In this document: positions 1-64,000 of the stretch, piece after piece
How the letters are laid out: every line of letters starts with the position of its first letter
How positions within the stretch are numbered: position 1 is the stretch's first letter
Source of the DNA: an uncultured Hyphomonadaceae bacterium
Lineage (GTDB): Bacteria > Pseudomonadota > Alphaproteobacteria > Caulobacterales > Maricaulaceae
NCBI GenBank assembly: GCA_913058335.1
Contig: CAJXPX010000005.1
Location: 1 to 64,000, forward strand
DNA: 64,000 nucleotides
Reading direction: 5' to 3'
The notes under the pieces: model-generated
What the model was told of the DNA's origin: nothing
The model's database searches: none
What the model saw: the letters and a program-made list of their open reading frames with translations, nothing else
Program-made: the position numbers and the translations under genes

Positions 1-5
1 AGGAG

Positions 6-38
6 TCGTCGGCAGCGTCAGATGTGTATAAGAGACAG
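6..38. other. Illumina Nextera transposase adapter left in the contig
   Basis: Bases 6-38 match the Nextera read-1 transposase adapter, ending in the 19-bp Tn5 mosaic end AGATGTGTATAAGAGACAG at 20-38. This is library sequence, not genome. True genomic sequence begins at about 39. The apparent end of the neighbouring MFS gene (residues LSLIHI before a stop) is the translated adapter and should be discarded. Confidence 0.97.
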
Positions 39-1130
39 CCCCAATGCAGCCCCTCCCGCGACTAAAGCCTGAAAGCTTGCAAGGGCCCTCGCGTTAATCC
101 ATTGAGGAGAACGAACCTGAACACTAATATTCATCAGGGCAATAGCGCCGACATGCATTGCGCCAGCAATAAAGTAACCCAACATGGCCATTGAAAGTGT
201 TGTGGAAAATCCAATAATCGCTGTCCCTAATCCAGCCCCCACACAAAATAGAGACATCTGATTTTCGAGACGAATACGCCCTTTGAGTCGTGCGGCGAAG
301 AGGGCGCCAGTGACAGCCCCTATACCCATAGAACCTAATAATATGCCATAAACACTGGCGTCCCCGCCCAACATATCGCGGGCCACTAATGGGGCGAAAG
401 CTGCGAGCAGGCCGCCTGTTAAACCAAGAGAAAATGATCGTAGTAACGCATTCTTTAACGGCGGCGTATGGATGATGTAACGAATGCTTGTATTAATGGC
501 GGGTAACACTCTCTCGCGCGGCTGATCTGATTTAGGAATGGGTCGGCGCCACATAAAAAATATTATACCTATAGGGATCATTGAAATAGTTGCTGTTGCA
601 AAGGCTGCCAAGGCTCCGGCGGCGGCAACTATCATTCCGCCTACGGCTGGTCCTGCGCTTCTAGCGACATTATAACTCACACTGTTTAAGGCTACTGCAT
701 TGGATAATTCTTCTGGCGAAACCTGTTCGGCAATTGAAGATTGCCAAGCAGGTGCAAATCCGATGCTTCCTATTCCAAATAAAAAGCAAAACGACAGCAA
801 CATCATGGGCGTCAAAATATTCAGGGCTGTAAAGAAAGTTAAAAGAGCTGCCATCGACGTTCGAAAGGTGAGGGCTATAAGTATGACGTGCCGTTTATCA
901 AATATATCTGCAACGGCGCCGGCGATTAATCCAAAAAGAAGATAGGGGCCGAAGACTGCCGTTTGGACTAGAGCCACCATCGTTGTGCTGGATGTAAGTG
1001 TCGCCATTGACCATGCAGCGCCCACGGTAAGAACAAAATTTCCAAAGTGTGCAATTATACTGGATACCCAAACCTTGCGATACAGAGGGTTACGTAAGAC
1101 CTGCAAAGTTGGGGTAGAGGGTTTGGCCAT
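39..1130 (-). CDS. MFS transporter, EntS/MFS_3-like, C-terminus missing
   Basis: A drug- or siderophore-exporter-like major facilitator protein of the inner membrane. About 363 genuine residues remain, with a long series of hydrophobic segments and the loop GAVADIFDKRHVI, which fits the conserved cytoplasmic loop 2-3 of MFS proteins (DKR-type, as in the enterobactin-exporter/TMEM-effector family). The start ATG is at 1130. The gene is cut by the contig edge: after residue LG the reading frame runs into adapter. Family length is about 400-420 residues, so perhaps 40-60 are lost. It is transcribed away from the catabolic genes, 235 bp from the next gene, and its substrate cannot be inferred. 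Confidence 0.85.
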
Positions 1131-1365
1131 TCGTATTAATTATATAGGTCTTAAACTAAACATCGGAAGAAGAACCTACTTCAAATTTTCGATTGTATTT
1201 TGCCATTCCCTTATACAGTTCAATATATTTTCTTTAAATGATAAAACTTTTTAACATAGATTCTATATTTCTAATTTTCCCGACTGGATTCCTTAGAAAG
1301 ACTACTTTCCATTGACCTTTGTAACCGTCCATCGCACTAAACTTCAGAAGGTCAAACGCTATTAT

Positions 1366-2601
1366 TTACGACTTGCCGAAACCTTTCTGAGCTCTTAACT
1401 CCGCAAGGGATTCATCGCTCATCTGACTTTCGGCCTTTAATATTTCTAAGCTGTTCTCCCCCAAATCCGGGATATGATTGCGCGCTTCCGTACGGGATCC
1501 AGACATTTTAAAGGGGGGATTCGTTACTTTGAATGAACCTGAACTATCAGAAATCTCTGTGAAGGTTCCGCGATGTAAAAGCTGTGGGTCAGTCATAACG
1601 TCACTTAATTCGCGGTATTTTGAGCAGGGTACCCCTTGTGGCGTTAATATAGATTCTACTTCTTCTGCCGTATGTTTTGACGTCCACGTTTCAATTTCAT
1701 CAAATAATTCTGCCCAATTAGCATTTCGGTCTGCATTAGTTTTAAACCTCGGGTCAGTGAGCCATTCCGTATGATTTGTAACCTCACAGAGCTTACTGAA
1801 ATTTCGGGGGCTAGTTGGGGCGATAATGACAAAGTCGTCGATTGTCTTTAACGGCGTGTATAAAGGGCGTCGGTTCTTGCCCGGAAATTGCGTTTCTTGT
1901 GTTTCGAATATGAGCATTCCAACCATTGCATCCAACATGGAGACATCAATGTATTGACCCTTTTGGGATTTTTCTCGTTGATATAAAGCGGCTTGAATTG
2001 CGCCAAACGCATGTGTGCCGGCTAATACATCCGCCACAAAAATACCGGTTGCGGCAGGTGCGTCCATATCATCCTGATAGTGCAAATTGACTTTATCGAA
2101 CCCGCTCGCTGCATGCACAATTGGCGCATAAGCCGGATTAAGAGATTTCGGCCCTGTTTGGCCGTATCCAGAAATTGAGCAATAAATCAAGCGAGGGTTG
2201 AGACTAGATAGAGTTTCGTAATCTAAGCCCAATCGTTTCATGACGCCGGGACGGAAGTTTTCTATGACAATGTCATAATCCGTAATCATGGTTTTGACTG
2301 CCCTTAACACATTAGGATTTTTTAAATCTAAGGCCATGCTCTTTTTGCCGGCATTTAGATGTCCAAAGTAAGAGCTTTGCCCATTTCTTTGTGGGGGGCG
2401 TTCTCGAACTTGATCTCCTGATAGGGATTCAATTTTGACGACTTCTGCTCCGAGATCCGCCATCATACGTGACGCATATGGACCCGCCATGACGGCGGTG
2501 AAATCTAAAACCTTTACACCGTCCAAAGCGCCTACGAGCTGGGGGGGCACGGGGCTCTCATTTTCAGTCTCTGCGTATTTGGAGGGGATGGCGATATCCA
2601 T
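1366..2601 (-). CDS. CaiB/BaiF family CoA-transferase
   Basis: A class III CoA-transferase of 411 residues that would move CoA between carboxylic acids through an aspartyl-CoA intermediate. The N-terminal signature LDFTAVMAGPYASRMMADLG is typical of the family, followed by GAEVVKIES and the FRPGVMKRLGLDYETL and SISGYGQTGP motifs. A likely catalytic aspartate lies in VADVLAGTHAFGA (around residue 195). The length is normal. It ends the minus-strand run Rieske oxygenase - CaiB, 32 bp downstream of the Rieske gene, suggesting co-transcription. The substrate is unknown; the context points to an aromatic or dicarboxylic acid. There is no separate CoA ligase in this part of the window. Confidence 0.88.
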   Translation of the reverse strand: MDIAIPSKYAETENESPVPPQLVGALDGVKVLDFTAVMAGPYASRMMADLGAEVVKIESLSGDQVRERPPQRNGQSSYFGHLNAGKKSMALDLKNPNVLRAVKTMITDYDIVIENFRPGVMKRLGLDYETLSSLNPRLIYCSISGYGQTGPKSLNPAYAPIVHAASGFDKVNLHYQDDMDAPAATGIFVADVLAGTHAFGAIQAALYQREKSQKGQYIDVSMLDAMVGMLIFETQETQFPGKNRRPLYTPLKTIDDFVIIAPTSPRNFSKLCEVTNHTEWLTDPRFKTNADRNANWAELFDEIETWTSKHTAEEVESILTPQGVPCSKYRELSDVMTDPQLLHRGTFTEISDSSGSFKVTNPPFKMSGSRTEARNHIPDLGENSLEILKAESQMSDESLAELRAQKGFGKS

Positions 2602-2633
2602 AGAGTTAATGTCCTGATTAAGGGAGCCGGAAT

Positions 2634-3680
2634 TTATTCTGCGGCTAATAGAGAGTCTTGTTCACGATCGTATAATTTGCTCAATAGACGTCGCCCCTGA
2701 TTAACAGCTCCGTCATTTGCAATACCCATGAACTTCTTATCAGGAAACCGATTGATGTTTTTTTGCTGTATCGCAATAGTTTCCTCATCTTCGGTAATTG
2801 TATCGAAAAACTGGTCGAACAACACCTCAGGAACGCCGCTCTCTGGCGAAGCCGTTGTGGCAATTGACCAAATGTAATGCACAGATGTTTCGGTTTCGGG
2901 CGTGATACAGTGAATATTTGCTAACATGAAACCGTGGTCGCGCTTACCTTCATATGCGCCGGTTCCAGCATCGCACCCGCCGGCATTGACCCGCATGACC
3001 ATACCCATTTCGGGATGAAATCTGACCTCCTGCCAACGGTCCACTCGTCCTTTGAATCCGCCAGCATCGATATAAGACTTGGGCGGTATTGAGTTCGGTA
3101 ACTTACGTAAAAGTTCTACGCGCTCCCCATCAGCAATAACCTCCATTTCGGCGTTGTAATGCTGCTCCGGGTTTCCGCCAATCGTATTTGCATGGATATA
3201 TGGCAGGTGAGTTAAGTCCAGAATATTATCAACTAAGAGCTGCCAATCCGCTTCCACGTGAAAGTAAAAATTTTTCCATGTCCATTTAGGATCTACGTGC
3301 TCAGGGTTTCCTATAATCTTTTCTGGATCGGCTAATGCGGGGTCCCCCATCCAAATCCAAATCATATTGTCACGTTCTTCAATCGGAAAAGCACGAATAT
3401 TCGCGTTTGCAGAAATTCGGTCTTGCCCTGGTATTCGTTTACATACCCCGTCGCCACCAAACTCCATACCATGGTATGGGCATCTTAAAACCTCTCCATC
3501 GACATGGCCTTCACTTAACGGCATGGCTCTATGACTACAGCGATCCAAAATAGCTTTTGCTTGACCGCTTTCTGTACGGAAGAGAGCAACAGGCTCACCT
3601 AAATAAGTGCGGCCTAAATGCTCTCCGACTTTAAGTTCATTCGAAAAGGCAGCAACATACCAAACATTGCGAAGCAACAT
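2634..3680 (-). CDS. Rieske aromatic O-demethylase oxygenase, VanA-like
   Basis: The terminal oxygenase of a Rieske monooxygenase, 348 residues, related to vanillate and dicamba O-demethylases. The Rieske 2Fe-2S ligands are Cys48-x-His50 (DRCSHRAMP) and Cys67-x2-His70 (RCPYHG). The mononuclear iron site is Asp155-x2-His158-x4-His163 (DLTHLPYIH). Such enzymes remove a methyl group from a methoxyaromatic acid as formaldehyde, feeding protocatechuate or gallate to the lig operon downstream. No VanB reductase sits next to it; the nearest candidate is at 8858-9790. ATG start at 3680. Vanillate is the likeliest substrate but syringate or a methylgallate are equally open. Confidence 0.85.
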   Translation of the reverse strand: MLLRNVWYVAAFSNELKVGEHLGRTYLGEPVALFRTESGQAKAILDRCSHRAMPLSEGHVDGEVLRCPYHGMEFGGDGVCKRIPGQDRISANANIRAFPIEERDNMIWIWMGDPALADPEKIIGNPEHVDPKWTWKNFYFHVEADWQLLVDNILDLTHLPYIHANTIGGNPEQHYNAEMEVIADGERVELLRKLPNSIPPKSYIDAGGFKGRVDRWQEVRFHPEMGMVMRVNAGGCDAGTGAYEGKRDHGFMLANIHCITPETETSVHYIWSIATTASPESGVPEVLFDQFFDTITEDEETIAIQQKNINRFPDKKFMGIANDGAVNQGRRLLSKLYDREQDSLLAAE

Positions 3681-3872
3681 ACTAATCTCCTATTTTAAGA
3701 GGGCTAGGCAAAAACTGCCTCCCCGATTTTTACTCACAAAGTTCAGCTTGGGCTGCCTTGCGTTAGACTTCGGCTTCTTCATTTAGGGCCTGTTTGCAGA
3801 AATCTAACACGTTCAGTTAAATCCCTTATATTTGAATGCAGAAACGCTATTCGAAAATCAGGATAGCCTAAT

Positions 3873-4649
3873 TTACCGTAAATATAGGCCGCCATTCATA
3901 TCTAATGTTGCGCCCATAAAAAATCCGCCTTGCTCTGAGGCCAATAACGCCGCCGTAGTCGCTATTTCGGAGGTTTCCATAAAGCGTCCAACGGGGACTT
4001 GATTTTCGACAGCCGAAATTTGTTCTGAAGATAATCGTTGCTTTGCAGTAGAGATCGGACCCGGGGCAATCGCATTCACGGTGACTCCCGTTCCGGCTAA
4101 GTAGCGAGCAAAATATTTGCTAAGCATTATCGCGCCGGCTTTTGAGGCAGAATAATGAGCAGAGGCGACGGTTCCGCCATTCTGTCCTGCAAGAGAGGTT
4201 ATATTAATTATCCGGCCATACCCGTTTTTTTTCATATGTTCAGCGAAATGCTGACAACTAAAGAAAACGCTGCGCATATTTATAGCAACAATACTATCAA
4301 ATTCATCCGCGCTGATGTCGTTCACTGGCGTACGTTTGGCATAGCCCGCATTGTTAACGACAATATCCACTTTTCCCCATTTTTTAACGACTTGGTTTGA
4401 CGCGGCTAAAAAATCGTCTTTTTCACGAACGTCAAGTTTGATTCCTATTGTTGAAGTATTTGTCGGATCTAGCGTTTCTGCCAAATTTACAGCACCGGCT
4501 TCATCTATATCGGTAATAGCGACGCGTCCTCCTCCTTTATGGATTAGTTTAGCAATTGCCGCGCCGACACCTTGAGCCGCGCCAGTGATTAAAGCCGTTT
4601 TCCCAGTGAAATTAAAATTGGGTTCGATGTTCTCAAATTTTTCTGTCAT
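3873..4649 (-). CDS. SDR family NAD(P)-dependent dehydrogenase
   Basis: A classical short-chain dehydrogenase/reductase of 258 residues. It has the cofactor motif TGAAQGVGAAIA (TGxxxGxG), the NNAG motif, a catalytic Ser in NITSLAGQNG and the Tyr-x3-Lys pair in HYSASKAGA. An Asp in ITDIDE at the end of strand 2 favours NAD over NADP. It lies between a TonB receptor and the VanA-like gene on the same strand. The product is probably a soluble oxidoreductase acting on an aryl alcohol or ketone, but SDR substrates cannot be read from sequence. Confidence 0.88.
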   Translation of the reverse strand: MTEKFENIEPNFNFTGKTALITGAAQGVGAAIAKLIHKGGGRVAITDIDEAGAVNLAETLDPTNTSTIGIKLDVREKDDFLAASNQVVKKWGKVDIVVNNAGYAKRTPVNDISADEFDSIVAINMRSVFFSCQHFAEHMKKNGYGRIINITSLAGQNGGTVASAHYSASKAGAIMLSKYFARYLAGTGVTVNAIAPGPISTAKQRLSSEQISAVENQVPVGRFMETSEIATTAALLASEQGGFFMGATLDMNGGLYLR

Positions 4650-4757
4650 TTGGGTCTCGCTTTATGGGTGATAGGTATCCGCATGCAGGAAATAAATGGC
4701 GAATAGCGCTGTTATAATAGGCCTTTAGGCATATTTTGAGATTTATTTAAAACTCTT

Positions 4758-4790
4758 CAAACAAACGGGGGGATTTACTAATCCCCCCGT
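4758..4790 (-). terminator. Intrinsic terminator after the TonB receptor gene
   Basis: A perfect 10-bp stem, ACGGGGGGAT (4765-4774) and ATCCCCCCGT (4781-4790), with a six-base loop. Read on the minus strand it is followed by TTTGTTTG. It lies 23 bp past the stop codon of the minus-strand TonB receptor. Confidence 0.85.
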
Positions 4791-4812
4791 CTAGACCTAC
4801 ACAGCCTTTATT

Positions 4813-7125
4813 TTACCCTTTAAAGGAGAGGGTAATCCCATAGCTCCTAGGTGTATTGGTGAAAATCTTCCATTGCGTTGTATCAGTTCGGGGGGACAAA
4901 AACGCCGTGATGTCATCCGCGTGAACAATTTGAAAGTTATTCGTGATGTTCTTAGCCCAGATTCCAATCGACCAGCGATCATCTGAAGGGGAGTAAGTTA
5001 GATTGCCATTGAGAGTTTTACCTTCTGTATCATTATACAAATTTGCGTAAGTCGGCAACGTATCCGCATCATCAGTCGAGATTTTACTGTTGTAGATAAA
5101 TTCTGCGCGAGGCGTAATAGTGGCACCGCTATCAAGGTCAAATCTATGTTCACCACTAATATTGAAAGCGTGACTTGGGGCATATTTTGCAGGATTGCCT
5201 GAAAAGTCCTGATTTACTAATGGATCAAAAAGATCCGTATATACACCGTCCAAGTGGGCGTAATTCAAGTTGATCGTGGTTTTGTCAGTTGGCCGGATAA
5301 CAGATTCAACTTCTACACCCTTCATAAGTAATGTGCCGTTGAATGTATGTGCGATACCGCCAGCTCCTGAGAAGTTTTGTAGATTTCTCGTTTCTTGACG
5401 GAAAACTGATAAATTAAGGTCAAGACGGTTGTCTAACAGGCGGGACTTTATGCCGGCTTCGTAGTTGTCAGACGTCTCAGGATCCAGAGGTAAGGTTGGA
5501 TTTGCATAGGCGTTATCGACAAATCCGCCGCTTTTAAACCCACGCGCATATGTCGCATAAAGATTTATATCATCATAAGCCCGATATTTAACGGTTACCC
5601 GCGGGGTGAAGGCGTCCCAACTTTCGCCGCCAGATTCATTAACTTCACCCGGAAACCCGAAAACCGGTAAGCCATCCGGATCCGTTGTTGAGAACGCTCT
5701 ATAATCGATATTTTTCTCGTCTTTTGTGTAGCGACCTCCAGCGACAAGGGTAAGTCGGTCAGTTACATCAAAGTTGAATTCGCCAAATAAAGCATAACTT
5801 TTGACATCACCGTCCTGGACACGCGTTATATTAGAAATCCCAGGGTTGGGAGTTGCAGCGCCGCCGACAGGAGAGCCCGCTAGAGGGCTGTAAGAGAATG
5901 TGTTTGTCGTCGAAACATCTGCTGAAAGATAATAAGCTCCAAGAACATAAGAAAGTCGATTAGGGGCTGACGCAAATCGAACCTCCTGACTGAAACTTCT
6001 ATTCTTCACGTCTTGCGCGCGTCCAAAGACGGGGACCTCTGTTCCGACAGGAATATCGTTGTTGAAAGCGTAGCTATCATTCATGCGGTAGCCTGAAATA
6101 GCTGTAACAACACCCCCTGCGATGTCCCAATCTGCTCTTAGTAATCCGCCTCTAAGCCGCTGAGAATATGGCGAAGGTTGAAAGTCGTTATTGACCCAAT
6201 CGTCATTTGTAAAGTCACCATAAGAATCAGGAATGACTTCCGGCCCCCCAATTCCTAGCTGAATAGCGCCGCCATTTCCGCTACTGTAAGAGTAGTCAGC
6301 GGAGAGGTTGAGCTTAAGATTGTTCGTGGGCTCATACAGGACTTTACCACGGACTGCATGGCTATCTACTTCGCCGTAATTGCCGCGTTGATTCGGAGTA
6401 TCAATTAAGCCATCCGAGCGCTCCGTACTAAACGCAACGCGTGCCGCAAGCTTATCTTCAACTAATTCGCCGTTAACAACGCCTTCGGTGCGGAAGTAAC
6501 CACCATTGCCGCCGGTCAATTGTGCAGAATAATTATCATCATATTCCGGGTTATTCGTCACAACCGCAATTCCACCGCCAACCACGTTCCGGCCAAAAAG
6601 TGTACCCTGTGGCCCGCGAAGAACCTCGACACGATTTACGTCGTAAAAGTTGCTGTTCAGATCATTGTTATAAACATAATATAAGTCGTCGACGAAAAAA
6701 GCGACCGGTGTATCTAGTGTAGCAGTACGGAATGTCGATACATTTCCGCGAATAGACAGAATAGAAAGAGATTTGTCTGCGGTGTTAATTGTAACACCAG
6801 GAACTTGGGAGGAGAGGTCAGCCGGGCTGAAAATAAGCTGTTCCTGTAATTTTTCTCCACTATAGGCAACGATGGAGAAAGGAACGTCGCGTACAGTAGA
6901 AGAGCGTCGTTGTGCGGTGACGATAATGTCATCAAGAACTGTGTTTGCCGTGGACGGGGCTGTGTTTGAATTCACGGGTTGTGGTTGTTCGGAAGCCGTC
7001 GAATTTACATCATCCGACATCTCGTTTTCAGGATTCATATCCTGCGCAAAAGCTGGCACACTTAGCCCTAAGCTTAGTGTGCCCATGAGTATAGCGGATG
7101 AATTTAATAGATACTTAAACTGCAT
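4813..7125 (-). CDS. TonB-dependent outer-membrane receptor
   Basis: A TonB-dependent receptor of 770 residues that would import a small molecule across the outer membrane using ExbBD-TonB energy. It begins with a signal peptide (hydrophobic core ILMGTLSLGLSVPAFA, cleavage after AFA), then a TonB box DDIIVTAQRR at about residue 66. A plug domain follows with VEVLRGPQGTLFGRN. The beta-barrel ends in YGITLSFKG. It is of the FecA/CirA-like alphaproteobacterial catabolic type. It is divergent from the Rieske oxygenase at 7416, sharing a 290-bp promoter region, so its cargo is probably an aromatic compound. Confidence 0.93.
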   Translation of the reverse strand: MQFKYLLNSSAILMGTLSLGLSVPAFAQDMNPENEMSDDVNSTASEQPQPVNSNTAPSTANTVLDDIIVTAQRRSSTVRDVPFSIVAYSGEKLQEQLIFSPADLSSQVPGVTINTADKSLSILSIRGNVSTFRTATLDTPVAFFVDDLYYVYNNDLNSNFYDVNRVEVLRGPQGTLFGRNVVGGGIAVVTNNPEYDDNYSAQLTGGNGGYFRTEGVVNGELVEDKLAARVAFSTERSDGLIDTPNQRGNYGEVDSHAVRGKVLYEPTNNLKLNLSADYSYSSGNGGAIQLGIGGPEVIPDSYGDFTNDDWVNNDFQPSPYSQRLRGGLLRADWDIAGGVVTAISGYRMNDSYAFNNDIPVGTEVPVFGRAQDVKNRSFSQEVRFASAPNRLSYVLGAYYLSADVSTTNTFSYSPLAGSPVGGAATPNPGISNITRVQDGDVKSYALFGEFNFDVTDRLTLVAGGRYTKDEKNIDYRAFSTTDPDGLPVFGFPGEVNESGGESWDAFTPRVTVKYRAYDDINLYATYARGFKSGGFVDNAYANPTLPLDPETSDNYEAGIKSRLLDNRLDLNLSVFRQETRNLQNFSGAGGIAHTFNGTLLMKGVEVESVIRPTDKTTINLNYAHLDGVYTDLFDPLVNQDFSGNPAKYAPSHAFNISGEHRFDLDSGATITPRAEFIYNSKISTDDADTLPTYANLYNDTEGKTLNGNLTYSPSDDRWSIGIWAKNITNNFQIVHADDITAFLSPRTDTTQWKIFTNTPRSYGITLSFKG

Positions 7126-7415
7126 TTGTTTCCCCTTAAGTTTATTGGATGCGATTAATTAGAGAGCGCAACAAGCATCAAAAAGAAATCCAGCGCAAGC
7201 ACAATTGTTAGCCGTATCCCGATTAATGAATACGTAGACACTCTTTCGAATTAGAAGTTCCTGAGCTCTTTAACTACCCCTCATAATGAATAATGCTGCA
7301 TAGCGTGAAATATTAAGGCTTTCAGGCCTGTTGGGAAACAAACTCGATATTCATAATTGAGGCGGCAACTCACAAAAACATGGCCTTAAATGGGGTCTTA
7401 AAAGGGTAATTAGAC

Positions 7416-8714
7416 ATGAAATCCAATAAAACTGACGAAATCACCCGGGTTGGACCTGGTACACTTATGGGCGAGTTTATGCGCCAATATTGGATTCCTG
7501 TGGCAAAAAGTTCAGAGGTAGTCTCCGATGGTGATCCTGTTCGCCTTATGATACTTTGCGAAAAACTTATAGCGTTTCGTGATACATCCGGCCGCGTAGG
7601 GGTTATGGATCATAGATGTCCCCATCGCTGTGCATCTTTGTTCATTGGCCGAAATGAGGAAAACGGAATACGCTGTGTTTATCATGGATGGAAATTTGAC
7701 GTGGATGGCAAATGTGTCGACATGCCAAGTGTTCCTGCTCGGATGGATTTCAAGGATAAGGTGAATGCACGGGCTTATAAAACACATGAGGCAAATGGGC
7801 TGATTTGGATTTATATGGGCAAGGCTGATACGCCGCCGCCGCTTCCACAAATTGAGGCGACGATGATGGAGGACCCTGAGATTTGGTGCCTTCAGCGCAA
7901 TTGTAATTGGTTGCAGGCTTTAGAAGGGGACATTGATACTTCTCACGTGGGGTATTTACATGTTGGCTCTTTGACCCCGGATGATCTTGAGGAAGATCAT
8001 CCAATGCGTCCGACTGTTTTAAATCGGTCGCCAGAATATGTGGTCTCTAATGCGGAGTGGGGGACAATGTATGGAGCTTATCGCCCAAATGATGATGGAC
8101 AAATGAGCTGGCGCGTAGCGCATTTCATGTTCCCATTTTGGACCCAGACTCCAAATAACCGTTTTTCCACACGCGCGATTGCGCGGGCTTGGGTGCCTAT
8201 GGATGATGAGCATTCTATGTTGTTCGACATTACCGGCGGCGTTGATGAAGGAAATCCTGCTTATACGTCTAAGCTAAAGGATGACACACCATTATTTGAG
8301 CCAATCAAGTATGCAGAAACAACCACGGACTGGTTCGGTCGTTGGCGCGCTGCAGATGAAGAGCACAATGACTGGGGTATTGATCGCGAATCCCAAAGGA
8401 ATGGCCATCAATTTACCGGTATCCCTAACATCACCATGCAAGACCAGGCGGTAACTGAAAGTATGGGCGGGATAACAGACCATGAATATGAAAACCTGGC
8501 TCCAACCGATCAAATGATTGCTTTCACTCGGCGTCGTATTTTGTTGATGGCAAAAGCTGCGCGGGATAAGGGGCTAACCCCGCCAGGTGTTGAGGATGCA
8601 AATATTTTCTATAAAGCGCGTGCGGGTTCATTCTTGCATGAACCAGAAGCGGATCTAAAGGAGGCTTATGAAGCCCAGCTGGAAAAGGCTGAGCGCTGGG
8701 GTAAAAGTGCTTAG
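7416..8714 (+). CDS. Rieske oxygenase, phthalate 4,5-dioxygenase/LigX-like
   Basis: The oxygenase subunit of a Rieske non-haem iron system, 432 residues. Rieske ligands are Cys68-x-His70 (RCPHRC) and Cys87-x2-His90 (RCVYHG); the iron site is Asp174-x2-His177-x4-His182 (DTSHVGYLH). The N-terminus RVGPGTLMGEFMRQYWIPVA is typical of the phthalate dioxygenase group, which also holds biaryl O-demethylases of the LigX type. AAAGGG at 7401-7406 precedes the ATG. The reductase at 8858 is its probable partner. It may hydroxylate or demethylate a lignin-derived aromatic; the exact reaction is not decidable here. Confidence 0.87.
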   Translation: MKSNKTDEITRVGPGTLMGEFMRQYWIPVAKSSEVVSDGDPVRLMILCEKLIAFRDTSGRVGVMDHRCPHRCASLFIGRNEENGIRCVYHGWKFDVDGKCVDMPSVPARMDFKDKVNARAYKTHEANGLIWIYMGKADTPPPLPQIEATMMEDPEIWCLQRNCNWLQALEGDIDTSHVGYLHVGSLTPDDLEEDHPMRPTVLNRSPEYVVSNAEWGTMYGAYRPNDDGQMSWRVAHFMFPFWTQTPNNRFSTRAIARAWVPMDDEHSMLFDITGGVDEGNPAYTSKLKDDTPLFEPIKYAETTTDWFGRWRAADEEHNDWGIDRESQRNGHQFTGIPNITMQDQAVTESMGGITDHEYENLAPTDQMIAFTRRRILLMAKAARDKGLTPPGVEDANIFYKARAGSFLHEPEADLKEAYEAQLEKAERWGKSA

Positions 8715-8745
8715 CTTGCGCTTCTCTTAGAATGCCAATGATAGG

Positions 8746-8767
8746 GCGCGTTTTTGGCGCGCTTTTT
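8746..8767 (+). terminator. Intrinsic terminator after the Rieske oxygenase
   Basis: A stem GCGCG (8746-8750) and CGCGC (8758-8762) around loop TTTTTGG, followed by TTTTT. It is 32 bp after the oxygenase stop codon, so read-through to the reductase gene at 8858 may be partial. Confidence 0.7.
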
Positions 8768-8857
8768 CTGACAAGACTAAAAATAATATAGAGTCCTGAT
8801 TGGCTCAGATTGCGCTCGGCTTGGTTTTAAGGAAGCGAGCAATGGGAGATGAAATGA

Positions 8858-9790
8858 ATGAAAGCTTTGTTGAGACAAATACGCTTAGAGGCGCAAGGAA
8901 TCCATAGCTATCGATTAGAGCCTCTCCCAAATGAACAATTTCCTCAATTCGAGGCGGGCGCCCATATTGATGTGAGTATAAGTGAGGGGCTTTTGCGTAG
9001 CTATTCTCTCGTTAATGATCCTTCGGATAACAAATTTTACGAAATTGCAGTCCAATTAGATGTCGAGAGCCGCGGCGGATCTGAAGGCATTCATAAGCTG
9101 TGGCAAGTCGGTCAGGAAATAGAGATATCTGCGCCTAAGAATAATTTCGAACTGGATGAGACCGCTGAGCATAGTGTATTAATCGCCGGAGGGATTGGCA
9201 TTACACCAATGATGGCCATGATTGCGCGACTGGAAACGCTCGGTAAAAGTTGGGAGTTGCATTATGTCAGTAGTACGCAAAGTTCTGCCGCTTATTTAGA
9301 GCGATTACAACCTTACGAAAACGCCCATGTTATTTTTCATGACAATACAATGGGTTTACGTATGGATATGGCGCAAATCATAAGTGAGGCACCTTCTGGT
9401 TCTCATTTTTATTGTTGCGGACCCGAACGTATGTTGGTCTCCTTTCAGGAGCTAATGTCCTCTAAGCCAGAAGAAAATGTTCATTATGAATATTTTTCCG
9501 CCGATACCGACGTGGCGTTAGATGGTGGATTTAAGCTTCAGCTTATGCGTAGCAACAAAACTGTAGAAGTCGAAAAAGGCGAAACCATTCTGGACGCTCT
9601 GCTTATGGCAGGTGTGGATATTGGTTTTGCTTGTTCTGAAGGTGTGTGCGGGACTTGTGAAGTTAAGGTGCTTGATGGCGTACCTGATCACCGAGATCAC
9701 TTTTTGAGTGAGGCAGATAAAGAGACAAATAAAGCCATAATGGTGTGTTGTTCTGGGTCGAAATCAGAGACGTTGGTCTTGGATATTTAA
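8858..9790 (+). CDS. Rieske oxygenase reductase, PDR/VanB family
   Basis: A 310-residue electron-transfer protein carrying NADH electrons to a Rieske oxygenase. Domain order is that of phthalate dioxygenase reductase: a flavin-binding barrel with RSYSLVNDPSD (about residues 47-57), an NADH domain with VLIAGGIGITPMMAM (about 107-121), and a C-terminal plant-type 2Fe-2S domain with Cys-x4-Cys-x2-Cys (CSEGVCGTC) and a distal Cys in MVCCSG. GGGAGA at 8844-8849 supports the ATG at 8858. It is the only such reductase in the window and could serve both Rieske oxygenases nearby (2634 and 7416). Confidence 0.93.
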   Translation: MKALLRQIRLEAQGIHSYRLEPLPNEQFPQFEAGAHIDVSISEGLLRSYSLVNDPSDNKFYEIAVQLDVESRGGSEGIHKLWQVGQEIEISAPKNNFELDETAEHSVLIAGGIGITPMMAMIARLETLGKSWELHYVSSTQSSAAYLERLQPYENAHVIFHDNTMGLRMDMAQIISEAPSGSHFYCCGPERMLVSFQELMSSKPEENVHYEYFSADTDVALDGGFKLQLMRSNKTVEVEKGETILDALLMAGVDIGFACSEGVCGTCEVKVLDGVPDHRDHFLSEADKETNKAIMVCCSGSKSETLVLDI

Positions 9791-9903
9791 TGTTCATTTT
9801 TCTTCTCAATTGGAAATCGAAATGAATATCTGCACGCAATGGTCCAACTGTGAGCAGTTGAAAGCCATGAATCAAAAATCAGCTAAAGCTGGGGATTAAT
9901 AAA

Positions 9904-11349
9904 ATGAATCTAAATAGTTTTGGCATTGGTATGTCTCCGTCAGCTTATGTATCCAATGCGACCGCTCGGCTTAAACAAATGGATCACCGTCCCCTGAACG
10001 CCTTCCAATTACAGGCGGTATTAATGACAGCGGGTACCGTAATTTTAGATGGCTTGGATAACCAAATGTTGGGATTGGCTGCGCCCTCCTTAATTGCGGA
10101 GTGGGCAATTGACCGCTCAGCCCTTGGATGGGTTTTTGCATTGGGTTTTATTGGCATGGCTTTCGGAACCATTGTTTCGGGATGGATTGGGGATAAATTC
10201 GGACGGCGTAGCGCTTTAATTCTAGGTGTAGCGATTTTTGGTGTTGCCACTTTCCTGACCGGGTTTTCCACAAACCTCGAACAGGTTGCAATACTTCGTA
10301 CAATAGCAGGCATAGGTCTTGGCGGGGTGCCGGGAACAGCGGCTGCAATGATTTCTGAATATACCCCCGTTAAATGGCGAACGGTAGCGGTCACATTTGG
10401 AGTCGTTTGTGTTTCCATTGGCGGTATTTTAGGCGGCGTAATGGCCGCACTTATCTTACCAAGCATGGGCTGGAGATGGTTGTTCTACATAGGAGGCGTA
10501 TTACCATTGGTATTTGCCACCACGCTTTATTTCATTCTACCGGAATCTCCTCGATTTTTATTGAGCCGGCCAAATCGCTTTGAAGAGCTTGAACGTATTT
10601 TAGTGAAAATGAAATTACTTAAATCGGATGTGAGTAGCGAAGATGTTGCGGCCGCCAAAGATCTGGAAACAAAAACCGAACAGTCTGTTGCAACATTCAT
10701 CATCGAAGAGGGCGACACAGAGGACGAAACCTCGGGAGGTATCGTTTCGTCTAAGCTCCTCTTAAAGGGACGTTTGTTGCGTGACACCCTAGCCTTATGC
10801 GTCGCCATGTTTTCCGGAATGTTTATGATCTATCTGATGTTCAACTGGGCACCAACTCTATTAGATAGCCAAGGGTTTGACCTAGCGGTTGCGAGTTTTG
10901 GCCTTACGGTCTTTAATATTGGAGGAACTATTGGGGCACTAATTGCTTCAATCGCAATGATCCGCTTCGGATCACGTCCTATCCTTATTATGATGGCAAT
11001 AATAGGAAGTATCGTTTGCGGAGCTTTGGCGTTTATCGAAATCTCAGGGGGGCAGAATAAATTCTTCCTTCTTTTGGGTTTAACGCTATTGGGGCTCTCT
11101 GCGAGTGCTGCGCAATCAGCCATGTTTGCTGTCGGAACAAACGTATTCCCAACCGCTTTGCGCGCTCGTGGAATGGGCGTAATGGGAGCAAGCGGGCGTA
11201 TTGGCGCAATAATTAGTGCCTTTGCAGGGTCGCTTCTCATCGGATGGAACAATTTTGGATTCTTTGGCGTGCTCGCCATTCTAATGCTCGTCAATTGTGC
11301 GGGCTTCGCTTTAATTAAAGCGCACGTCCCCAAAGCGGCGAATGGTTGA
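9904..11349 (+). CDS. Aromatic acid:H+ symporter, MFS (PcaK/VanK-like)
   Basis: An inner-membrane MFS importer of 481 residues with about 12 hydrophobic segments. The first membrane segment carries DGLDNQMLGLAAPSL, the D-G-x-D pattern of the aromatic acid:H+ symporter (AAHS) family. Loop 2-3 has GWIGDKFGRRSAL. A charged central loop (about residues 235-285) separates the two halves. It lies between the reductase and GMC oxidoreductase genes, consistent with uptake of a hydroxylated or methoxylated benzoate for the enzymes around it. Confidence 0.88.
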   Translation: MNLNSFGIGMSPSAYVSNATARLKQMDHRPLNAFQLQAVLMTAGTVILDGLDNQMLGLAAPSLIAEWAIDRSALGWVFALGFIGMAFGTIVSGWIGDKFGRRSALILGVAIFGVATFLTGFSTNLEQVAILRTIAGIGLGGVPGTAAAMISEYTPVKWRTVAVTFGVVCVSIGGILGGVMAALILPSMGWRWLFYIGGVLPLVFATTLYFILPESPRFLLSRPNRFEELERILVKMKLLKSDVSSEDVAAAKDLETKTEQSVATFIIEEGDTEDETSGGIVSSKLLLKGRLLRDTLALCVAMFSGMFMIYLMFNWAPTLLDSQGFDLAVASFGLTVFNIGGTIGALIASIAMIRFGSRPILIMMAIIGSIVCGALAFIEISGGQNKFFLLLGLTLLGLSASAAQSAMFAVGTNVFPTALRARGMGVMGASGRIGAIISAFAGSLLIGWNNFGFFGVLAILMLVNCAGFALIKAHVPKAANG

Positions 11350-11370
11350 GAAAATGCAGCGGAGAATATT

Positions 11371-13002
11371 ATGAGCCAAGAATTTCAAAATCAGGAATTC
11401 GACTATATTGTGATCGGTTCTGGATCGGCAGGGTCTGTGATCGCCAATCGTCTATCTGCTATACCTGAATTAAAGGTGGCTTTAATCGAAGCAGGGCCAT
11501 CTGATAAAAAGTTTCCGACTAACATTAAAGCTCTCTTGCCCGTTGGAAATATCTTCCTCTTACCTAGCGCCAAATTTAACTGGCAATATACGTTGAGCGG
11601 AGATGAAAAAGTCGGAGGCAGAACTATTGGTTTCCCCCGGGGTAAAATTTACGGAGGATGTAGTTCCATCAATGGGTCTGTTTATATTCGCGGCCAAGCC
11701 AAAGATTATGACGATTGGGAAGAGGCCGGCAATGAAGGCTGGGGTTACGATGATGTTTTGCCTGCTTTTACAGGCATGGAAAACTATCATGGTAATACTG
11801 TAAAGCATCATGGCAAGGGCGGTGAATTGGACGTTCAAAAGCCCAAAACCCTTAATCCGTTGACGACAGCATTTATAGAAGCTGCTGTCGAAGCCGGGCA
11901 TAAAAACAACGATGATTTCGCAGGCAGCGACCATAAAGGGTTTGGCCGTTATGATCTTAATCAGCGCAATGGAACTCGTCTGAGCAGCGCACGTGCATTT
12001 TTACATCCCGCGCTCAAGCGTCCAAATTTAACTGTATTTGACGCAACGCTTGTGACGAAGATTATCGTCAAAGGGGGGCGTGCAACAGGAGTAGAGATCA
12101 ATAAAGACGGTAACACGGAAACTCTGGTTGCGAGACAAGAAATCATTGTGAGTGCTGGAGCGATTAACTCTCCGCAATTACTCATGATATCCGGCATAGG
12201 CCCGGCCGATCATTTGCATGAAAAAGGTATCGAACCTGTGTTAGATTTGCCCGGAGTAGGCCAAAACTTACAGGACCACCCGACAGTTCATATTTCCGTC
12301 GAAAATCCTAGCGCAGAAGCTTATGCGCTCTCTCGTAAATCCTTCTTCCGGACAATTTTTAGCCCTATCAAATATATCTTTAAGCGAGATGGTATGCTGG
12401 CCTCAAACGTCGCTGAAGCCGGTGGATTTGTAGATACTAAAAATGGCAATGGTCGGGCTGACATTCAGATGACATTTTTAGTTGGTTTGAAGTCGAATGC
12501 GAATGTCATACCTTCGAAGCATGGCTTTATGGTTTTAATCCAATTGCTCCGCCCTAAGAGTGCGGGCGAGGTGAAATTAGCTAGCAAAGATCCCAAGGCT
12601 AAACCCATAATCAATCCAAACTTCTTTGAAGATCGAGAGGATATGGAAACGCTGATACGCGGGTTTAAAGAGGCTCGAAATATCGTTTCTCAAAATGCGA
12701 TGAAACCTCTTCGTGGAGATGAAATGGAGCCCGGGCAAGAACATGAAAGTGATGCGGCTATTGAAGCAAAGCTCCGGCAAATTGTGAATACAGCATATCA
12801 TCCGGTTGGAACATGCCGAATGGGCCCTGAGACTGATCCGATGGCTGTTGTCGACAACAAATTGCGAGTTCACGGGATACAAGGTCTTCGCATAGCAGAC
12901 GCATCTGTGATGCCAGATATTATTAGCGGAAATACGAGTTCAGCAACCATGATGATTGGTGAACGCGCGGTACAATTCATTTTGGATGAGGCCGCATCAT
13001 AG
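11371..13002 (+). CDS. GMC family FAD-dependent alcohol oxidoreductase
   Basis: A glucose-methanol-choline oxidoreductase of 543 residues. It has an N-terminal FAD motif (DYIVIGSGSAGSVIANRL), GMC signature 1 (PRGKIYGGCSSINGSVYIRG), signature 2 (GAINSPQLLMISGIG), a catalytic His in YHPVGTCRMG and the C-terminal GNTSSATMMIGE. It would oxidise a primary alcohol to an aldehyde. The aldehyde dehydrogenase 73 bp downstream suggests a two-step alcohol-to-acid route, for example for an aryl or benzyl alcohol side chain. Choline dehydrogenase is the usual automatic name, but nothing here supports choline. Confidence 0.9.
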   Translation: MSQEFQNQEFDYIVIGSGSAGSVIANRLSAIPELKVALIEAGPSDKKFPTNIKALLPVGNIFLLPSAKFNWQYTLSGDEKVGGRTIGFPRGKIYGGCSSINGSVYIRGQAKDYDDWEEAGNEGWGYDDVLPAFTGMENYHGNTVKHHGKGGELDVQKPKTLNPLTTAFIEAAVEAGHKNNDDFAGSDHKGFGRYDLNQRNGTRLSSARAFLHPALKRPNLTVFDATLVTKIIVKGGRATGVEINKDGNTETLVARQEIIVSAGAINSPQLLMISGIGPADHLHEKGIEPVLDLPGVGQNLQDHPTVHISVENPSAEAYALSRKSFFRTIFSPIKYIFKRDGMLASNVAEAGGFVDTKNGNGRADIQMTFLVGLKSNANVIPSKHGFMVLIQLLRPKSAGEVKLASKDPKAKPIINPNFFEDREDMETLIRGFKEARNIVSQNAMKPLRGDEMEPGQEHESDAAIEAKLRQIVNTAYHPVGTCRMGPETDPMAVVDNKLRVHGIQGLRIADASVMPDIISGNTSSATMMIGERAVQFILDEAAS

Positions 13003-13075
13003 AATCGAAAAGCAAGGTGAGGCCATTTCGCGAGGTCGGACACTTAGGGGCCATAATTTAAACTAGGAGATCGAG

Positions 13076-14563
13076 ATGGCAAGAATTGAAAGTTTTGAAA
13101 TGCCCGAGTTTTTGAAACGCTCGGAAATGAAGTTATATATTGACGGACGATCAATAGCCGCAAAAAGTGGCAAAACCTTTGAAACCCGTAATCCGGCGAC
13201 CGGCGAGCTATTGGCTAAAATTGCCGAAGCAGATGAGTCTGATGTCGACATAGCTGTAAAATCCGCCCGTAAAGCTTTTGATGGCCCTTGGCGGACAATG
13301 AAGCCGATTGAACGCCAAAAAATCCTCCTGAATTTAGCAAACATAATGGATGCTCGGTATTCCGAATTAGCGACATTGGACACGTTAGAATTGGGGGCGC
13401 CTTTATCTAAAACTGTTTTAGGTAAAAATCGGGCGGCAGCATTATTGCGCTATTACGCAGGCCAGATTCCTTTAGTGCGTGGCGACACGCTAAGTAACTC
13501 AGCGCCCGGAGATGTGATCAGCCATACATTGAAAGAGCCGATTGGTGTTGTCGCAGCAATCAACCCATGGAATGGCCCTGCGGGAATGAGCGTGTGGAAA
13601 GCGGGGCCTGTTTTGGCGTCGGGCTGTACAATGATAATGAAACCGTCGGAAGAAACATCTCTGTCTGCCTTATTATTTGCGGAAATGTGTTCCGAGGCCG
13701 GTGTTCCCGATGGGGTTATAAATGTTGTAACAGGTCACGGTGCGGCGGGCGCCGCACTGTCCAATCATCCTGATGTCGACAAAATCGCTTTTACGGGTTC
13801 GACTGGCGTTGGAGTTAAAATAATGCAGGCCGCCGCGACTAGCATGAAGCGGGTGAGCGTTGAATTAGGCGGAAAATCACCCAATATCGTGTTTGCTGAT
13901 GCCAATTTGGACAAAGCCGTTCCCGCGGCGGCGCGCGCTGTTTTTGCAAATAGTGGCCAGATTTGTAGTGCTGGGACGCGCCTTTTTGTCCAATCTGAAA
14001 TCTATGATGAATTTATGGAGAAATTAGTCGCGCACACAAAAACTTTGATTGTGGGAGATCCCTTGGACTCTGATACACATTTCGGTCCCGTCGTTTCGAA
14101 ACTGCAGCTTGATAAAATCATGGGTTATATTGAAGGTGCAAAGAACTCATCCGCGAAATTACTCGCGGGAGGTCATCGGATGACGTCTAATGGATTTGAA
14201 AACGGAAATTTTGTTGAACCGACAATTTTTGGCGATGTCGAAGACGACATGGTTATCGCACGGGAGGAAATTTTCGGGCCTGTTTTATCGGCTTTGCGTT
14301 TTGACACTATTGAGGAAGTTATTGAGCGCGCGAACAACACTAATTTTGGACTCGCCAGTGCGGTCTGGACACGAGACTTGGCTACGGCGCATCGGATGTC
14401 TCGTGGAATACGGGCTGGTTCAGTCTGGATAAACTGTTATCAAATGCTTGATCCAAACGTCCCGTTTGGCGGTTATAAAATGAGTGGCTTCGGACGAGAG
14501 TCCGGGCCTCATCATATTGACGATTATTTGGAAACTAAGGCAGTTTGGATAGATTTGGATTAA
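13076..14563 (+). CDS. NAD(P)-dependent aldehyde dehydrogenase
   Basis: An aldehyde dehydrogenase superfamily enzyme of 495 residues. The Rossmann signature FTGSTGVG, the glutamate motif ELGGKSPNI and the cysteine nucleophile in NSGQICSAG are present, as is EEIFGPVLS. AGGAGA stands 5 bases before the ATG. It follows the GMC oxidoreductase and probably turns that enzyme's aldehyde into a carboxylic acid, in the manner of vanillin or syringaldehyde dehydrogenases. It faces the LysR gene, with only 26 bp between the two stop codons. Confidence 0.92.
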   Translation: MARIESFEMPEFLKRSEMKLYIDGRSIAAKSGKTFETRNPATGELLAKIAEADESDVDIAVKSARKAFDGPWRTMKPIERQKILLNLANIMDARYSELATLDTLELGAPLSKTVLGKNRAAALLRYYAGQIPLVRGDTLSNSAPGDVISHTLKEPIGVVAAINPWNGPAGMSVWKAGPVLASGCTMIMKPSEETSLSALLFAEMCSEAGVPDGVINVVTGHGAAGAALSNHPDVDKIAFTGSTGVGVKIMQAAATSMKRVSVELGGKSPNIVFADANLDKAVPAAARAVFANSGQICSAGTRLFVQSEIYDEFMEKLVAHTKTLIVGDPLDSDTHFGPVVSKLQLDKIMGYIEGAKNSSAKLLAGGHRMTSNGFENGNFVEPTIFGDVEDDMVIAREEIFGPVLSALRFDTIEEVIERANNTNFGLASAVWTRDLATAHRMSRGIRAGSVWINCYQMLDPNVPFGGYKMSGFGRESGPHHIDDYLETKAVWIDLD

Positions 14564-14589
14564 ACCCCAAAGTTCAAATTCAGTGAGGC

Positions 14590-15816
14590 TTACCGCCAAT
14601 TCGGATAAATTTCCGTTCCTAAACTTTCTGGAGACTTCATAGTTGAGGCGACGTTCGTTAGTATTGTCGTGAACTGACGTTGTAAAATTGTGGGTCTCCA
14701 ACCTTTTCTGGTGGAAACGCCGATGATCCGAGCTGTATCGTCAAGTTGCTCGCCAATTTGGACCAGTAGGCCGCTTCTGATTTGAAGGGCGACCTGATCC
14801 GGAGAGAGAAGAGTTAGGTAGTTTCCGTCCGTTAATAAACGCCCAATAATCATAACAGAACCACAATCTATTGGGCTTGGAGGGAGCTTGTGTCCTTTAA
14901 ATAATCTTTCCCAATGGGCCCGAAGTGGGGAGTTTGCGGGCCCCACGATCCAAGGGTATTGCGATAACATGTCGATTGAGGGGTCTTTCGTCCCTGCAAG
15001 AGGATGCTGTTTGCCTGCTGCGATGACCAAGCGGTCTTCATAAAGAGGAATTTGGTCGAGATCTGCAATGTCAGATGGCCGAACAGCTCCGACAATCATA
15101 TCTATAACGCCTTCGCGTAAAGACTCTGTTAGCTCGCGCCAGCTGCCTTCTACTATATTTATTCTTGCTTTAGGTTCTTGGTCAATTAACTTTGCCATAG
15201 CAGCCGGAACTAAAAAAGTACGGGAGAGGGGAGACGCGCCAATAGAAATTGTTTCGCCGTCCACTTCCAAGCCAATATCAGAAATGGCCGCGTTTAATTC
15301 GGCAACTGCCAGACGCGCACCTAGGGCGAGCTTTTTCCCGTAATTGTTAAGCCAAAGTCCTTGTCCTCGCCGCTCAATAAGCTTGAGACCTGCGACATAT
15401 TCCAAATCCCCTACCGCGCGGTGGATCGCTGTTTGCGAAAGGCCTGTCATTCTTGCTGCTGCAATGAAGCTACCTGCATCCGCTGTCGCAATAAAAGCGC
15501 GTATTTGCGTCATCGTAATGAGGCGGTCTGGATGCTGAAATGCTTTGTTCAACCCTTTTGCGCCCCGTGCGAGATGTTTGATAGCCGCTTCAATACGTAA
15601 TACCAAGATATGACCTGTTGGTGTCACGACCATTCCGCGTGACCGCCGTTCAAAAAGAGAATAACCAAGTTGTTTTTCGATCTTGGCAATGCCTTGTGTC
15701 AGTGCGGGTTGAGACAGGTTGACGACTTTGGCCGCGGCGCTAATGCTCCCATGATTGTGAATCGCGGATATGGCCCGCAAATGACGTAAGTTAAAATCAT
15801 AGGGCTCGACGTTCAC
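14590..15816 (-). CDS. LysR-type regulator with two tandem HTH domains
   Basis: A LysR-family transcription factor of 408 residues, about 100 longer than usual. It has two complete LysR-type winged helices: residues about 9-68 (LRHLRAISAIHNHGSISAAA, SQPALTQGIAKIEKQLG) and about 105-164 (MTQIRAFIATADAGSFIAAA, SQTAIHRAVGDLE). A single periplasmic-binding-like effector domain runs from about 188 to 385. GTG start at 15816. It is divergent from the acyl-CoA dehydrogenase at 16046 and stands between the two halves of the aromatic cluster, so it probably controls the lig operon in response to a pathway acid. The duplicated DNA-binding domain is the odd feature. Confidence 0.92.
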   Translation of the reverse strand: MNVEPYDFNLRHLRAISAIHNHGSISAAAKVVNLSQPALTQGIAKIEKQLGYSLFERRSRGMVVTPTGHILVLRIEAAIKHLARGAKGLNKAFQHPDRLITMTQIRAFIATADAGSFIAAARMTGLSQTAIHRAVGDLEYVAGLKLIERRGQGLWLNNYGKKLALGARLAVAELNAAISDIGLEVDGETISIGASPLSRTFLVPAAMAKLIDQEPKARINIVEGSWRELTESLREGVIDMIVGAVRPSDIADLDQIPLYEDRLVIAAGKQHPLAGTKDPSIDMLSQYPWIVGPANSPLRAHWERLFKGHKLPPSPIDCGSVMIIGRLLTDGNYLTLLSPDQVALQIRSGLLVQIGEQLDDTARIIGVSTRKGWRPTILQRQFTTILTNVASTMKSPESLGTEIYPNWR

Positions 15817-16045
15817 GGTTAATAAGATCTCTGCGTTTTATAAACTATTGCTGGTAATAATTGAAAACAGTACCACGAACATTGGATGAGTGCGAATTCT
15901 ATTTACCGAAAAATGAATAGCTCATGCGGGTTTCTAAATGGACCGTATCCCTTGTAAATGTGAGGTTATTTACGTCTAAAGCATCTTAAGCACAATTCGC
16001 AGAAGAAATCGAAGTGCTAAGTTTGAATAATATGGAGGAAAGCGC

Positions 16046-17194
16046 GTGGATTTTGAGTTACCCGATGATGTAAGAGAGTTTAGAGACGTTACGAAGGCGA
16101 TAGTGAAAGATCTCTTGCAATATGAAAAAGAATTTCAGGACACAGGTGTTGTCCCGCCGATTGTCCGCCAAACACTCATAGAGAACGGCTATTTTGCGCT
16201 TCCTTTCCCAGAAGAATATGGTGGTTTGAACCAGGGGGCTTTGATGCAGTGCGTAGTGCAAATTGAACTTGCCCGCCTGCCGCCTCAATTCTGGACAGAG
16301 CTTCGCCCATTGATGGGGCCTGGAGCTAAAAATATTCTCAATCATGCGAGTGAAGAGCAAAAAGCCCGTATTGTTCCGGGCATGGTCAGCGGTGAAATCC
16401 CCATTGCTTTTGCTTTGACTGAACCACATTGCGGGTCCGACCTAGCGTCCTTGCGCACTACGGCTGTCAGAAATGACGACGGTTGGGTGATTAACGGTAG
16501 CAAAACTTATATTTCTAATGGAAGCAAGGCGAAAGAAATAATCGTCTATGCTTACACGGATAAGAGCGCAGGCGCACGCGGTGGTATGTCGGCTTTTCTT
16601 ATGAACAGCGAGACAGCTGGTTATTCTGTTGATGGAGTTATTCCTTTGATGGGGACAGCAACTCCAGGCGTTTTCGAGTTATCTTTTAATGACTGTCAAG
16701 TCCCGGCAGATGCTTTGATGGGGGAAGAGGGTAAAGCATTTCATTATGCGCTTGAGGGCTTAAATGAAGGTCGTTTGAATGTGGGCGCGACAGCGGTTGG
16801 TATGGGTGAATACGCCCTAGAGCTAGCCTTGGAGCAGGCCAGTATTCGTCCGGCATTCGGAGGTGTGATCGCTGATTTTCAAGCTATCCGACATTATCTG
16901 GCTAATATGGCTACTGATATGCGGGCCGCGAGGCTCATGTTGTTAGAGGCCTGTTGGCAGTATGACCAAGGGCAAGGCCGCCGCGAATATGCGTCTATGG
17001 CTAAGCTTTTTGCAACGGAAGCCGGCAGCCGAACTGTCGATTCGGCCTTGCAAATATTTGGCGGCGCCGGATATTGCCGTGGCTACGCAATCGAGAGGTT
17101 GTATCGTGATATTCGGATTACACGTATTTACGAAGGGTCATCAGAAATTCAGCGCAATACGATTGCCCGGGAATTGCTCAAGCAGGTCGATTAG
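16046..17194 (+). CDS. Acyl-CoA dehydrogenase family protein
   Basis: A FAD-linked acyl-CoA dehydrogenase of 382 residues. Family signatures are ALTEPHCGSDLASL (flavin and substrate contacts) and the C-terminal QIFGGAGYCRGYAIERLYRDIR, with the late YEGSSEIQRNTIAR segment. The usual catalytic Glu of medium-chain enzymes fits the YEGSSE position. Start is GTG at 16046 with GGAGGA at 16034-16039. It is the first gene rightward of the LysR, 155 bp before ligA. Its place in a protocatechuate cluster is unexplained; it could pair with the CaiB CoA-transferase at 1366. Confidence 0.9.
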   Translation: MDFELPDDVREFRDVTKAIVKDLLQYEKEFQDTGVVPPIVRQTLIENGYFALPFPEEYGGLNQGALMQCVVQIELARLPPQFWTELRPLMGPGAKNILNHASEEQKARIVPGMVSGEIPIAFALTEPHCGSDLASLRTTAVRNDDGWVINGSKTYISNGSKAKEIIVYAYTDKSAGARGGMSAFLMNSETAGYSVDGVIPLMGTATPGVFELSFNDCQVPADALMGEEGKAFHYALEGLNEGRLNVGATAVGMGEYALELALEQASIRPAFGGVIADFQAIRHYLANMATDMRAARLMLLEACWQYDQGQGRREYASMAKLFATEAGSRTVDSALQIFGGAGYCRGYAIERLYRDIRITRIYEGSSEIQRNTIARELLKQVD

Positions 17195-17349
17195 CGAGTG
17201 CTTTCAAAGTGAAAATAGATGACGTCGGCGCCATAAGTCATGAGGTCTTAGGACGCAGATAGAATGGCGGCGACAATTATTTTTCAGAGGCGGTCAGAAG
17301 CCTACTTATTTTTGACGCCAAACACTTAAGACACATGAGGGATCAGCCC

Positions 17350-19543
<2,194 letters not shown>

Positions 19544-19550
19544 GTTTGGC

Positions 19551-20552
19551 ATGATAGATTCATCGAGAACATTATCAGGAACGCCCCTTAACCCGATTGG
19601 GTTAGGGTGTATGTCACTTAGCCAAGCTTATTATCCTTTGCCGTCAGAAGAGGAAGGCATTCGGCTTTTAAATAAAGCGATCGATCTTGGAGTTGCTCAT
19701 CTGGACACTGCGCGACTCTATGGGTTAGGCCATAATGAAGCTCTATTATCGCGGGTATTGAAATCTCGCCGCGATGAGGTCTTCCTCGCGTCTAAATGTG
19801 GAATCGAGGCTGAAGGTCCAAAGCGATCTATTGATTGCAAACCTGCCACAATTAGGCGGGCTGTTGAAACGAGTCTTAAAACTCTGAATGTTGATTTTAT
19901 TGATCTTTATTATCTACATAGACGTGACAAAGATGTGCCGATCGAAGAATCTGTCGGTACACTCGCGGATTTGAAATCTGAAGGCAAAATTGGCGCTATT
20001 GGCTTGTCCGAAATGAGTGCTGAAACACTTGGTAAAGCGGCCGCAGAGCACCCGATTGCGGCTATGCAATCAGAATATTCCTTATGGACGCGTAATCCGG
20101 AAATTGCGGTGCTAGAGGCGTGTAAAAAATTAAAAACTGCCTTTATTGCCTTTTCTCCATTAGGACGCGGCGTCTTGGCTAAAGGTTTAGATGACGCGAC
20201 GCGTTTAGATAAACGGGATCTACGCGTAAAACATCCGCGTTTTAATGAAGACAATTGGCCAAAAAATCGAGGGCTAATGGACCGTTTTGAAGCTCTTGCT
20301 CGTAAAGCAAACATAACGCCGGCACAATTATCTTTGGCGTGGGTTTTAAATCAAGGATCACATGTGCATGTTATCCCTGGGACGGCTAATCTGGATCATC
20401 TTGAAGAGAATCTGGCAACTTTGTCGATCGAGGTTCCGTCAGACTTACTTAAACAGGCCGGCGAAATAGTTAATAATACTTCTGTTTCTGGCCATCGTTA
20501 TCCTGAAAAGTTGCGAGCAGCGATTGATACTGAGGAGTTCGACGCGTGTTAG
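19551..20552 (+). CDS. Aldo/keto reductase in the lig operon
   Basis: An aldo/keto reductase of about 333 residues (TIM barrel, NADPH-linked). The catalytic tetrad is visible as Asp in HLDTARLYG, the following Tyr, Lys in LASKCG and His in LYYLHRRD. The phosphate-binding tail includes VIPGTANLDHLEENL. I chose the ATG at 19551 because homologues begin just before the first barrel strand (LNPIGLGCM); an upstream ATG at 19506 would overlap ligC. It sits between ligC and ligJ, overlapping ligJ by 7 bases, but no aldo/keto reductase is part of the known 4,5-cleavage route. It may reduce an aldehyde or keto intermediate or detoxify the ring-cleavage semialdehyde. Confidence 0.88.
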   Translation: MIDSSRTLSGTPLNPIGLGCMSLSQAYYPLPSEEEGIRLLNKAIDLGVAHLDTARLYGLGHNEALLSRVLKSRRDEVFLASKCGIEAEGPKRSIDCKPATIRRAVETSLKTLNVDFIDLYYLHRRDKDVPIEESVGTLADLKSEGKIGAIGLSEMSAETLGKAAAEHPIAAMQSEYSLWTRNPEIAVLEACKKLKTAFIAFSPLGRGVLAKGLDDATRLDKRDLRVKHPRFNEDNWPKNRGLMDRFEALARKANITPAQLSLAWVLNQGSHVHVIPGTANLDHLEENLATLSIEVPSDLLKQAGEIVNNTSVSGHRYPEKLRAAIDTEEFDAC

Positions 20553-21583
20553 TCATTGATATCCATGGTCATCAAACCTTAGTGCCTCAAGAGCATCTCG
20601 ATTTTCGCGCTGCTCAGAAAGCGCGGCTCAAAGATCCGAGTCTTCCGCGTCCAGCATTGCCAGTGTACTCGGATGAAAGTTTGCGCGAGATAATCGAAAA
20701 TAACCAATTAAAGCTCTTAAAAGAGCGCGGCGCAGATATGACTATTTTTAGCCCCCGCGCATCGGCCATGGAGCCACATATCGGTGACCGGGAAACGGTC
20801 AATGACTGGTCAGTCGCCTGTAATAATATGATAAAGCGCGTCGTCGATTTATTTCCAGATTATTTTATTGGCGGGTGTATGCTCCCGCAGCGCATTGAAA
20901 ACGGAAAACCAGCCCCACTAGATGATGCGATTGCCGAGCTGGAACGCTGCGTGAATGAGCTCGGTTTTGTTTCCTGCAATCTGAACCCCGACCCAAGCGG
21001 AGGACACTTTTCTGCTCCGCCTTTGACCGATAAATATTGGTTTCCTCTCTACGAAAAATTGGTTGAACTAGATGTTCCTGCTATGATCCATGTATCAGGA
21101 TCCTGTAATGATTGTCTTCATGCAACGGGGTCATATTATATGGCGGCAGACACGAATGCCTTCATGAATTTGATGACCGGAGATTTGTTTAAAGACTTCC
21201 CGGACCTTCGGTTTATTATTCCGCATGGCGGCGGCGCTGTGCCTTATCACTGGGGGCGGTATCGCGGCCTGGCAGATATGTTAAAAATTCCGCCGCTGAA
21301 TGAACATGTTATGAAAAATGTTTATTTTGATACCTGTGTTTATCATCAACCAGGCATTAATTTATTGTTTGAAGTCATTGATAAAAAGAACATTTTATTT
21401 GCCTCGGAAATGATTGGTGCTGTGCGCGGAATTGATCCTCAAACCGGAGAATATTTTGACGATACGAAACTTTATGTCGAAAATCTTGGCCTATCTTCCG
21501 AGGACAGAGAGCAAATTTTCGAAGGAAATGCTCGGCGTGTTTATCCGCGTCTTGATGCCCAATTAAAAGCGAAAGGCCTTTAA
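20546..21583 (+). CDS. ligJ: 4-oxalomesaconate hydratase
   Basis: An amidohydrolase-fold hydratase of 345 residues that adds water to 4-oxalomesaconate, giving 4-carboxy-4-hydroxy-2-oxoadipate. It matches SYK-6 LigJ along its whole length: IDIHGH (metal-site histidines), [65 protein letters not shown] and the ending [13 protein letters not shown]. Start is GTG at 20546 with GAGGAG at 20532-20537, overlapping the end of the aldo/keto reductase gene. Confidence 0.95.
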
Positions 21584-21584
21584 G

Positions 21585-22274
21585 ATGTCTCATGCTACGC
21601 CCACAGGTGTTGTTGTTCAAAACATTGAACGTGTGCCATTGGATATTGTGGACCGTCTTGCTCAATCGGGAGTCTCGACTGTGTCAGAAGCGCAAGGTCG
21701 TACTGGCTGTATGAAACCTTATATGCGCCCGATTTACCCAGGTGCTCGCGTAGCAGGAAATGCCGTAACTGTTTCTATTCCGCCTGCAGATAATTGGATG
21801 ATTCATGTCGTTGTTGAGCAGTGCCAAGAAGGTGATATTCTCGTTATTTCTCCGACTTCAGAATCTGATGCCGGATATTTCGGGGATCTATTTGCGACCT
21901 CCTTGTTACAGCGCGGCGTACGCGGACTGATTATTGAAGGCGGCTGCCGCGATGTTGTAGATTTGAAGGAAATGGGTTTTCCTGTTTGGAGCAAATATAT
22001 TCACGGTACGGGAACCGTTAAAGAAACATTGGGATCGGTAAACATCCCGATAGTTTGCGCGGGACAATCTGTAAATCCGGGCGATGTTATTATTGCTGAT
22101 GATGACGGTGTTTGCGTCGTGCCGCACAGCACTGCTGCGGATGTAAAAGCAGGTGCTATTGCACGTGAAGAGAAAGAAGCCCGTAACCGGGCCAAATTTT
22201 TGGCAGGTGAACTCGGCCTTGATGTTTATGGCATGCGCGAAGACTTGGCGAAAAAGGGATTAAAGTACATCTGA
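21585..22274 (+). CDS. ligK: 4-carboxy-4-hydroxy-2-oxoadipate aldolase
   Basis: A class II aldolase of the RraA/HMG-CHA fold, 229 residues, that cleaves 4-carboxy-4-hydroxy-2-oxoadipate to pyruvate and oxaloacetate. The divalent-metal and pyruvate-binding motif is [20 protein letters not shown] followed by CRD, as in characterised members. [10 protein letters not shown] and [10 protein letters not shown] are further family landmarks. It starts one base after the ligJ stop and shares a base with the ligI start. This is the final carbon-carbon cleavage of the pathway. Confidence 0.95.
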
Positions 22275-23179
22275 TGAATACGCCACAGATTCCTTCTAAG
22301 GGCGCGCGAGATGTGCATCAAGCGCCGCGTAAGCCGGCATTTACTCCGCCGCCCGGCGCAGTAGACGCGCATTGCCATGTTTTTGGTCCATCAGTGAAAT
22401 TTCCGTATTCTTCTAGCCGTAAATACACGCCTTATGATGCGCCTGCTGAAAAACTTTTTGCGTTGCGAGACCATTTGGGCTTTGAAAAAAATGTGCTTGT
22501 CCAGGCGAGCTGTCACGGCACGAATAATGACGCTATGGTCGATTGTTTGAAGAAAGCAGGGGACAATGCACGCGGCGTTGCGATTGTCTCTCCTGATATT
22601 TCTGATGAGGAGCTTCGAGCATTAGATGAAGTCGGCGTTCGCGGTGTCAGATTTAATTTTCTCAAACGTTTAGTCGATCCGACACCGAAATCAGTCTATT
22701 TGACTATCGCAAAACGCGTTGCCAAAATGGGATGGCATTGTGTTGTTTATTTTGAGGCAGACGAGATTGATGAGCTGGAAGCGTTTTTGACGCAAATCCC
22801 AACACTTGTTGTAATTGATCATATGGCTTGCCCTGATGTCGCGTTAACGGCTGAACATCCACAATTCGAAAAATTTATAAAGCTCATGTCAGATAACCCG
22901 AATTTTTGGGTGAAAGTATCCTGTCCTGAACGTCTCTCTATTACAGGCCCGCCTTATGAGGATGTTGTGCCCTTTGCACGAACTTTAGTTGAACATTTTC
23001 CCTCTCGGGTATTGTGGGGTACGGACTGGCCACATCCAAACATGAAAACGCATACTCCAGATGACGGGGAACTAGTAGATCGTATTCCACACATCGCCCG
23101 GACGGCTTCTTTACAACACAAATTATTGGTTGAAAATCCAATGAAACTATATTGGCCGGGACATAAGGTAGAGGCATAA
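22274..23179 (+). CDS. ligI: 2-pyrone-4,6-dicarboxylate lactonase
   Basis: An amidohydrolase superfamily lactonase of 301 residues that opens 2-pyrone-4,6-dicarboxylate. Landmarks shared with LigI: TPPPGAVDAHCHVFGP, LGFEKNVLVQASCHGT, GVRFNFLKRLVD, VIDHMACPD and WGTDWPHPNM. LigI works without a metal, using the conserved His and Asp residues of these motifs. Starts with ATG sharing the A of the ligK TGA stop. Confidence 0.95.
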   Translation: MNTPQIPSKGARDVHQAPRKPAFTPPPGAVDAHCHVFGPSVKFPYSSSRKYTPYDAPAEKLFALRDHLGFEKNVLVQASCHGTNNDAMVDCLKKAGDNARGVAIVSPDISDEELRALDEVGVRGVRFNFLKRLVDPTPKSVYLTIAKRVAKMGWHCVVYFEADEIDELEAFLTQIPTLVVIDHMACPDVALTAEHPQFEKFIKLMSDNPNFWVKVSCPERLSITGPPYEDVVPFARTLVEHFPSRVLWGTDWPHPNMKTHTPDDGELVDRIPHIARTASLQHKLLVENPMKLYWPGHKVEA

Positions 23180-23181
23180 TT

Positions 23182-24231
23182 ATGGTGGGGATTCCTTGTA
23201 TGCTAATGCGCGGGGGGACGTCGAAGGGCGCCTTTTTCCTTGCCTCCGATTTACCCGATGACCCTGTCAAAAGAGATGCGGTCTTGCTTAAGGTCATGGG
23301 GTCGCCCGACCCACGACAAATTGATGGGGTCGGCGGCGGACATCCCTTAACTAGTAAGGTTGCGATTATTTCGCCCTCGGATCGCGAAGACTGCGATGTA
23401 GATTATTATTTTATCCAAGTAAGTCCGGATTCTGATAAGGTCTCAGACAGCCAAAATTGTGGTAATTTGCTTGCTGCTGTTGGTCCCTTTGCCTTGGAAA
23501 AAGGCCTCGTCAAAACGAAGAGTTCGGAGACCACTGTGCGGGTTTATATGACCAATTCGCAAAGTCGCGCGGATTTAAGCCTAATTACGCCAGAGGGTAT
23601 GATCACCTATCAGGGAGAGACCAGGATTGATGGTGTGCCAGGAACTCATGCTGCTGTGATTCAAAATTATTTTGGTACAGCGGGGGCACAATGTGGTGCA
23701 TTACTGCCGACAGGGAATCCTCAGGATGAAATTGACGGTATAGCGTGCACATTGATTGATAATGGCATGCCGAGTGTCTTAATGAGAGCGATTGACTTTG
23801 GAATTTCAGGATATGAAACACCTTCGGAGTTAGAATCCAATGTTCGTTTGAAATCGGCGATTGAAGCCATAAGATTGCAAGCTGGGCCTATGATGAATTT
23901 GGGTAATGTTGAAGATAAAACAATTCCAAAAATGTGTTTGGTTTCACCTCCAAAACAGGGCGGCATAATAACAACCCGCACTTTTATTCCGCACCGCCTA
24001 CACGAAGCGGTTGGAGTCCTCGCCGCTGCGTCTGATGCGGCCGCCTGTATGATAGAGGGGAGCGTTGCATATGAAATCGCGGAATTCGAAAATATTAATC
24101 CATGCCGCGTTGATGTCGAGCATCCTACTGGAGCTCTTACAGTTGAACTTGAATGGTTAGGCGACAAAGTGATACGCACTGCGCTTATCCGCACCGCAAA
24201 CAAGTTGATGGAAGGGAAAGTTTTTCCATGA
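23182..24231 (+). CDS. ligU: 4-oxalomesaconate tautomerase, PrpF-like
   Basis: A PrpF-family isomerase of 349 residues with the two-lobed diaminopimelate-epimerase fold. LigU moves a double bond in 4-oxalomesaconate before hydration by LigJ. Family motifs are CMLMRGGTSKGAFF (catalytic Lys in TSKG), DGVGGGHPLTSKVAI, SQNCGN and RTFIPHRLHEAVGV. It begins 3 bases after ligI and ends in an ATGA overlap with the next gene. Plain PrpF aconitate isomerase is the alternative, but the operon context favours LigU. Confidence 0.9.
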   Translation: MVGIPCMLMRGGTSKGAFFLASDLPDDPVKRDAVLLKVMGSPDPRQIDGVGGGHPLTSKVAIISPSDREDCDVDYYFIQVSPDSDKVSDSQNCGNLLAAVGPFALEKGLVKTKSSETTVRVYMTNSQSRADLSLITPEGMITYQGETRIDGVPGTHAAVIQNYFGTAGAQCGALLPTGNPQDEIDGIACTLIDNGMPSVLMRAIDFGISGYETPSELESNVRLKSAIEAIRLQAGPMMNLGNVEDKTIPKMCLVSPPKQGGIITTRTFIPHRLHEAVGVLAAASDAAACMIEGSVAYEIAEFENINPCRVDVEHPTGALTVELEWLGDKVIRTALIRTANKLMEGKVFP

Positions 24232-25022
24232 AAATTGCATTGATTGGGTTTGGTGAGGCCGGCCAGATGTTTGCTGAAGGCTTACGGGCCAGAGCAGACA
24301 TCTATGCTTACGATATCAACATTACCGATGCCATGCAGAAGGCGGCCACTACACTAGGAGTGACCTTATCGTCATCCCAAGAGGCTGTTTTGGTCGACGC
24401 GGAATTAATTCTCTCCTTAGTAACAGCGGATCAATCTTCGATAGCGGCACAATCTGCCGCACCATTTATTAGCGCCGGTCAACCTTATTTGGAAATGAAC
24501 TCTGTTGCACCAAAAACGAAACAATTAAACGCGGAATTAATTCCTTCTTTGATTGATGTCGCGATTATGGCGCCTGTCCACCCCAAAAGAATGTCAGTTC
24601 CTTTATTGGTAGCTCACCCAAATTCAAACGAAATCACCGACTTATTAAAGGTGCTTGGCTTTAATGCGAAATCTGTCGGAGCGGATGTAGGTCACGCCGC
24701 AGCTATTAAAATGTGCCGATCAATTATGATTAAAGGGATGGAAGCCCTGACAATCGAATGTTTATCGACCGCTCGGTATTTTGGCGTCGAATCTGATGTT
24801 TTAGCTTCCCTTCACTCAAGCTTTCCGGAAATGGGGTGGGATAGAGACCGCGCTGACTATTGGTTCGGCCGAGTTGCCTTGCATGGTCAAAGACGTGCCG
24901 CGGAAATGCGCGAAGTGGCAAAGACTGTCGCAGATGCAGGAGTGCCCTCTGAAATGTCTTTGGAAGTGTCCAAAACACAAGCAATATATGCTGGCAACAT
25001 ATCTTATTTAAAAGGTGAGTAG
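24228..25022 (+). CDS. NAD(P)-binding dehydrogenase, DUF1932 family
   Basis: A 264-residue protein of the beta-hydroxyacid dehydrogenase class. It has an N-terminal Rossmann motif ALIGFGEAGQMFAEGL and a central EMNSVAPKTKQ where relatives bind substrate. The C-terminal helical domain is of DUF1932 type (AAAIKMCRSIMIKGMEALTIEC), with Lys in KMCRS at the place of the catalytic lysine. ATG at 24228 overlaps the ligU stop. It ends the operon. Its reaction in protocatechuate breakdown is unknown; reversible reduction of a 2-oxo or 4-hydroxy dicarboxylate intermediate is a guess. Confidence 0.82.
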   Translation: MKIALIGFGEAGQMFAEGLRARADIYAYDINITDAMQKAATTLGVTLSSSQEAVLVDAELILSLVTADQSSIAAQSAAPFISAGQPYLEMNSVAPKTKQLNAELIPSLIDVAIMAPVHPKRMSVPLLVAHPNSNEITDLLKVLGFNAKSVGADVGHAAAIKMCRSIMIKGMEALTIECLSTARYFGVESDVLASLHSSFPEMGWDRDRADYWFGRVALHGQRRAAEMREVAKTVADAGVPSEMSLEVSKTQAIYAGNISYLKGE

Positions 25023-25335
25023 CTAAAATAGATAACTTTTCTCCCTACTTGTGCCTTTACTTTGATTAAAGCCTAAAAGTCATTCTCTTATAGCTTTTGG
25101 ATGTTTTACTAAACCCCGCGTAAAATTTGTATGTCATTGATGCAATCGCAGCAAATAATGTTGACCTGTCTATATTTGGTGCAGTTGAAATATTACGGAT
25201 GATGTGAATCATGCATAAAGTGATATAGGGTATCGGATAACCCTTAAAAATATAGCCAAGGCATGACCTAATATTTTAAGAGTTGGAAAAACCATTGCGC
25301 CCAGTTTTGTGAAATTCGAATTGGTTCATTATATG

Positions 25336-25362
25336 TGTCACCTCTTGTAAAATCAGGTGACA
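25336..25362. repeat. Inverted repeat TGTCACCT / AGGTGACA
   Basis: Perfect 8-bp arms at 25336-25343 and 25355-25362, 11-base loop, then GAGCCTTTT. It could be a weak terminator for transcripts from the lig operon about 310 bp upstream, or a regulator site; its TGTCA/TGACA halves are like those of the abiE operator at 25735. Confidence 0.5.
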
Positions 25363-25734
25363 GAGCCTTTTCTGGTCAACTCATTTGCATGACTTGCTTT
25401 TATACTTGGTTATTTTTAGTTTAGTCATTCTACTGTGCCCTTAAGCCACAATGGATTTAAAATCCTGTAGATGTTAGATTTATTAGGCCTTATCCTTGAA
25501 CAACCCTCTTTTATGAGAACTTTTATTCTAAAGAATCAACAATTTAAGGTGAGTGTTGCGCCCATGATGGATTGGAGCGACTATCTAATGAAAACAATGA
25601 CTTAGACGCCCGCGTGTGCAATTTGTGTGCAGTGCGAAAAAGTTTTGAGCGTGAAATTAGGTGTATTTTGGTGTAAATCAGGGACGTATTCAGGGCTTGG
25701 GTATTGATCAGAAATGCGAATAAAAGTTCTTGTA

Positions 25735-25753
25735 ACTGTCATAATGTGACAGT
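25735..25753. promoter_or_regulatory. Operator palindrome upstream of abiE
   Basis: ACTGTCA (25735-25741), 5-base spacer, TGACAGT (25747-25753): a perfect inverted repeat ending 12 bases before the abiEi start codon. AbiEi-type antitoxins are known to repress their own operon by binding inverted repeats at the promoter, so this is the probable autoregulatory site. No Shine-Dalgarno is visible between it and the ATG. Confidence 0.7.
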
Positions 25754-25765
25754 ATATAGAATTTT

Positions 25766-26458
25766 ATGAGTGCATTGGTTTCACTTGTTATTGACGCCGG
25801 ATATGCAAACCGTATCTTAAACGATCGGCAATTAGCGCGTATCTTGGGCGGAAGCGATGATCGGCGTTATGGTCAGGTCAAACGCGCCTTGAAGTCCGGT
25901 GATCTTATTCGGGTCAAACGAGGCTATTATGCACTCTCAGAACGGCATAGGACAAACCCTGTCCACCCCTATGCTCTGGCGCAGGCCCTGGTGTTCGGCA
26001 GCTACATTTCAATGGAAACAGCATTAGCGTTTCATGGCTGGATTCCCGAAGCCGTCTATACGACCGTGAGCGTCACGCCCGGACGAAAGTCTCAACAGGT
26101 TGACCATGAACACTTTGGACGATTTGAATTCAATCCTCTGGCGCTTCATAAGTCAGGCTTCCTTTCAGGCGTGGAGCGCCACGTCTTGAGTGAGCAACCG
26201 GCCCTTATTGCATCACCACTAAGAGCCCTGATGGATATTGTGGCCTATCGTAAGCAGAACTGGGGAGGCATGAGTTGGGTTGAAACGGGGTTGCGTATTG
26301 AACACTCTAACCTTTTAACGCTCAGCGGTGCGGATTTCGACGCTCTTAAAACCGTTTACAAGCATAAAACTGCCAATGAATTCCTGACCGATTTTGAAGC
26401 CGCCATTTTCGAATTAGGATCGAAGAGTTCATCTATTCAGAATGTAGGTGCGGCATGA
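25766..26458 (+). CDS. abiEi: AbiEi family antitoxin, type IV toxin-antitoxin
   Basis: An antitoxin and transcriptional repressor of 230 residues. The N-terminal winged helix (about residues 14-52: LARILGGSDDRRYGQVKRAL, KSGDLIRVKRGYYALS) and the following YISMETALAFHGWIPEAVY segment are typical of AbiEi proteins. In these abortive-infection systems the antitoxin counteracts the AbiEii nucleotidyltransferase without direct binding. The stop overlaps the toxin start (ATGA), as expected for such pairs. It sits at the edge of the accessory region. Confidence 0.88.
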   Translation: MSALVSLVIDAGYANRILNDRQLARILGGSDDRRYGQVKRALKSGDLIRVKRGYYALSERHRTNPVHPYALAQALVFGSYISMETALAFHGWIPEAVYTTVSVTPGRKSQQVDHEHFGRFEFNPLALHKSGFLSGVERHVLSEQPALIASPLRALMDIVAYRKQNWGGMSWVETGLRIEHSNLLTLSGADFDALKTVYKHKTANEFLTDFEAAIFELGSKSSSIQNVGAA

Positions 26459-27318
26459 ACGATATTATTCAAGCGAGGCTTTCAAAGTATCAGGTGGCAA
26501 ACGCTGTTGAGGAAGAAAACGCAACGAAAGAAATCATTCAAGAGATTGCGCTTTACGGGCTTTGGCGCGCCAAGTTTTTTGATGTTGCCGTTTTTCAAGG
26601 CGGCACAAGCCTGCGTATTTTACACAAATTGCCTCGATTTTCCGAAGACCTCGACTTCTTGCTCCGTGAGCCAGATCTCAAATTTGATTGGGCCCCGTAT
26701 TTGAAAGTGCTGACAGCTACGTTCGAAGAATATGGCTTAAATCCTGAAACTGTCTCGAAAGCGCAAATGGATAAACGTATCCGAAATGCTGTTATCAAGG
26801 ATAGCTCGGTTGCCAATCAGTTGGATTTGTCTTTCGGCCGAAGTGACGCTCGGAAGAAACTCAAAATCAAACTGGAAATTGATGTCGAGCCGCCTGCGTA
26901 TTCGGGCGAGGCTTTTACCTTTTTGGATTTTCCGGTAGATTATGAAGTTCGTCATCAGGACTTGTCCTCAAATTTTGCACTCAAAATCCATGCCCTTTTG
27001 TGCCGTGAATATGTGAAGGGCAGGGACTGGTATGATTTCGCTTGGTATGTGGCGCAAGGGCATTTTCCAAACTTGCCGCATCTCGAAGCCGCTTTACGCC
27101 AGTTTGGGCCGTGGTCTGGTGATGAGAGCCTTAGCATTGAAAAGGACTGGCTTGAAAGCACACTGGCTAAGCGGATTAAAGAAATTGATTGGGAAAATAC
27201 CAAGCGGGATGTTCTTAGGTTTTTACGTCCGGTAGAGGCAGAGTCTTTAAGCGTATGGAGTGATAGGTTCTTTGAAGCTAAGCTAAGCAAGCTGTTCTCG
27301 GAAGTATGTCTGATATGA
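26455..27318 (+). CDS. abiEii: AbiEii family nucleotidyltransferase toxin
   Basis: A toxin of the AbiEii/AbiGii family, 287 residues, a DNA-polymerase-beta-type nucleotidyltransferase that inactivates host tRNA or related acceptors. The catalytic motif GGTSLRILHKLPRFSEDLDF (G-G-T-S-L and D-x-D, about residues 45-65) is intact; a later LKIHALLCREYVKGRDWYDF contributes the conserved Lys and Asp of motif III/IV. The length is normal. With abiEi it forms a complete defence module, presumably active. Confidence 0.9.
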   Translation: MNDIIQARLSKYQVANAVEEENATKEIIQEIALYGLWRAKFFDVAVFQGGTSLRILHKLPRFSEDLDFLLREPDLKFDWAPYLKVLTATFEEYGLNPETVSKAQMDKRIRNAVIKDSSVANQLDLSFGRSDARKKLKIKLEIDVEPPAYSGEAFTFLDFPVDYEVRHQDLSSNFALKIHALLCREYVKGRDWYDFAWYVAQGHFPNLPHLEAALRQFGPWSGDESLSIEKDWLESTLAKRIKEIDWENTKRDVLRFLRPVEAESLSVWSDRFFEAKLSKLFSEVCLI

Positions 27319-27349
27319 AGCCGCGAATATGGGATTTTGAACAAATAAA

Positions 27350-27374
27350 GGTTCGAGTCCGCAAGCAGGAGCCA
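27350..27374. other. tRNA-Asn 3'-end-like remnant, possible attachment site
   Basis: GGTTCGAGTCC (27350-27360) reads as a tRNA T-loop, followed by GCAAGCAGGAGCCA (27361-27374) as acceptor arm, G discriminator and CCA, the pattern of tRNA-Asn. The bases before 27350 do not continue a tRNA (the T stem fails to pair), so no complete gene is present. Integrases leave such 3' ends when elements insert into tRNA genes. The last 16 bases recur at 35516-35531. No integrase gene is in the window. The tRNA reading comes from pattern recall only. Confidence 0.4.
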
Positions 27375-27595
27375 ATAAAAATTAAATAAAGCAATAAAAT
27401 CAGTTACTTAATGCGCCTTCATTTTTCAAAAAGGGCACATGAGGGGGCGCGTAAAAGGGCACATGAAAGGACACGTTGGCCCGTTTGAAAACTAAGGTGC
27501 GAATATTAACAAAAAAATCAAACGTGATTCGTTTTCAGTTTTCCCCTGCGTTAGGTTGCTTACTGAGACCATATTCGTCTTCGGCGAGGGAATAG
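27358..27595 (+). repeat. Long direct repeat, copy A (238 bp)
   Basis: This stretch matches 35515-35752 without gaps, with about 20 mismatches counted by eye (about 91% identity), in the same orientation and 8157 bp apart. It starts at TCCGCAAGCAGGAGCCA and ends near GGGAATAG. It carries no convincing gene but includes a four-unit 12-bp array. The copies bracket the acetaldehyde dehydrogenase to Fic cassette. Confidence 0.93.
27433..27476 (+). repeat. 12-bp-period array, four units (copy A)
   Basis: GGGCACAT (27433), GGGCGCGT (27445), GGGCACAT (27457) and GGACACGT (27469), spaced exactly 12 bp. The same spacing and a related 8-mer occur at 35590 and over the start of the Fic gene at 34093. 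Phased 12-bp units are close to one helical turn and suggest cooperative protein binding or a degenerate minisatellite. Confidence 0.75.
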
Positions 27596-27706
27596 CATAG
27601 GTCTTCGGAGACCATGACTTGAGTTGAACTACTGATGGGACTGTAGCATTGCTATTGTTTGATAGGAGGTTACGCACTCTAGCCTCAGCATTGTGTCATA
27701 TTTTTT

Positions 27707-27735
27707 TGTCTCGCAACTGTCTCAATAATGAGACA
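27707..27735. promoter_or_regulatory. Probable activator site for the acetaldehyde dehydrogenase gene
   Basis: A perfect palindrome TGTCTCA (27718-27724), ATAA, TGAGACA (27729-27735), with an extra direct half-site TGTCTCG at 27707-27713. TGT...ACA dyads of this kind are bound by AcoR/MimR-type GAF-Fis regulators. Such a regulator is encoded at 32315 in the same cassette, and the site is 108 bp ahead of the dehydrogenase start. Confidence 0.6.
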
Positions 27736-27843
27736 CTTTGTCTACATTGTTAATTCTCCTACCTTTTTTACAAGCCGCGACTGTGCAAGCTTTCGGTTAG
27801 ACGCTGCAACAAGTGGTGCGTAAACAACATAGGGGAATCTCAG

Positions 27844-29373
27844 ATGGCCGAAGCCGATCCTGTACAATCAAATCTAATCGTAATGAAACCTCCGTTTAAA
27901 AAACGGTATGACAATTTTATTGGTGGGAAATTTACTCCGCCTAAAGCTGGGCGGTATTTTGACAATCCGTCCCCTGTGACGGGTAAGAAAATATGTGAAA
28001 TCGCGCGCTCTGACGCCGACGATATAAATGCCGCGCTCGATGCCGCTCACGCCGCAAAAGATGCTTGGGGCAAAACCTCCGTTGCTGAGCGGGCCTTGAT
28101 GCTGCACCGAATTGCGGACCGCATGGAAGAAAATCTCGATTTGCTCGCGACTGCTGAGACGTGGGATAATGGCAAACCCATCCGCGAGACTATGGCGGCG
28201 GACTTGCCGCTGGCCATTGACCATTTCCGCTATTTCGCCGGATGCATTCGCGCACAAGAAGGCGGCATCAGCGAAATTGACAATGACACTGTCGCTTATC
28301 ACTTCCACGAACCGCTTGGCGTTGTCGGTCAAATCATTCCGTGGAACTTCCCACTTCTCATGGCGACATGGAAACTGGCACCCGCGCTTGCGGCGGGCAA
28401 TTGCGTTGTCTTGAAACCTGCCGAGCAAACCCCGGCCAGTATTCTGGTTTGGGCAGAGCTCATTGGCGATATCCTCCCCGATGGCGTGCTCAATATCGTC
28501 AATGGATTTGGCCTTGAGGCAGGTAAACCGCTCGCCTCCAGTAACCGTATCGCCAAAATTGCGTTTACAGGCGAGACAACAACGGGCCGCCTCATCATGC
28601 AATATGCGTCGGAAAATATCATCCCGGTCACATTGGAACTTGGCGGTAAATCACCAAACATCTTCTTCAAAGACGTTATGCGCGAAGACGATGATTATCT
28701 CGACAAGGCGATTGAAGGCTTTGTGATGTTCGCTCTTAATCAAGGCGAGGTTTGCACCTGTCCATCCCGGGCCCTTGTTCACGAGTCCATCTATGATGAG
28801 TTCATGGAGCGGGTCTTGAAACGGGTCGGGGCCATTGTGCAGGGCAACCCGCTTGATCCGGCGACCATGCTGGGCGCTCAGGCTTCATCGGAGCAAAAAG
28901 AGAAGATCATGTCCTATTTTGATATTGGACGGCAAGAGGGCGCGAAAGTCCTCATTGGCGGCGATGCGGCTGATTTGGGTGGCGAGCTGTCTGAGGGCTA
29001 TTACGTCAATCCAACCGTTCTTGAAGGCCACAATAAAATGCGGGTGTTCCAAGAAGAAATCTTTGGGCCTGTGGTCTCTGTCACGACATTCAAAGACGAT
29101 GATGACGCGCTCGAAATCGCAAATGACACACTCTACGGCCTTGGAGCAGGCGTGTGGTCCCGCGACGCAAATACATGTTACCGCTTTGGCCGCAATGTTC
29201 AGGCGGGCCGTGTTTGGACGAACTGCTACCACGCCTATCCGGCCCATGCTGCGTTTGGCGGGTATAAACAGTCCGGCATTGGACGGGAGAACCACCTGAA
29301 AATGCTGGACCATTATCAGCAGACTAAGAATATGTTGGTCTCATACGCTCCGCAAAAACTGGGCTTCTTCTAA
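27844..29373 (+). CDS. NAD-dependent acetaldehyde dehydrogenase (ExaC/AcoD-like)
   Basis: An aldehyde dehydrogenase of 509 residues, closest in features to the ExaC/AcoD group that oxidises acetaldehyde to acetate. The nucleophile motif is [12 protein letters not shown] (two cysteines, as in ExaC), with [11 protein letters not shown] and the C-terminal [16 protein letters not shown] and LGFF ending. AGGGGA lies about 9 bases before the ATG. The DUF779 gene downstream is a frequent companion of this group, and acetyl-CoA synthetase follows, giving a route from acetaldehyde (ethanol) to acetyl-CoA. Its GC content is visibly higher than that of the lig operon. Confidence 0.9.
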
Positions 29374-29384
29374 GCTTATCATCC

Positions 29385-29417
29385 CCGTTTCCTGCTAGCG
29401 CGGGAAACGGTCTCTAT
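29385..29417 (+). terminator. Hairpin after the acetaldehyde dehydrogenase gene
   Basis: CCGTTTCC (29385-29392) and GGAAACGG (29403-29410) form an 8-bp stem with a 10-base loop, 12 bp past the stop. The following TCTCTATT is only moderately T-rich, so it may be a weak terminator. Confidence 0.5.
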
Positions 29418-29539
29418 TCGGTATTGCCGCCGTAAAATGAGCGGCAAACCGAACGGCTATGCGCGGTATTTATATGCCCTGCTCTTAGCCCAACACTCCA
29501 GGCGGGATTGTTGAAATAAGGGAGGATAGGAGATTTCCC

Positions 29540-30277
29540 ATGCAAAATAATAAAGTAATAAATACGGTAAAAATATCTGCCGCTGTCTTTGGTTTGGTCT
29601 GTTTAAGTGGAGGTACGGCTCTTGCGGAGGACGGACCTGAAGCCTCTACTCTTGCAAAAGACGGACTGTCATTCTCGGCGAGTTTAACAGGGGCCACAGA
29701 ATATGTTTGGCGCGGCGTCGAGCAATCAGGCGGTGACCCTGCGATTTTCGGATCTGTTTCCGCTGCTTATAATGGCTTCTACGCCGGAGTCGGCGCAGAG
29801 AATGTCGACTTTCTCGGCATCAATACAGAATATGATATGTGGGCCGGCTGGGGCGGCGATATTGGCAGCAATGTAAGGCTAGACCTCACTGTTGTGCGTT
29901 ACGGCTATATCGACGCGCCTGACGGGATCGACCTCGATACGACAGAGTTAAAAGCCGGGCTTTCAACGACCCTCGGAAAAGCCTCTGTTGGTGCCGTCGT
30001 TCATTGGACAAATGATTTCTTTGCGACAGAGGAATCTGCGACATATTTAGAATTCAACGGGAGCATTCCGGTAGCTAAAAAATTGAGTGCGTCCGGGACG
30101 CTTGCTCGCCAGTTTCTAGATGATGACGATGCCAGCTATATGACATGGAACGCCGGGCTCACCTATGCCGTGGCGGATAATCTCGGTCTCGATGTCCGCT
30201 ATATCGATACGGACATTAAAAATTCTGGCGGCACTGCCGACTCGCGCATCGTTGCCGGGTTCACAGCGTCTTTTTAG
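29540..30277 (+). CDS. TorF family putative porin
   Basis: An outer-membrane beta-barrel of 245 residues. It begins with a signal peptide (basic start, hydrophobic ISAAVFGLVCLSGGTALA, cleavage after ALA). The family landmarks are SLTGATEYVWRGVEQSGGDP and GFYAGVGAENVDF, followed by repeated amphipathic strands, and it ends in the aromatic residue of TASF. TorF (Gcw_chp) proteins are presumed small-molecule pores. AGGAG precedes the ATG. It has its own strong terminator, so it is probably a separate transcript in the acetate cassette; acetate or alcohol passage is a guess. Confidence 0.88.
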   Translation: MQNNKVINTVKISAAVFGLVCLSGGTALAEDGPEASTLAKDGLSFSASLTGATEYVWRGVEQSGGDPAIFGSVSAAYNGFYAGVGAENVDFLGINTEYDMWAGWGGDIGSNVRLDLTVVRYGYIDAPDGIDLDTTELKAGLSTTLGKASVGAVVHWTNDFFATEESATYLEFNGSIPVAKKLSASGTLARQFLDDDDASYMTWNAGLTYAVADNLGLDVRYIDTDIKNSGGTADSRIVAGFTASF

Positions 30278-30292
30278 CTTCGTTCTCGCCTG

Positions 30293-30336
30293 CCTCCAAT
30301 CTTGCCGAATAGTTTGGTAAGATTGGAGGGCTTTTT
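30293..30336 (+). terminator. Strong intrinsic terminator after the porin gene
   Basis: An 11-bp perfect stem, CCTCCAATCTT (30293-30303) and AAGATTGGAGG (30319-30329), followed by GCTTTTT. Confidence 0.92.
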
Positions 30337-30365
30337 GGACGTTTGAGAGAATATGGGAATTGAAT

Positions 30366-32315
30366 ATGGCTGATACTGAAATGAAAAATGTACAAGTTCC
30401 TGAGGCCTTCATGGGCAAGGCCAATTTAAACGCAGCGCGCTATCAAGAGATGTATGCGGCCTCCATCGCTGACCCGGAGGCGTTTTGGGGTGAGCACGGC
30501 AAACGTCTCGATTGGATAAAGCCCTATACGCAGGTCAAAGACGTAAGCTGGGACAAAGACGACCTTCATATTCAATGGTATTATGACGGCGTGCTGAACG
30601 TGACGGCCAATTGTATTGACCGGCACCTTAGCACACGCGCTAACAAACCCGCCTTAATTTGGGAAGGCGATGACCCAAGCGACAGCAAGACCGTGACTTT
30701 TGCGCAGTTACATAAAGCCGTCTGTCAGTTCGGAAATGTCCTGACACAGCTCGGCGTTGAAAAAGGCGACCGCGTGACCATTTACATGCCGATGGTTTTG
30801 GAGGCTACCTACGCTATGTTAGCCTGCGCGAGAATTGGCGCCGTGCATAGTGTTGTGTTTGGCGGATTTTCCCCGGAGGCCCTCGCGGGGCGTATTATTG
30901 ATTGCGATTCAAAGTTTTTAATTACAGCAGATGAAGGCGTGCGCGGCGGCCGTAAAATTCCTTTGAAAGAAAATGCTGACGCCGCCGCCGAAATTGCTGA
31001 GGCAACCTTGGAGAAAATGCTTGTTGTTGAGCGCACCGGTTCTGGCGTCGCGATGAAAGCCGGGCGCGACTACTGGCTGCATGAAGAGATGGCAAATGTT
31101 TCCTATGACTGCCCGCCCGAGCCCATGAACGCGGAAGATCCATTATTTATTCTATATACATCTGGTTCGACGGGAAAGCCCAAGGGTGTTTTGCATACAA
31201 CTGGCGGTTATCTCGTTTGGGCCGCTATGACTCATGAATACGTTTTCGATCTTAAGGAAGACGATGTCTATTGGTGCACGGCGGATGTCGGATGGGTCAC
31301 AGGGCATTCTTATATTGTCTATGGGCCTCTGGCGAACGGCACGACCACAATCATGTTTGAAGGTGTTCCTACCTATCCAGATGCCAGCCGCTTATGGCAG
31401 GTGTGTGACAAGCATGATGTCACGCTATTTTACACAGCGCCAACGGCGATACGCGCTTTGATGCGCGAAGGATCAGGTCCGGTATTGGCTACCGACCGCT
31501 CTTCCATACGCTTGCTCGGGACAGTCGGCGAACCGATTAATCCTGAAGCGTGGGAGTGGTACTATAATGTTGTGGGCGAGGCGCGCTGTCCGATTGTCGA
31601 TACCTATTGGCAAACCGAGACCGGGGCCAGCATGATGGTGCCTCTGCCGGGCGTGACAACTATGAAGCCCGGCGCTGCGAGCCATCCATTCTTTGGCATT
31701 AAACCCATGCTGGTGGACGCGGAGGGCAAGGAACAGACGGGCGCGGTCGAAGGCAACCTTGTTATCACAGACAGCTGGCCGGGCCAGATGCGCACGGTTT
31801 ATAGCGACCATCAGCGGTTCATCGATACTTATTTTTCAACCTATCCCGGAACCTACTTTACAGGTGATGGTTGCCGCCGCGACGCAGACGGATTCTACTG
31901 GATAACGGGCCGCGTTGACGATGTTATCAATGTCTCCGGTCACCGGATGGGAACAGCAGAAGTTGAAAGCTCGCTGGTTGCTCATGACGCCGTCGCGGAG
32001 GCTGCTGTTGTCGGCTATCCTCATGACATCAAAGGTCAGGGCATATACGCTTACGTGACTCCAATTGCGGGCATTGAGCCGAGTGACGCTTTGACAAAAG
32101 AGCTGGTTTTACACGTCCGTAAAGAGATTGGCCCGATTGCTTCACCAGACCTTATACAGTTCGCGCCTAACCTTCCCAAAACCCGTTCTGGAAAAATCAT
32201 GCGGCGCATACTGCGCAAGATAGCGGAAAACGAGTTTTCCAATCTTGGCGACACAAGCACCTTGGCTGAACCGGAGGTCGTGCGCGACCTAATCGAGAAC
32301 CGGAGAAATCTGTGA
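30366..32315 (+). CDS. acsA: Acetyl-CoA synthetase
   Basis: AMP-forming acetate:CoA ligase of 649 residues, converting acetate to acetyl-CoA. It has the adenylation motif [20 protein letters not shown], the motif [33 protein letters not shown], and the C-terminal [11 protein letters not shown] whose lysine is the known acetylation target in Acs. The N-terminal domain ([17 protein letters not shown]) is the Acs-specific ACAS_N. I use the ATG at 30366; a TTG two codons earlier is also open. It overlaps the start of the regulator gene. Confidence 0.96.
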
Positions 32316-33331
32316 TGCGAACGCCGTATAAATCTGCTAAGGTCTTTAACATGAGTAAGGATCGAAACCTCGGAGGCGATATAGCGGCAACGCATTCTGA
32401 TCGCGTCATTGAGACTGTATCATCGTCCAAGGCGGCTTCGTCGCCCTTGGCGGCGTCTTGGAGTCGGTCTCTGAACTATTTTGGGCTTGAGCCTGACTCA
32501 GTTGAAAACCGAGAACGGTCCGGCTCATCTGAAATTAAGGCGCGCCAGGAAGAGCTTGGGCTCTTGCTGTCAATTGCTCAGCCCGCTATGGATAAACTTC
32601 ATGCGACGATCAATCTTGCAGGATGTAGCGTATTCTTGTCAGATGCAGAAGGCGTGGTAATCGATCAGCGGCACGCAGCCTCTGATGCTGATGATTTTGA
32701 GACGGCAGGGCTTTCAACTGGCTTTGTTTGGTCAGAAGCCCGAGAAGGCACCAATGGAATAGGGACATGCGCCGTCGATCAGCGGCCTGTTACAATCCAT
32801 CAAAACCAACATTTTCAATCGCGTAATACGGTGATGAGTTGTATGGGCGCGCCAATCTTTGATGCAGCCGGACGTTTAGCGGCTGTGCTTGATGTTTCCT
32901 CATTTAGGAATGATTTATCAGAGCCTTTTGCGAGTCTTGTGACTCAAACTGTAACACAATTTGCCCACCAAATAGAATCTGACCATTTTCAACAGGTCTT
33001 TGGCAATGCACGAATCGTGCGCGGTAAACAAGACGGCGCGACTGGGGCTGTTTTATTCGCTGTGGACCGGGATGATTTGCTCATAGGCGCGACTCGCCAT
33101 GCAAGGCATTCCTACGGTTTGAATGATGATTCTTTTACAACGCCGCAACCCGCCGGTTCTATCCTTGATAACATAGATCACAGGGCAGGTGGACTAGAGG
33201 GCGCTGAACAAAGAGCCATCCGCCGCGCTATAGCCGCGGCTAACGGAAACCTAACCGCCGCCGCACGTGCGCTTAAAATTGGCCGCGCGACGCTTTATCG
33301 CCGGATGCAAGCCTTGGGCATTTCGCGGTAG
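32315..33331 (+). CDS. GAF-Fis regulator lacking the AAA+ domain (AcoR-like)
   Basis: A transcription factor of about 338 residues. Its N-terminal half has an AcoR-type GAF sensor (SLLSIAQ-like LGLLLSIAQPAMDKLHATI, AREGTNGIGTCAVDQRPVTI and MGAPIFDAAGRLAAVLDVS). The C-terminus is a Fis-type helix-turn-helix (ANGNLTAAARALKIGRATLY). The sigma-54 AAA+ domain (GAFTGA) that normally lies between them is absent, and there is no -24/-12 promoter ahead of the target gene. The start ATG 32315 overlaps the acsA stop; ATG 32351, with AAGG upstream, is an alternative. It probably activates the acetaldehyde dehydrogenase gene through the palindrome at 27718. Confidence 0.85.
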   Translation: MRTPYKSAKVFNMSKDRNLGGDIAATHSDRVIETVSSSKAASSPLAASWSRSLNYFGLEPDSVENRERSGSSEIKARQEELGLLLSIAQPAMDKLHATINLAGCSVFLSDAEGVVIDQRHAASDADDFETAGLSTGFVWSEAREGTNGIGTCAVDQRPVTIHQNQHFQSRNTVMSCMGAPIFDAAGRLAAVLDVSSFRNDLSEPFASLVTQTVTQFAHQIESDHFQQVFGNARIVRGKQDGATGAVLFAVDRDDLLIGATRHARHSYGLNDDSFTTPQPAGSILDNIDHRAGGLEGAEQRAIRRAIAAANGNLTAAARALKIGRATLYRRMQALGISR

Positions 33332-33363
33332 CCGTATCTATCTTGTCAAAAGGAGACCGCATA

Positions 33364-33738
33364 ATGAATGCAGATTTACCCAAAAGAGTCACAGCGACAG
33401 AGGCAGCTCTTTCGCTCATTGCGGAAATTAGGCAAGATCATCCGAAAGTTATTTTTCATCAGTCCGGGGGATGTTGTGACGGCTCAAGCCCAATGTGCTA
33501 CCCTGAAGGAGACTTCAAGATTGGTGAGCATGACGTAAAGCTTGGCGATGTCGGCGGTACTCCGGTCTACATCTCTGGGAGCCAATTCGAAGTTTGGAAA
33601 CACACGCAACTTATATTAGACGCTGTTCCAGGTCGCGGCGGCATGTTTTCACTCGATAACGGGCGAGAGCGTCGTTTCTTGGCACGAGCCCGGACCTTCG
33701 ATGGCGATGAATTGGAAGCCCTGACAATAGGGAGCTAG
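33364..33738 (+). CDS. DUF779 domain-containing protein
   Basis: A small protein of 124 residues with a cysteine-rich motif FHQSGGCCDGSSPMCYP (about residues 33-49) typical of DUF779, and a conserved GSQFEVWKHTQLILDAVPG-type segment. AGGAG (33351-33355) supports the ATG at 33364. Members are commonly found beside acetaldehyde/aldehyde dehydrogenases of the ExaC group, as here. The three cysteines suggest metal binding or a redox role, but no function is established to my knowledge. Confidence 0.88.
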   Translation: MNADLPKRVTATEAALSLIAEIRQDHPKVIFHQSGGCCDGSSPMCYPEGDFKIGEHDVKLGDVGGTPVYISGSQFEVWKHTQLILDAVPGRGGMFSLDNGRERRFLARARTFDGDELEALTIGS

Positions 33739-34122
33739 CTTTAGCGAGCTTATCATGATGCCAACAATCGAATATGTGTTGGCATAATAGGTGATAAAAG
33801 GTAAGTCTGTGTCAGTTCTCTGAATGTCCGCCATGGGGTGCGAGTTCAATGGGGCGTCGCAAGAATACTTTTAATCGCCCACATTATCACTGATTAGTAA
33901 TCTATAATGGCTATACCGATTTTGCCATCTATTGGTGATGGAGATTTGCCATATAGAAAGCGAGTTTCTTCCTGCTAAACCCGTATTAAACGGAGTTATA
34001 CGGGCAGTAGTTAATGCGGACATAGGTGATAGCTATTTCATGTGGTCAAATATGGCAAAGTGCTGTATATATGTGCTTTAGGCGCATAATAATCGGACAT
34101 TTAAGAGGACATAGAAGCGGAC
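33739..34122. other. 384-bp intergenic region before the Fic gene
   Basis: No gene seen. It contains a perfect 9-bp inverted repeat ATGCCAACA (33758-33766) and TGTTGGCAT (33777-33785) with a 10-base loop and no T-run, just after the DUF779 gene, and the 12-bp-period array that overlaps the Fic start. The composition is more AT-rich than the genes on either side. Confidence 0.6.
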
Positions 34123-34136
34123 ATGGCAGCGGACTT
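34093..34136 (+). repeat. 12-bp-period array over the Fic gene start
   Basis: TCGGACAT (34093), GAGGACAT (34105), GCGGACAT (34117) and GCGGACTT (34129), exactly 12 bp apart. The start codon of the Fic gene lies in the third unit. The period and the ACAT core are those of the arrays in the two 238-bp repeats. A Fic protein with a C-terminal winged helix could bind here and repress itself. Confidence 0.75.
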
Positions 34137-35322
34137 GGACAGAGGTGAAGCGGCATCCATGATGGAGCCTTTACTGATTAGCAGCACGTCCAAACATTAT
34201 GGGCCGTTAGCGGATCTCGCTGTCGAGCTTTCGGCTAAATCGACGGGTTTGAAGCGCAGCTTGCCGCTGCCCATTGTTTCCGCGCTCTCTAATCTCGTGC
34301 GCGCGATGAACTGTTATTATAGTAATTTGATCGAAGGGCATGACACTCATCCTGTTGATATTGAGCGGGCACTGAATGAAGATTACAGCGTGGACCCTGA
34401 AAAGCGCGACCTGCAATTGGAAGCGCGTGCCCATATTCACGTGCAACAGTGGATTGATGAGGGCGGGCTTAAAGACCGCGCTTTAACGAGAGGCGGCGTC
34501 TTAGAAACCCATGAGCGTTTTTGCGCGCTCTTGCCGGACGACCTGCTTTGGGTGGAGTATCCTGATACGGGCGAGCGGGTGAAGGTAGTTCCTGGTGAAT
34601 ACCGCTTGCGTGATGTCCAAGTCGGGCGGCATGTCGCGATCAGTCCCGGAGCCGTGCCAAACTTCATGACACGGTTTGAGACCGCATTTGCCGCGCGTGG
34701 TAAAGTGGACGCGATTATGTCCTCAGCGACCGCCCATCACCGCCTTTTATGGATACATCCTTTTCTAGATGGCAATGGCCGCGTCGCGCGGCTTATGTCT
34801 TATGCCGTTTTACATGATGCTATGGAAACAGGCGGTCTATGGTCGATAGCGCGCGGGCTCGCTCGAAATGTCAAGGACTATAAAGGCCATCTCGCAGCCT
34901 GTGATCAACCACGCCGTAATGATTTAGATGGCCGGGGTAATCTGAGTGAAGAAGAATTGGCCAAGTTTGTATTTTTCTTTCTACAAACCTGTATTGATCA
35001 AGTGGACTTTATGGAACGCCTCATGCAACCGGGCCGCCTTCGAGACCGTATCCGCATATGGGTCGAGGAAGAAATCAGGGCCGATGAATTGCCGCCTAAA
35101 TCGACCCAAGTCTTAGATGCTATGCTCTATCGCGGCGAGATTGAGCGCGGCGAACTTGCGGAGCTTTTAGGCGTCACGCCTCGTCACGCCCGGCGCGTCT
35201 CATCGGCCTTACTGGAGAAAGGCGTGCTCACCTCTGCGGGCGTGCGCGCGCCGCTGCGCTTGGCATTTCCTGCGGCTCTCGCAGGACGCTGGATGCCGGG
35301 TTTGTTCCCCGAAAAGGGTTGA
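34123..35322 (+). CDS. Fic family protein, probable AMP-transferase
   Basis: A Fic-domain protein of 399 residues that would transfer AMP (or another nucleotide) from NTP to a hydroxyl of a target protein. The active-site motif HPFLDGNGRVAR (His212) is complete. An N-terminal inhibitory motif Ser67-x3-Glu71-Gly72 (SNLIEG) marks it as class II, self-inhibited. A C-terminal winged helix (about residues 345-380, ELAELLGVTPRHARRVSSAL) suggests DNA binding. It lies alone at the right edge of the repeat-bracketed cassette, its start embedded in a 12-bp repeat array. Confidence 0.93.
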   Translation: MAADLDRGEAASMMEPLLISSTSKHYGPLADLAVELSAKSTGLKRSLPLPIVSALSNLVRAMNCYYSNLIEGHDTHPVDIERALNEDYSVDPEKRDLQLEARAHIHVQQWIDEGGLKDRALTRGGVLETHERFCALLPDDLLWVEYPDTGERVKVVPGEYRLRDVQVGRHVAISPGAVPNFMTRFETAFAARGKVDAIMSSATAHHRLLWIHPFLDGNGRVARLMSYAVLHDAMETGGLWSIARGLARNVKDYKGHLAACDQPRRNDLDGRGNLSEEELAKFVFFFLQTCIDQVDFMERLMQPGRLRDRIRIWVEEEIRADELPPKSTQVLDAMLYRGEIERGELAELLGVTPRHARRVSSALLEKGVLTSAGVRAPLRLAFPAALAGRWMPGLFPEKG

Positions 35323-35410
35323 GGCATCTGCGTCGTTTTTGCCCTGCTATATGATAAATGCGGAGCCGAACTCGTCGAATCCATCATTAACGGAGCCAAT
35401 TTATGACAAT

Positions 35411-35424
35411 TGCGGACTCGAACC
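35411..35424 (-). repeat. 14-bp inverted match to the tRNA-like remnant at 27350
   Basis: TGCGGACTCGAACC is the exact reverse complement of 27350-27363. The two would form terminal inverted repeats of an 8075-bp segment. A few such 14-mers are expected by chance in 64 kb, so only their position near the repeats makes this worth noting. Confidence 0.4.
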
Positions 35425-35514
35425 ATAAACGATACTGTTGGCGAAAATTAATTTTGTAAAATTGAAATGGAGTATGAAAAATATAATAAAAACAATGACT
35501 TAAAGGCCGATGGC

Positions 35515-35752
35515 TCCGCAAGCAGGAGCCAATTAAAATTAAATAAAACAATAAAATCAGTTACTTAATGGGCCTTCATTTTTCTAAAAGGGCACATCAG
35601 GGGGCGCGTAAAAGGGCACATGAAAGGGCGCGTGGGCCCGTTTGAGTATTAAGGGGCGAATATTAGCATAAAAATCAAACGTGATTCGTTTTCAGTTTGT
35701 CCCTGCGTTAGGTTGCTTACTGAGACCATCTTCGTCTTCTGCGGGGGGATAG
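35515..35752 (+). repeat. Long direct repeat, copy B (238 bp)
   Basis: The second copy of the repeat at 27358-27595. Its first bases form a perfect hairpin, TGGCTCC (35511-35517), GCAAGCA, GGAGCCA (35525-35531), that is broken in copy A, where the left arm reads CGAGTCC. This suggests that copy A was altered at its left boundary or that the two have recombined differently. Confidence 0.93.
35590..35633 (+). repeat. 12-bp-period array, four units (copy B)
   Basis: GGGCACAT (35590), GGGCGCGT (35602), GGGCACAT (35614) and GGGCGCGT (35626) at exact 12-bp spacing. Units alternate more regularly than in copy A. Confidence 0.75.
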
Positions 35753-35938
35753 TGTTGTAATTCTCTGTGTTAAGTCTTGTAATAATACTACAATTTTGAA
35801 TGACACCGGCTTTGTTTTTCCGCTTGTGTTTTAATCGGATACCGGGTGGAATTCTTTTATAGGTATGAGACCCAAAAAAGGCGTGATACGTCCATAGTCT
35901 TATGAAAAATGAGCTGCCAAGTTTATGGAAGGAAAAAT

Positions 35939-36601
35939 ATGTCCACTTTCGCCTTTAATAAGGATCCGGCACCCGAGGATTGCCTTGTTTCTGGAAAATA
36001 TATTGACCATGATTCACCTGAAATAACCTGCTTTGTCCAAGAGACTTTATCTCAGTTTCCAGCCAGTATCAACGATACCCAAAAAGCAATAGCGCTATTT
36101 AACGCTGTTCGTGACAAATGGTTGTACAATCCCTTTGCGTTTGATCTTTCTGAAGACGGGTTTACGGCCAGCAAAATTGTTGCACGGACGGATGCTTATT
36201 GTGTTCCGAAAGCTATCTTGCTCACCGCTTGTTTACGCGCTGCTTGTATTCCGGCTGCCGTGGGGTTTGCTGATGTTCGGAACCATTTAAGTACTCCGAA
36301 ATTACGTGAAACAATGGGAACAGACTTATTCGTCTATCATGGTTATGTGAAACTCTGGCTTAATGGGATTTCGTACAAAATTACACCAGCATTCAATATG
36401 GAAATGTGTACAAAATTTGGAGTTAAGCCACTTGTATTCGATGGTCGCAGTGATGCACTTTTTCACGAGTTTAATGCAAATGATGATCAACACATGGAAT
36501 ATGTAAAAGACCATGGAGCGTTTTCTGGTGTGCCACGTCAGCAAATCATTTCAACCTATATTAAGACCTACCCCAATATCGCAGCTCCCAACCCAGAATA
36601 A
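35939..36601 (+). CDS. Transglutaminase-like domain protein
   Basis: A 220-residue protein of the transglutaminase-like/papain-fold superfamily. The probable catalytic Cys is in DAYCVPKAILLTACLRAACI (about residue 80), the His in VYHGYVKLWLNG and the third residue near YKITPAFN. The ATG at 35939 has GGAAGG just upstream; an ATG 30 bases earlier lacks one. Proteins of this fold may be peptidases, but a substrate cannot be named. It stands alone at the right flank of the accessory region. Its last 24 codons have a degenerate relative at 55390. Confidence 0.8.
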   Translation: MSTFAFNKDPAPEDCLVSGKYIDHDSPEITCFVQETLSQFPASINDTQKAIALFNAVRDKWLYNPFAFDLSEDGFTASKIVARTDAYCVPKAILLTACLRAACIPAAVGFADVRNHLSTPKLRETMGTDLFVYHGYVKLWLNGISYKITPAFNMEMCTKFGVKPLVFDGRSDALFHEFNANDDQHMEYVKDHGAFSGVPRQQIISTYIKTYPNIAAPNPE

Positions 36602-36883
36602 TTTAAAGCTCTTTCCACGCAGGACATTAATCGCATTGGCAAAGTTATCAAAGATCGGGCCGTACACGACGATTAAGAATTCGTCCTTTTGGTGAAACTC
36701 GCTCAAAATAAGACTTTGAGCCGAGGCCAGAAACTGTAATCAACCTGGCTTCTCAATCCCCTAATTAGGTACACCTGTGCAATAAACCCTACATCAAACG
36801 GATACATAAATGAGGGTCTGGACAATTGCCCTTAAGACTTAATATGTTTGTGCTTGAACTAAATGAACCGATTGCTCAACTAA

Positions 36884-37150
36884 GTGAGTGCCAATAGAAT
36901 GACACCCCAAGACAAATTCGCAAACCTAAAACGAGACCGCAATCCTATGCCGAAGAATGTTGAGGTTGCTCTTGTGGAAAGCGATCTCTATCAAGCTTTC
37001 AAGGCAAGGCCCGCTTATCAACAGAACGATTATCTTGGTTGGATTATCCGGGCCAAACGGGATGCAACGAAGCAAAAACGTATGAAGCAAATGCTGGAAG
37101 AGCTTGCCAAGGGCGATGTGTATATGAAAATGTCGTACAACCCAAAATAA
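36884..37150 (+). CDS. YdeI/OmpD-associated family protein (C-terminal domain)
   Basis: A small protein of 83-88 residues consisting only of the OmdA/YdeI C-terminal domain: ARPAYQQNDYLGWIIRAKR followed by KRMKQMLEELAKGDVYMKM. Full-length YdeI proteins also have an N-terminal DUF1801-like domain, missing here. The start is either GTG at 36884 or ATG at 36899; neither has a clear ribosome-binding site. The function of the domain is not established. Confidence 0.75.
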   Translation: MSANRMTPQDKFANLKRDRNPMPKNVEVALVESDLYQAFKARPAYQQNDYLGWIIRAKRDATKQKRMKQMLEELAKGDVYMKMSYNPK

Positions 37151-37189
37151 GGCAGTTGGGGTTAGTGTTACTTGAGAGTCTTATGACAG

Positions 37190-37226
37190 AAAAAGACCTC
37201 CCAGAAAAACTGGGAGGCAAGTTTTG
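37190..37226. terminator. Bidirectional intrinsic terminator
   Basis: CCTCCCAG (37197-37204), loop AAAAA, CTGGGAGG (37210-37217). On the plus strand it is followed by CAAGTTTT, on the minus strand by TCTTTTT. It separates the convergent YdeI and thioesterase genes. Confidence 0.88.
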
Positions 37227-37249
37227 CGCTCATCGGGGAAGAGCACAGA

Positions 37250-37660
37250 TCATAATTTAAGGCTAAGTGTAGCTTTCGCGACAAGGACATCGATTTTACC
37301 CTGCCATGCTAAGACGTCGATAACCGCGAGCCGCCGACCTAGTTTTACGATTTTAGCTGAGCCAAATAGTGGTTCTAATTTTGCGGACCGGAGAAAGTCG
37401 ACATTGGAGTTAATTAAGGTGGCGGCCATTGCTGATTTGGTTCGATCCGACAATTCGATTTCGGCTACTCGCTCCATAAAGATGGTGACGACGCCTCCGT
37501 GGATGGCCCTTATTGCAGGGTTTCCCATATGCTTTTCGGATGGTGACATGTAATAGACGTGTTCCCCGATGTCTTTCATTTGGCTAATTCCCAACCACTG
37601 GTCGATGGGCTTGTGTTTCGAGTTTTGAGGCACTTTCCTAGAGGCTCCCTGACGCAGCAA
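37250..37660 (-). CDS. PaaI-type hot-dog thioesterase
   Basis: A hot-dog fold protein of up to 136 residues, related to PaaI thioesterases that hydrolyse acyl-CoA or aryl-CoA esters. The motif HMGNPAIRAIHGGVVTIFME holds the usual helix of the fold, with a conserved glycine pair. The longest frame begins with TTG at 37660 and overlaps the end of the preceding thioesterase gene by 23 bases; a later start is possible. It is the third gene of a MarR-thioesterase-thioesterase operon. Confidence 0.8.
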   Translation of the reverse strand: MLRQGASRKVPQNSKHKPIDQWLGISQMKDIGEHVYYMSPSEKHMGNPAIRAIHGGVVTIFMERVAEIELSDRTKSAMAATLINSNVDFLRSAKLEPLFGSAKIVKLGRRLAVIDVLAWQGKIDVLVAKATLSLKL

Positions 37661-38123
37661 ATGAGGGGCCTTTTGATCCGACCATAAACGCGGCGCTTGC
37701 CTTGGCTAATACTGTTTGGCTCACAGGGTCGCTGATGTCGCCCTGCATTCGAGCGATGTTTCCGTCTAATGCAAAGCAGGACGCCGTGCAGATGAGCTTT
37801 GATTCTGACTTCGCAGGGGTCAAATAATCGGTTTTAAGATTTATCGTTGCGATTGGAATTAATTCCCTTATGTGTGCGAATAATGCGATACCGAATGCGG
37901 AATCCAGGAGAAGCGTTAGCGCGCCGCGATGTAAGAACAGGCTATTTTTGTCGGCCTTAAAATCAGGGCCGAGTGACGCTTCCATTTTCACGCCTTGCTT
38001 GGAAACGTCTGTGATATTCACATTAAACTGTGAAAACATTGGATGTGCGTCACTGAAGAAATGACCCGCAAATTCTCGCCAGTCGATATTTCCGTTTTGG
38101 AAGTCCGTTGTATGCTCAAACAT
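37638..38123 (-). CDS. PaaI-type hot-dog thioesterase
   Basis: A second hot-dog fold protein, 161 residues. LFLHRGALTLLLDSAFGIAL is the central-helix motif of PaaI-like thioesterases, with Asp as likely catalytic acid; TINLKTDYLTPAK is the following strand. It overlaps both neighbours, so the three genes are one transcript. Two related thioesterase-like chains side by side suggest a heteromeric enzyme or two CoA esters. No CoA ligase is adjacent. Confidence 0.85.
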   Translation of the reverse strand: MFEHTTDFQNGNIDWREFAGHFFSDAHPMFSQFNVNITDVSKQGVKMEASLGPDFKADKNSLFLHRGALTLLLDSAFGIALFAHIRELIPIATINLKTDYLTPAKSESKLICTASCFALDGNIARMQGDISDPVSQTVLAKASAAFMVGSKGPSFAASGSL

Positions 38124-38583
38124 TCATATTCGCCTGTAATGTCTGTAAGACTGTCCGGGCTTGTTCGAGGTTTTGCTCTGGTATCCCGCCGAATATCTCA
38201 TTTGCTAAAGTTTCTGCGTAGGCAGAAATATCCTCAGCGCGTTTTTCCCCGAGTTTTGTCGCGCTAATCCTCCAGACACGTCGATCACTGGCATCAGCAA
38301 TGCGTTTAATGAAACCGCTTTTTTCAAGTTGATCTATGAGGCCGCCCGCTGACGAGCGATTAATATCGAGAACATCCGCGAGTTCAGTTTGAGTTGGGGC
38401 TTCCATTCGCAAGACGTGAACCAATGTGTGCCACTGCGCCCTGGTCAATCCCAGTAACATCATTTTCCGGTCAAATGTCTTGCGCATTAGCCTCGAAACG
38501 TCACTGATCAAGAAACTAAAATCAACTCGGTGGTCGTCCCGCAAAGCGTCATGAGTGATAGATTTTGTTGCATTCAAAGCCAT
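38116..38583 (-). CDS. MarR family transcriptional regulator
   Basis: A MarR-type winged-helix regulator of 155 residues. It contains LTRAQWHTLVHVLRMEAPTQ, then TELADVLDINRSSAGGLIDQ as recognition region and ASDRRVWRISATKLG as wing. ATG 38583 gives the usual family length; ATG 38619 would add 12 residues. It is divergent from the RND efflux operon at 38691, a standard arrangement for a repressor of efflux genes. The repeated TATTGTA/CATTGTA half-sites between 38604 and 38631 may be its operator. Confidence 0.88.
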   Translation of the reverse strand: MALNATKSITHDALRDDHRVDFSFLISDVSRLMRKTFDRKMMLLGLTRAQWHTLVHVLRMEAPTQTELADVLDINRSSAGGLIDQLEKSGFIKRIADASDRRVWRISATKLGEKRAEDISAYAETLANEIFGGIPEQNLEQARTVLQTLQANMNV

Positions 38584-38690
38584 ATTAAGTTCATCTTTTT
38601 TAACATTGTATGGAGCCATAATATATTGTACATGACAATTTACAAGCAAGAATTTGAAGGATACGCGCCGCCCTTCCGGAGGTTACCAGT

Positions 38691-39863
38691 ATGAAATACA
38701 GAGCATTGCATACAAATCGCTGCGCAAGTTGGTCGACCGACTTACTTATTCGGTTCACGGCGCTTTTGATCATCGGCCTCGGGACAACATCCTGTACGGG
38801 CAGTCACTCCGCTTCTCATGAAGAAGAGGCACTCACGGGAGAATTACCAAAAATAACTGAAGAAAATTTGACCGCAGTCGTGAGGACAATTCATCCCGAA
38901 ATGTCCGATATCTCTAAGACATTGGTCGTGTCAGGAACAATTGCTGCCAAACAAACGAGCAATATTGGCGCATTGGCGACAGGTGTTGTTGAACGCATAT
39001 TTGTAAAGGTCGGTGACCGAGTCAAAAAAGGGCAGCCTCTATTTCAAACAAGACAGGTCGACTATCAACGAAAGGTCGATGAAGCGAAAGCAACGCTAAC
39101 CATAGCATCCGCGCAATCAACCAATGCGAAAATACTGTATCAGCGTTACGCAAATCTCATCGATAAGGATGCCGTATCGCGTGTTGATTATGAGGAAGTT
39201 AAAACGAAGTCAGAAGTCGCAATGGCTCAAGTGGCACTTCGAGAAGCGCAATTGCAAACCGCGAAACAGGCGTTGGGCGATACCGTCGTCCGGGCCCCAT
39301 TCGACGGGTCTATTACCGCGCGATATATTGATGAAGGCGTTTTTATGTCCAACTCATTTTCCGGATTGGGGAACTCATCCGTCGTGCAAATCCGAGAATG
39401 TGAAATTGCAGCGGGTATTCTATTTGCCCCGGAGTCCGAAATTGGAAATTTGGCTTTAGGATTAGAAGGTCATCTTCATGTTGATGGCAAATCCGAGCCA
39501 ATTCCCGCAACCATAGCTATATTGAATGACGGGGTAGACCCGGTCGCGCGCACTGTTGAATTTAGAATGCCGTTTAAAAATAAAGACTGCGCCGTCAAGG
39601 CCGGGCAATCGGTACGGGCAGAAATTATGACTCCCGCGCGCGCAGCAATTACTATTCCCAGGCGGGCCGTCCGAGGCTCCCCGGATACGCCTTTTGTTTA
39701 CATAGTACAGGATAACATTATCGTTCGACAACCGATCAACGCGCGTGACATCAATGTCAATCAGGTCGAAGTTCTTTCCGGGCTTGCTTTAAGTGATACT
39801 GTGGTGTTGTCCTCTTCAACGCCGCTACAAAAAGGCATGAAGGTTACAATCAATAACTCATGA
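38691..39863 (+). CDS. RND efflux periplasmic adaptor subunit
   Basis: A membrane-fusion protein of 390 residues for a tripartite efflux pump. The N-terminus is a lipoprotein-type signal (hydrophobic ALLIIGLGTTSC with a candidate lipid-bearing Cys at about residue 36). A lipoyl half-motif (IGALATGVVERIFVKVGDRV, KKGQPLF), an alpha-hairpin, the second lipoyl half (VVRAPFDGSITARYIDEG) and a barrel domain follow. The stop overlaps the pump start (ATGA). No outer-membrane channel gene is nearby. Confidence 0.92.
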   Translation: MKYRALHTNRCASWSTDLLIRFTALLIIGLGTTSCTGSHSASHEEEALTGELPKITEENLTAVVRTIHPEMSDISKTLVVSGTIAAKQTSNIGALATGVVERIFVKVGDRVKKGQPLFQTRQVDYQRKVDEAKATLTIASAQSTNAKILYQRYANLIDKDAVSRVDYEEVKTKSEVAMAQVALREAQLQTAKQALGDTVVRAPFDGSITARYIDEGVFMSNSFSGLGNSSVVQIRECEIAAGILFAPESEIGNLALGLEGHLHVDGKSEPIPATIAILNDGVDPVARTVEFRMPFKNKDCAVKAGQSVRAEIMTPARAAITIPRRAVRGSPDTPFVYIVQDNIIVRQPINARDINVNQVEVLSGLALSDTVVLSSSTPLQKGMKVTINNS

Positions 39864-42800
39864 TGTGGCTTGTTGAAACTTCCGTAAAACGAGCGGTTTT
39901 TGCCGTTATGTTTATTGCAGCGTTAGTGGGCTTGGGATTGATGTCAATGGGCCGTATCGGTATCGATTTGTTCCCAGAAATCGACCTTCCTTATATTTCG
40001 GTAACGACATTACTCGAAGGGGCGTCTCCTAACACTATAGAAACAGAAGTTTCGATAATTATCGAAGACACACTAAGTACAATTGACGGCATTGAATCTA
40101 TGCAATCCTTTAGCTCAGAGGGCATATCACGCGTCATTGTGGAATTCGCTCTATCATCAAATATTGATGTGAAAACCCAAGATGTGCGCGATAAAATACA
40201 GCAGGCCCTGTCTGAATTGCCGCAGGGTGTGGATCCGCCAGTGGTTGAGAAAGCCGACCCGGATGCAGCCCCCATCATGTCAATCGTTATCGCGAGCGAA
40301 GCCCCCATTCGCGAGATTACGGCTTTTGCCGATGATGTCGCCAAAAAAGAATTACAGAGCGTTGCGGGTGTCGGTTCAGTCAAGATTGTTGGGGGGCAAG
40401 AACGCTCCATTCGAATTTGGCTCGATAATGACAAAATGCGGGCTCTTAGAGTTAGCGCCGATGATGTTCGGCGTGCGGTCCAGACCGAGCATGCTGAATA
40501 TCCTGGCGGCAGAATGGAGACGTCAGGCCTGTCACAGGAGTTCGGCATCAAAACTATGGCTCAGGTCAAAGAGCCATCGGAGTTTGCAGTGCTTCCGGTC
40601 GCTTACCGCCCCAATGGCGTGAGCGTCAAAATAGGCGATATTGCTAGAGTTGAGGACGGAGAACAGGATGAACGATCAGTGGCTTATCTTAATGGCAAGC
40701 GCGGTGTTGCATTGGAAGTTAGAAAACAATCGGGCCAAAACGCTGTGGCGGTCGCACGCGGAATAAAAAATAAACTCGGCACAATCCGCGCCTTAGCCCC
40801 GGTTGGCACGGACATTATTGTAACACGAGATACAACCAAATTTATTGAAAGCTCAATACATGATGTTGGTGTGGATTTACGAATTGCCATGGTCTTGGTT
40901 GTCCTCGTTTGTTTTGTATTTCTCCTCGATTTTCGCGCAACATTAATTGTTGCCATAGTTATACCGACATCTTTGATTGCGACGTTTTTCGTCTTTTACC
41001 TATTCAATGTAACCATCAACATAATCACATTGCTAGCGTTAACAGTCGCCATAGGGCTGTTAGTTGATGATGCAATCGTTGTCGTGGAGGCGATCTCCCG
41101 CGAGCTTGAAAATGGAAAGCCGCCCATGCAGGCGGCTCTCGACGGGACGCGAAAAGTTGCTTTGGCTGTACTCGCGGGGACTGTGGCCACATTGGCCGTG
41201 TTCGTTCCGATTGTATTTATGGATGGACTGATTGGTCGATTTTTCTTCCAATATGCACTCGCAATTGTATTTTCCGTTTCAATCTCTTGGATTGTTGCGA
41301 TGACCTTGACGCCAATGCTGTCGTCACGCCTCCTTAAAAAAGATGCGATACCGACTGCGTTTAGACCCATTTCAAAGTTTTGGAATTGGCTCGACGTTAT
41401 TTATGGCCGGGTCGTGCTTAAAGCGATCCGGTTTCGCTACCCGATAATCGTCTTAGCCTTCGCATCGTTGTTTTTGGGCGGATGGTATGCAAGCCACATT
41501 CCGTCCGGTTTCCTGTCAAAAGCAGATCGTAGTGAATTTTTGGGAACGGTTGAACTCCCGATTGGGACGGGGCTGGGAACATCCAAGGAAATCGGGGCAC
41601 GACTTGAAAGCTCAGTAAACGCCATTGGAAATGTCGAAGACATATTCTGGACGATAGGCGGCGGGGTTCGCGGTGAGCCCCATAAAATTGATATGTATGT
41701 CGCCATCACGCCAAAAAAAGAACGGGATATTTCTCAGTTCACGATCATGGATACCGTTCGGGAAACCTTGCGAGAAACAGTTCCTCAAGCCGACGAAGTT
41801 TCAGTTGGCGAAATCGCTTGGGTTACGGGTACGATTTCCGGCGGTGCTGAAATCGACCTAATTCTGAACGGGCCAGACTTATCCGTTATAAATGGGTATG
41901 CCGATGCTCTTATCGCCAGAATGAAGCAAACGGGTGCGTTTGAAAACTCAAGGACAAGCAGCAAGGATGGTCGGCCCGAAGCTCAATTAATCATTGACCG
42001 CAGAAAAGCGGCAGATCAAGCTGTATCCGCCCGGTCGATAGCCAATATATCCCGAATTACATTAGGCGGTCTCGATGCTGGGAGTTATGAAGAGAACGGA
42101 GACCGATTTGATATTCGCTTACGCCTTAAAGCGGATCAGCGTCAATCCTTGGACAATGTAGGCCTTATTCAAGTTCGAAATCAGTCCGGAAAATTGGTAG
42201 ACTTCGCATCGATATCAGAGACGCGCTTTGCATCGGGCCTCCTCGAAATTCAACGCCAGAACCGAAGCCGTAAAGTCTCTGTCATCAGCGACACGGCTTC
42301 AGATGTAGCCTTAGGGGATGCCACTGATATTCTGGAAGGGCTTTTGAAAGATATGCCTCCGCCGCAGGGCGTTTCTTATCAGATTGGGGGTTATGCCGAT
42401 ATTATGCGCGATGCCGCCGTCAATATTGGGATGGCTTTGTTGCTGGCACTTGTCGTCCTCTATATGGTGTTGGCGAGCCAATTTAACTCATTCGTTCAGC
42501 CTCCCATTATCATGGTAACGGCTCCATTGAGTTTTTCAGGGGCGTTCGCAGCGATTTATTATTTTGGTTTTGAATCATCTATATTTGTCCAAATTGGCCT
42601 GATCGGTTTAATGGGCATTGTCATGAAGAACGGGATTTTGCTTGTTGATCGGGCCAACCAGTTGATGGAAGAGGGACTGTCGGGACGGGATGCTATAGCA
42701 AGAGCTTGCCCGGAACGCTTGCGCCCAGTTTTAATGACTGCATTTTCAGCAATATTTGGCATGGTTCCTGTCGCATTAGCTACATCTGACGGGTCTGAAT

Positions 42801-42976
42801 TTCGCGCTCCTGTCGGTGCTTTGATCATTGGGGGCCTAACGACTTCAACGCTTTTAACTCTGATCGTCGTCCCGGCAGCCTTCATGATCCCCCGTGATAT
42901 CAGGAAATGCGGGCTGTGGATCAAATCTTCAACTCTAAGAATAATTCAGAGAGCAACTGACAAACAGGTTCATTGA
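39860..42976 (+). CDS. RND efflux pump, AcrB/MexB (HAE-1) type
   Basis: An inner-membrane resistance-nodulation-division transporter of 1038 residues, full length. The N-terminal helix, two large periplasmic loops and two sets of membrane helices are visible. The proton-relay region has TVAIGLLVDDAIVVVEAISR with paired aspartates in helix 4; the C-terminal half has LIGLMGIVMKNGILLVDRAN with the conserved Lys. It forms an efflux pump with the adaptor upstream and is probably controlled by the divergent MarR. Export of toxic aromatics or acids is plausible but not shown. Confidence 0.95.
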   Translation: MMWLVETSVKRAVFAVMFIAALVGLGLMSMGRIGIDLFPEIDLPYISVTTLLEGASPNTIETEVSIIIEDTLSTIDGIESMQSFSSEGISRVIVEFALSSNIDVKTQDVRDKIQQALSELPQGVDPPVVEKADPDAAPIMSIVIASEAPIREITAFADDVAKKELQSVAGVGSVKIVGGQERSIRIWLDNDKMRALRVSADDVRRAVQTEHAEYPGGRMETSGLSQEFGIKTMAQVKEPSEFAVLPVAYRPNGVSVKIGDIARVEDGEQDERSVAYLNGKRGVALEVRKQSGQNAVAVARGIKNKLGTIRALAPVGTDIIVTRDTTKFIESSIHDVGVDLRIAMVLVVLVCFVFLLDFRATLIVAIVIPTSLIATFFVFYLFNVTINIITLLALTVAIGLLVDDAIVVVEAISRELENGKPPMQAALDGTRKVALAVLAGTVATLAVFVPIVFMDGLIGRFFFQYALAIVFSVSISWIVAMTLTPMLSSRLLKKDAIPTAFRPISKFWNWLDVIYGRVVLKAIRFRYPIIVLAFASLFLGGWYASHIPSGFLSKADRSEFLGTVELPIGTGLGTSKEIGARLESSVNAIGNVEDIFWTIGGGVRGEPHKIDMYVAITPKKERDISQFTIMDTVRETLRETVPQADEVSVGEIAWVTGTISGGAEIDLILNGPDLSVINGYADALIARMKQTGAFENSRTSSKDGRPEAQLIIDRRKAADQAVSARSIANISRITLGGLDAGSYEENGDRFDIRLRLKADQRQSLDNVGLIQVRNQSGKLVDFASISETRFASGLLEIQRQNRSRKVSVISDTASDVALGDATDILEGLLKDMPPPQGVSYQIGGYADIMRDAAVNIGMALLLALVVLYMVLASQFNSFVQPPIIMVTAPLSFSGAFAAIYYFGFESSIFVQIGLIGLMGIVMKNGILLVDRANQLMEEGLSGRDAIARACPERLRPVLMTAFSAIFGMVPVALATSDGSEFRAPVGALIIGGLTTSTLLTLIVVPAAFMIPRDIRKCGLWIKSSTLRIIQRATDKQVH

Positions 42977-43195
42977 GAATTTGGGATGTTGAGCGATGTA
43001 AAATCGTTTACGTAACGGCACTGAGCGACTATCCGGATTGTGACGTGGGTGCGTACAACGACATTTTTTGATAAAATTCTGGTGATTGTATCTAGGTCGT
43101 ACTTTAAGGCGCTCTAATACAAGTCAATATCACAGCCAGCCGACATTATTTCCTTCACCGATAGGTCTTCCGGTGCGGATTAATTTTTCTAGTCG

Positions 43196-43843
43196 CTATC
43201 CTTTGTCAACAATATTACATTCTGCCTGCTTGAGACGTGAGAATTCCGCGGGTTCCATGTTTAACGCGACTGAACAAAACTGATCTGCGGCATCAGCCAA
43301 GGCAACCGATATGTCCTTCTTAAGCCAGACAGGTGACCAGTTGAGCGCCGCAATTATAGTGAGTCTGCAATACTCTAGATCACTATTGAGGTGGCCGTCC
43401 TTTTTCAGGTCTTCCAGTGCTTGTAGCCAAATATTGCGATACTTTTCGTTGATAAAACGTAATCGCGTCCGCGACTCTATTGGTAGAGAACTCCACTCCT
43501 GAAAAGACACTCTGTGCGAATTCCCTGGCGTGCCGCTCAACGCAATTAGATGTGAATGAACTAGACCATGAAACCGGTTGATTGATCCTACACGTTTTTC
43601 GAGATATTGCTCTACAATTACCAAACCGGTCGTCATCCCATGTTGGATTACGCCCTCAAGTAAACTCGTTTTGCTCTCAAAATGATAAAAAATGGTTCCG
43701 GATGTGATTCCGACATCATCCGCAATTTCTCGGACTGTAGTGCGCTCGTAACCTTTCTCATTAAACAGTTTCGCTGCTGCCAGAATCAAATTTTCTCGTC
43801 TGGCCCCGCTTAGTTCGAGTTCTTTATTGGTAGGTCGTCCCAT
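43196..43843 (-). CDS. TetR family regulator, KstR2-like
   Basis: A TetR-type repressor of 215 residues. The N-terminal helix-turn-helix is AAKLFNEKGYERTTVREIAD followed by VGITSGTIFYHFESKTSLL. The C-terminal part, with RNIWLQALEDLKKDGHLNSD and LNWSPVWL, fits the KstR2-type ligand domain, whose members bind CoA thioesters. It is divergent from the TonB receptor. A perfect KstR2-type operator stands at 50192, and a half-conserved one at 44061, supporting control of the whole cluster. Confidence 0.85.
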   Translation of the reverse strand: MGRPTNKELELSGARRENLILAAAKLFNEKGYERTTVREIADDVGITSGTIFYHFESKTSLLEGVIQHGMTTGLVIVEQYLEKRVGSINRFHGLVHSHLIALSGTPGNSHRVSFQEWSSLPIESRTRLRFINEKYRNIWLQALEDLKKDGHLNSDLEYCRLTIIAALNWSPVWLKKDISVALADAADQFCSVALNMEPAEFSRLKQAECNIVDKG

Positions 43844-44015
43844 AATTATGTCCGAATTTTATACTCGCTTCCATGGTAGGAGCAACAAGCCAGCAGTTGC
43901 AAGGCGCGTATTGGATTATTTCTCGGCATCCCTAGAGCCTAGGTAATTGGATATCAACTAGCGGTGGCACTGATTAGTGAAACGCATAACTCTAGAAAGC
44001 AGATTATTAACTTAA

Positions 44016-44074
44016 TCCATGCTTGACATGGACTGTCTAAAAATCTAAATAAAAAAACTAACCAAGCGGTCAAT
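44016..44074 (+). promoter_or_regulatory. Promoter and operator region of the second TonB receptor
   Basis: TTGACA at 44023-44028 with TAAATA at 44046-44051 (17-bp spacing) makes a plausible sigma-70 promoter. It overlaps a dyad TCCATG (44016-44021) / CATGGA (44027-44032). ACCAAGCGGTCAAT at 44061-44074 has a perfect left half of the KstR2 consensus and a poor right half. Confidence 0.5.
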
Positions 44075-44140
44075 TAAATGAATTTACCTGTTTGAGCGAT
44101 GGGGTCGAACTAAACAACGGGAATTTAATAGGGAAACACG

Positions 44141-46504
44141 ATGCTTAAAAAACAAATTCTGGGATTAAAATTGCGCAACATATTGCTGGCGGCCAGCGCA
44201 CCTTTGGCCTTCGGCCAGATGGGTACATTTGCCTTCGCGCAGGACGCTGGGGCACCTGAAACGTTACCTGTCGCTGAAGCGGAGAGGTCCCGCGTATCGT
44301 TTGATGAGGTGATTGTGACGGCGCAAAAAAGAGAGGAAAGCTCGCAGTCAGTACCAATTTCGATTTCTGCCTTCTCTGGGGAAAAGTTGGAGCAAGGCCA
44401 GACTAATTCAATTACAGCTTTAGCGCAAATTACGCCAGGATTGACCTTTAATACATTTCAACCCGGTCAGCCGGAGATTTCAATCCGTGGCGTGGGCACC
44501 AAGGAAGATGGAGCTGCGGCATCAGATTCCACTTTGGTGATGGTAGACGGAATTTATGTCGCCGCCCGCTCAGCATCAAATGTCGACATATTTGACCTTG
44601 AGCGTGTGGAGGTCTTGCGGGGTCCGCAGGGAACTCTCTTCGGTAAAAATTCCATCGGTGGTGTGATTAATTACGTCACCCGCAAGCCTGATGATGAATT
44701 TAGAGTAAGGGTTCGGCAGACAGTTGGTAGTTACGATCAGTTTGACACCGCCGCGATGGTTAACATGCCGGTTACAGACAACCTGTTTGGAAAGTTCTCA
44801 TTCAGTCGCCGTGCGTTCGAGGGATATGACCGATGGATAGGGCCAGGCAATGGCGATGAAATTGGCGGCAATAATCTTTTTGCTTGGCGTGCTCAGACCC
44901 TGTGGGAGCCAACCTCGGACTTTAACTTGTTAGTGTCACTCGACGGGGCTGACGAGGAGCTTGGAAATATCAATCGTCAGCCCGTGGGTTCGGCAGGCCC
45001 GCTGCATGATTGTGGGTGTGCCTCCGACCCGATCGCGGTTGATATGGCGCTGGGGGGCGCAGATTCAGTGCGCACCTATCTAGGTGAGGACGACAATGGC
45101 GGTAACCGTGAGGTTTTTGGTGCTATGGTAGAGATGAATAAAGAGCTATCTTTTGCTACCCTCACAGCTGTCGGAGCCTATCGCGAGTCCGAGTACTTTT
45201 TCTCGCATGACGACACGGGTCTTCCCCCGTCACCTATAGTGGATTTAACAGGCTCGAATGGCAACCCGAATGACATATTTTTGGGTGACCCGACTATAGG
45301 TTTTACGTTCGATAATAGCGACTTAGTTTGGGAGGATGCTACACAGTTTACAGGAGAACTGCGTCTTACTTCAAATACAGCAAGTGATTTGGAATGGGTC
45401 GTTGGGGTTTTTGGTAGTTCAGAGGAGATCGATCGAACTGAGGGAATTTTATTTACGGCGATAGCGGACGCTTCGCTTGATCCTAATTATGCGACCGCTA
45501 CCATGTTGTACGAAGGTTGGTCGGCTGCGGCATTCGCTCAGGCAACATATGCTCTGACGGACAGATTAAGCATTACAGCTGGGGGAAGATTCTCTTACGA
45601 AGAAAAAGAAGTTATCGCGTTTAACGAAATACCTGCCTCTCCTTCGTTACAGTTAGTTCTTTCTGCTTTTCCGCCAACTTTAGGGAAGGATGAATGGGAT
45701 AACTTTTCTTGGAAGGCCGCGTTAGATTACCAAATTGCGAATGATGTTCTTGTTTACGGCACAGTGTCGACAGGGTTTAAGAGTGGAGGGTTCACAGGAA
45801 CTGCCACCACAGCAGTAGGGGCTACCACACCATTTATGCCTGAGAAGGCAACTAACTACGAGGTTGGCATGAAGGGCGATTTCTTCTATAATCGTTTGCG
45901 CGCAAACTTGTCTGGATTTTATACGGATTACAAAGATCTTCAGGTCACTCGTTTCTTCCAACCGCCCTCATCCGGGGCTGGAGAATTTATTACCGAAAAC
46001 GCGGCTAATGCGGAGATTCTAGGGTTTGAAGGTGAGTTTACCGCGCTTCTAACTGATAATCTCGAAGTTGGCGGGTTTTACTCCTATCTTGATGCAACGT
46101 TTGAGAATTTTTTCGGCACGCCGGATATTTCAGGTACTGGCGACTTTACTGGAAACGTACTGCGTCAAGCGCCGGAGCATTCCGCCGGAGCTCACGTTGA
46201 ATATGTCAAGGATCTCAATGGCAATCGCGGCAGTCTGACTGCAAACATAAACGTAAAACATCAAAGCCAGACCTTTACGAATGTCGATAATAATCCAATT
46301 GATATAATTCCGGAGCACACTGTCAGCGATGCATGGTTGGCTTGGAATTCTGACAGCGATAAGTGGATGGTTCAGGGGTGGGTCCGAAATTTGACCGATG
46401 AAGTGTACCGCACGCATGTGTTTACCCAACGCGGAAATAGAATTGGTTTCGGAACCTACGCGCCCCCGCGCACATACGGTATTACGTTGCAATATAGCTA
46501 CTAA
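44141..46504 (+). CDS. TonB-dependent outer-membrane receptor
   Basis: A TonB-dependent receptor of 787 residues. It has a signal peptide ending in FAFAQ, a TonB box FDEVIVTAQKRE (about residue 54), a plug with VEVLRGPQGTLFGKNSIGG, and a beta-barrel that ends in ITLQYSY with the terminal aromatic. It is the first gene of the meta-cleavage cluster, 41 bp before catechol 2,3-dioxygenase, so an aromatic or terpenoid-like growth substrate is likely. It is not a recent copy of the receptor at 4813; similarity is limited to family motifs. Confidence 0.95.
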   Translation: MLKKQILGLKLRNILLAASAPLAFGQMGTFAFAQDAGAPETLPVAEAERSRVSFDEVIVTAQKREESSQSVPISISAFSGEKLEQGQTNSITALAQITPGLTFNTFQPGQPEISIRGVGTKEDGAAASDSTLVMVDGIYVAARSASNVDIFDLERVEVLRGPQGTLFGKNSIGGVINYVTRKPDDEFRVRVRQTVGSYDQFDTAAMVNMPVTDNLFGKFSFSRRAFEGYDRWIGPGNGDEIGGNNLFAWRAQTLWEPTSDFNLLVSLDGADEELGNINRQPVGSAGPLHDCGCASDPIAVDMALGGADSVRTYLGEDDNGGNREVFGAMVEMNKELSFATLTAVGAYRESEYFFSHDDTGLPPSPIVDLTGSNGNPNDIFLGDPTIGFTFDNSDLVWEDATQFTGELRLTSNTASDLEWVVGVFGSSEEIDRTEGILFTAIADASLDPNYATATMLYEGWSAAAFAQATYALTDRLSITAGGRFSYEEKEVIAFNEIPASPSLQLVLSAFPPTLGKDEWDNFSWKAALDYQIANDVLVYGTVSTGFKSGGFTGTATTAVGATTPFMPEKATNYEVGMKGDFFYNRLRANLSGFYTDYKDLQVTRFFQPPSSGAGEFITENAANAEILGFEGEFTALLTDNLEVGGFYSYLDATFENFFGTPDISGTGDFTGNVLRQAPEHSAGAHVEYVKDLNGNRGSLTANINVKHQSQTFTNVDNNPIDIIPEHTVSDAWLAWNSDSDKWMVQGWVRNLTDEVYRTHVFTQRGNRIGFGTYAPPRTYGITLQYSY

Positions 46505-46544
46505 TGCAAATCTGAAATCCGTTGATCGCACGAGGAGAATTAAA

Positions 46545-47462
46545 ATGCTAACTACCGTTCTACGTCTTGGTTTTGTCCAGTTACGTGTCCTAGACCTGTC
46601 TGCGGCTCTTGTTCACTATAGGGATCATATGGGGCTAGATCTTGTTAATGTTGAGGGTGGGAGAGCTTACCTGAAAGCCTATGATGAATTTGACCGTCAC
46701 AGTGTAGTCCTACGGGAGGCTGATACTGTAGGAATTGATATTATGGCCTTCAAGCTCGTCTCGGATCAAGCTGTTCGTGACATGATTCCAGAACTTGAGA
46801 AGCGCGGAGTTACCTTCGAATTTATTGAGAAAGGTGAGCAGCCGGGTGTAGGAGAGCGTTTGCGTGTGCACATGCCTACCGGGCACCAATTCGACTTCTA
46901 TTCGGAAATGGCTTTGTCGGATGATGGCCCGATGGTCAAAAATCCAGAGTTGTGGAGAAATGAGCCCAAAGGTATGCGTATCGTCAGATATGATCACTGT
47001 GCTTTGCTCGGAGATGAAATTGATGCTTCAGCTGAGATACTCATTGGGATTCTCGGCTTCAGTATTGCGGAGCGGGTGCTGGACCCAGAAGGGAATAATA
47101 TTGCATTGTTTCTCTCGTGCTCAAATAAGGCTCACGATGTTGCCTTTTTGAAGGCTCCGGTGAAGGGCAAGCTTCATCACGCTTCATTTTTAGTGGAATC
47201 ATGGTCTGATATAGGCCACGCAGCCAACTTAATGGCTCGCCGTGATATCAAAATTGATATCGGCCCAACGAGGCACGGTATAACGCGCGGCCAAACGATC
47301 TATTTTTTCGATCCGTCTGGAAACCGAAATGAAACATTTGCAGGCGGTTACCATTTTTATCCGGATAATCCGACAAGAGTGTGGACTATAGATAATTTCG
47401 GTAAAGGCTTATTTTATTATGAGCAAGAAGTCGTAGAGAGTTTTGTCGGTGTCTACACTTAG
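46545..47462 (+). CDS. xylE: Catechol 2,3-dioxygenase (extradiol, VOC fold)
   Basis: A two-domain vicinal-oxygen-chelate dioxygenase of 305 residues that opens catechols next to the diol. Iron ligands are visible as His151 (RYDHCALL), His211/212 (KLHHASFLVES) and Glu263 (GNRNETFAGG), in the positions of Pseudomonas XylE. The start is the ATG at 46545 with GAGGAG at 46532-46537; a longer open frame upstream overlaps the receptor gene and is not used. Products would enter the XylG or hydrolytic branch; only the dehydrogenase branch is present. Confidence 0.93.
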   Translation: MLTTVLRLGFVQLRVLDLSAALVHYRDHMGLDLVNVEGGRAYLKAYDEFDRHSVVLREADTVGIDIMAFKLVSDQAVRDMIPELEKRGVTFEFIEKGEQPGVGERLRVHMPTGHQFDFYSEMALSDDGPMVKNPELWRNEPKGMRIVRYDHCALLGDEIDASAEILIGILGFSIAERVLDPEGNNIALFLSCSNKAHDVAFLKAPVKGKLHHASFLVESWSDIGHAANLMARRDIKIDIGPTRHGITRGQTIYFFDPSGNRNETFAGGYHFYPDNPTRVWTIDNFGKGLFYYEQEVVESFVGVYT

Positions 47463-47536
47463 GACATTTCTAAAAATTATGCATAACTGCTTTTTTCCAG
47501 CGGTCGAGCAACAGCATATTAACTAAGGTATAAAAA

Positions 47537-47869
47537 ATGGCGTTTAAAAGAGTTTGCAGGAGTCTGGATCTAGCTGAAGGCGGGATTATTCGATTTGTAC
47601 CGCCAGAGGGACGCGCTATAGTGGTTTGTCGATCAGAGGGCGAGATATTTGCTATGACAGATAAATGTTCGCATGGTAACTGGAGTTTATCTGAAGGGTT
47701 TTTGGAAAATTGTCATCTTGAATGTGTTCTGCATGGATCTGCGTTCGATCTTAGGACCGGATGGCCCGACAAGCTACCCGCAACTAAACCTTTAGAAATA
47801 TATGATATAAAAATCGATGATGGAGATGTATTTGTGGATATCGATTCGGGTTATATCGCAAAGAAGTGA
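47537..47869 (+). CDS. Rieske-type ferredoxin of a ring-hydroxylating dioxygenase
   Basis: A 110-residue Rieske ferredoxin that shuttles electrons from a reductase to the dioxygenase terminal component. Cluster ligands are Cys44-x-His46 (DKCSHGNW) and Cys63-x2-His66 (ECVLHG). The size and compact LHGSAFDLRTG segment match BphF/NahAb-type ferredoxins. Its partner is probably the alpha/beta dioxygenase at 50272-52108. No matching ferredoxin reductase lies in this cluster. Confidence 0.93.
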   Translation: MAFKRVCRSLDLAEGGIIRFVPPEGRAIVVCRSEGEIFAMTDKCSHGNWSLSEGFLENCHLECVLHGSAFDLRTGWPDKLPATKPLEIYDIKIDDGDVFVDIDSGYIAKK

Positions 47870-47967
47870 GTGATTTTGTTATTGCCAAATAGCCACTCAG
47901 ATTGTCCTCGCAGGTCATCTGATACTTTGACATTTTATCCGGTTCTTTAACAAGCTGACCTTGGCGG

Positions 47968-48282
47968 ATGAAAATGAAGTTTATCGTCGAGATTGTTGAA
48001 GCAGGAAGTACATCAACATGTAGTAAGGGCGAAAGTGTTTTAGCGTCAATGGTACGAAGCAATATAAAACGAATTCCGTCTGGTTGTCACGGCGGTGGTT
48101 GCGGAGTTTGCAAGATCAGAATTTTGGCGGGCCAGTATGAGACAGGTAAGATGAACCGTAACGTACTTACAATTGAAGAAGAGCGCGAAGGTTTTTCGCT
48201 TGCGTGTAAAACCTTCGCAGAAGAGGATCTCGAAATAACTGTCGTCGGACACATGAAGAAGTTTTACGGAAATAATCTTTAA
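47968..48282 (+). CDS. xylT: Plant-type 2Fe-2S ferredoxin, XylT-like
   Basis: A 104-residue ferredoxin with Cys40-x4-Cys45-x2-Cys48 (GCHGGGCGVCKI) and Cys80 (SLACKTF). The CHGGGCGVCK motif is that of XylT/DmpQ, small ferredoxins that re-reduce the active-site iron of catechol 2,3-dioxygenase inactivated by substituted catechols. Its presence three genes from the dioxygenase suggests that alkyl- or otherwise substituted catechols are handled. ATG 47968, with a second ATG two codons on. Confidence 0.9.
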   Translation: MKMKFIVEIVEAGSTSTCSKGESVLASMVRSNIKRIPSGCHGGGCGVCKIRILAGQYETGKMNRNVLTIEEEREGFSLACKTFAEEDLEITVVGHMKKFYGNNL

Positions 48283-48461
48283 TTAGTGACTTTAGCGTCG
48301 GCCCTAACTATGCCCAAACTCCGGCTCACCAATCGAGATTTGTACAGAAGGTGAACCGAGATTCGCTGTATTAAACTAGCGACCAATACTGCACACTTCG
48401 CTGGGTGTTGACCGCGATGTCAAGTTTTAGATTAAACCTTGAAAAGCTTAATCGCGTTAGT

Positions 48462-50111
48462 TCACCCAGCAACCGCACCTGCGATTTTTCGCAGTTCAAA
48501 TTTTTGAATCTTCCCTGTTGATGTTTTTGGAAGTTGCATGAAAGTCACTCGCGTCGGGCACTTAAAGTGAGCGAGGCGCGCACGGCAAAACGTGATAATT
48601 TCGTCAGAATTAATTTGCTTGCCATCGATTACTTCGATGAAGGCCTGTGGCGTTTCCCCCCATTTTTCATGTGGGGCCGCAACAACGGCGGCGGCGACCA
48701 CTGCGGGATGGCTGTTGAGAACCCCCTCGACCTCAATGCTTGATATATTCTCACCGCCGGAGATTATTATATCCTTGGATCGATCACGAATTTCAATGTA
48801 GCCGTCAGCATGCACAACGGCTAAATCACCGCTGTGAAAATAGCCGCCTGAGAAGGCTTTTTTAGTCGCCTCTAGGTCGTTCAGATATTCAGACATTACT
48901 ATGTTTCCTCGAAACATAACTTCACCCATCGTTTCGCCATCGCTTGGTACTGGGCGCATCGTTTCAGGATCCATCACGACGACTGCGCCAACCACCGGAT
49001 AGCCAATGCCTTGGCGAGCCTTTAGCTCAGCTTTTTTCTCTAGGGGTAGATCGTCCCATTCAGGTCGCCATGCACAAACAGTGCAAGGGCCATAAACTTC
49101 CGTCAGGCCATATGTGTGGGTAATATCGAATCCTGCTTCCTCTGCCTGTTGGAGAACGGCCGCTGGAGGGGCTGCACCCGCCGTCATTACGGAGATAATT
49201 CGTGTGCGCTTTTTCGAGGAAGATATTGCGGCCTCAACTAACATTCTAACAACGATTGGAGCGCCACATAAATGGGTAACTTCGTGGATATCTACTAAGT
49301 CTAAGAAAGCTGCCGGGTCTACACCTCGGACGCAGACATGGGTGCCGCCCTGGAGAGCAATGGTCCATGGAAAGCACCAGCCATTGCAGTGAAATAAGGG
49401 TAGTGACCATAAATAGACAGGATAGTGAGGCATTTGCCAAGAAAGCGCGTTGCCGATAGCATTAAGATAGGCGCCGCGATGGTGCAATATTACCCCCTTT
49501 GGCTTGCCTGTAGTTCCTGATGTATAATTCAGCGCAATAGGGCCGCGTTCGTCTATAGGAGGTAGGTGAAACGCACCTTCACAATCATCGCCACTCAAAA
49601 AATCCTCATATGTGCGGGCGGAACTTGAAGGTGAGGTTTCACCACAAGTTTCGACTATCTCGATCATGACAATTTCGCGCTGAGAGATACTTATTGCTTC
49701 TGCCGCGATCGCTGTATAGCGCTGGTCAACTAAGAAAACTTTCGTGTCGGCATGATCGAGAATATAGGCGACGGCTTCAGCGTCTAGGCGGGTATTTATC
49801 GCGTTGATTACGCCACCCACCATTGGAATCCCAAAGCACGCTTCGATTGCCGCTGGAATGTTGTCTGCGATAATTGAGACTGTTTCTCCTGGATTTAGCC
49901 CAGCGCCATGTAGTGCACGGGCTAGCTGCCGGCAGCGATGACCAAAGTGTCGCCAAGTGCAACTGTAGGTGCCGTAAATAACAGCTGTAAGGTCGGCAAA
50001 TACGCGCTCAGCTCGCTGAAGAAAGCTTAACGGAGTAAGCGCTGCAAAGTTTGGAGCCTCCAAGGTGAAATCGTTGGGTGCTAGCTTGGCCTCATGTTTG
50101 TCTTTCGTCAT
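48462..50111 (-). CDS. AMP-dependent acyl-CoA synthetase
   Basis: An ANL-superfamily acid:CoA ligase of about 549 residues. P-loop-like adenylation motif LNYTSGTTGKPKGVILHHRG, LTEVYGPC, the hinge region SGDLAVVHADGYIEIRDRSK and the catalytic Lys in PKTSTGKIQKFELR are complete. The stretch SLPLFHCNGWCFPW is seen in plant-type AAE and DmdB-like enzymes acting on short, branched or aryl acids. The ATG at 50111 is used; a TTG three codons upstream is possible. It is divergent from the ring dioxygenase across a KstR2-type operator. Confidence 0.92.
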   Translation of the reverse strand: MTKDKHEAKLAPNDFTLEAPNFAALTPLSFLQRAERVFADLTAVIYGTYSCTWRHFGHRCRQLARALHGAGLNPGETVSIIADNIPAAIEACFGIPMVGGVINAINTRLDAEAVAYILDHADTKVFLVDQRYTAIAAEAISISQREIVMIEIVETCGETSPSSSARTYEDFLSGDDCEGAFHLPPIDERGPIALNYTSGTTGKPKGVILHHRGAYLNAIGNALSWQMPHYPVYLWSLPLFHCNGWCFPWTIALQGGTHVCVRGVDPAAFLDLVDIHEVTHLCGAPIVVRMLVEAAISSSKKRTRIISVMTAGAAPPAAVLQQAEEAGFDITHTYGLTEVYGPCTVCAWRPEWDDLPLEKKAELKARQGIGYPVVGAVVVMDPETMRPVPSDGETMGEVMFRGNIVMSEYLNDLEATKKAFSGGYFHSGDLAVVHADGYIEIRDRSKDIIISGGENISSIEVEGVLNSHPAVVAAAVVAAPHEKWGETPQAFIEVIDGKQINSDEIITFCRARLAHFKCPTRVTFMQLPKTSTGKIQKFELRKIAGAVAG

Positions 50112-50191
50112 TACACTCAACTTTCTTTATAACGCGACACCCACAAAATTACTTGCGGCTTGACAGCATAATAGGTCTGGTCTATTAAATA

Positions 50192-50205
50192 AACAAGCGC
50201 TTGGT
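50192..50205. promoter_or_regulatory. KstR2-type operator in the divergent promoter
   Basis: AACAAGCGCTTGGT fits the KstR2 consensus AnCAAGnnCTTGnT at every defined position. It sits midway between the divergent acyl-CoA synthetase (start 50111) and ring dioxygenase (start 50272) genes. The TetR protein at 43196 is the obvious candidate to bind it. Confidence 0.7.
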
Positions 50206-50235
50206 TAGATTTATGAGCGTTATAGAATAAGCTCT

Positions 50236-50254
50236 ATTGCCAGCGGCAATTTTT
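50236..50254 (+). terminator. Leader hairpin ATTGCC-AGC-GGCAAT-TTTT
   Basis: A perfect 6-bp stem (50236-50241 and 50245-50250) with a three-base loop and TTTT, just ahead of the dioxygenase ribosome-binding site AAGGAGG (50258-50264). It has the form of a short attenuator, but could equally be chance or an operator. Confidence 0.4.
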
Positions 50255-50271
50255 ACCAAGGAGGCGAAAGC

Positions 50272-51537
50272 ATGACCGAGCATAGTAGCGAAGCTGAGGG
50301 ATTTGACTACAACGATTTGATCAGCAATGAGCGGGTGCATTCGACTCTGTATACGGACGAACGAGTCTTTGAAGACGAGATGGACAGGATATACCGGAAA
50401 GGGTGGGTGTTCGTTTGTCATGACTCAGAGGTGCCTAATGCTGGAGATTTCGTTCGGCGCAATATAGGGCGAGAGCCTGTGTTTGCGATTCGCTCGCGTG
50501 ACGGCGAGATTTCTGTTATTGTTAACCGCTGCGCGCATCGCGGAAACATTATCTGTCAAGAGGATAAGGGTACTGCGAGGGCGCTTGTGTGTCAGTACCA
50601 TGGCTGGGCATACGATACCAAGGGGGCTTTAGTGGATGTTCCTTATCCTGGCGGATTTAAGGGGGATTTCTCATGTCATGGTCTTCAGCGATTGGCAAAG
50701 GTGGATGCTTATCAAGGGTTCGTTTTTGCGACCTTCAATGAGGATGCTCCACCATTGTTGGAGCATCTTGGCCGCGCTACTGAATTAATTGATAGGGCTG
50801 TCGAAATGTCGCCTGTTGGTCGAATACGGCTATCGGGTGGCTGGGTTAAGCACCAATTTAACTGCAACTGGAAAATGCTACCGGAGAACGATACGGATGG
50901 GTATCACGTTAATTTTGTGCATCCGTCGTTCGCGCAGGCCATTCGGTCTAACTATGATGATGCTGTGTTGCATGATGAGGAAACTCTTAAGTCTCAATCT
51001 AAGGATTGGGGTGGTGGTCATACGGAGTTGTTCTTTTCTCCGACCTATTCAAAGCCGCTGGAGTGGTTTGGGTGTTCTGAGGATCGGCATTCCAGCTACC
51101 AAGAGGCCATGATTAAGGCTTACGGGAAAAAAAAGGGCGCGGGCATTCTGGTTGATGGGCCGCCTCATGCGGTCATTTTTCCAAACTTGTTTTTGGGAGA
51201 GATGAATATCGTCCGCTTTGAGCCTGTGGCTTCCGGTGTGTGTCTGCATACGCATACGCCTATGTACCTTGAGGGCGTTGATGACGATGTCAATAAGCGG
51301 ATTTTGCGCCAGTCCGAGGGGGCGCTTGGTCCTTCGGCGTTCTTGTTGGCGGATGATTGCGTCATCGCGGAGCGAGCTCAAGCTGCGTTAACGGGTGAGG
51401 GGGGCTGGCTCGACTTGAGTCGAGGGGCCGAACGAGAAGAGGTCGATGATCGTGGTGTTATTACCAGTCATGTGACGGATGAAACGCCTAACCGCGGTTT
51501 TTGGCGCCGCTACAAAGAGGTGATGGCGCCGAGTTAG
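50272..51537 (+). CDS. Aromatic ring-hydroxylating dioxygenase, alpha subunit
   Basis: The catalytic subunit of a multicomponent Rieske dioxygenase, 421 residues. Rieske ligands Cys87-x-His89 (NRCAHRGN) and Cys107-x2-His110 (VCQYHGWAY); the iron triad is Asp209-x2-His212-x4-His217 (DGYHVNFVH), with the usual bridging carboxylate region ENDTD. It would cis-dihydroxylate an aromatic ring. It belongs with the beta subunit 82 bp downstream and the Rieske ferredoxin at 47537. The benzoate/anthranilate/cumate branch is the likeliest, but no cis-diol dehydrogenase is adjacent, which may mean the diol re-aromatises by losing CO2 or another group. Confidence 0.94.
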   Translation: MTEHSSEAEGFDYNDLISNERVHSTLYTDERVFEDEMDRIYRKGWVFVCHDSEVPNAGDFVRRNIGREPVFAIRSRDGEISVIVNRCAHRGNIICQEDKGTARALVCQYHGWAYDTKGALVDVPYPGGFKGDFSCHGLQRLAKVDAYQGFVFATFNEDAPPLLEHLGRATELIDRAVEMSPVGRIRLSGGWVKHQFNCNWKMLPENDTDGYHVNFVHPSFAQAIRSNYDDAVLHDEETLKSQSKDWGGGHTELFFSPTYSKPLEWFGCSEDRHSSYQEAMIKAYGKKKGAGILVDGPPHAVIFPNLFLGEMNIVRFEPVASGVCLHTHTPMYLEGVDDDVNKRILRQSEGALGPSAFLLADDCVIAERAQAALTGEGGWLDLSRGAEREEVDDRGVITSHVTDETPNRGFWRRYKEVMAPS

Positions 51538-51619
51538 ATGATGCGCAACTAGAGTTAATGGGGATTTGGCTATGGAGGCCAAATGCTGAGATAAAATTAC
51601 TTTATAATAAGGCTATAGA

Positions 51620-52108
51620 ATGGTGTTACCGGAAGAACGTGCCGAGATAGAGGCTTTCCTTTTTAAGGAGGCCCGGCTCGCTGATGAATCTCAATACTCA
51701 GAATGGGAAGGTTTGGTTGCTGATGACATGCACTATTGGGTGCCCTCATTCGAGGGGCAGGATCGCGAATCGGAACAAGTATCTATACTAAACGACAATC
51801 GCACGAGGCTCGCTACTCGGATTCGGCAATTAAACACCGGGGTTCGACATGCGCAGCTCCCTCCGTCACGGATGCGAAGGGTGATTTCGAATATTGAAAT
51901 CAAAGCTCTCGAGAATGACGAATACGTCGTTGGATCTAATGTAGTGATTTATGAGTACCGTCGGCAAGCAAAGGATGAGCTAGAAGTCTGGCCCGCCAGA
52001 GTAGAGCATATGCTGAGGCGGGTTAATGGCGAGATAAAGATGTTTAGCAAAAGTATTTTTCTACTGGGTTCGGAGGGGCCGGTGCGCGGTCTCTCGTTCC
52101 TCATCTAG
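51620..52108 (+). CDS. Aromatic ring-hydroxylating dioxygenase, beta subunit
   Basis: The structural small subunit, 162 residues, of the SnoaL/NTF2-like fold. It has the family pattern EAFLFKEARLADESQYSEWE, DDMHYWVP, and a C-terminal SKSIFLLGSEGPVRGLSFLI. It follows the alpha subunit and precedes the thiolase-like gene by 15 bp, so all are in one transcript. Confidence 0.9.
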   Translation: MVLPEERAEIEAFLFKEARLADESQYSEWEGLVADDMHYWVPSFEGQDRESEQVSILNDNRTRLATRIRQLNTGVRHAQLPPSRMRRVISNIEIKALENDEYVVGSNVVIYEYRRQAKDELEVWPARVEHMLRRVNGEIKMFSKSIFLLGSEGPVRGLSFLI

Positions 52109-52123
52109 CTGGATGATGTAAGA

Positions 52124-53308
52124 GTGACCACTATTGAGAAGCGTCGAAGTAAAGTCGCCATAATCGGTTTGGGTGCGAGTGAGTTCTCCCGCAGTGGAGG
52201 GACATCTGCTCGGGCGCTCGCGGCAGAGGGCTGCGTAAACGCCATTTCTGATGCTGGAATGACTAAGAAAGATATTGACGGACTGTTACTGAATAGGAGT
52301 CCGTTGGAACCGCATGAGACATTGCCTCTTGAGCTAAGGCGGGACATGGGACTTGGGGATTTATCTTTACTCGCGTCAATTGAGGGCGAGGGTAGTTCTG
52401 CTCTACAAATGATTCAATACGCTTCATATGCTGTTAGCTCGGGTGCCGCAAAGGCGGTGTTATGTGTGTTTGCAGATGCGCCCGTCGGTGACAGTGGCGC
52501 CGGGGATTCTTATGCGGTCTCTCTCGGATTGACTGGGCTTGAGGGGTGGGATGAACGTCAAGGTTTGATTGGTGCAGTAGGAGGTTTCGCTCTTTCTGCT
52601 CAACGGTATTTCCATTTATATGGGGGAGGTCCGGACGCCTTGTATTCTGCCGCAGCGTCGGATCGCAGCTGGGCCCAAAAAAATCCGGATGCGTTTCTGC
52701 GCAAACCTCTGACCAAGGAGGAGTATCTCGCCTCGCGTTGGATAGTAGAGCCGCTACGGCTTTTTGACTGCGCCTACCCTGTAAACGGAGCTGTTGCTGT
52801 GGTTGTCACTAGTGCCAGTCACGCGGAGGAGTGGGAAGGTACACCTACGTATATTCATGGTTTTGGACAAGGGCACGGTGGATCGCCGAATTTTTCTGGC
52901 TACGAACCAGAGGTGAAAACAGGTGCGGAGGTGGCTGCTCGGAATTTGTATGCAGCTACGGGGCTTTCACCGCAGAATTTTGATTTTTGCGAGTTCTACA
53001 ACGCTTTCAGTATAACGACGCTTCTTGCTCTTGAGGGATATGGGTTTTGCGGTGCAGGGGAGGCTGTAGACTTCATTTCTGATGGTGCAACTGCTCCGGG
53101 TGGAGCATTGCCAACAAATACGGGCGGAGGGCATTTATCGTCATATTATTTGCAGGGTATGACGCCAATTCATGAGGGCGTCGTACAAATTCGCGGAGAA
53201 GGAGGGGATAGGCAGCTGGCAGTTTCAGATATCGGTCTGGTTACAGGCTTCGGTGGACGCATGGACTTTCATGCAGCCATGGCAATTAGTCAGCATAGGG
53301 AGCTTTGA
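52124..53308 (+). CDS. Thiolase-like protein without the nucleophilic cysteine (Ltp2-like)
   Basis: A thiolase-superfamily protein of 394 residues, of the SCP-x/lipid-transfer group. The place of the first catalytic Cys reads SIEGEGSSALQMI, with no cysteine, and the C-terminal Cys motif of true thiolases is GFGGRMDFHAAMAI. Such Cys-less proteins paired with a DUF35 partner include Ltp2, a retro-aldolase that cleaves acyl-CoA side chains of steroids. The DUF35 gene follows at once. Start is GTG at 52124. It may cleave a beta-hydroxyacyl-CoA side chain from an aromatic or alicyclic ring, but this is inference. Confidence 0.85.
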   Translation: MTTIEKRRSKVAIIGLGASEFSRSGGTSARALAAEGCVNAISDAGMTKKDIDGLLLNRSPLEPHETLPLELRRDMGLGDLSLLASIEGEGSSALQMIQYASYAVSSGAAKAVLCVFADAPVGDSGAGDSYAVSLGLTGLEGWDERQGLIGAVGGFALSAQRYFHLYGGGPDALYSAAASDRSWAQKNPDAFLRKPLTKEEYLASRWIVEPLRLFDCAYPVNGAVAVVVTSASHAEEWEGTPTYIHGFGQGHGGSPNFSGYEPEVKTGAEVAARNLYAATGLSPQNFDFCEFYNAFSITTLLALEGYGFCGAGEAVDFISDGATAPGGALPTNTGGGHLSSYYLQGMTPIHEGVVQIRGEGGDRQLAVSDIGLVTGFGGRMDFHAAMAISQHREL

Positions 53309-53313
53309 GCGAG

Positions 53314-53703
53314 ATGCCTGAGAGAGAATCTATATCGTCATACGCAGACTCCATAGCCGATGAAGTGCTCTTGAGGCTGGAGAAGGGTGAATTGACCTGC
53401 CCCGATTGTAGCAACGGGTGCGGAGTTGCGGATTATGCATCTCGTATTTGTCCAATTTGTTCAGGCCCTCTTGCGCCGCGCCCCGTTTCCGGCAAAGGGC
53501 ATATCCACTCGTTCGCTGTGTATCATATGCAATACGGGCCTGAATATTCAGTCCCGCATACTGTGTTGTTTGTTGAGCTTGAGGAGGGGTGCCGCTTGGC
53601 AGCTGTGTTGTCGGGCCGAGAAGAATCAGAACCTCGCGTTGGGGATGAAGTGCGTTTTTGTGGAGCGATCAGCGGGAAAGTCCAGTTTTCACTTATAAAC
53701 TAA
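53314..53703 (+). CDS. DUF35 Zn-ribbon/OB-fold protein, thiolase partner
   Basis: A protein of 129 residues with an N-terminal zinc ribbon (CPDC ... CPIC, about residues 29-54) and a C-terminal OB fold (GKGHIHSFAVYH to GDEVRFCGAISG). DUF35 proteins form complexes with thiolase-like enzymes and bind the CoA part of the substrate. The ATG at 53314 is used; a TTG at 53305 overlapping the upstream stop is the alternative. Its adjacency to a Cys-less thiolase strongly suggests a heteromeric Ltp2-type complex. Confidence 0.9.
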   Translation: MPERESISSYADSIADEVLLRLEKGELTCPDCSNGCGVADYASRICPICSGPLAPRPVSGKGHIHSFAVYHMQYGPEYSVPHTVLFVELEEGCRLAAVLSGREESEPRVGDEVRFCGAISGKVQFSLIN

Positions 53704-53722
53704 AAGATGGGAGGATATAAAG

Positions 53723-55381
53723 ATGACGACATTAGAAAATTCAAATCCACATAGTGCTGAGAAGAGTTTGGCTGGAAACGAATTGTTTCCACCGTCAGGC
53801 CTTGAAATTTTACCTCGCGATTTAGTGCGCCGGACTGGGCTGAACAACCCTAACAAAGTTGCTTATATCTGCGGTGATCGGAGTAAGACATGGGGCGAAA
53901 TGCACGTGAATTCCGAACGTATGGCTTTAGCTTTGCAGAATGAGGGCTTCGCTACGGGTGACGCGATTGGAATAATGGCTCCTGAGTGTATTGAAGTTTA
54001 TGAGCATTTTTTCGCATGTATGAAGATCGGTTTAATTCGCGTCGGGATTAACAGGCGTTATGTTGACGCTGAGCTTCGACATGTTTTTCGCGACGCAGGC
54101 CTCAGAGGATTGCTAGTTCATGCTTCGTGCGAAAACCTCTTGAGCAATGTGCGCGAGGATTTGCGCGACTTGGGTATTGTAACAATTGGGTTTGGCGGTG
54201 ATCATAACTACGACCTTGATATTGATATCCTCATGGCAAAACATGATACTGCATTGCACTATCCGCCTTTGTCCTTAAGTGCCCCGCTGATGTATAGTTA
54301 TACGTCTGGAACAACGGGCGTCCCGAAGGGGGCGGTGTTGAACCATGGTGGTGTTGCGGCGACTATTCTCCATGCTGTGGCCGAATTTGGGTTTACCCGT
54401 GACGACAGTTTTTTACTGCCTACCGGAAATGCATGGGTGGCTGTAATTCTGGCTCTCCTAGGACTTGCGAATGGAATGACACATGTGATCGCGGATGGCG
54501 ATTATGACCGAGCTACTTTTTTTGACACAGTGGCTGAGAAAAATGTTTCCGTATTTTTGTTAGCCCCTACGATGTTGAATTGGGCGTTAGAGGATAACCG
54601 CAAGACTCCCTTCGACCTGTCTTCAGTCCGGCTAATTATTTACGGGTCTTCGCCAGCCTCTCCGACATTAATACAAAACGTGTCTGAAACTTTCGGAAAA
54701 GACATGGTAAATGTTTATGCGCTAACTGAAACAACTTGGGGCGGGGTGACGTTTTTGTCGTCTGCCGATCACCAAAAAGCTCTGACCACCGATAATAATC
54801 TGCTTTCCTCCGTAGGTCGTGTCGCCTCACACTTCGAAATATCGATACGCGATGAATCGGGAAAGCCGGTTGCAATAGGCGATCCTGGAGAAATATGGCT
54901 CCGTGGTCCTACAATTATGTCGCATTACCTGAATTTGCCAGAGCAGAATCAAGAAACACTTCGTGATGGATGGTTACGAACAAACGATATCGGGAAGCTC
55001 GATGATGATGGCTACCTGTTTTTGTTAGATCGCCAAAAGTTCATGATTGTCTCTGGTGGGGTGAACGTATACCCGGCGGCAGTTGAAGCTGTTATGTCGA
55101 GGCATCCTGGAGTTGCCGATATTTGCGTGATTGGTGTTCCACACCCGGACTGGGGCGAAGCTGTCATTGCGCTCGTGCGAGCAAGTGATGAGTACAAGGA
55201 GCTTTCAAGCGATGACTTGATAGAGTTCTGCCGTGATAAACTAAACCGTATATCGACGCCAAAACATATTATTTTCGTCACTGATGATTTTCCGCGCACC
55301 ACTAATTTTAAGGTTCGCAAGAAAGAAGTCCGCGACTTTGTATTGAAAAAAGGTCTCCCTTGGGAAACATCTCAAAAGTGA
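53723..55381 (+). CDS. AMP-dependent acyl-CoA synthetase
   Basis: A second ANL-family acid:CoA ligase, 552 residues. It has YSYTSGTTGVPKGAVLNHGG, YALTETTWGGV, WLRTNDIGKLDDDGYLFLLD and, at the catalytic lysine position, FPRTTNFKVRKKEVRD. The typical PxxxxGK motif is altered to TTNFKVRKKE, so the lysine is kept but the glycine is lost. It resembles long-chain or cyclohexane/aryl carboxylate ligases. With the other ligase at 48462 it means that two different acids or two stages of one pathway are activated. Confidence 0.92.
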   Translation: MTTLENSNPHSAEKSLAGNELFPPSGLEILPRDLVRRTGLNNPNKVAYICGDRSKTWGEMHVNSERMALALQNEGFATGDAIGIMAPECIEVYEHFFACMKIGLIRVGINRRYVDAELRHVFRDAGLRGLLVHASCENLLSNVREDLRDLGIVTIGFGGDHNYDLDIDILMAKHDTALHYPPLSLSAPLMYSYTSGTTGVPKGAVLNHGGVAATILHAVAEFGFTRDDSFLLPTGNAWVAVILALLGLANGMTHVIADGDYDRATFFDTVAEKNVSVFLLAPTMLNWALEDNRKTPFDLSSVRLIIYGSSPASPTLIQNVSETFGKDMVNVYALTETTWGGVTFLSSADHQKALTTDNNLLSSVGRVASHFEISIRDESGKPVAIGDPGEIWLRGPTIMSHYLNLPEQNQETLRDGWLRTNDIGKLDDDGYLFLLDRQKFMIVSGGVNVYPAAVEAVMSRHPGVADICVIGVPHPDWGEAVIALVRASDEYKELSSDDLIEFCRDKLNRISTPKHIIFVTDDFPRTTNFKVRKKEVRDFVLKKGLPWETSQK

Positions 55382-55389
55382 AGCTTTAA

Positions 55390-55464
55390 ATGTTTGGTGA
55401 AGTGCCTCGTCAACAGATCATATCAGTCGACGCTACGACTTACCCCGATGTGACGACGGCCTAA
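55390..55464 (+). pseudogene. Remnant of a transglutaminase-like gene (C-terminal 24 codons)
   Basis: This short frame reads EVPRQQIIS then TTYPDVTTA before TAA. The transglutaminase-like protein encoded at 35939-36601 ends with GVPRQQIIS, then KTYPNIAAPNPE. The shared VPRQQIIS and TYP in the same spacing and at the very C-terminus mark it as a decayed or truncated copy of that family. Upstream sequence belongs to the acyl-CoA synthetase gene, so the rest of the gene is gone, probably replaced by the cluster. Confidence 0.75.
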
Positions 55465-55915
55465 CAAGAATAAGGTTCAAGACTGTCCTCGTGAAATTCT
55501 AATTGCATGGGCAAATTGTAGCAAGTTGATGGGCTATGCAGCAAAAGTGAGCATAACAAGCAATAAGAGATTTACTTTCAATCAAAGATTGGGGTCGCGC
55601 CTGATACACTAAAAACTCTCTCAATTGTTCAGATAATTGGATGGGAAAGGTGTTGTATAGCTTTATGTTTAAAAATCCGCGGGTTCAGATCGCTATTTTG
55701 CACCTACCTCCCAAACCGAATGGGCAAAAATAAAACAATTAAAGTGTTGCATAATATGTATCGCATGTGAGAATAAGGAAAATATATAAATCATATAACG
55801 GATGGTTTGAGATGGAGTTCCTAATAAAGTCTGTCTTCTATCTTCCGTCGTTATGCAACGAAAACTTGAAAATGCAGGCCGCTTGTCATCCGGCTGCGAA
55901 TTTAGGGATAGGTAA
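55465..55915. other. 451-bp AT-rich region between remnant and HbpS-like gene
   Basis: No supported gene on either strand. It probably contains the promoter of the lower meta-cleavage operon, but I could not identify a convincing -35/-10 pair or operator. Its composition and the neighbouring gene remnant suggest a recombination junction between two catabolic modules. Confidence 0.5.
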
Positions 55916-56356
55916 ATGCCAACAGGGATAATAAATTTGAAAACTCTCACTGATGAAGCAACGGGAATCATTATTTCGTCAGTTTTGAAAAAGGCCAACG
56001 ATCTTGAAAGACAAGTTTGTATAAGCGTCTACGGGTCGCAAGGTGCTGAACTCGCATACTTTAAAATGACTAAATCACCGGAACTATGCTCTCAAATTGC
56101 ACGTGATAAAGCTTATTCATCGGCCTGTTTCGGCGTTGCTACAACTGACTGGCAGGAAATTTTGAAAAATGAAGATAAGCGTGTTTTGTCTGGCTTATCG
56201 CAAGTTAAGAGATTCATGGCCTTCGGCGGTGGAATCCCAATTTTACATGATGGTGAGTTGATTGGTGGCGTAGGCGTTTCTGGCGCTAGTGAAAATGAAG
56301 ATGTGATGTGCGCGCAAGCGGGGGTTGATGCGTTTGCCCAGCTAACGAAAAACTAA
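55916..56356 (+). CDS. GlcG/HbpS family protein
   Basis: A 146-residue protein of the GlcG/HbpS-like family (PF03928 type), with the mid-region KAYSSACFGVATTDW and the C-terminal FGGGIPILHDGELIGGVGVSG that define it. Some family members bind haem; the actual role in catabolic operons is unclear. AGGGATAGG lies just before the ATG. It is the first gene of the lower meta-cleavage operon, 30 bp ahead of xylG. Confidence 0.88.
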   Translation: MPTGIINLKTLTDEATGIIISSVLKKANDLERQVCISVYGSQGAELAYFKMTKSPELCSQIARDKAYSSACFGVATTDWQEILKNEDKRVLSGLSQVKRFMAFGGGIPILHDGELIGGVGVSGASENEDVMCAQAGVDAFAQLTKN

Positions 56357-56386
56357 TTAAAAGGATAAAGATAGGGAGCAATTTAG

Positions 56387-57850
56387 ATGGCTCAAAACGT
56401 ATTACAGTTTATCGACGGTGAATACACAAAGGGCGCAAGCGGCGCCACGTTTGAAAATATCTCACCTGTCGATGGGTCTTTAATTTCGATCGTCCATGAG
56501 GCCAAAAAGGATGAAGTTGATCGGGCCGTGTCCTCAGCGAAGGCTGCGTTGCGGGGGCCATGGGCGAGTATGAGTATATCAGAACGAAATTCTATCCTGC
56601 ATAAAATAGCGGATGGTATAAACGCTCGCTTTGATGAATTTTTAAAAGCGGAATGTGCCGATACTGGAAAGCCTTACTCAGTCGCATCTCATATTGATAT
56701 CCCCCGCGGTGCTGCAAATTTTAAAGTCTTCGCAGACCTTGTTAAAAATGTTCCTGATGAAACTTTCCATATGGAAACGCCTGATGGCGCTGGCGCATTA
56801 AATTACGGCCAACGCTCTCCTAAAGGCGTGATCGCAGTCATATCGCCTTGGAATCTGCCATTGCTCCTGATGACTTGGAAGGTTGGCCCCGCGCTCGCTT
56901 GCGGTAATACCGTCGTTGTAAAGCCCTCCGAAGAAACGCCGACAACCACTGCGTTGTTGGGACAGGTGATGAATGATGCCGGTTTACCAAAGGGTGTATT
57001 CAACGTCGTTCAAGGCTTTGGACCAGATAGTGCAGGCGCGTATTTGGCAGAGCATCCTGACGTCAATGCAATCACATTTACCGGCGAAACACGTACTGGC
57101 GAAATTATTATGAAGGCGGCAGCCGTTGGCCTACGGAATATTTCTATGGAATGCGGCGGTAAAAACTCGGCGATTGTTTTTGACGACGCCGATGTAAACA
57201 AAGCCGTAGCCGGTACTATGCGCTCTGCATTTGTAAATTGCGGCCAGGTTTGTTTAGGAACAGAGCGCGTTTACGTGCACAAAAATATTTTCAATGAGTT
57301 TGCGGAGAAACTTGCTAAAGGCGCGCGGGACCTTGTTGTTGGCCCACCTGACGGCGAAAATGTCAATATGGGGCCGTTGATCTCGCACGAACATCGCGAC
57401 AAGGTATTGTCTTATTATAATAAAGCGGTCGAGCAAGGATCTGAAGTCTTATTGGGGGGCGGCGTTCCTGATATGCCAACGAAATACGCTAAAGGTGCTT
57501 GGATCGAGCCAACAATTTGGCTTGGGTCTAAAGATGATAGTGCTGTCGTTCGAGAGGAAATTTTTGGTCCATGTTGTAGTCTCTTGCCGTTCGAAGATGA
57601 GGACGAGGTATTGGCTCGAGCCAATGATACTAAATACGGCCTAGCCGGTTCGATCTGGACCGAGAATACGTCTCGAGCGCACCGTACAGCTCAAAAACTT
57701 GATGCGGGCTTGGTCTGGGTTAACTCATGGTTCTTACGGGATTTGAGAACGGCGTTCGGTGGCGCAAAACATAGTGGAATTGGCCGCGAGGGCGGTGTCC
57801 ATGGGCTTGAGTTTTATACAGAACTCAAAAACATTTGTATAAAGCTATAG
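56387..57850 (+). CDS. xylG: 2-hydroxymuconic semialdehyde dehydrogenase
   Basis: An aldehyde dehydrogenase of 487 residues, specifically of the XylG/DmpC/NahI type: ECGGKNSAIVFDDAD in place of the usual ELGGK, and nucleophile Cys in VNCGQVCLGTERVYV. It oxidises the product of catechol 2,3-dioxygenase with NAD to 2-hydroxymuconate, the 4-oxalocrotonate branch. It starts the series xylG-xylJ-xylQ-xylK-xylI with minimal spacing. Confidence 0.93.
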   Translation: MAQNVLQFIDGEYTKGASGATFENISPVDGSLISIVHEAKKDEVDRAVSSAKAALRGPWASMSISERNSILHKIADGINARFDEFLKAECADTGKPYSVASHIDIPRGAANFKVFADLVKNVPDETFHMETPDGAGALNYGQRSPKGVIAVISPWNLPLLLMTWKVGPALACGNTVVVKPSEETPTTTALLGQVMNDAGLPKGVFNVVQGFGPDSAGAYLAEHPDVNAITFTGETRTGEIIMKAAAVGLRNISMECGGKNSAIVFDDADVNKAVAGTMRSAFVNCGQVCLGTERVYVHKNIFNEFAEKLAKGARDLVVGPPDGENVNMGPLISHEHRDKVLSYYNKAVEQGSEVLLGGGVPDMPTKYAKGAWIEPTIWLGSKDDSAVVREEIFGPCCSLLPFEDEDEVLARANDTKYGLAGSIWTENTSRAHRTAQKLDAGLVWVNSWFLRDLRTAFGGAKHSGIGREGGVHGLEFYTELKNICIKL

Positions 57851-57857
57851 GTGAAAC

Positions 57858-58634
57858 ATGACCAATACTCCTGAGAAATGGGCAAGTAAACTTTTTGATG
57901 CTCTGCGAAATGGTGCCTCAATTGATCCGCTCACCGATCATTGGTCGGGAATGACCATTGATGATGCGTATGAAGTTTCTCTCGCACTCTTAAAGCGCCG
58001 CGAAGCAAGTGGTGAGATGATAATAGGTAAGAAAATTGGCGTCACATCGGAAGCGGTTATGTCGATGCTGGATGTCGATCAACCCGATTTTGGGTTTCTG
58101 ACGGATACAATGTTTGCAAAAGATAATGTCGTTGACGTCTCAAATATGATTTTACCTAGGGCAGAGGCCGAAATCGCTTTTCGTTTGAAAAAAGATCTCA
58201 ATGGGCCCGGTATCACTGAAATGGATGTTCTGAATGCGACGGAAAGCGTTATCGCTTGTTTTGAAATCGTGGATAGCCGCATCAAAGATTGGAAAATCAA
58301 AATTCAAGATACGGTCGCAGATAATGCGTCTTGTGGAGTTTATGTACTAGGCGGATTAGAGGCCGACCCTAAGGACGTAGACTTGCTTGGCTGCAAGGCG
58401 GTTGTAACCAAAAACGGGGAATTTTTAAGCGAAGGTGTCGGTGCGGCCACACTTGGTTCGCCCTTAAAAGCAGTCGCCTGGTTGGCCAATACTTTGGGTG
58501 AGCGCGGGATACCATTTAGAGCAGGTGAAGTAATTTTGTCGGGTTCACTTGTGCCGCTTGAAAGTGTTGCCGCAGGTGATGAAATGCGAGTTGAAATTGA
58601 GGGTCTTGGTGATTGCCAAGTCTCCTTTAAGTGA
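57858..58634 (+). CDS. xylJ: 2-oxopent-4-enoate hydratase
   Basis: A fumarylacetoacetase-fold hydratase of 258 residues that turns 2-hydroxypenta-2,4-dienoate into 4-hydroxy-2-oxovalerate. It matches XylJ/Dmp[30 protein letters not shown], the metal-site glutamates in PRAEAEIAF and [20 protein letters not shown], and [13 protein letters not shown]. It is related to XylI at 60639, with which it usually works together in the same complex. Confidence 0.92.
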
Positions 58635-58642
58635 GGAATAAA

Positions 58643-59584
58643 ATGAGTAAAAAAGTAAAAGCTGCGATCATAGGGTCTGGTAATATCGGCACAGACCTGA
58701 TGATCAAAATTGCAGAAAGTTCTGACGTATTGGAAGTGGGGTGCGTCATTGGTATTGATAAAAAATCCGAAGGTCTTGCCATGGCGCGAAAGCGCGGCTT
58801 TGCGACGTCGCACGAGGGCGTTGAGGGCGCACAAAGGTTGGATGTCTGGAAAGATATTAGGATTGTCTTTGATGCAACCTCAGCCTACGCCCACGCCAAA
58901 CATGCAGCGATATGCGAGGCTGAGGGTAAGCAAATGATTGACCTGACACCCGCTGCGATCGGCCCCTATTGTGTGCCTGTTGTCAATATGGATGCACATT
59001 TGGACGCACCGAACGTGAATATGGTGACTTGTGGTGGGCAGGCAACCATACCGATGGTCTATGCTGTGACGCGTGTGTCCCAATCAGTGCCTTATGCAGA
59101 AATTGTGGCGTCTGTCTCTTCGCGCTCTGCAGGACCTGGGACCAGAGCCAACATTGATGAGTTCACTAGAACAACGGCACAGGGTATTGAGAGAGTTGGC
59201 GGTGCGCAAAAGGGCAAAGCGATTATAATCCTAAATCCAGCGGAGCCTCCTATGTTGATGCGCGATACAGTTTACGCCCTGTCCGTTGGCGGTAAGGAAG
59301 AGGATATAAGGAAATCGGTCGCGGATATGGTCGCCGATGTGCAAGCCTATGTTCCGGGATACCGCTTAAAGCAAGATGTGCAATTCGAGCGGTTTACAGG
59401 GAATAACAAACTTCACATTCCAGGACTTGGAACCTATGAGGGCACCAAGGTGACGATTTTTCTCGAAGTTGAAGGGGCAGGGCATTACCTTCCGAAATAT
59501 GCGGGGAATTTAGATATTATGACCTCGGCGGGAATGGGAACGGCTGAAGCGATTGCTCGTAGAAGGTTTGGAGCAGCGGCATGA
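58643..59584 (+). CDS. xylQ: Acetaldehyde dehydrogenase (acylating)
   Basis: A CoA-acylating acetaldehyde dehydrogenase of 313 residues (MhpF/DmpF/XylQ type), converting acetaldehyde, NAD and CoA to acetyl-CoA. It has the Rossmann motif [13 protein letters not shown], the nucleophile Cys in [12 protein letters not shown] and [20 protein letters not shown] at 58643 with GAGGA just before; a GTG at 58631 overlapping the xylJ stop is less likely. It forms a channel complex with the aldolase whose start overlaps its stop (ATGA). Confidence 0.95.
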
Positions 59585-60642
59585 CCGGATCAATGTCCAA
59601 AGGTCTCGTGAAAGACCCAAAAAAGGACCGTCTGTATATTCAAGACGTAACGCTGCGCGACGGTATGCATGCTATTCGTCATCAATACTCAGTCGAGCAT
59701 GTGCGCGCGATTGCAAAAGCATTGGATGAGGCTGGCGTTGACGCGATTGAGATTGCGCATGGCGATGGTCTCAATGGCGGCGCATTTAACTATGGATTTG
59801 GGGCCCACACGGATTGGGAATGGATTGAGGCCGTTTGTGATGTCGTTGAAAACGCGGTTGTTACAACGCTCATTTTGCCAGGGATTGCAACCATCGATGA
59901 GTTAAAACGCGCTTATGAATTAGGTGTGCGCTCAGTACGTGTGGCCACCCATTGCACAGAAGGAGATGTCTCTCGTCAACACATCGAAATGGCGCGTGAG
60001 CTTGGCATGGATACTACGGGCTTCCTGATGATGAGTCATATGGTGGAGCCAAAACATCTCGCAAGCCAAGCTAAGCTGATGGAAGATTACGGCGCGACCT
60101 GTGTTTACGTGACAGATTCTGGTGGCGCTTTGGACATGGACGGTTATGCGGAACGTCTGAAAGCTTACAATGACGTATTGAAACCAGAAACGGATCGGGG
60201 CGTCCACGCACACCACAATCTTTCGCTAGGCGTCGCTAATTCTATCGTTGCAGTGCAGAATGGAGCGCGACGGGTTGATGCATCACTTGCGGCTATGGGA
60301 GCCGGAGCAGGTAACGCGCCGCTTGAAGTATTTATTGCCGCCGCTGATCGCAAAGGCTGGAACCACGGCTGCGATGTTTACAAGCTAATGGACGCTTCTG
60401 AAGACTTGGTTCGCCCTCTGCAAGACCGACCTGTGCGGGTAGATCGCGAAACGCTCAGCCTTGGTTACGCCGGCGTCTATTCCAGCTTTCTCCGTCACGC
60501 CGAAAAAGCAGCTGAAGATTATGGTTTGGATACACGTCAGATACTGGTCGAACTGGGTAATCGCGGTATGGTTGGCGGTCAGGAAGATATGATCGTTGAC
60601 GTGGCGTTGGACTTATTAAAAAATAAAAAGGCGTCGACATGA
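59581..60642 (+). CDS. xylK: 4-hydroxy-2-oxovalerate aldolase
   Basis: A class II pyruvate aldolase of 353 residues (MhpE/DmpG/XylK type) that splits 4-hydroxy-2-oxovalerate into pyruvate and acetaldehyde, which is tunnelled to XylQ. The metal-binding Asp lies in [14 protein letters not shown] and the two histidines in [10 protein letters not shown]; the C-terminal dimerisation part ([20 protein letters not shown]) is present. The start and stop overlap neighbours by ATGA, indicating strict translational coupling. Confidence 0.95.
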
Positions 60643-61409
60643 CTGACCTAAATGCAATTGCACAAATTGTAGATGATGCAGCCTTTAATGCGACTGCAAT
60701 CCCTCAGCTATCTGAATCTGGGTACGCTATATCTCTTCAAGAAGCCTACGAGGTTCAAAGACTATCAATAGAGCGCAGGTTCGAACGAGGCGAAAAACTT
60801 ATTGGAATTAAAATGGGTTTCACGTCTAAAGCCAAACAAGTCCAAATGGGGCTTGAAGATGAAATTTGGGGGCGTCTCACAGACAAAATGTGGATTGAAA
60901 ATGGAGCTGAAATCGATATTCAGGACTACGTCCATCCGCGCTTCGAGCCTGAATTGGCATTCCGCATCAAACACGATATCAACGGGATCATTTCCCGCGA
61001 AGAGGCCTTTGACGCATTGGACGCTGTGGCACCTGCTATTGAGATCATCGATAGCCGTTACACGAACTTCAAATTCAATCTTCCCGACGTCGTAGCCGAT
61101 AATTCGTCTTCGTCCAGCTTGGTTGTTGGCGAATGGATGGATCCGAATTTAGATTTCCGTGATCTTAAAATGGCTTTGCAAGTAAATGGTCAAACTGTTC
61201 AAGAAGGGAGTAGCCATGCAATTCTGGGTGATCCTATTCAGGCATTAATGGCCGGATCTCGATTGGCTGACACGGCTGGGATTGTCTTGAAAAAAGACTT
61301 TATTGTTATGGCGGGCGGGGCAACAGCTGCACATGCTTTATCTAAGGGGGATATGGCTCGTAATTGTGTCGAATTTATGAGTTGGCCATGTTTTTCCGTT
61401 AAGTCCTAA
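60639..61409 (+). CDS. xylI: 2-oxo-3-hexenedioate (4-oxalocrotonate) decarboxylase
   Basis: A fumarylacetoacetase-fold decarboxylase of 256 residues. It matches XylI/Dmp[21 protein letters not shown], the metal-site glutamates in [10 protein letters not shown] and [20 protein letters not shown], and [17 protein letters not shown]. It yields the dienoate that XylJ hydrates. It is the last gene of the coupled block. No 4-oxalocrotonate tautomerase gene accompanies it. Confidence 0.92.
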
Positions 61410-61435
61410 ATTGCAAGAATGATATATTAATTGTT

Positions 61436-62365
61436 ATGAGAATCGGGTTTGCAGGTGCGGGTGGCGTTGGATGTTACTTCGGAGGTATGCTTGCTAAAGG
61501 CGGCCTTGATGTTTCACTGGTTGTCAGAAATTTAAACGCTGAAATTATGCGAAAAAATGGATTGAAAATAACAGAGAACGGCCAAGACTTTCATGTACGT
61601 CCTCGCATTATCGATAGTAATAAATCATCAGACCTTAAACACCTCAATGATTTAGATTGGATTGTTTTTACGTGTAAATCGCACCAAACTGAGGCTCTCG
61701 CAAACCAACTGATCGGACATATCGGTAAAAATACACAGATTTTATCCCTGCAAAACGGAGTTGATAACACGACCTTATTGTCAAAAATAATAGGTCGTCC
61801 AGTCGTCGGGGGGCTATCCATTAGGTTTGCAGCTCATATTGAAGAACCTGGTCATGTCAATGCGATAGGGGAAGGTTATTGTCTGTTTGGGAATTTCCCA
61901 ACTGGATGTACTGCGGCGGTAAAAAAAATGATCGCGAGCTGTGTGCAAGCCGGAGTTGATGTTAGGGGAACGGAAAATATTCAACGTGAACTTTGGCGCA
62001 AAATTTTAATTAATAATGGCGTGAACCCAATTACGGCTATTTTGCAACAAGATAGCGGGTTTGTTCTTAACAATCCGATGACCCTGCTTGTGGTCAATGA
62101 TTTAATGCGAGAGGCCGCGCGTGCCGCCGCAGCCGACGGCATCGAATTAAACGAAACTGACATAAAAGAACTGCTCTCAATTGTATCGCGGCTCGCACCT
62201 ATAAAATCGTCAATGCAGGTCGATATTGAAATGGGTAGAGAACCAGAACTGGAAGCGATTTGTGGGGCCGTAATCGATAGAAGTGTTATGATCGGGGAGC
62301 CAGCCAGCGTAACTAACACTTTATATCGGCTGTTAAAAACTAAGACTGTTTCGATAAAATCATAA
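61436..62365 (+). CDS. Ketopantoate reductase (PanE/ApbA) family protein
   Basis: A two-domain NADP-dependent reductase of 309 residues. It has the N-terminal GFAGAGGVGCYFGGMLAKGG, the catalytic Lys in FTCKSHQTEALA, NGVDN and the second catalytic Lys in LWRKILINNGVNPI, with C-terminal EMGREPELEAICGAVI. It may be a housekeeping-type 2-dehydropantoate reductase, but the location directly after the meta-cleavage genes suggests reduction of a branched 2-oxo acid from the pathway. Confidence 0.85.
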   Translation: MRIGFAGAGGVGCYFGGMLAKGGLDVSLVVRNLNAEIMRKNGLKITENGQDFHVRPRIIDSNKSSDLKHLNDLDWIVFTCKSHQTEALANQLIGHIGKNTQILSLQNGVDNTTLLSKIIGRPVVGGLSIRFAAHIEEPGHVNAIGEGYCLFGNFPTGCTAAVKKMIASCVQAGVDVRGTENIQRELWRKILINNGVNPITAILQQDSGFVLNNPMTLLVVNDLMREAARAAAADGIELNETDIKELLSIVSRLAPIKSSMQVDIEMGREPELEAICGAVIDRSVMIGEPASVTNTLYRLLKTKTVSIKS

Positions 62366-62458
62366 TTCTTAATTATGTAAAAAATAGTAGGACTCGGTCG
62401 ATACTCGGAATTAAGCTGAAAGCTAAACCGTAAAGAGTTGATATTCATGGGGGAGAGC

Positions 62459-63804
62459 ATGAAAAATAAAAAGAATGTAGGAGTATCGGTAGCTGATGTT
62501 TCGCGCCAAATTGACAATAATACGATCAGTTGGCTTCAATGGCGTGTTGTTCTTCTGTGTGGATTGGTTGCCATCCTCGATGGGTTTGACACCCAGGCAA
62601 TCGCCTTTGTAGCGCCGTTATTATCAGAGGAATTCGGAATAGCGAAATCGGAAATGGGATCGATTTTTTCTGCGGCCCTTATAGGTTTGATGTTGGGAGC
62701 ATTTATCCTCAGCCCTATTTCCGACCGGATTGGCCGCAAACCCGTTATTATATTTTCATGCGCGTTAATGGGGGTGTTTTGCCTTTTGACCGCAACTGCG
62801 GATTCTGCCCGTGAATTGATGCTATATAGGTTTTTGACTGGCTTAGGGTTGGGCGGAGCGATCCCCAATTTAAATACTCTAACCTCAGAATACGCGCCTA
62901 AACGAGCACGTGCTGCCCTTATGACATTTATGTTTGCTGGATTTCCGGCTGGGGCAGTATTGGGGGGATATTAAGTGTAAAGTTAATCGAACATTTTGGC
63001 TGGCAATCAGTTTTTATCGTTGGTGGTGTTGCGCCTCTAATTTTATCTGCATTACTTCTATTTTTATTGCCCGAATCGCTAAAATTTTTATCTACACGTG
63101 GAAAAAAACCAAAACTACAATTGAAAATTCTTAAAGCAATTAAAACAAATACCTATGGAATTACCGAAAATAATTTAGAAGAACTCGAAACCGAAATAAA
63201 TACTAGTGATGGTTCAGTTGCAGATTTATTTCGCAACGGATTGTTTCCGATGACTGTAATCATTTGGCTAATATTCTTTTGCAATTTGTTGATGATGTAT
63301 ACGCTAATGAGTTGGTTGCCATCTGTTATGAAAGAGGCTGGCCTCCCTCTAGATAAAGCAATTATCACCCAGGTGATTTTAAACCTTGGTGCGATTGTTG
63401 GTGGAATTATTTTATCGAAATTTATTGATCGTTTTGGAGCATTTATTGTTTTAATACCCGCTTTCATAATTGCTGGACTGTCTCTTGCGTCAATTGGCTT
63501 TATGACAAGTTCGATGTATGCTCTTTTTACAATCGTGTTTATCACGGGCGGGACGGTTATTGGAACACAATTTGGTTTGAATGCGTTTACGGTTGGTGTT
63601 TACCCGACTTCGATTAGAGCGACCGGTCTTGGGTGGGCACTTGCAGTCGGTCGCGTCGGCGCGATTATTGGGCCTGTGCTTACGGGAATTTATCTTTCCC
63701 TGGCTTGGTCTATCGAGAACATTTTCATCATGACGGCGTTACCCGCTATTATAATTATTTTAAGTTTGGTGATGCTGTCCCGTATGAGACGAAAATCACC
63801 ATAA
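62459..63804 (+). pseudogene. AAHS-type MFS symporter with a frameshift at a G6 run
   Basis: The first part (to the stop at 62972-62974) has the aromatic acid symporter features ILDGFDTQAIAFVAPLLSEE and PISDRIGRKPVI. The protein then continues in another frame from ILSVKLIEHFGWQSVFIVGG to the end at 63804, including LPESLKFLS and the second set of membrane segments. The break is in TGGGGGGAT at 62961-62969: seven G would restore one frame of about 448 residues. It is either a real inactivating (or phase-variable) deletion or a sequencing error. Start ATG 62459 with GGGGAG upstream; ATG 62447 is the alternative. Confidence 0.85.
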
Positions 63805-63895
63805 GACTACTTTTTTGTGGAAATGTTTCGAATTTGTTGCCATGATCACTATCAATCGCCTGGCGGAAGCCTCCCGAAACTAGGCGATAACTTTT

Positions 63896-63917
63896 TGGGC
63901 TCCGGCCCATTTTTTTT
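63896..63917 (+). terminator. Intrinsic terminator after the MFS gene
   Basis: TGGGC (63896-63900), loop TCCG, GCCCA (63905-63909), then eight T. It ends the meta-cleavage cluster. A further dyad TCGCCT / AGGCGA lies just upstream at about 63856-63888. Confidence 0.88.
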
Positions 63918-64000
63918 GATTTGTTGAATGGTTAAACTATTAATCTCTATTGCCATTTTTGAAATGAGAGTTTAAAGTTTACGGAACGCATTTTACATAG

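Follow-up and report, generated by a model that had tools for sequence, protein, structure and literature searches.

What would a cell do with a gene block that combines CoA ligases, a Rieske ring dioxygenase and a thiolase homologue, and is the pathway a new one? This question is raised by positions 48462..55381 of the window, the whole stretch of 64,000 nucleotides analysed here. A preliminary description placed two ligases, the dioxygenase, the thiolase homologue and a DUF35 protein there, and all of these are present and confirmed by Pfam. Five genes form a single tight operon on the forward strand (50272-55381), encoding an ipfA-like Rieske oxygenase alpha subunit (50272..51537; Pfam Rieske and Ring_hydroxyl_A), an ipfB-like oxygenase beta subunit (51620..52108; Ring_hydroxyl_B), an ipfD-like Ltp2/SCP-X thiolase homologue without the nucleophilic Cys, a predicted retro-aldolase (52124..53308; Thiolase_C_1), an ipfE-like DUF35/OB-fold partner (53305..53703; OB_ChsH2_C) and an ipfF-like predicted arylacetate CoA ligase (53723..55381; AMP-binding). 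A second CoA ligase gene lies upstream of the operon in divergent orientation, and genes for the meta-cleavage of catechol stand on either side of the block. Within the block the frames are uninterrupted over their full length, and those of the adjoining lower pathway are also intact.

The five operon genes are colinear, and on the same strand, with ipfABDEF of pIBU218 and pRW412a (pIBU218 genes were assigned as ipfA, B, D, E, and F by protein accession). The gene order in other genomes, a check proposed with the preliminary description, was found as alpha, beta, thiolase, DUF35, ligase on pIBU218, pRW412a and in BN5. It is thus repeated on alpha- and betaproteobacterial plasmids, and at other loci all five genes recur with a displaced ligase. 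Because of the identical gene order on other plasmids, a chance assembly of the block is ruled out. The alpha subunit matches IpfA of pIBU218 with 58% identity over 418 aa, as against 26-37% (best BLAST stretch) for seven other RHO alpha subunits of the same genome. The beta subunit is 53% identical to IpfB over 159 aa, the thiolase homologue 51% to IpfD over 397 aa and the downstream ligase 48% to IpfF over 524 aa (507 bits). The DUF35 protein aligns weakly to IpfE (41%, over 59 aa only); a closer relationship to ipf than to paralogues is seen for the alpha subunit, the downstream ligase and the thiolase homologue. Among plasmid matches of the thiolase homologue, the two top-ranked are the ibuprofen plasmids pRW412a and pIBU218 (50.9% identity), whereas by bit score the best plasmid match is BN5 (333, versus 316 for an ibuprofen plasmid).

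Judged by these sequences, the block is an ordinary relative of the known ibuprofen pathway and its chemistry is not new. The idea that no described pathway has this set does not hold, as the homologous, colinear ipfABDEF had already been described. The chemistry proposed in the preliminary description (removal of the side chain as an acyl-CoA, with a beta-hydroxyl group supplied by the dioxygenase) is essentially the published ipf scheme as outlined in PMC9195938 and PMC6063337. We consider it very probable that the block encodes an upper pathway of the ipfABDEF type that acts on arylacetic or 2-arylpropionic acids, with the substrate left wide because identity is just ~50%.

The coupling of two ligases holds for one of them. 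The downstream ligase is ipfF-like (48%), but the divergent one (48462..50120, reverse strand) is a generic acyl-CoA synthetase of the NCBIfam PRK08162 subfamily (791 bits, cut-off 677) that reaches 28% and 156 bits against IpfF. It stands outside the ipf set, and a two-ligase pathway was rejected.

The thiolase homologue had been called Cys-less, which is correct for the nucleophile but not for the protein, as five cysteines are present elsewhere (37, 114, 216, 289, and 309). Gly90 fills the column of the nucleophilic Cys, where L003 and L005, two true thiolases encoded by this genome, have Cys. Across 73 aligned rows this column holds Gly in 65, Cys in four (L003, L005, L018, and L042), Ser in one and a gap in three; two of the 73 rows (own_L004 and own_L006) represent the wrong frame (the longest ORF, not the thiolase) and are uninformative. 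The closest solved structure is the Ltp2/ChsH2 pair (PDB 6ok1 chain A, E=1.4e-53), which we take to be the Thermomonospora curvata protein. Tyr292 and Tyr342 align with chain positions 294 and 344 of 6ok1; in TcLtp2, Tyr294 and Tyr344 are the catalytic base and acid tyrosines. The TcLtp2 motif YDHF, in which the His is of modest importance, reads YNAF in the window protein and YDAF in IpfD. Tyr342 was also considered as a marker of the IpfD group and rejected, as Tyr occurs there in 18 of the 73 rows, nine of them belonging neither to the group nor to L047. The DUF35 gene has a TTG start at 53305 that overlaps the thiolase stop, the next ATG being at 53314. Cysteines 32, 35, 49, and 52 of its product look like a zinc ribbon, and its PDB matches, 9myr_B and 6ok1_B (the ChsH2 DUF35), are weak.

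The preliminary description included meta-cleavage in the set; these genes do exist on the flanks, but fall outside 48462..55381. Catechol 2,3-dioxygenase is encoded upstream (46545..47462, in an ORF from 46398 with the family match from residue 54; TIGR03211, 376 bits, cut-off 320) and the remainder at 56387-61409, all on the forward strand: 2-hydroxymuconic semialdehyde dehydrogenase (HMSDH; 56387..57850; TIGR03216, 824 bits, cut-off 693), a probable 2-oxopent-4-enoate hydratase (57858..58634; TIGR03220, 370 bits, under the cut-off of 409), acetylating acetaldehyde dehydrogenase (58631..59584; TIGR03215, 449 bits, cut-off 282), 4-hydroxy-2-oxovalerate aldolase (59581..60642; Pfam HMGL-like and DmpG_comm) and a probable 2-oxo-3-hexenedioate (4-oxalocrotonate) decarboxylase (60639..61409; best NCBIfam TIGR03218, 185 bits, under the cut-off of 351). 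A tautomerase gene lies elsewhere on the same contig. Also on the forward strand are genes for an HbpS-like small protein (55916..56356; Pfam HbpS-like) and a TonB-dependent receptor (44141..46504; Pfam TonB_dep_Rec_b-barrel and Plug), by its position a possible uptake gene of the cluster.

Two small electron-transfer proteins are encoded between the catechol dioxygenase and the block, both on the forward strand. The Rieske-type ferredoxin (47537..47869; Pfam Rieske) is a candidate donor of electrons to the oxygenase; its identity is 45% (84 aa) to the ferredoxin next to the ipf-like block of BN5 and 30% (104 aa) to IpfI of pIBU218. The 2Fe-2S ferredoxin (47968..48282; Pfam Fer2) is 47% identical (88 aa) to a 2Fe-2S protein of pIBU218 encoded next to a 2-hydroxymuconate tautomerase gene, and may, like XylT/DmpQ, serve to reactivate the catechol dioxygenase. 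A scan of 40 window proteins gave no IpfH-type reductase; elsewhere on the contig, ~36 kb downstream and outside the operon, lies a reductase gene (L087, 8208-9458) whose product is 48.5% identical to IpfH over 402 aa.

From homology, gene order and active-site residues we infer the following activity for the window copy. The ligase (53723-55381) would form aryl-CH(R)-CO-CoA. The oxygenase (50272-52108), with electrons from a ferredoxin and probably also the IpfH-like reductase of the contig, would then add O2 at the ring carbon to which the side chain is attached and at the adjacent one; in the resulting 1,2-cis-dihydrodiol the C1 hydroxyl would be beta to the thioester. The thiolase-like/DUF35 pair (52124-53703) is predicted to cut the bond between ring and alpha carbon by a retro-aldol reaction without an acyl-cysteine, with Tyr292 as the putative base and Tyr342 as the putative acid. 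The expected products are acetyl-CoA or propionyl-CoA and a hydroxydienone that would tautomerise to a catechol, which the enzymes of 46545-47462 and 56387-61409 may cleave and degrade, using the tautomerase encoded elsewhere on the contig. Because an HMSDH-type lower pathway comes next, we infer unsubstituted or para-substituted arylacetates as the putative substrates; to judge from the nearest relatives and the catechol pathway alongside, arylacetates are more likely than resin acids or bile-acid fragments.

The grouping of the thiolases was analysed in a tree built from 76 matches of at least 250 aa, of which seven were removed (L001, L031, and L082, copies of the window gene, and L010-L013) to leave 69 rows; L026 and L040 were below the length limit, and the genome's own C11 gene was counted twice (L002 and L089). 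A branch with SH-aLRT 96 separates the window thiolase, together with seven plasmid rows that are linked to a dioxygenase (among them IpfD), from the rest. The branch joining the window protein with six proteobacterial rows has a support of 87 only, and L046 within the group is a long branch. The idea that only the IpfD group is linked to ring dioxygenases is not fully upheld, since L096, outside the group, has an adjacent DUF35, alpha and beta; in its thiolase, the gene also listed as L068, the motif reads YDCF and the Tyr342 column holds His, so this protein is not of the two-tyrosine type. Four of the 20 re-fetched non-IpfD loci (L090-L109, chosen by us among the non-IpfD thiolase matches) have an alpha match alone, 4.6-6.9 kb away and with no beta (L098, L104, L106, and L108). 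Among 21 named-genome loci (L007-L027, with L009-L013 one identical protein) one has an alpha/beta pair, 7.8 kb distant (L022). A contig scan with exact peptide patterns (21 loci) found no further ipf-type thiolase copy, only relatives at 31-39%.

The same three-step chemistry could instead serve larger hydroaromatic or polycyclic acids, such as resin acids and steroid- or PAH-derived arylacetates. The host may indeed handle larger aromatics, as within ~55 kb the contig also encodes five further RHO alpha subunits, a ferredoxin reductase, a DHDPS-type aldolase and a BphC-like dioxygenase, and the 2018 review lists PAH degraders such as Cycloclasticus among carriers of ipf clusters (PMC6063337). 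However, the catechol 2,3-dioxygenase and HMSDH scores above their cut-offs point to a lower pathway for catechol or 4-substituted catechols, and the nearest characterised relatives use monocyclic arylacetates according to PMC9195938 and PMC6063337. We regard these larger substrates as unlikely.

It is very improbable that the thiolase-like protein and its DUF35 partner stand beside the dioxygenase by accident and are part of a route for steroid side chains or one in the style of beta-oxidation. Such a route would fit Ltp2/ChsH2 as the closest solved structure, and 19 of the 20 re-fetched non-IpfD loci have no adjacent alpha/beta pair (the exception being L096). Against it, the operon order recurs on alpha- and betaproteobacterial plasmids, and the five genes also recur with the ligase displaced; an ipfD insertion mutant of MPO218 did not grow on ibuprofen, although polar effects were reported as well; and the Pfam domain scan of the six block proteins found no enoyl-CoA hydratase or acyl-CoA dehydrogenase, in agreement with the preliminary description. 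An acyl-CoA dehydrogenase is encoded in a different part of the window (16046-17194). More improbable still is that the cluster was acquired but is silent and serves no function at present: none of the 17 same-genus genomes sampled, several of them incomplete, has an ipf-type copy, so the cluster may be a recent gain, but the full-length open frames, the catalytic residues kept in the thiolase-like protein and the intact adjoining lower pathway argue against it.

What is new, within an ipfABDEF-type assignment of the block, is the alphaproteobacterial host, whose genome (99.5% complete) gave no match to PaaA or PaaC, together with the directly adjoining catechol pathway. A methylmalonyl-CoA mutase was found in this genome. 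It is conceivable, and we suggest it tentatively, that the ipf-type route is the native means by which the host mineralises natural phenylacetate or arylacetates derived from alkylbenzenes. If so, phenylacetyl-CoA would be converted to acetyl-CoA and catechol by ipso-dioxygenation and retro-aldol cleavage, as a natural alternative to the epoxide (paa) pathway, of which the ibuprofen route would be a recent offshoot. The block can now be assigned to a described drug- and arylacetate-degradation pathway, and the window copy, ~50% identical and found beside a catechol pathway in a host that gave no PaaA/PaaC match, provides a way to approach what ipf does in nature.

When comparing the block with known systems, the two-subunit Rieske architecture is shared with BenA, anthranilate and HcaE-type ring dioxygenases, but the window alpha subunit falls far under the curated cut-offs (195 versus 781 bits for BenA, 177 versus 830 for HcaE). 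The Ltp2-ChsH2(DUF35) steroid aldolase (6ok1) has in common with the window pair the sequence family, the lack of a nucleophilic Cys, the base and acid tyrosines and the DUF35 partner. It differs in acting on a steroid C3 side chain and in its YDHF, which is YNAF in the window protein, and we know of no linkage of this aldolase to a ring dioxygenase. Closest are the ipfABDEF genes of Rhizorhabdus wittichii MPO218 (pIBU218) and Sphingopyxis granuli RW412 (pRW412a), with the same five genes, order and three predicted steps, and 48-58% identity to pIBU218 for four of the five genes. In the published scheme for ibuprofen and arylacetates, CoA ligation, ring dioxygenation and retro-aldol release yield an acyl-CoA and a catechol, and these steps are reported as demonstrated for ibuprofen in ipf strains (PMC9195938; PMC6063337). 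Sphingomonas sp. Ibu-2, whose ipfABDEF is likened here from the literature and not by sequence comparison, is described as using 2-phenylpropionate, 3- and 4-tolylacetate and 2-(4-tolyl)propionate, and the 2018 review reports ipfABDEF clusters in ten other strains (PMC6063337). In Paraburkholderia aromaticivorans BN5, plasmid pBN3 carries alpha, beta, thiolase, OB-fold and ligase genes in the order of the window (59/53/50/29/47%), but with beta and thiolase set apart by 1.36 kb in which no gene is listed, and followed by paaI, ferredoxin and reductase genes. Compared with the MPO218 set, the window ferredoxin shares just 30% identity with IpfI and the reductase resembling IpfH (48.5%) is ~36 kb away, and in contrast to MPO218, where ipfL and ipfM lie in another plasmid region, the catechol meta pathway of the window directly adjoins the block.

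The open reading frames and protein families named in the preliminary description were found where it had placed them. The operon proper occupies 50272-55381 on the plus strand and encodes the alpha and beta subunits of a Rieske ring-hydroxylating oxygenase (RHO), a thiolase-like protein, a DUF35 protein and a ligase; neighbouring genes lie 82, 15 or 19 bases apart, or in one case overlap by 4. A second ligase gene (48462-50120) is divergent from it, with genes for a catechol 2,3-dioxygenase and two ferredoxins (46398-48282) upstream of the operon and a catechol meta pathway (56387-61409) downstream. Three lower-pathway proteins passed their NCBIfam cut-offs (catechol 2,3-dioxygenase, 2-hydroxymuconic semialdehyde dehydrogenase [HMSDH] and acetaldehyde dehydrogenase); the hydratase and decarboxylase scored under theirs. 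The GC content at 48-54 kb (0.49-0.51) lies inside the range of the window and is little informative.

The same description proposed this gene set as a candidate new pathway, but the pathway is already in print, because the same scheme is found in PMC9195938, PMC6063337 and PMC11347016. In the account of PMC9195938, ibuprofen is activated by a CoA ligase and converted by a dioxygenase to a dihydrodiol, from which a retro-aldolase releases propionyl-CoA and 4-isobutylcatechol; ipfL is given as the catechol dioxygenase and ipfM as the proposed HMSDH (PMC9195938). The steps are assigned to IpfF, IpfABHI and IpfD/IpfE in PMC6063337, where arylacetate substrates of strain Ibu-2 are listed and, with Ibu-2 as query, ipfABDEF clusters are described in ten strains, five of them Cycloclasticus; the identical scheme is used in PMC11347016. 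In such a route, an arylacetyl-CoA would be dioxygenated at the substituted ring carbon, and since this by itself would yield a beta-hydroxyacyl-CoA, no dehydrogenase or hydratase would be needed. Retro-aldol cleavage would then give an acyl-CoA and a hydroxydienone, a tautomer of a catechol. A methylmalonyl-CoA mutase is encoded in the genome, and propionyl-CoA could therefore be used. A tautomerase gene is located at 74742-74918 of the contig. For the window, the steps are putative assignments by homology, and the likely substrate is read from the attached lower pathway.

The top PDB sequence match of the thiolase-like protein is 6ok1 chain A (E=1.4e-53), which we take to be Ltp2 of Thermomonospora curvata. 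For TcLtp2, the base is reported as Tyr294, inside a YDHF motif, and the acid as Tyr344, and in the related aldolase CtSal a Gly replaces the nucleophilic Cys (PMC12329534). The 6ok1 chain residues that align with Tyr292 and Tyr342 of the window protein are 294, within YDHF, and 344; the thiolase Cys column holds Gly90, and the IpfD-like rows match at all three positions. The motif itself differs, being YNAF in the window and YDAF in IpfD. The other Ltp-like protein of the genome (contig C11) has an Arg in the Tyr342 column.

The 47537 ferredoxin shares 30% identity with IpfI and 45% with the ferredoxin adjoining the corresponding block of Paraburkholderia aromaticivorans BN5. A reductase encoded on this contig some 36 kb downstream (8208-9458 of locus L087) shares 48.5% identity with IpfH of plasmid pIBU218 across 402 aa and might serve the operon oxygenase; it sits closer to other RHO genes. 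The contig stretch 63500-122000, in which this reductase lies, also encodes a DHDPS-type aldolase, a BphC-like dioxygenase and five more RHO alpha subunits. Three of these alphas were tested and score best to the HcaE, BenA and AndAc models, all under cut-off, and a fourth is also best to HcaE. These genes may represent a polycyclic-aromatic pathway converging on the catechol route of the window. Within the window, 7416-25022 encodes a LigXa-like Rieske oxygenase, an OxRdtase_C dehydrogenase and an RraA-like aldolase, with GMC oxidoreductase and aldehyde dehydrogenase genes alongside, and is a candidate lignin-type protocatechuate 4,5-cleavage cluster. The AbiEi-like and AbiEii-like genes at 25766-27318 could form a type IV toxin-antitoxin pair.

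RpoB, over its first 1009 residues, matched PDB entry 7ye1 best (1703 bits, versus 1261 for E. coli); we take 7ye1 to be from Caulobacter, and the host is therefore an alphaproteobacterium. When 60 genomes of relatives were compared, the host's own among them, identity outside the host genome stayed at or below 36%, except for a 63-residue piece at 40% (genome G019). An ipf-type copy was absent from all 17 same-genus genomes, some of which are 65-91% complete. Across the class (385 genomes, counting the host's own, with up to four candidates scored per genome), non-own identity was at most 39% among the matches listed. On these figures, the block looks accessory within the lineage. One identical Ltp-like protein (362/362 residues) occurs in five named Rhodobacterales-type genomes, which suggests recent transfer. 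No match to PaaA/PaaC, of the paa phenylacetate pathway, was detected in the genome, an absence that depends on one profile, because 4 of 14 control genomes were positive, E. coli not among them.

In a quick IQ-TREE analysis of 69 thiolase-family rows, with SH-aLRT support only, a branch with a value of 96 separates the window protein and seven dioxygenase-linked plasmid rows, among them IpfD, from the other rows, and the branch joining the window with six proteobacterial rows has a value of 87. The dioxygenase linkage has limits, as locus L096, outside the IpfD group, is also linked. At 5441-9150 of that locus, the thiolase homologue carries a YDCF motif and adjoins DUF35 and ring-dioxygenase alpha/beta genes, which may reflect independent recruitment of the same idea. 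The thiolase of Rhodococcus qingshengii TG-1 is sister to the IpfD group; its locus carries thiolase and OB-fold genes and no dioxygenase within the fetched 17 kb, the OB-fold partner, a CoA transferase and a ligase lying at 7965-12492 of L047.

When 72,556 plasmid records were searched by tblastn with the thiolase-like protein, 489 gave a match, ranked by coverage x identity. The top two places are Sphingopyxis granuli RW412 pRW412a and Rhizorhabdus wittichii MPO218 pIBU218 (each 50.9% identity), both ibuprofen plasmids (PMC9195938); BN5 is third at 50.3%, yet with more bits (333 versus 316). All five genes also occur on plasmids of BN5, Variovorax sp. WDL1, Chelativorans sp. AA-79 and Rhodococcus erythropolis X5, among which only BN5 has the gene order of the window. 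Nitratireductor thuwali is arranged as Chelativorans, its DUF35 frame being detected by tblastn and absent from the gene table.

PMC11347016 lists accessions for IpfA, B, D, E and F, and the proteins of the pIBU218 block carry these same accessions. Against these proteins, identity is 58% over 418 aa for alpha, 53% over 159 aa for beta, 51% over 397 aa for the thiolase-like protein, 41% for the DUF35 protein (only 59 aa aligned) and 48% over 524 aa for the operon ligase; the divergent ligase is only 28% identical to the pIBU218 ligase. As a control, the window alpha is 26-37% identical to the seven other RHO alpha subunits detected in the genome. The block, already explained in kind, belongs to the ipf group as a diverged member, and its host gave no PaaA/PaaC match. 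Its order of alpha, beta, thiolase, OB-fold protein and AMP-binding protein is the one annotated on pRW412a and pIBU218.
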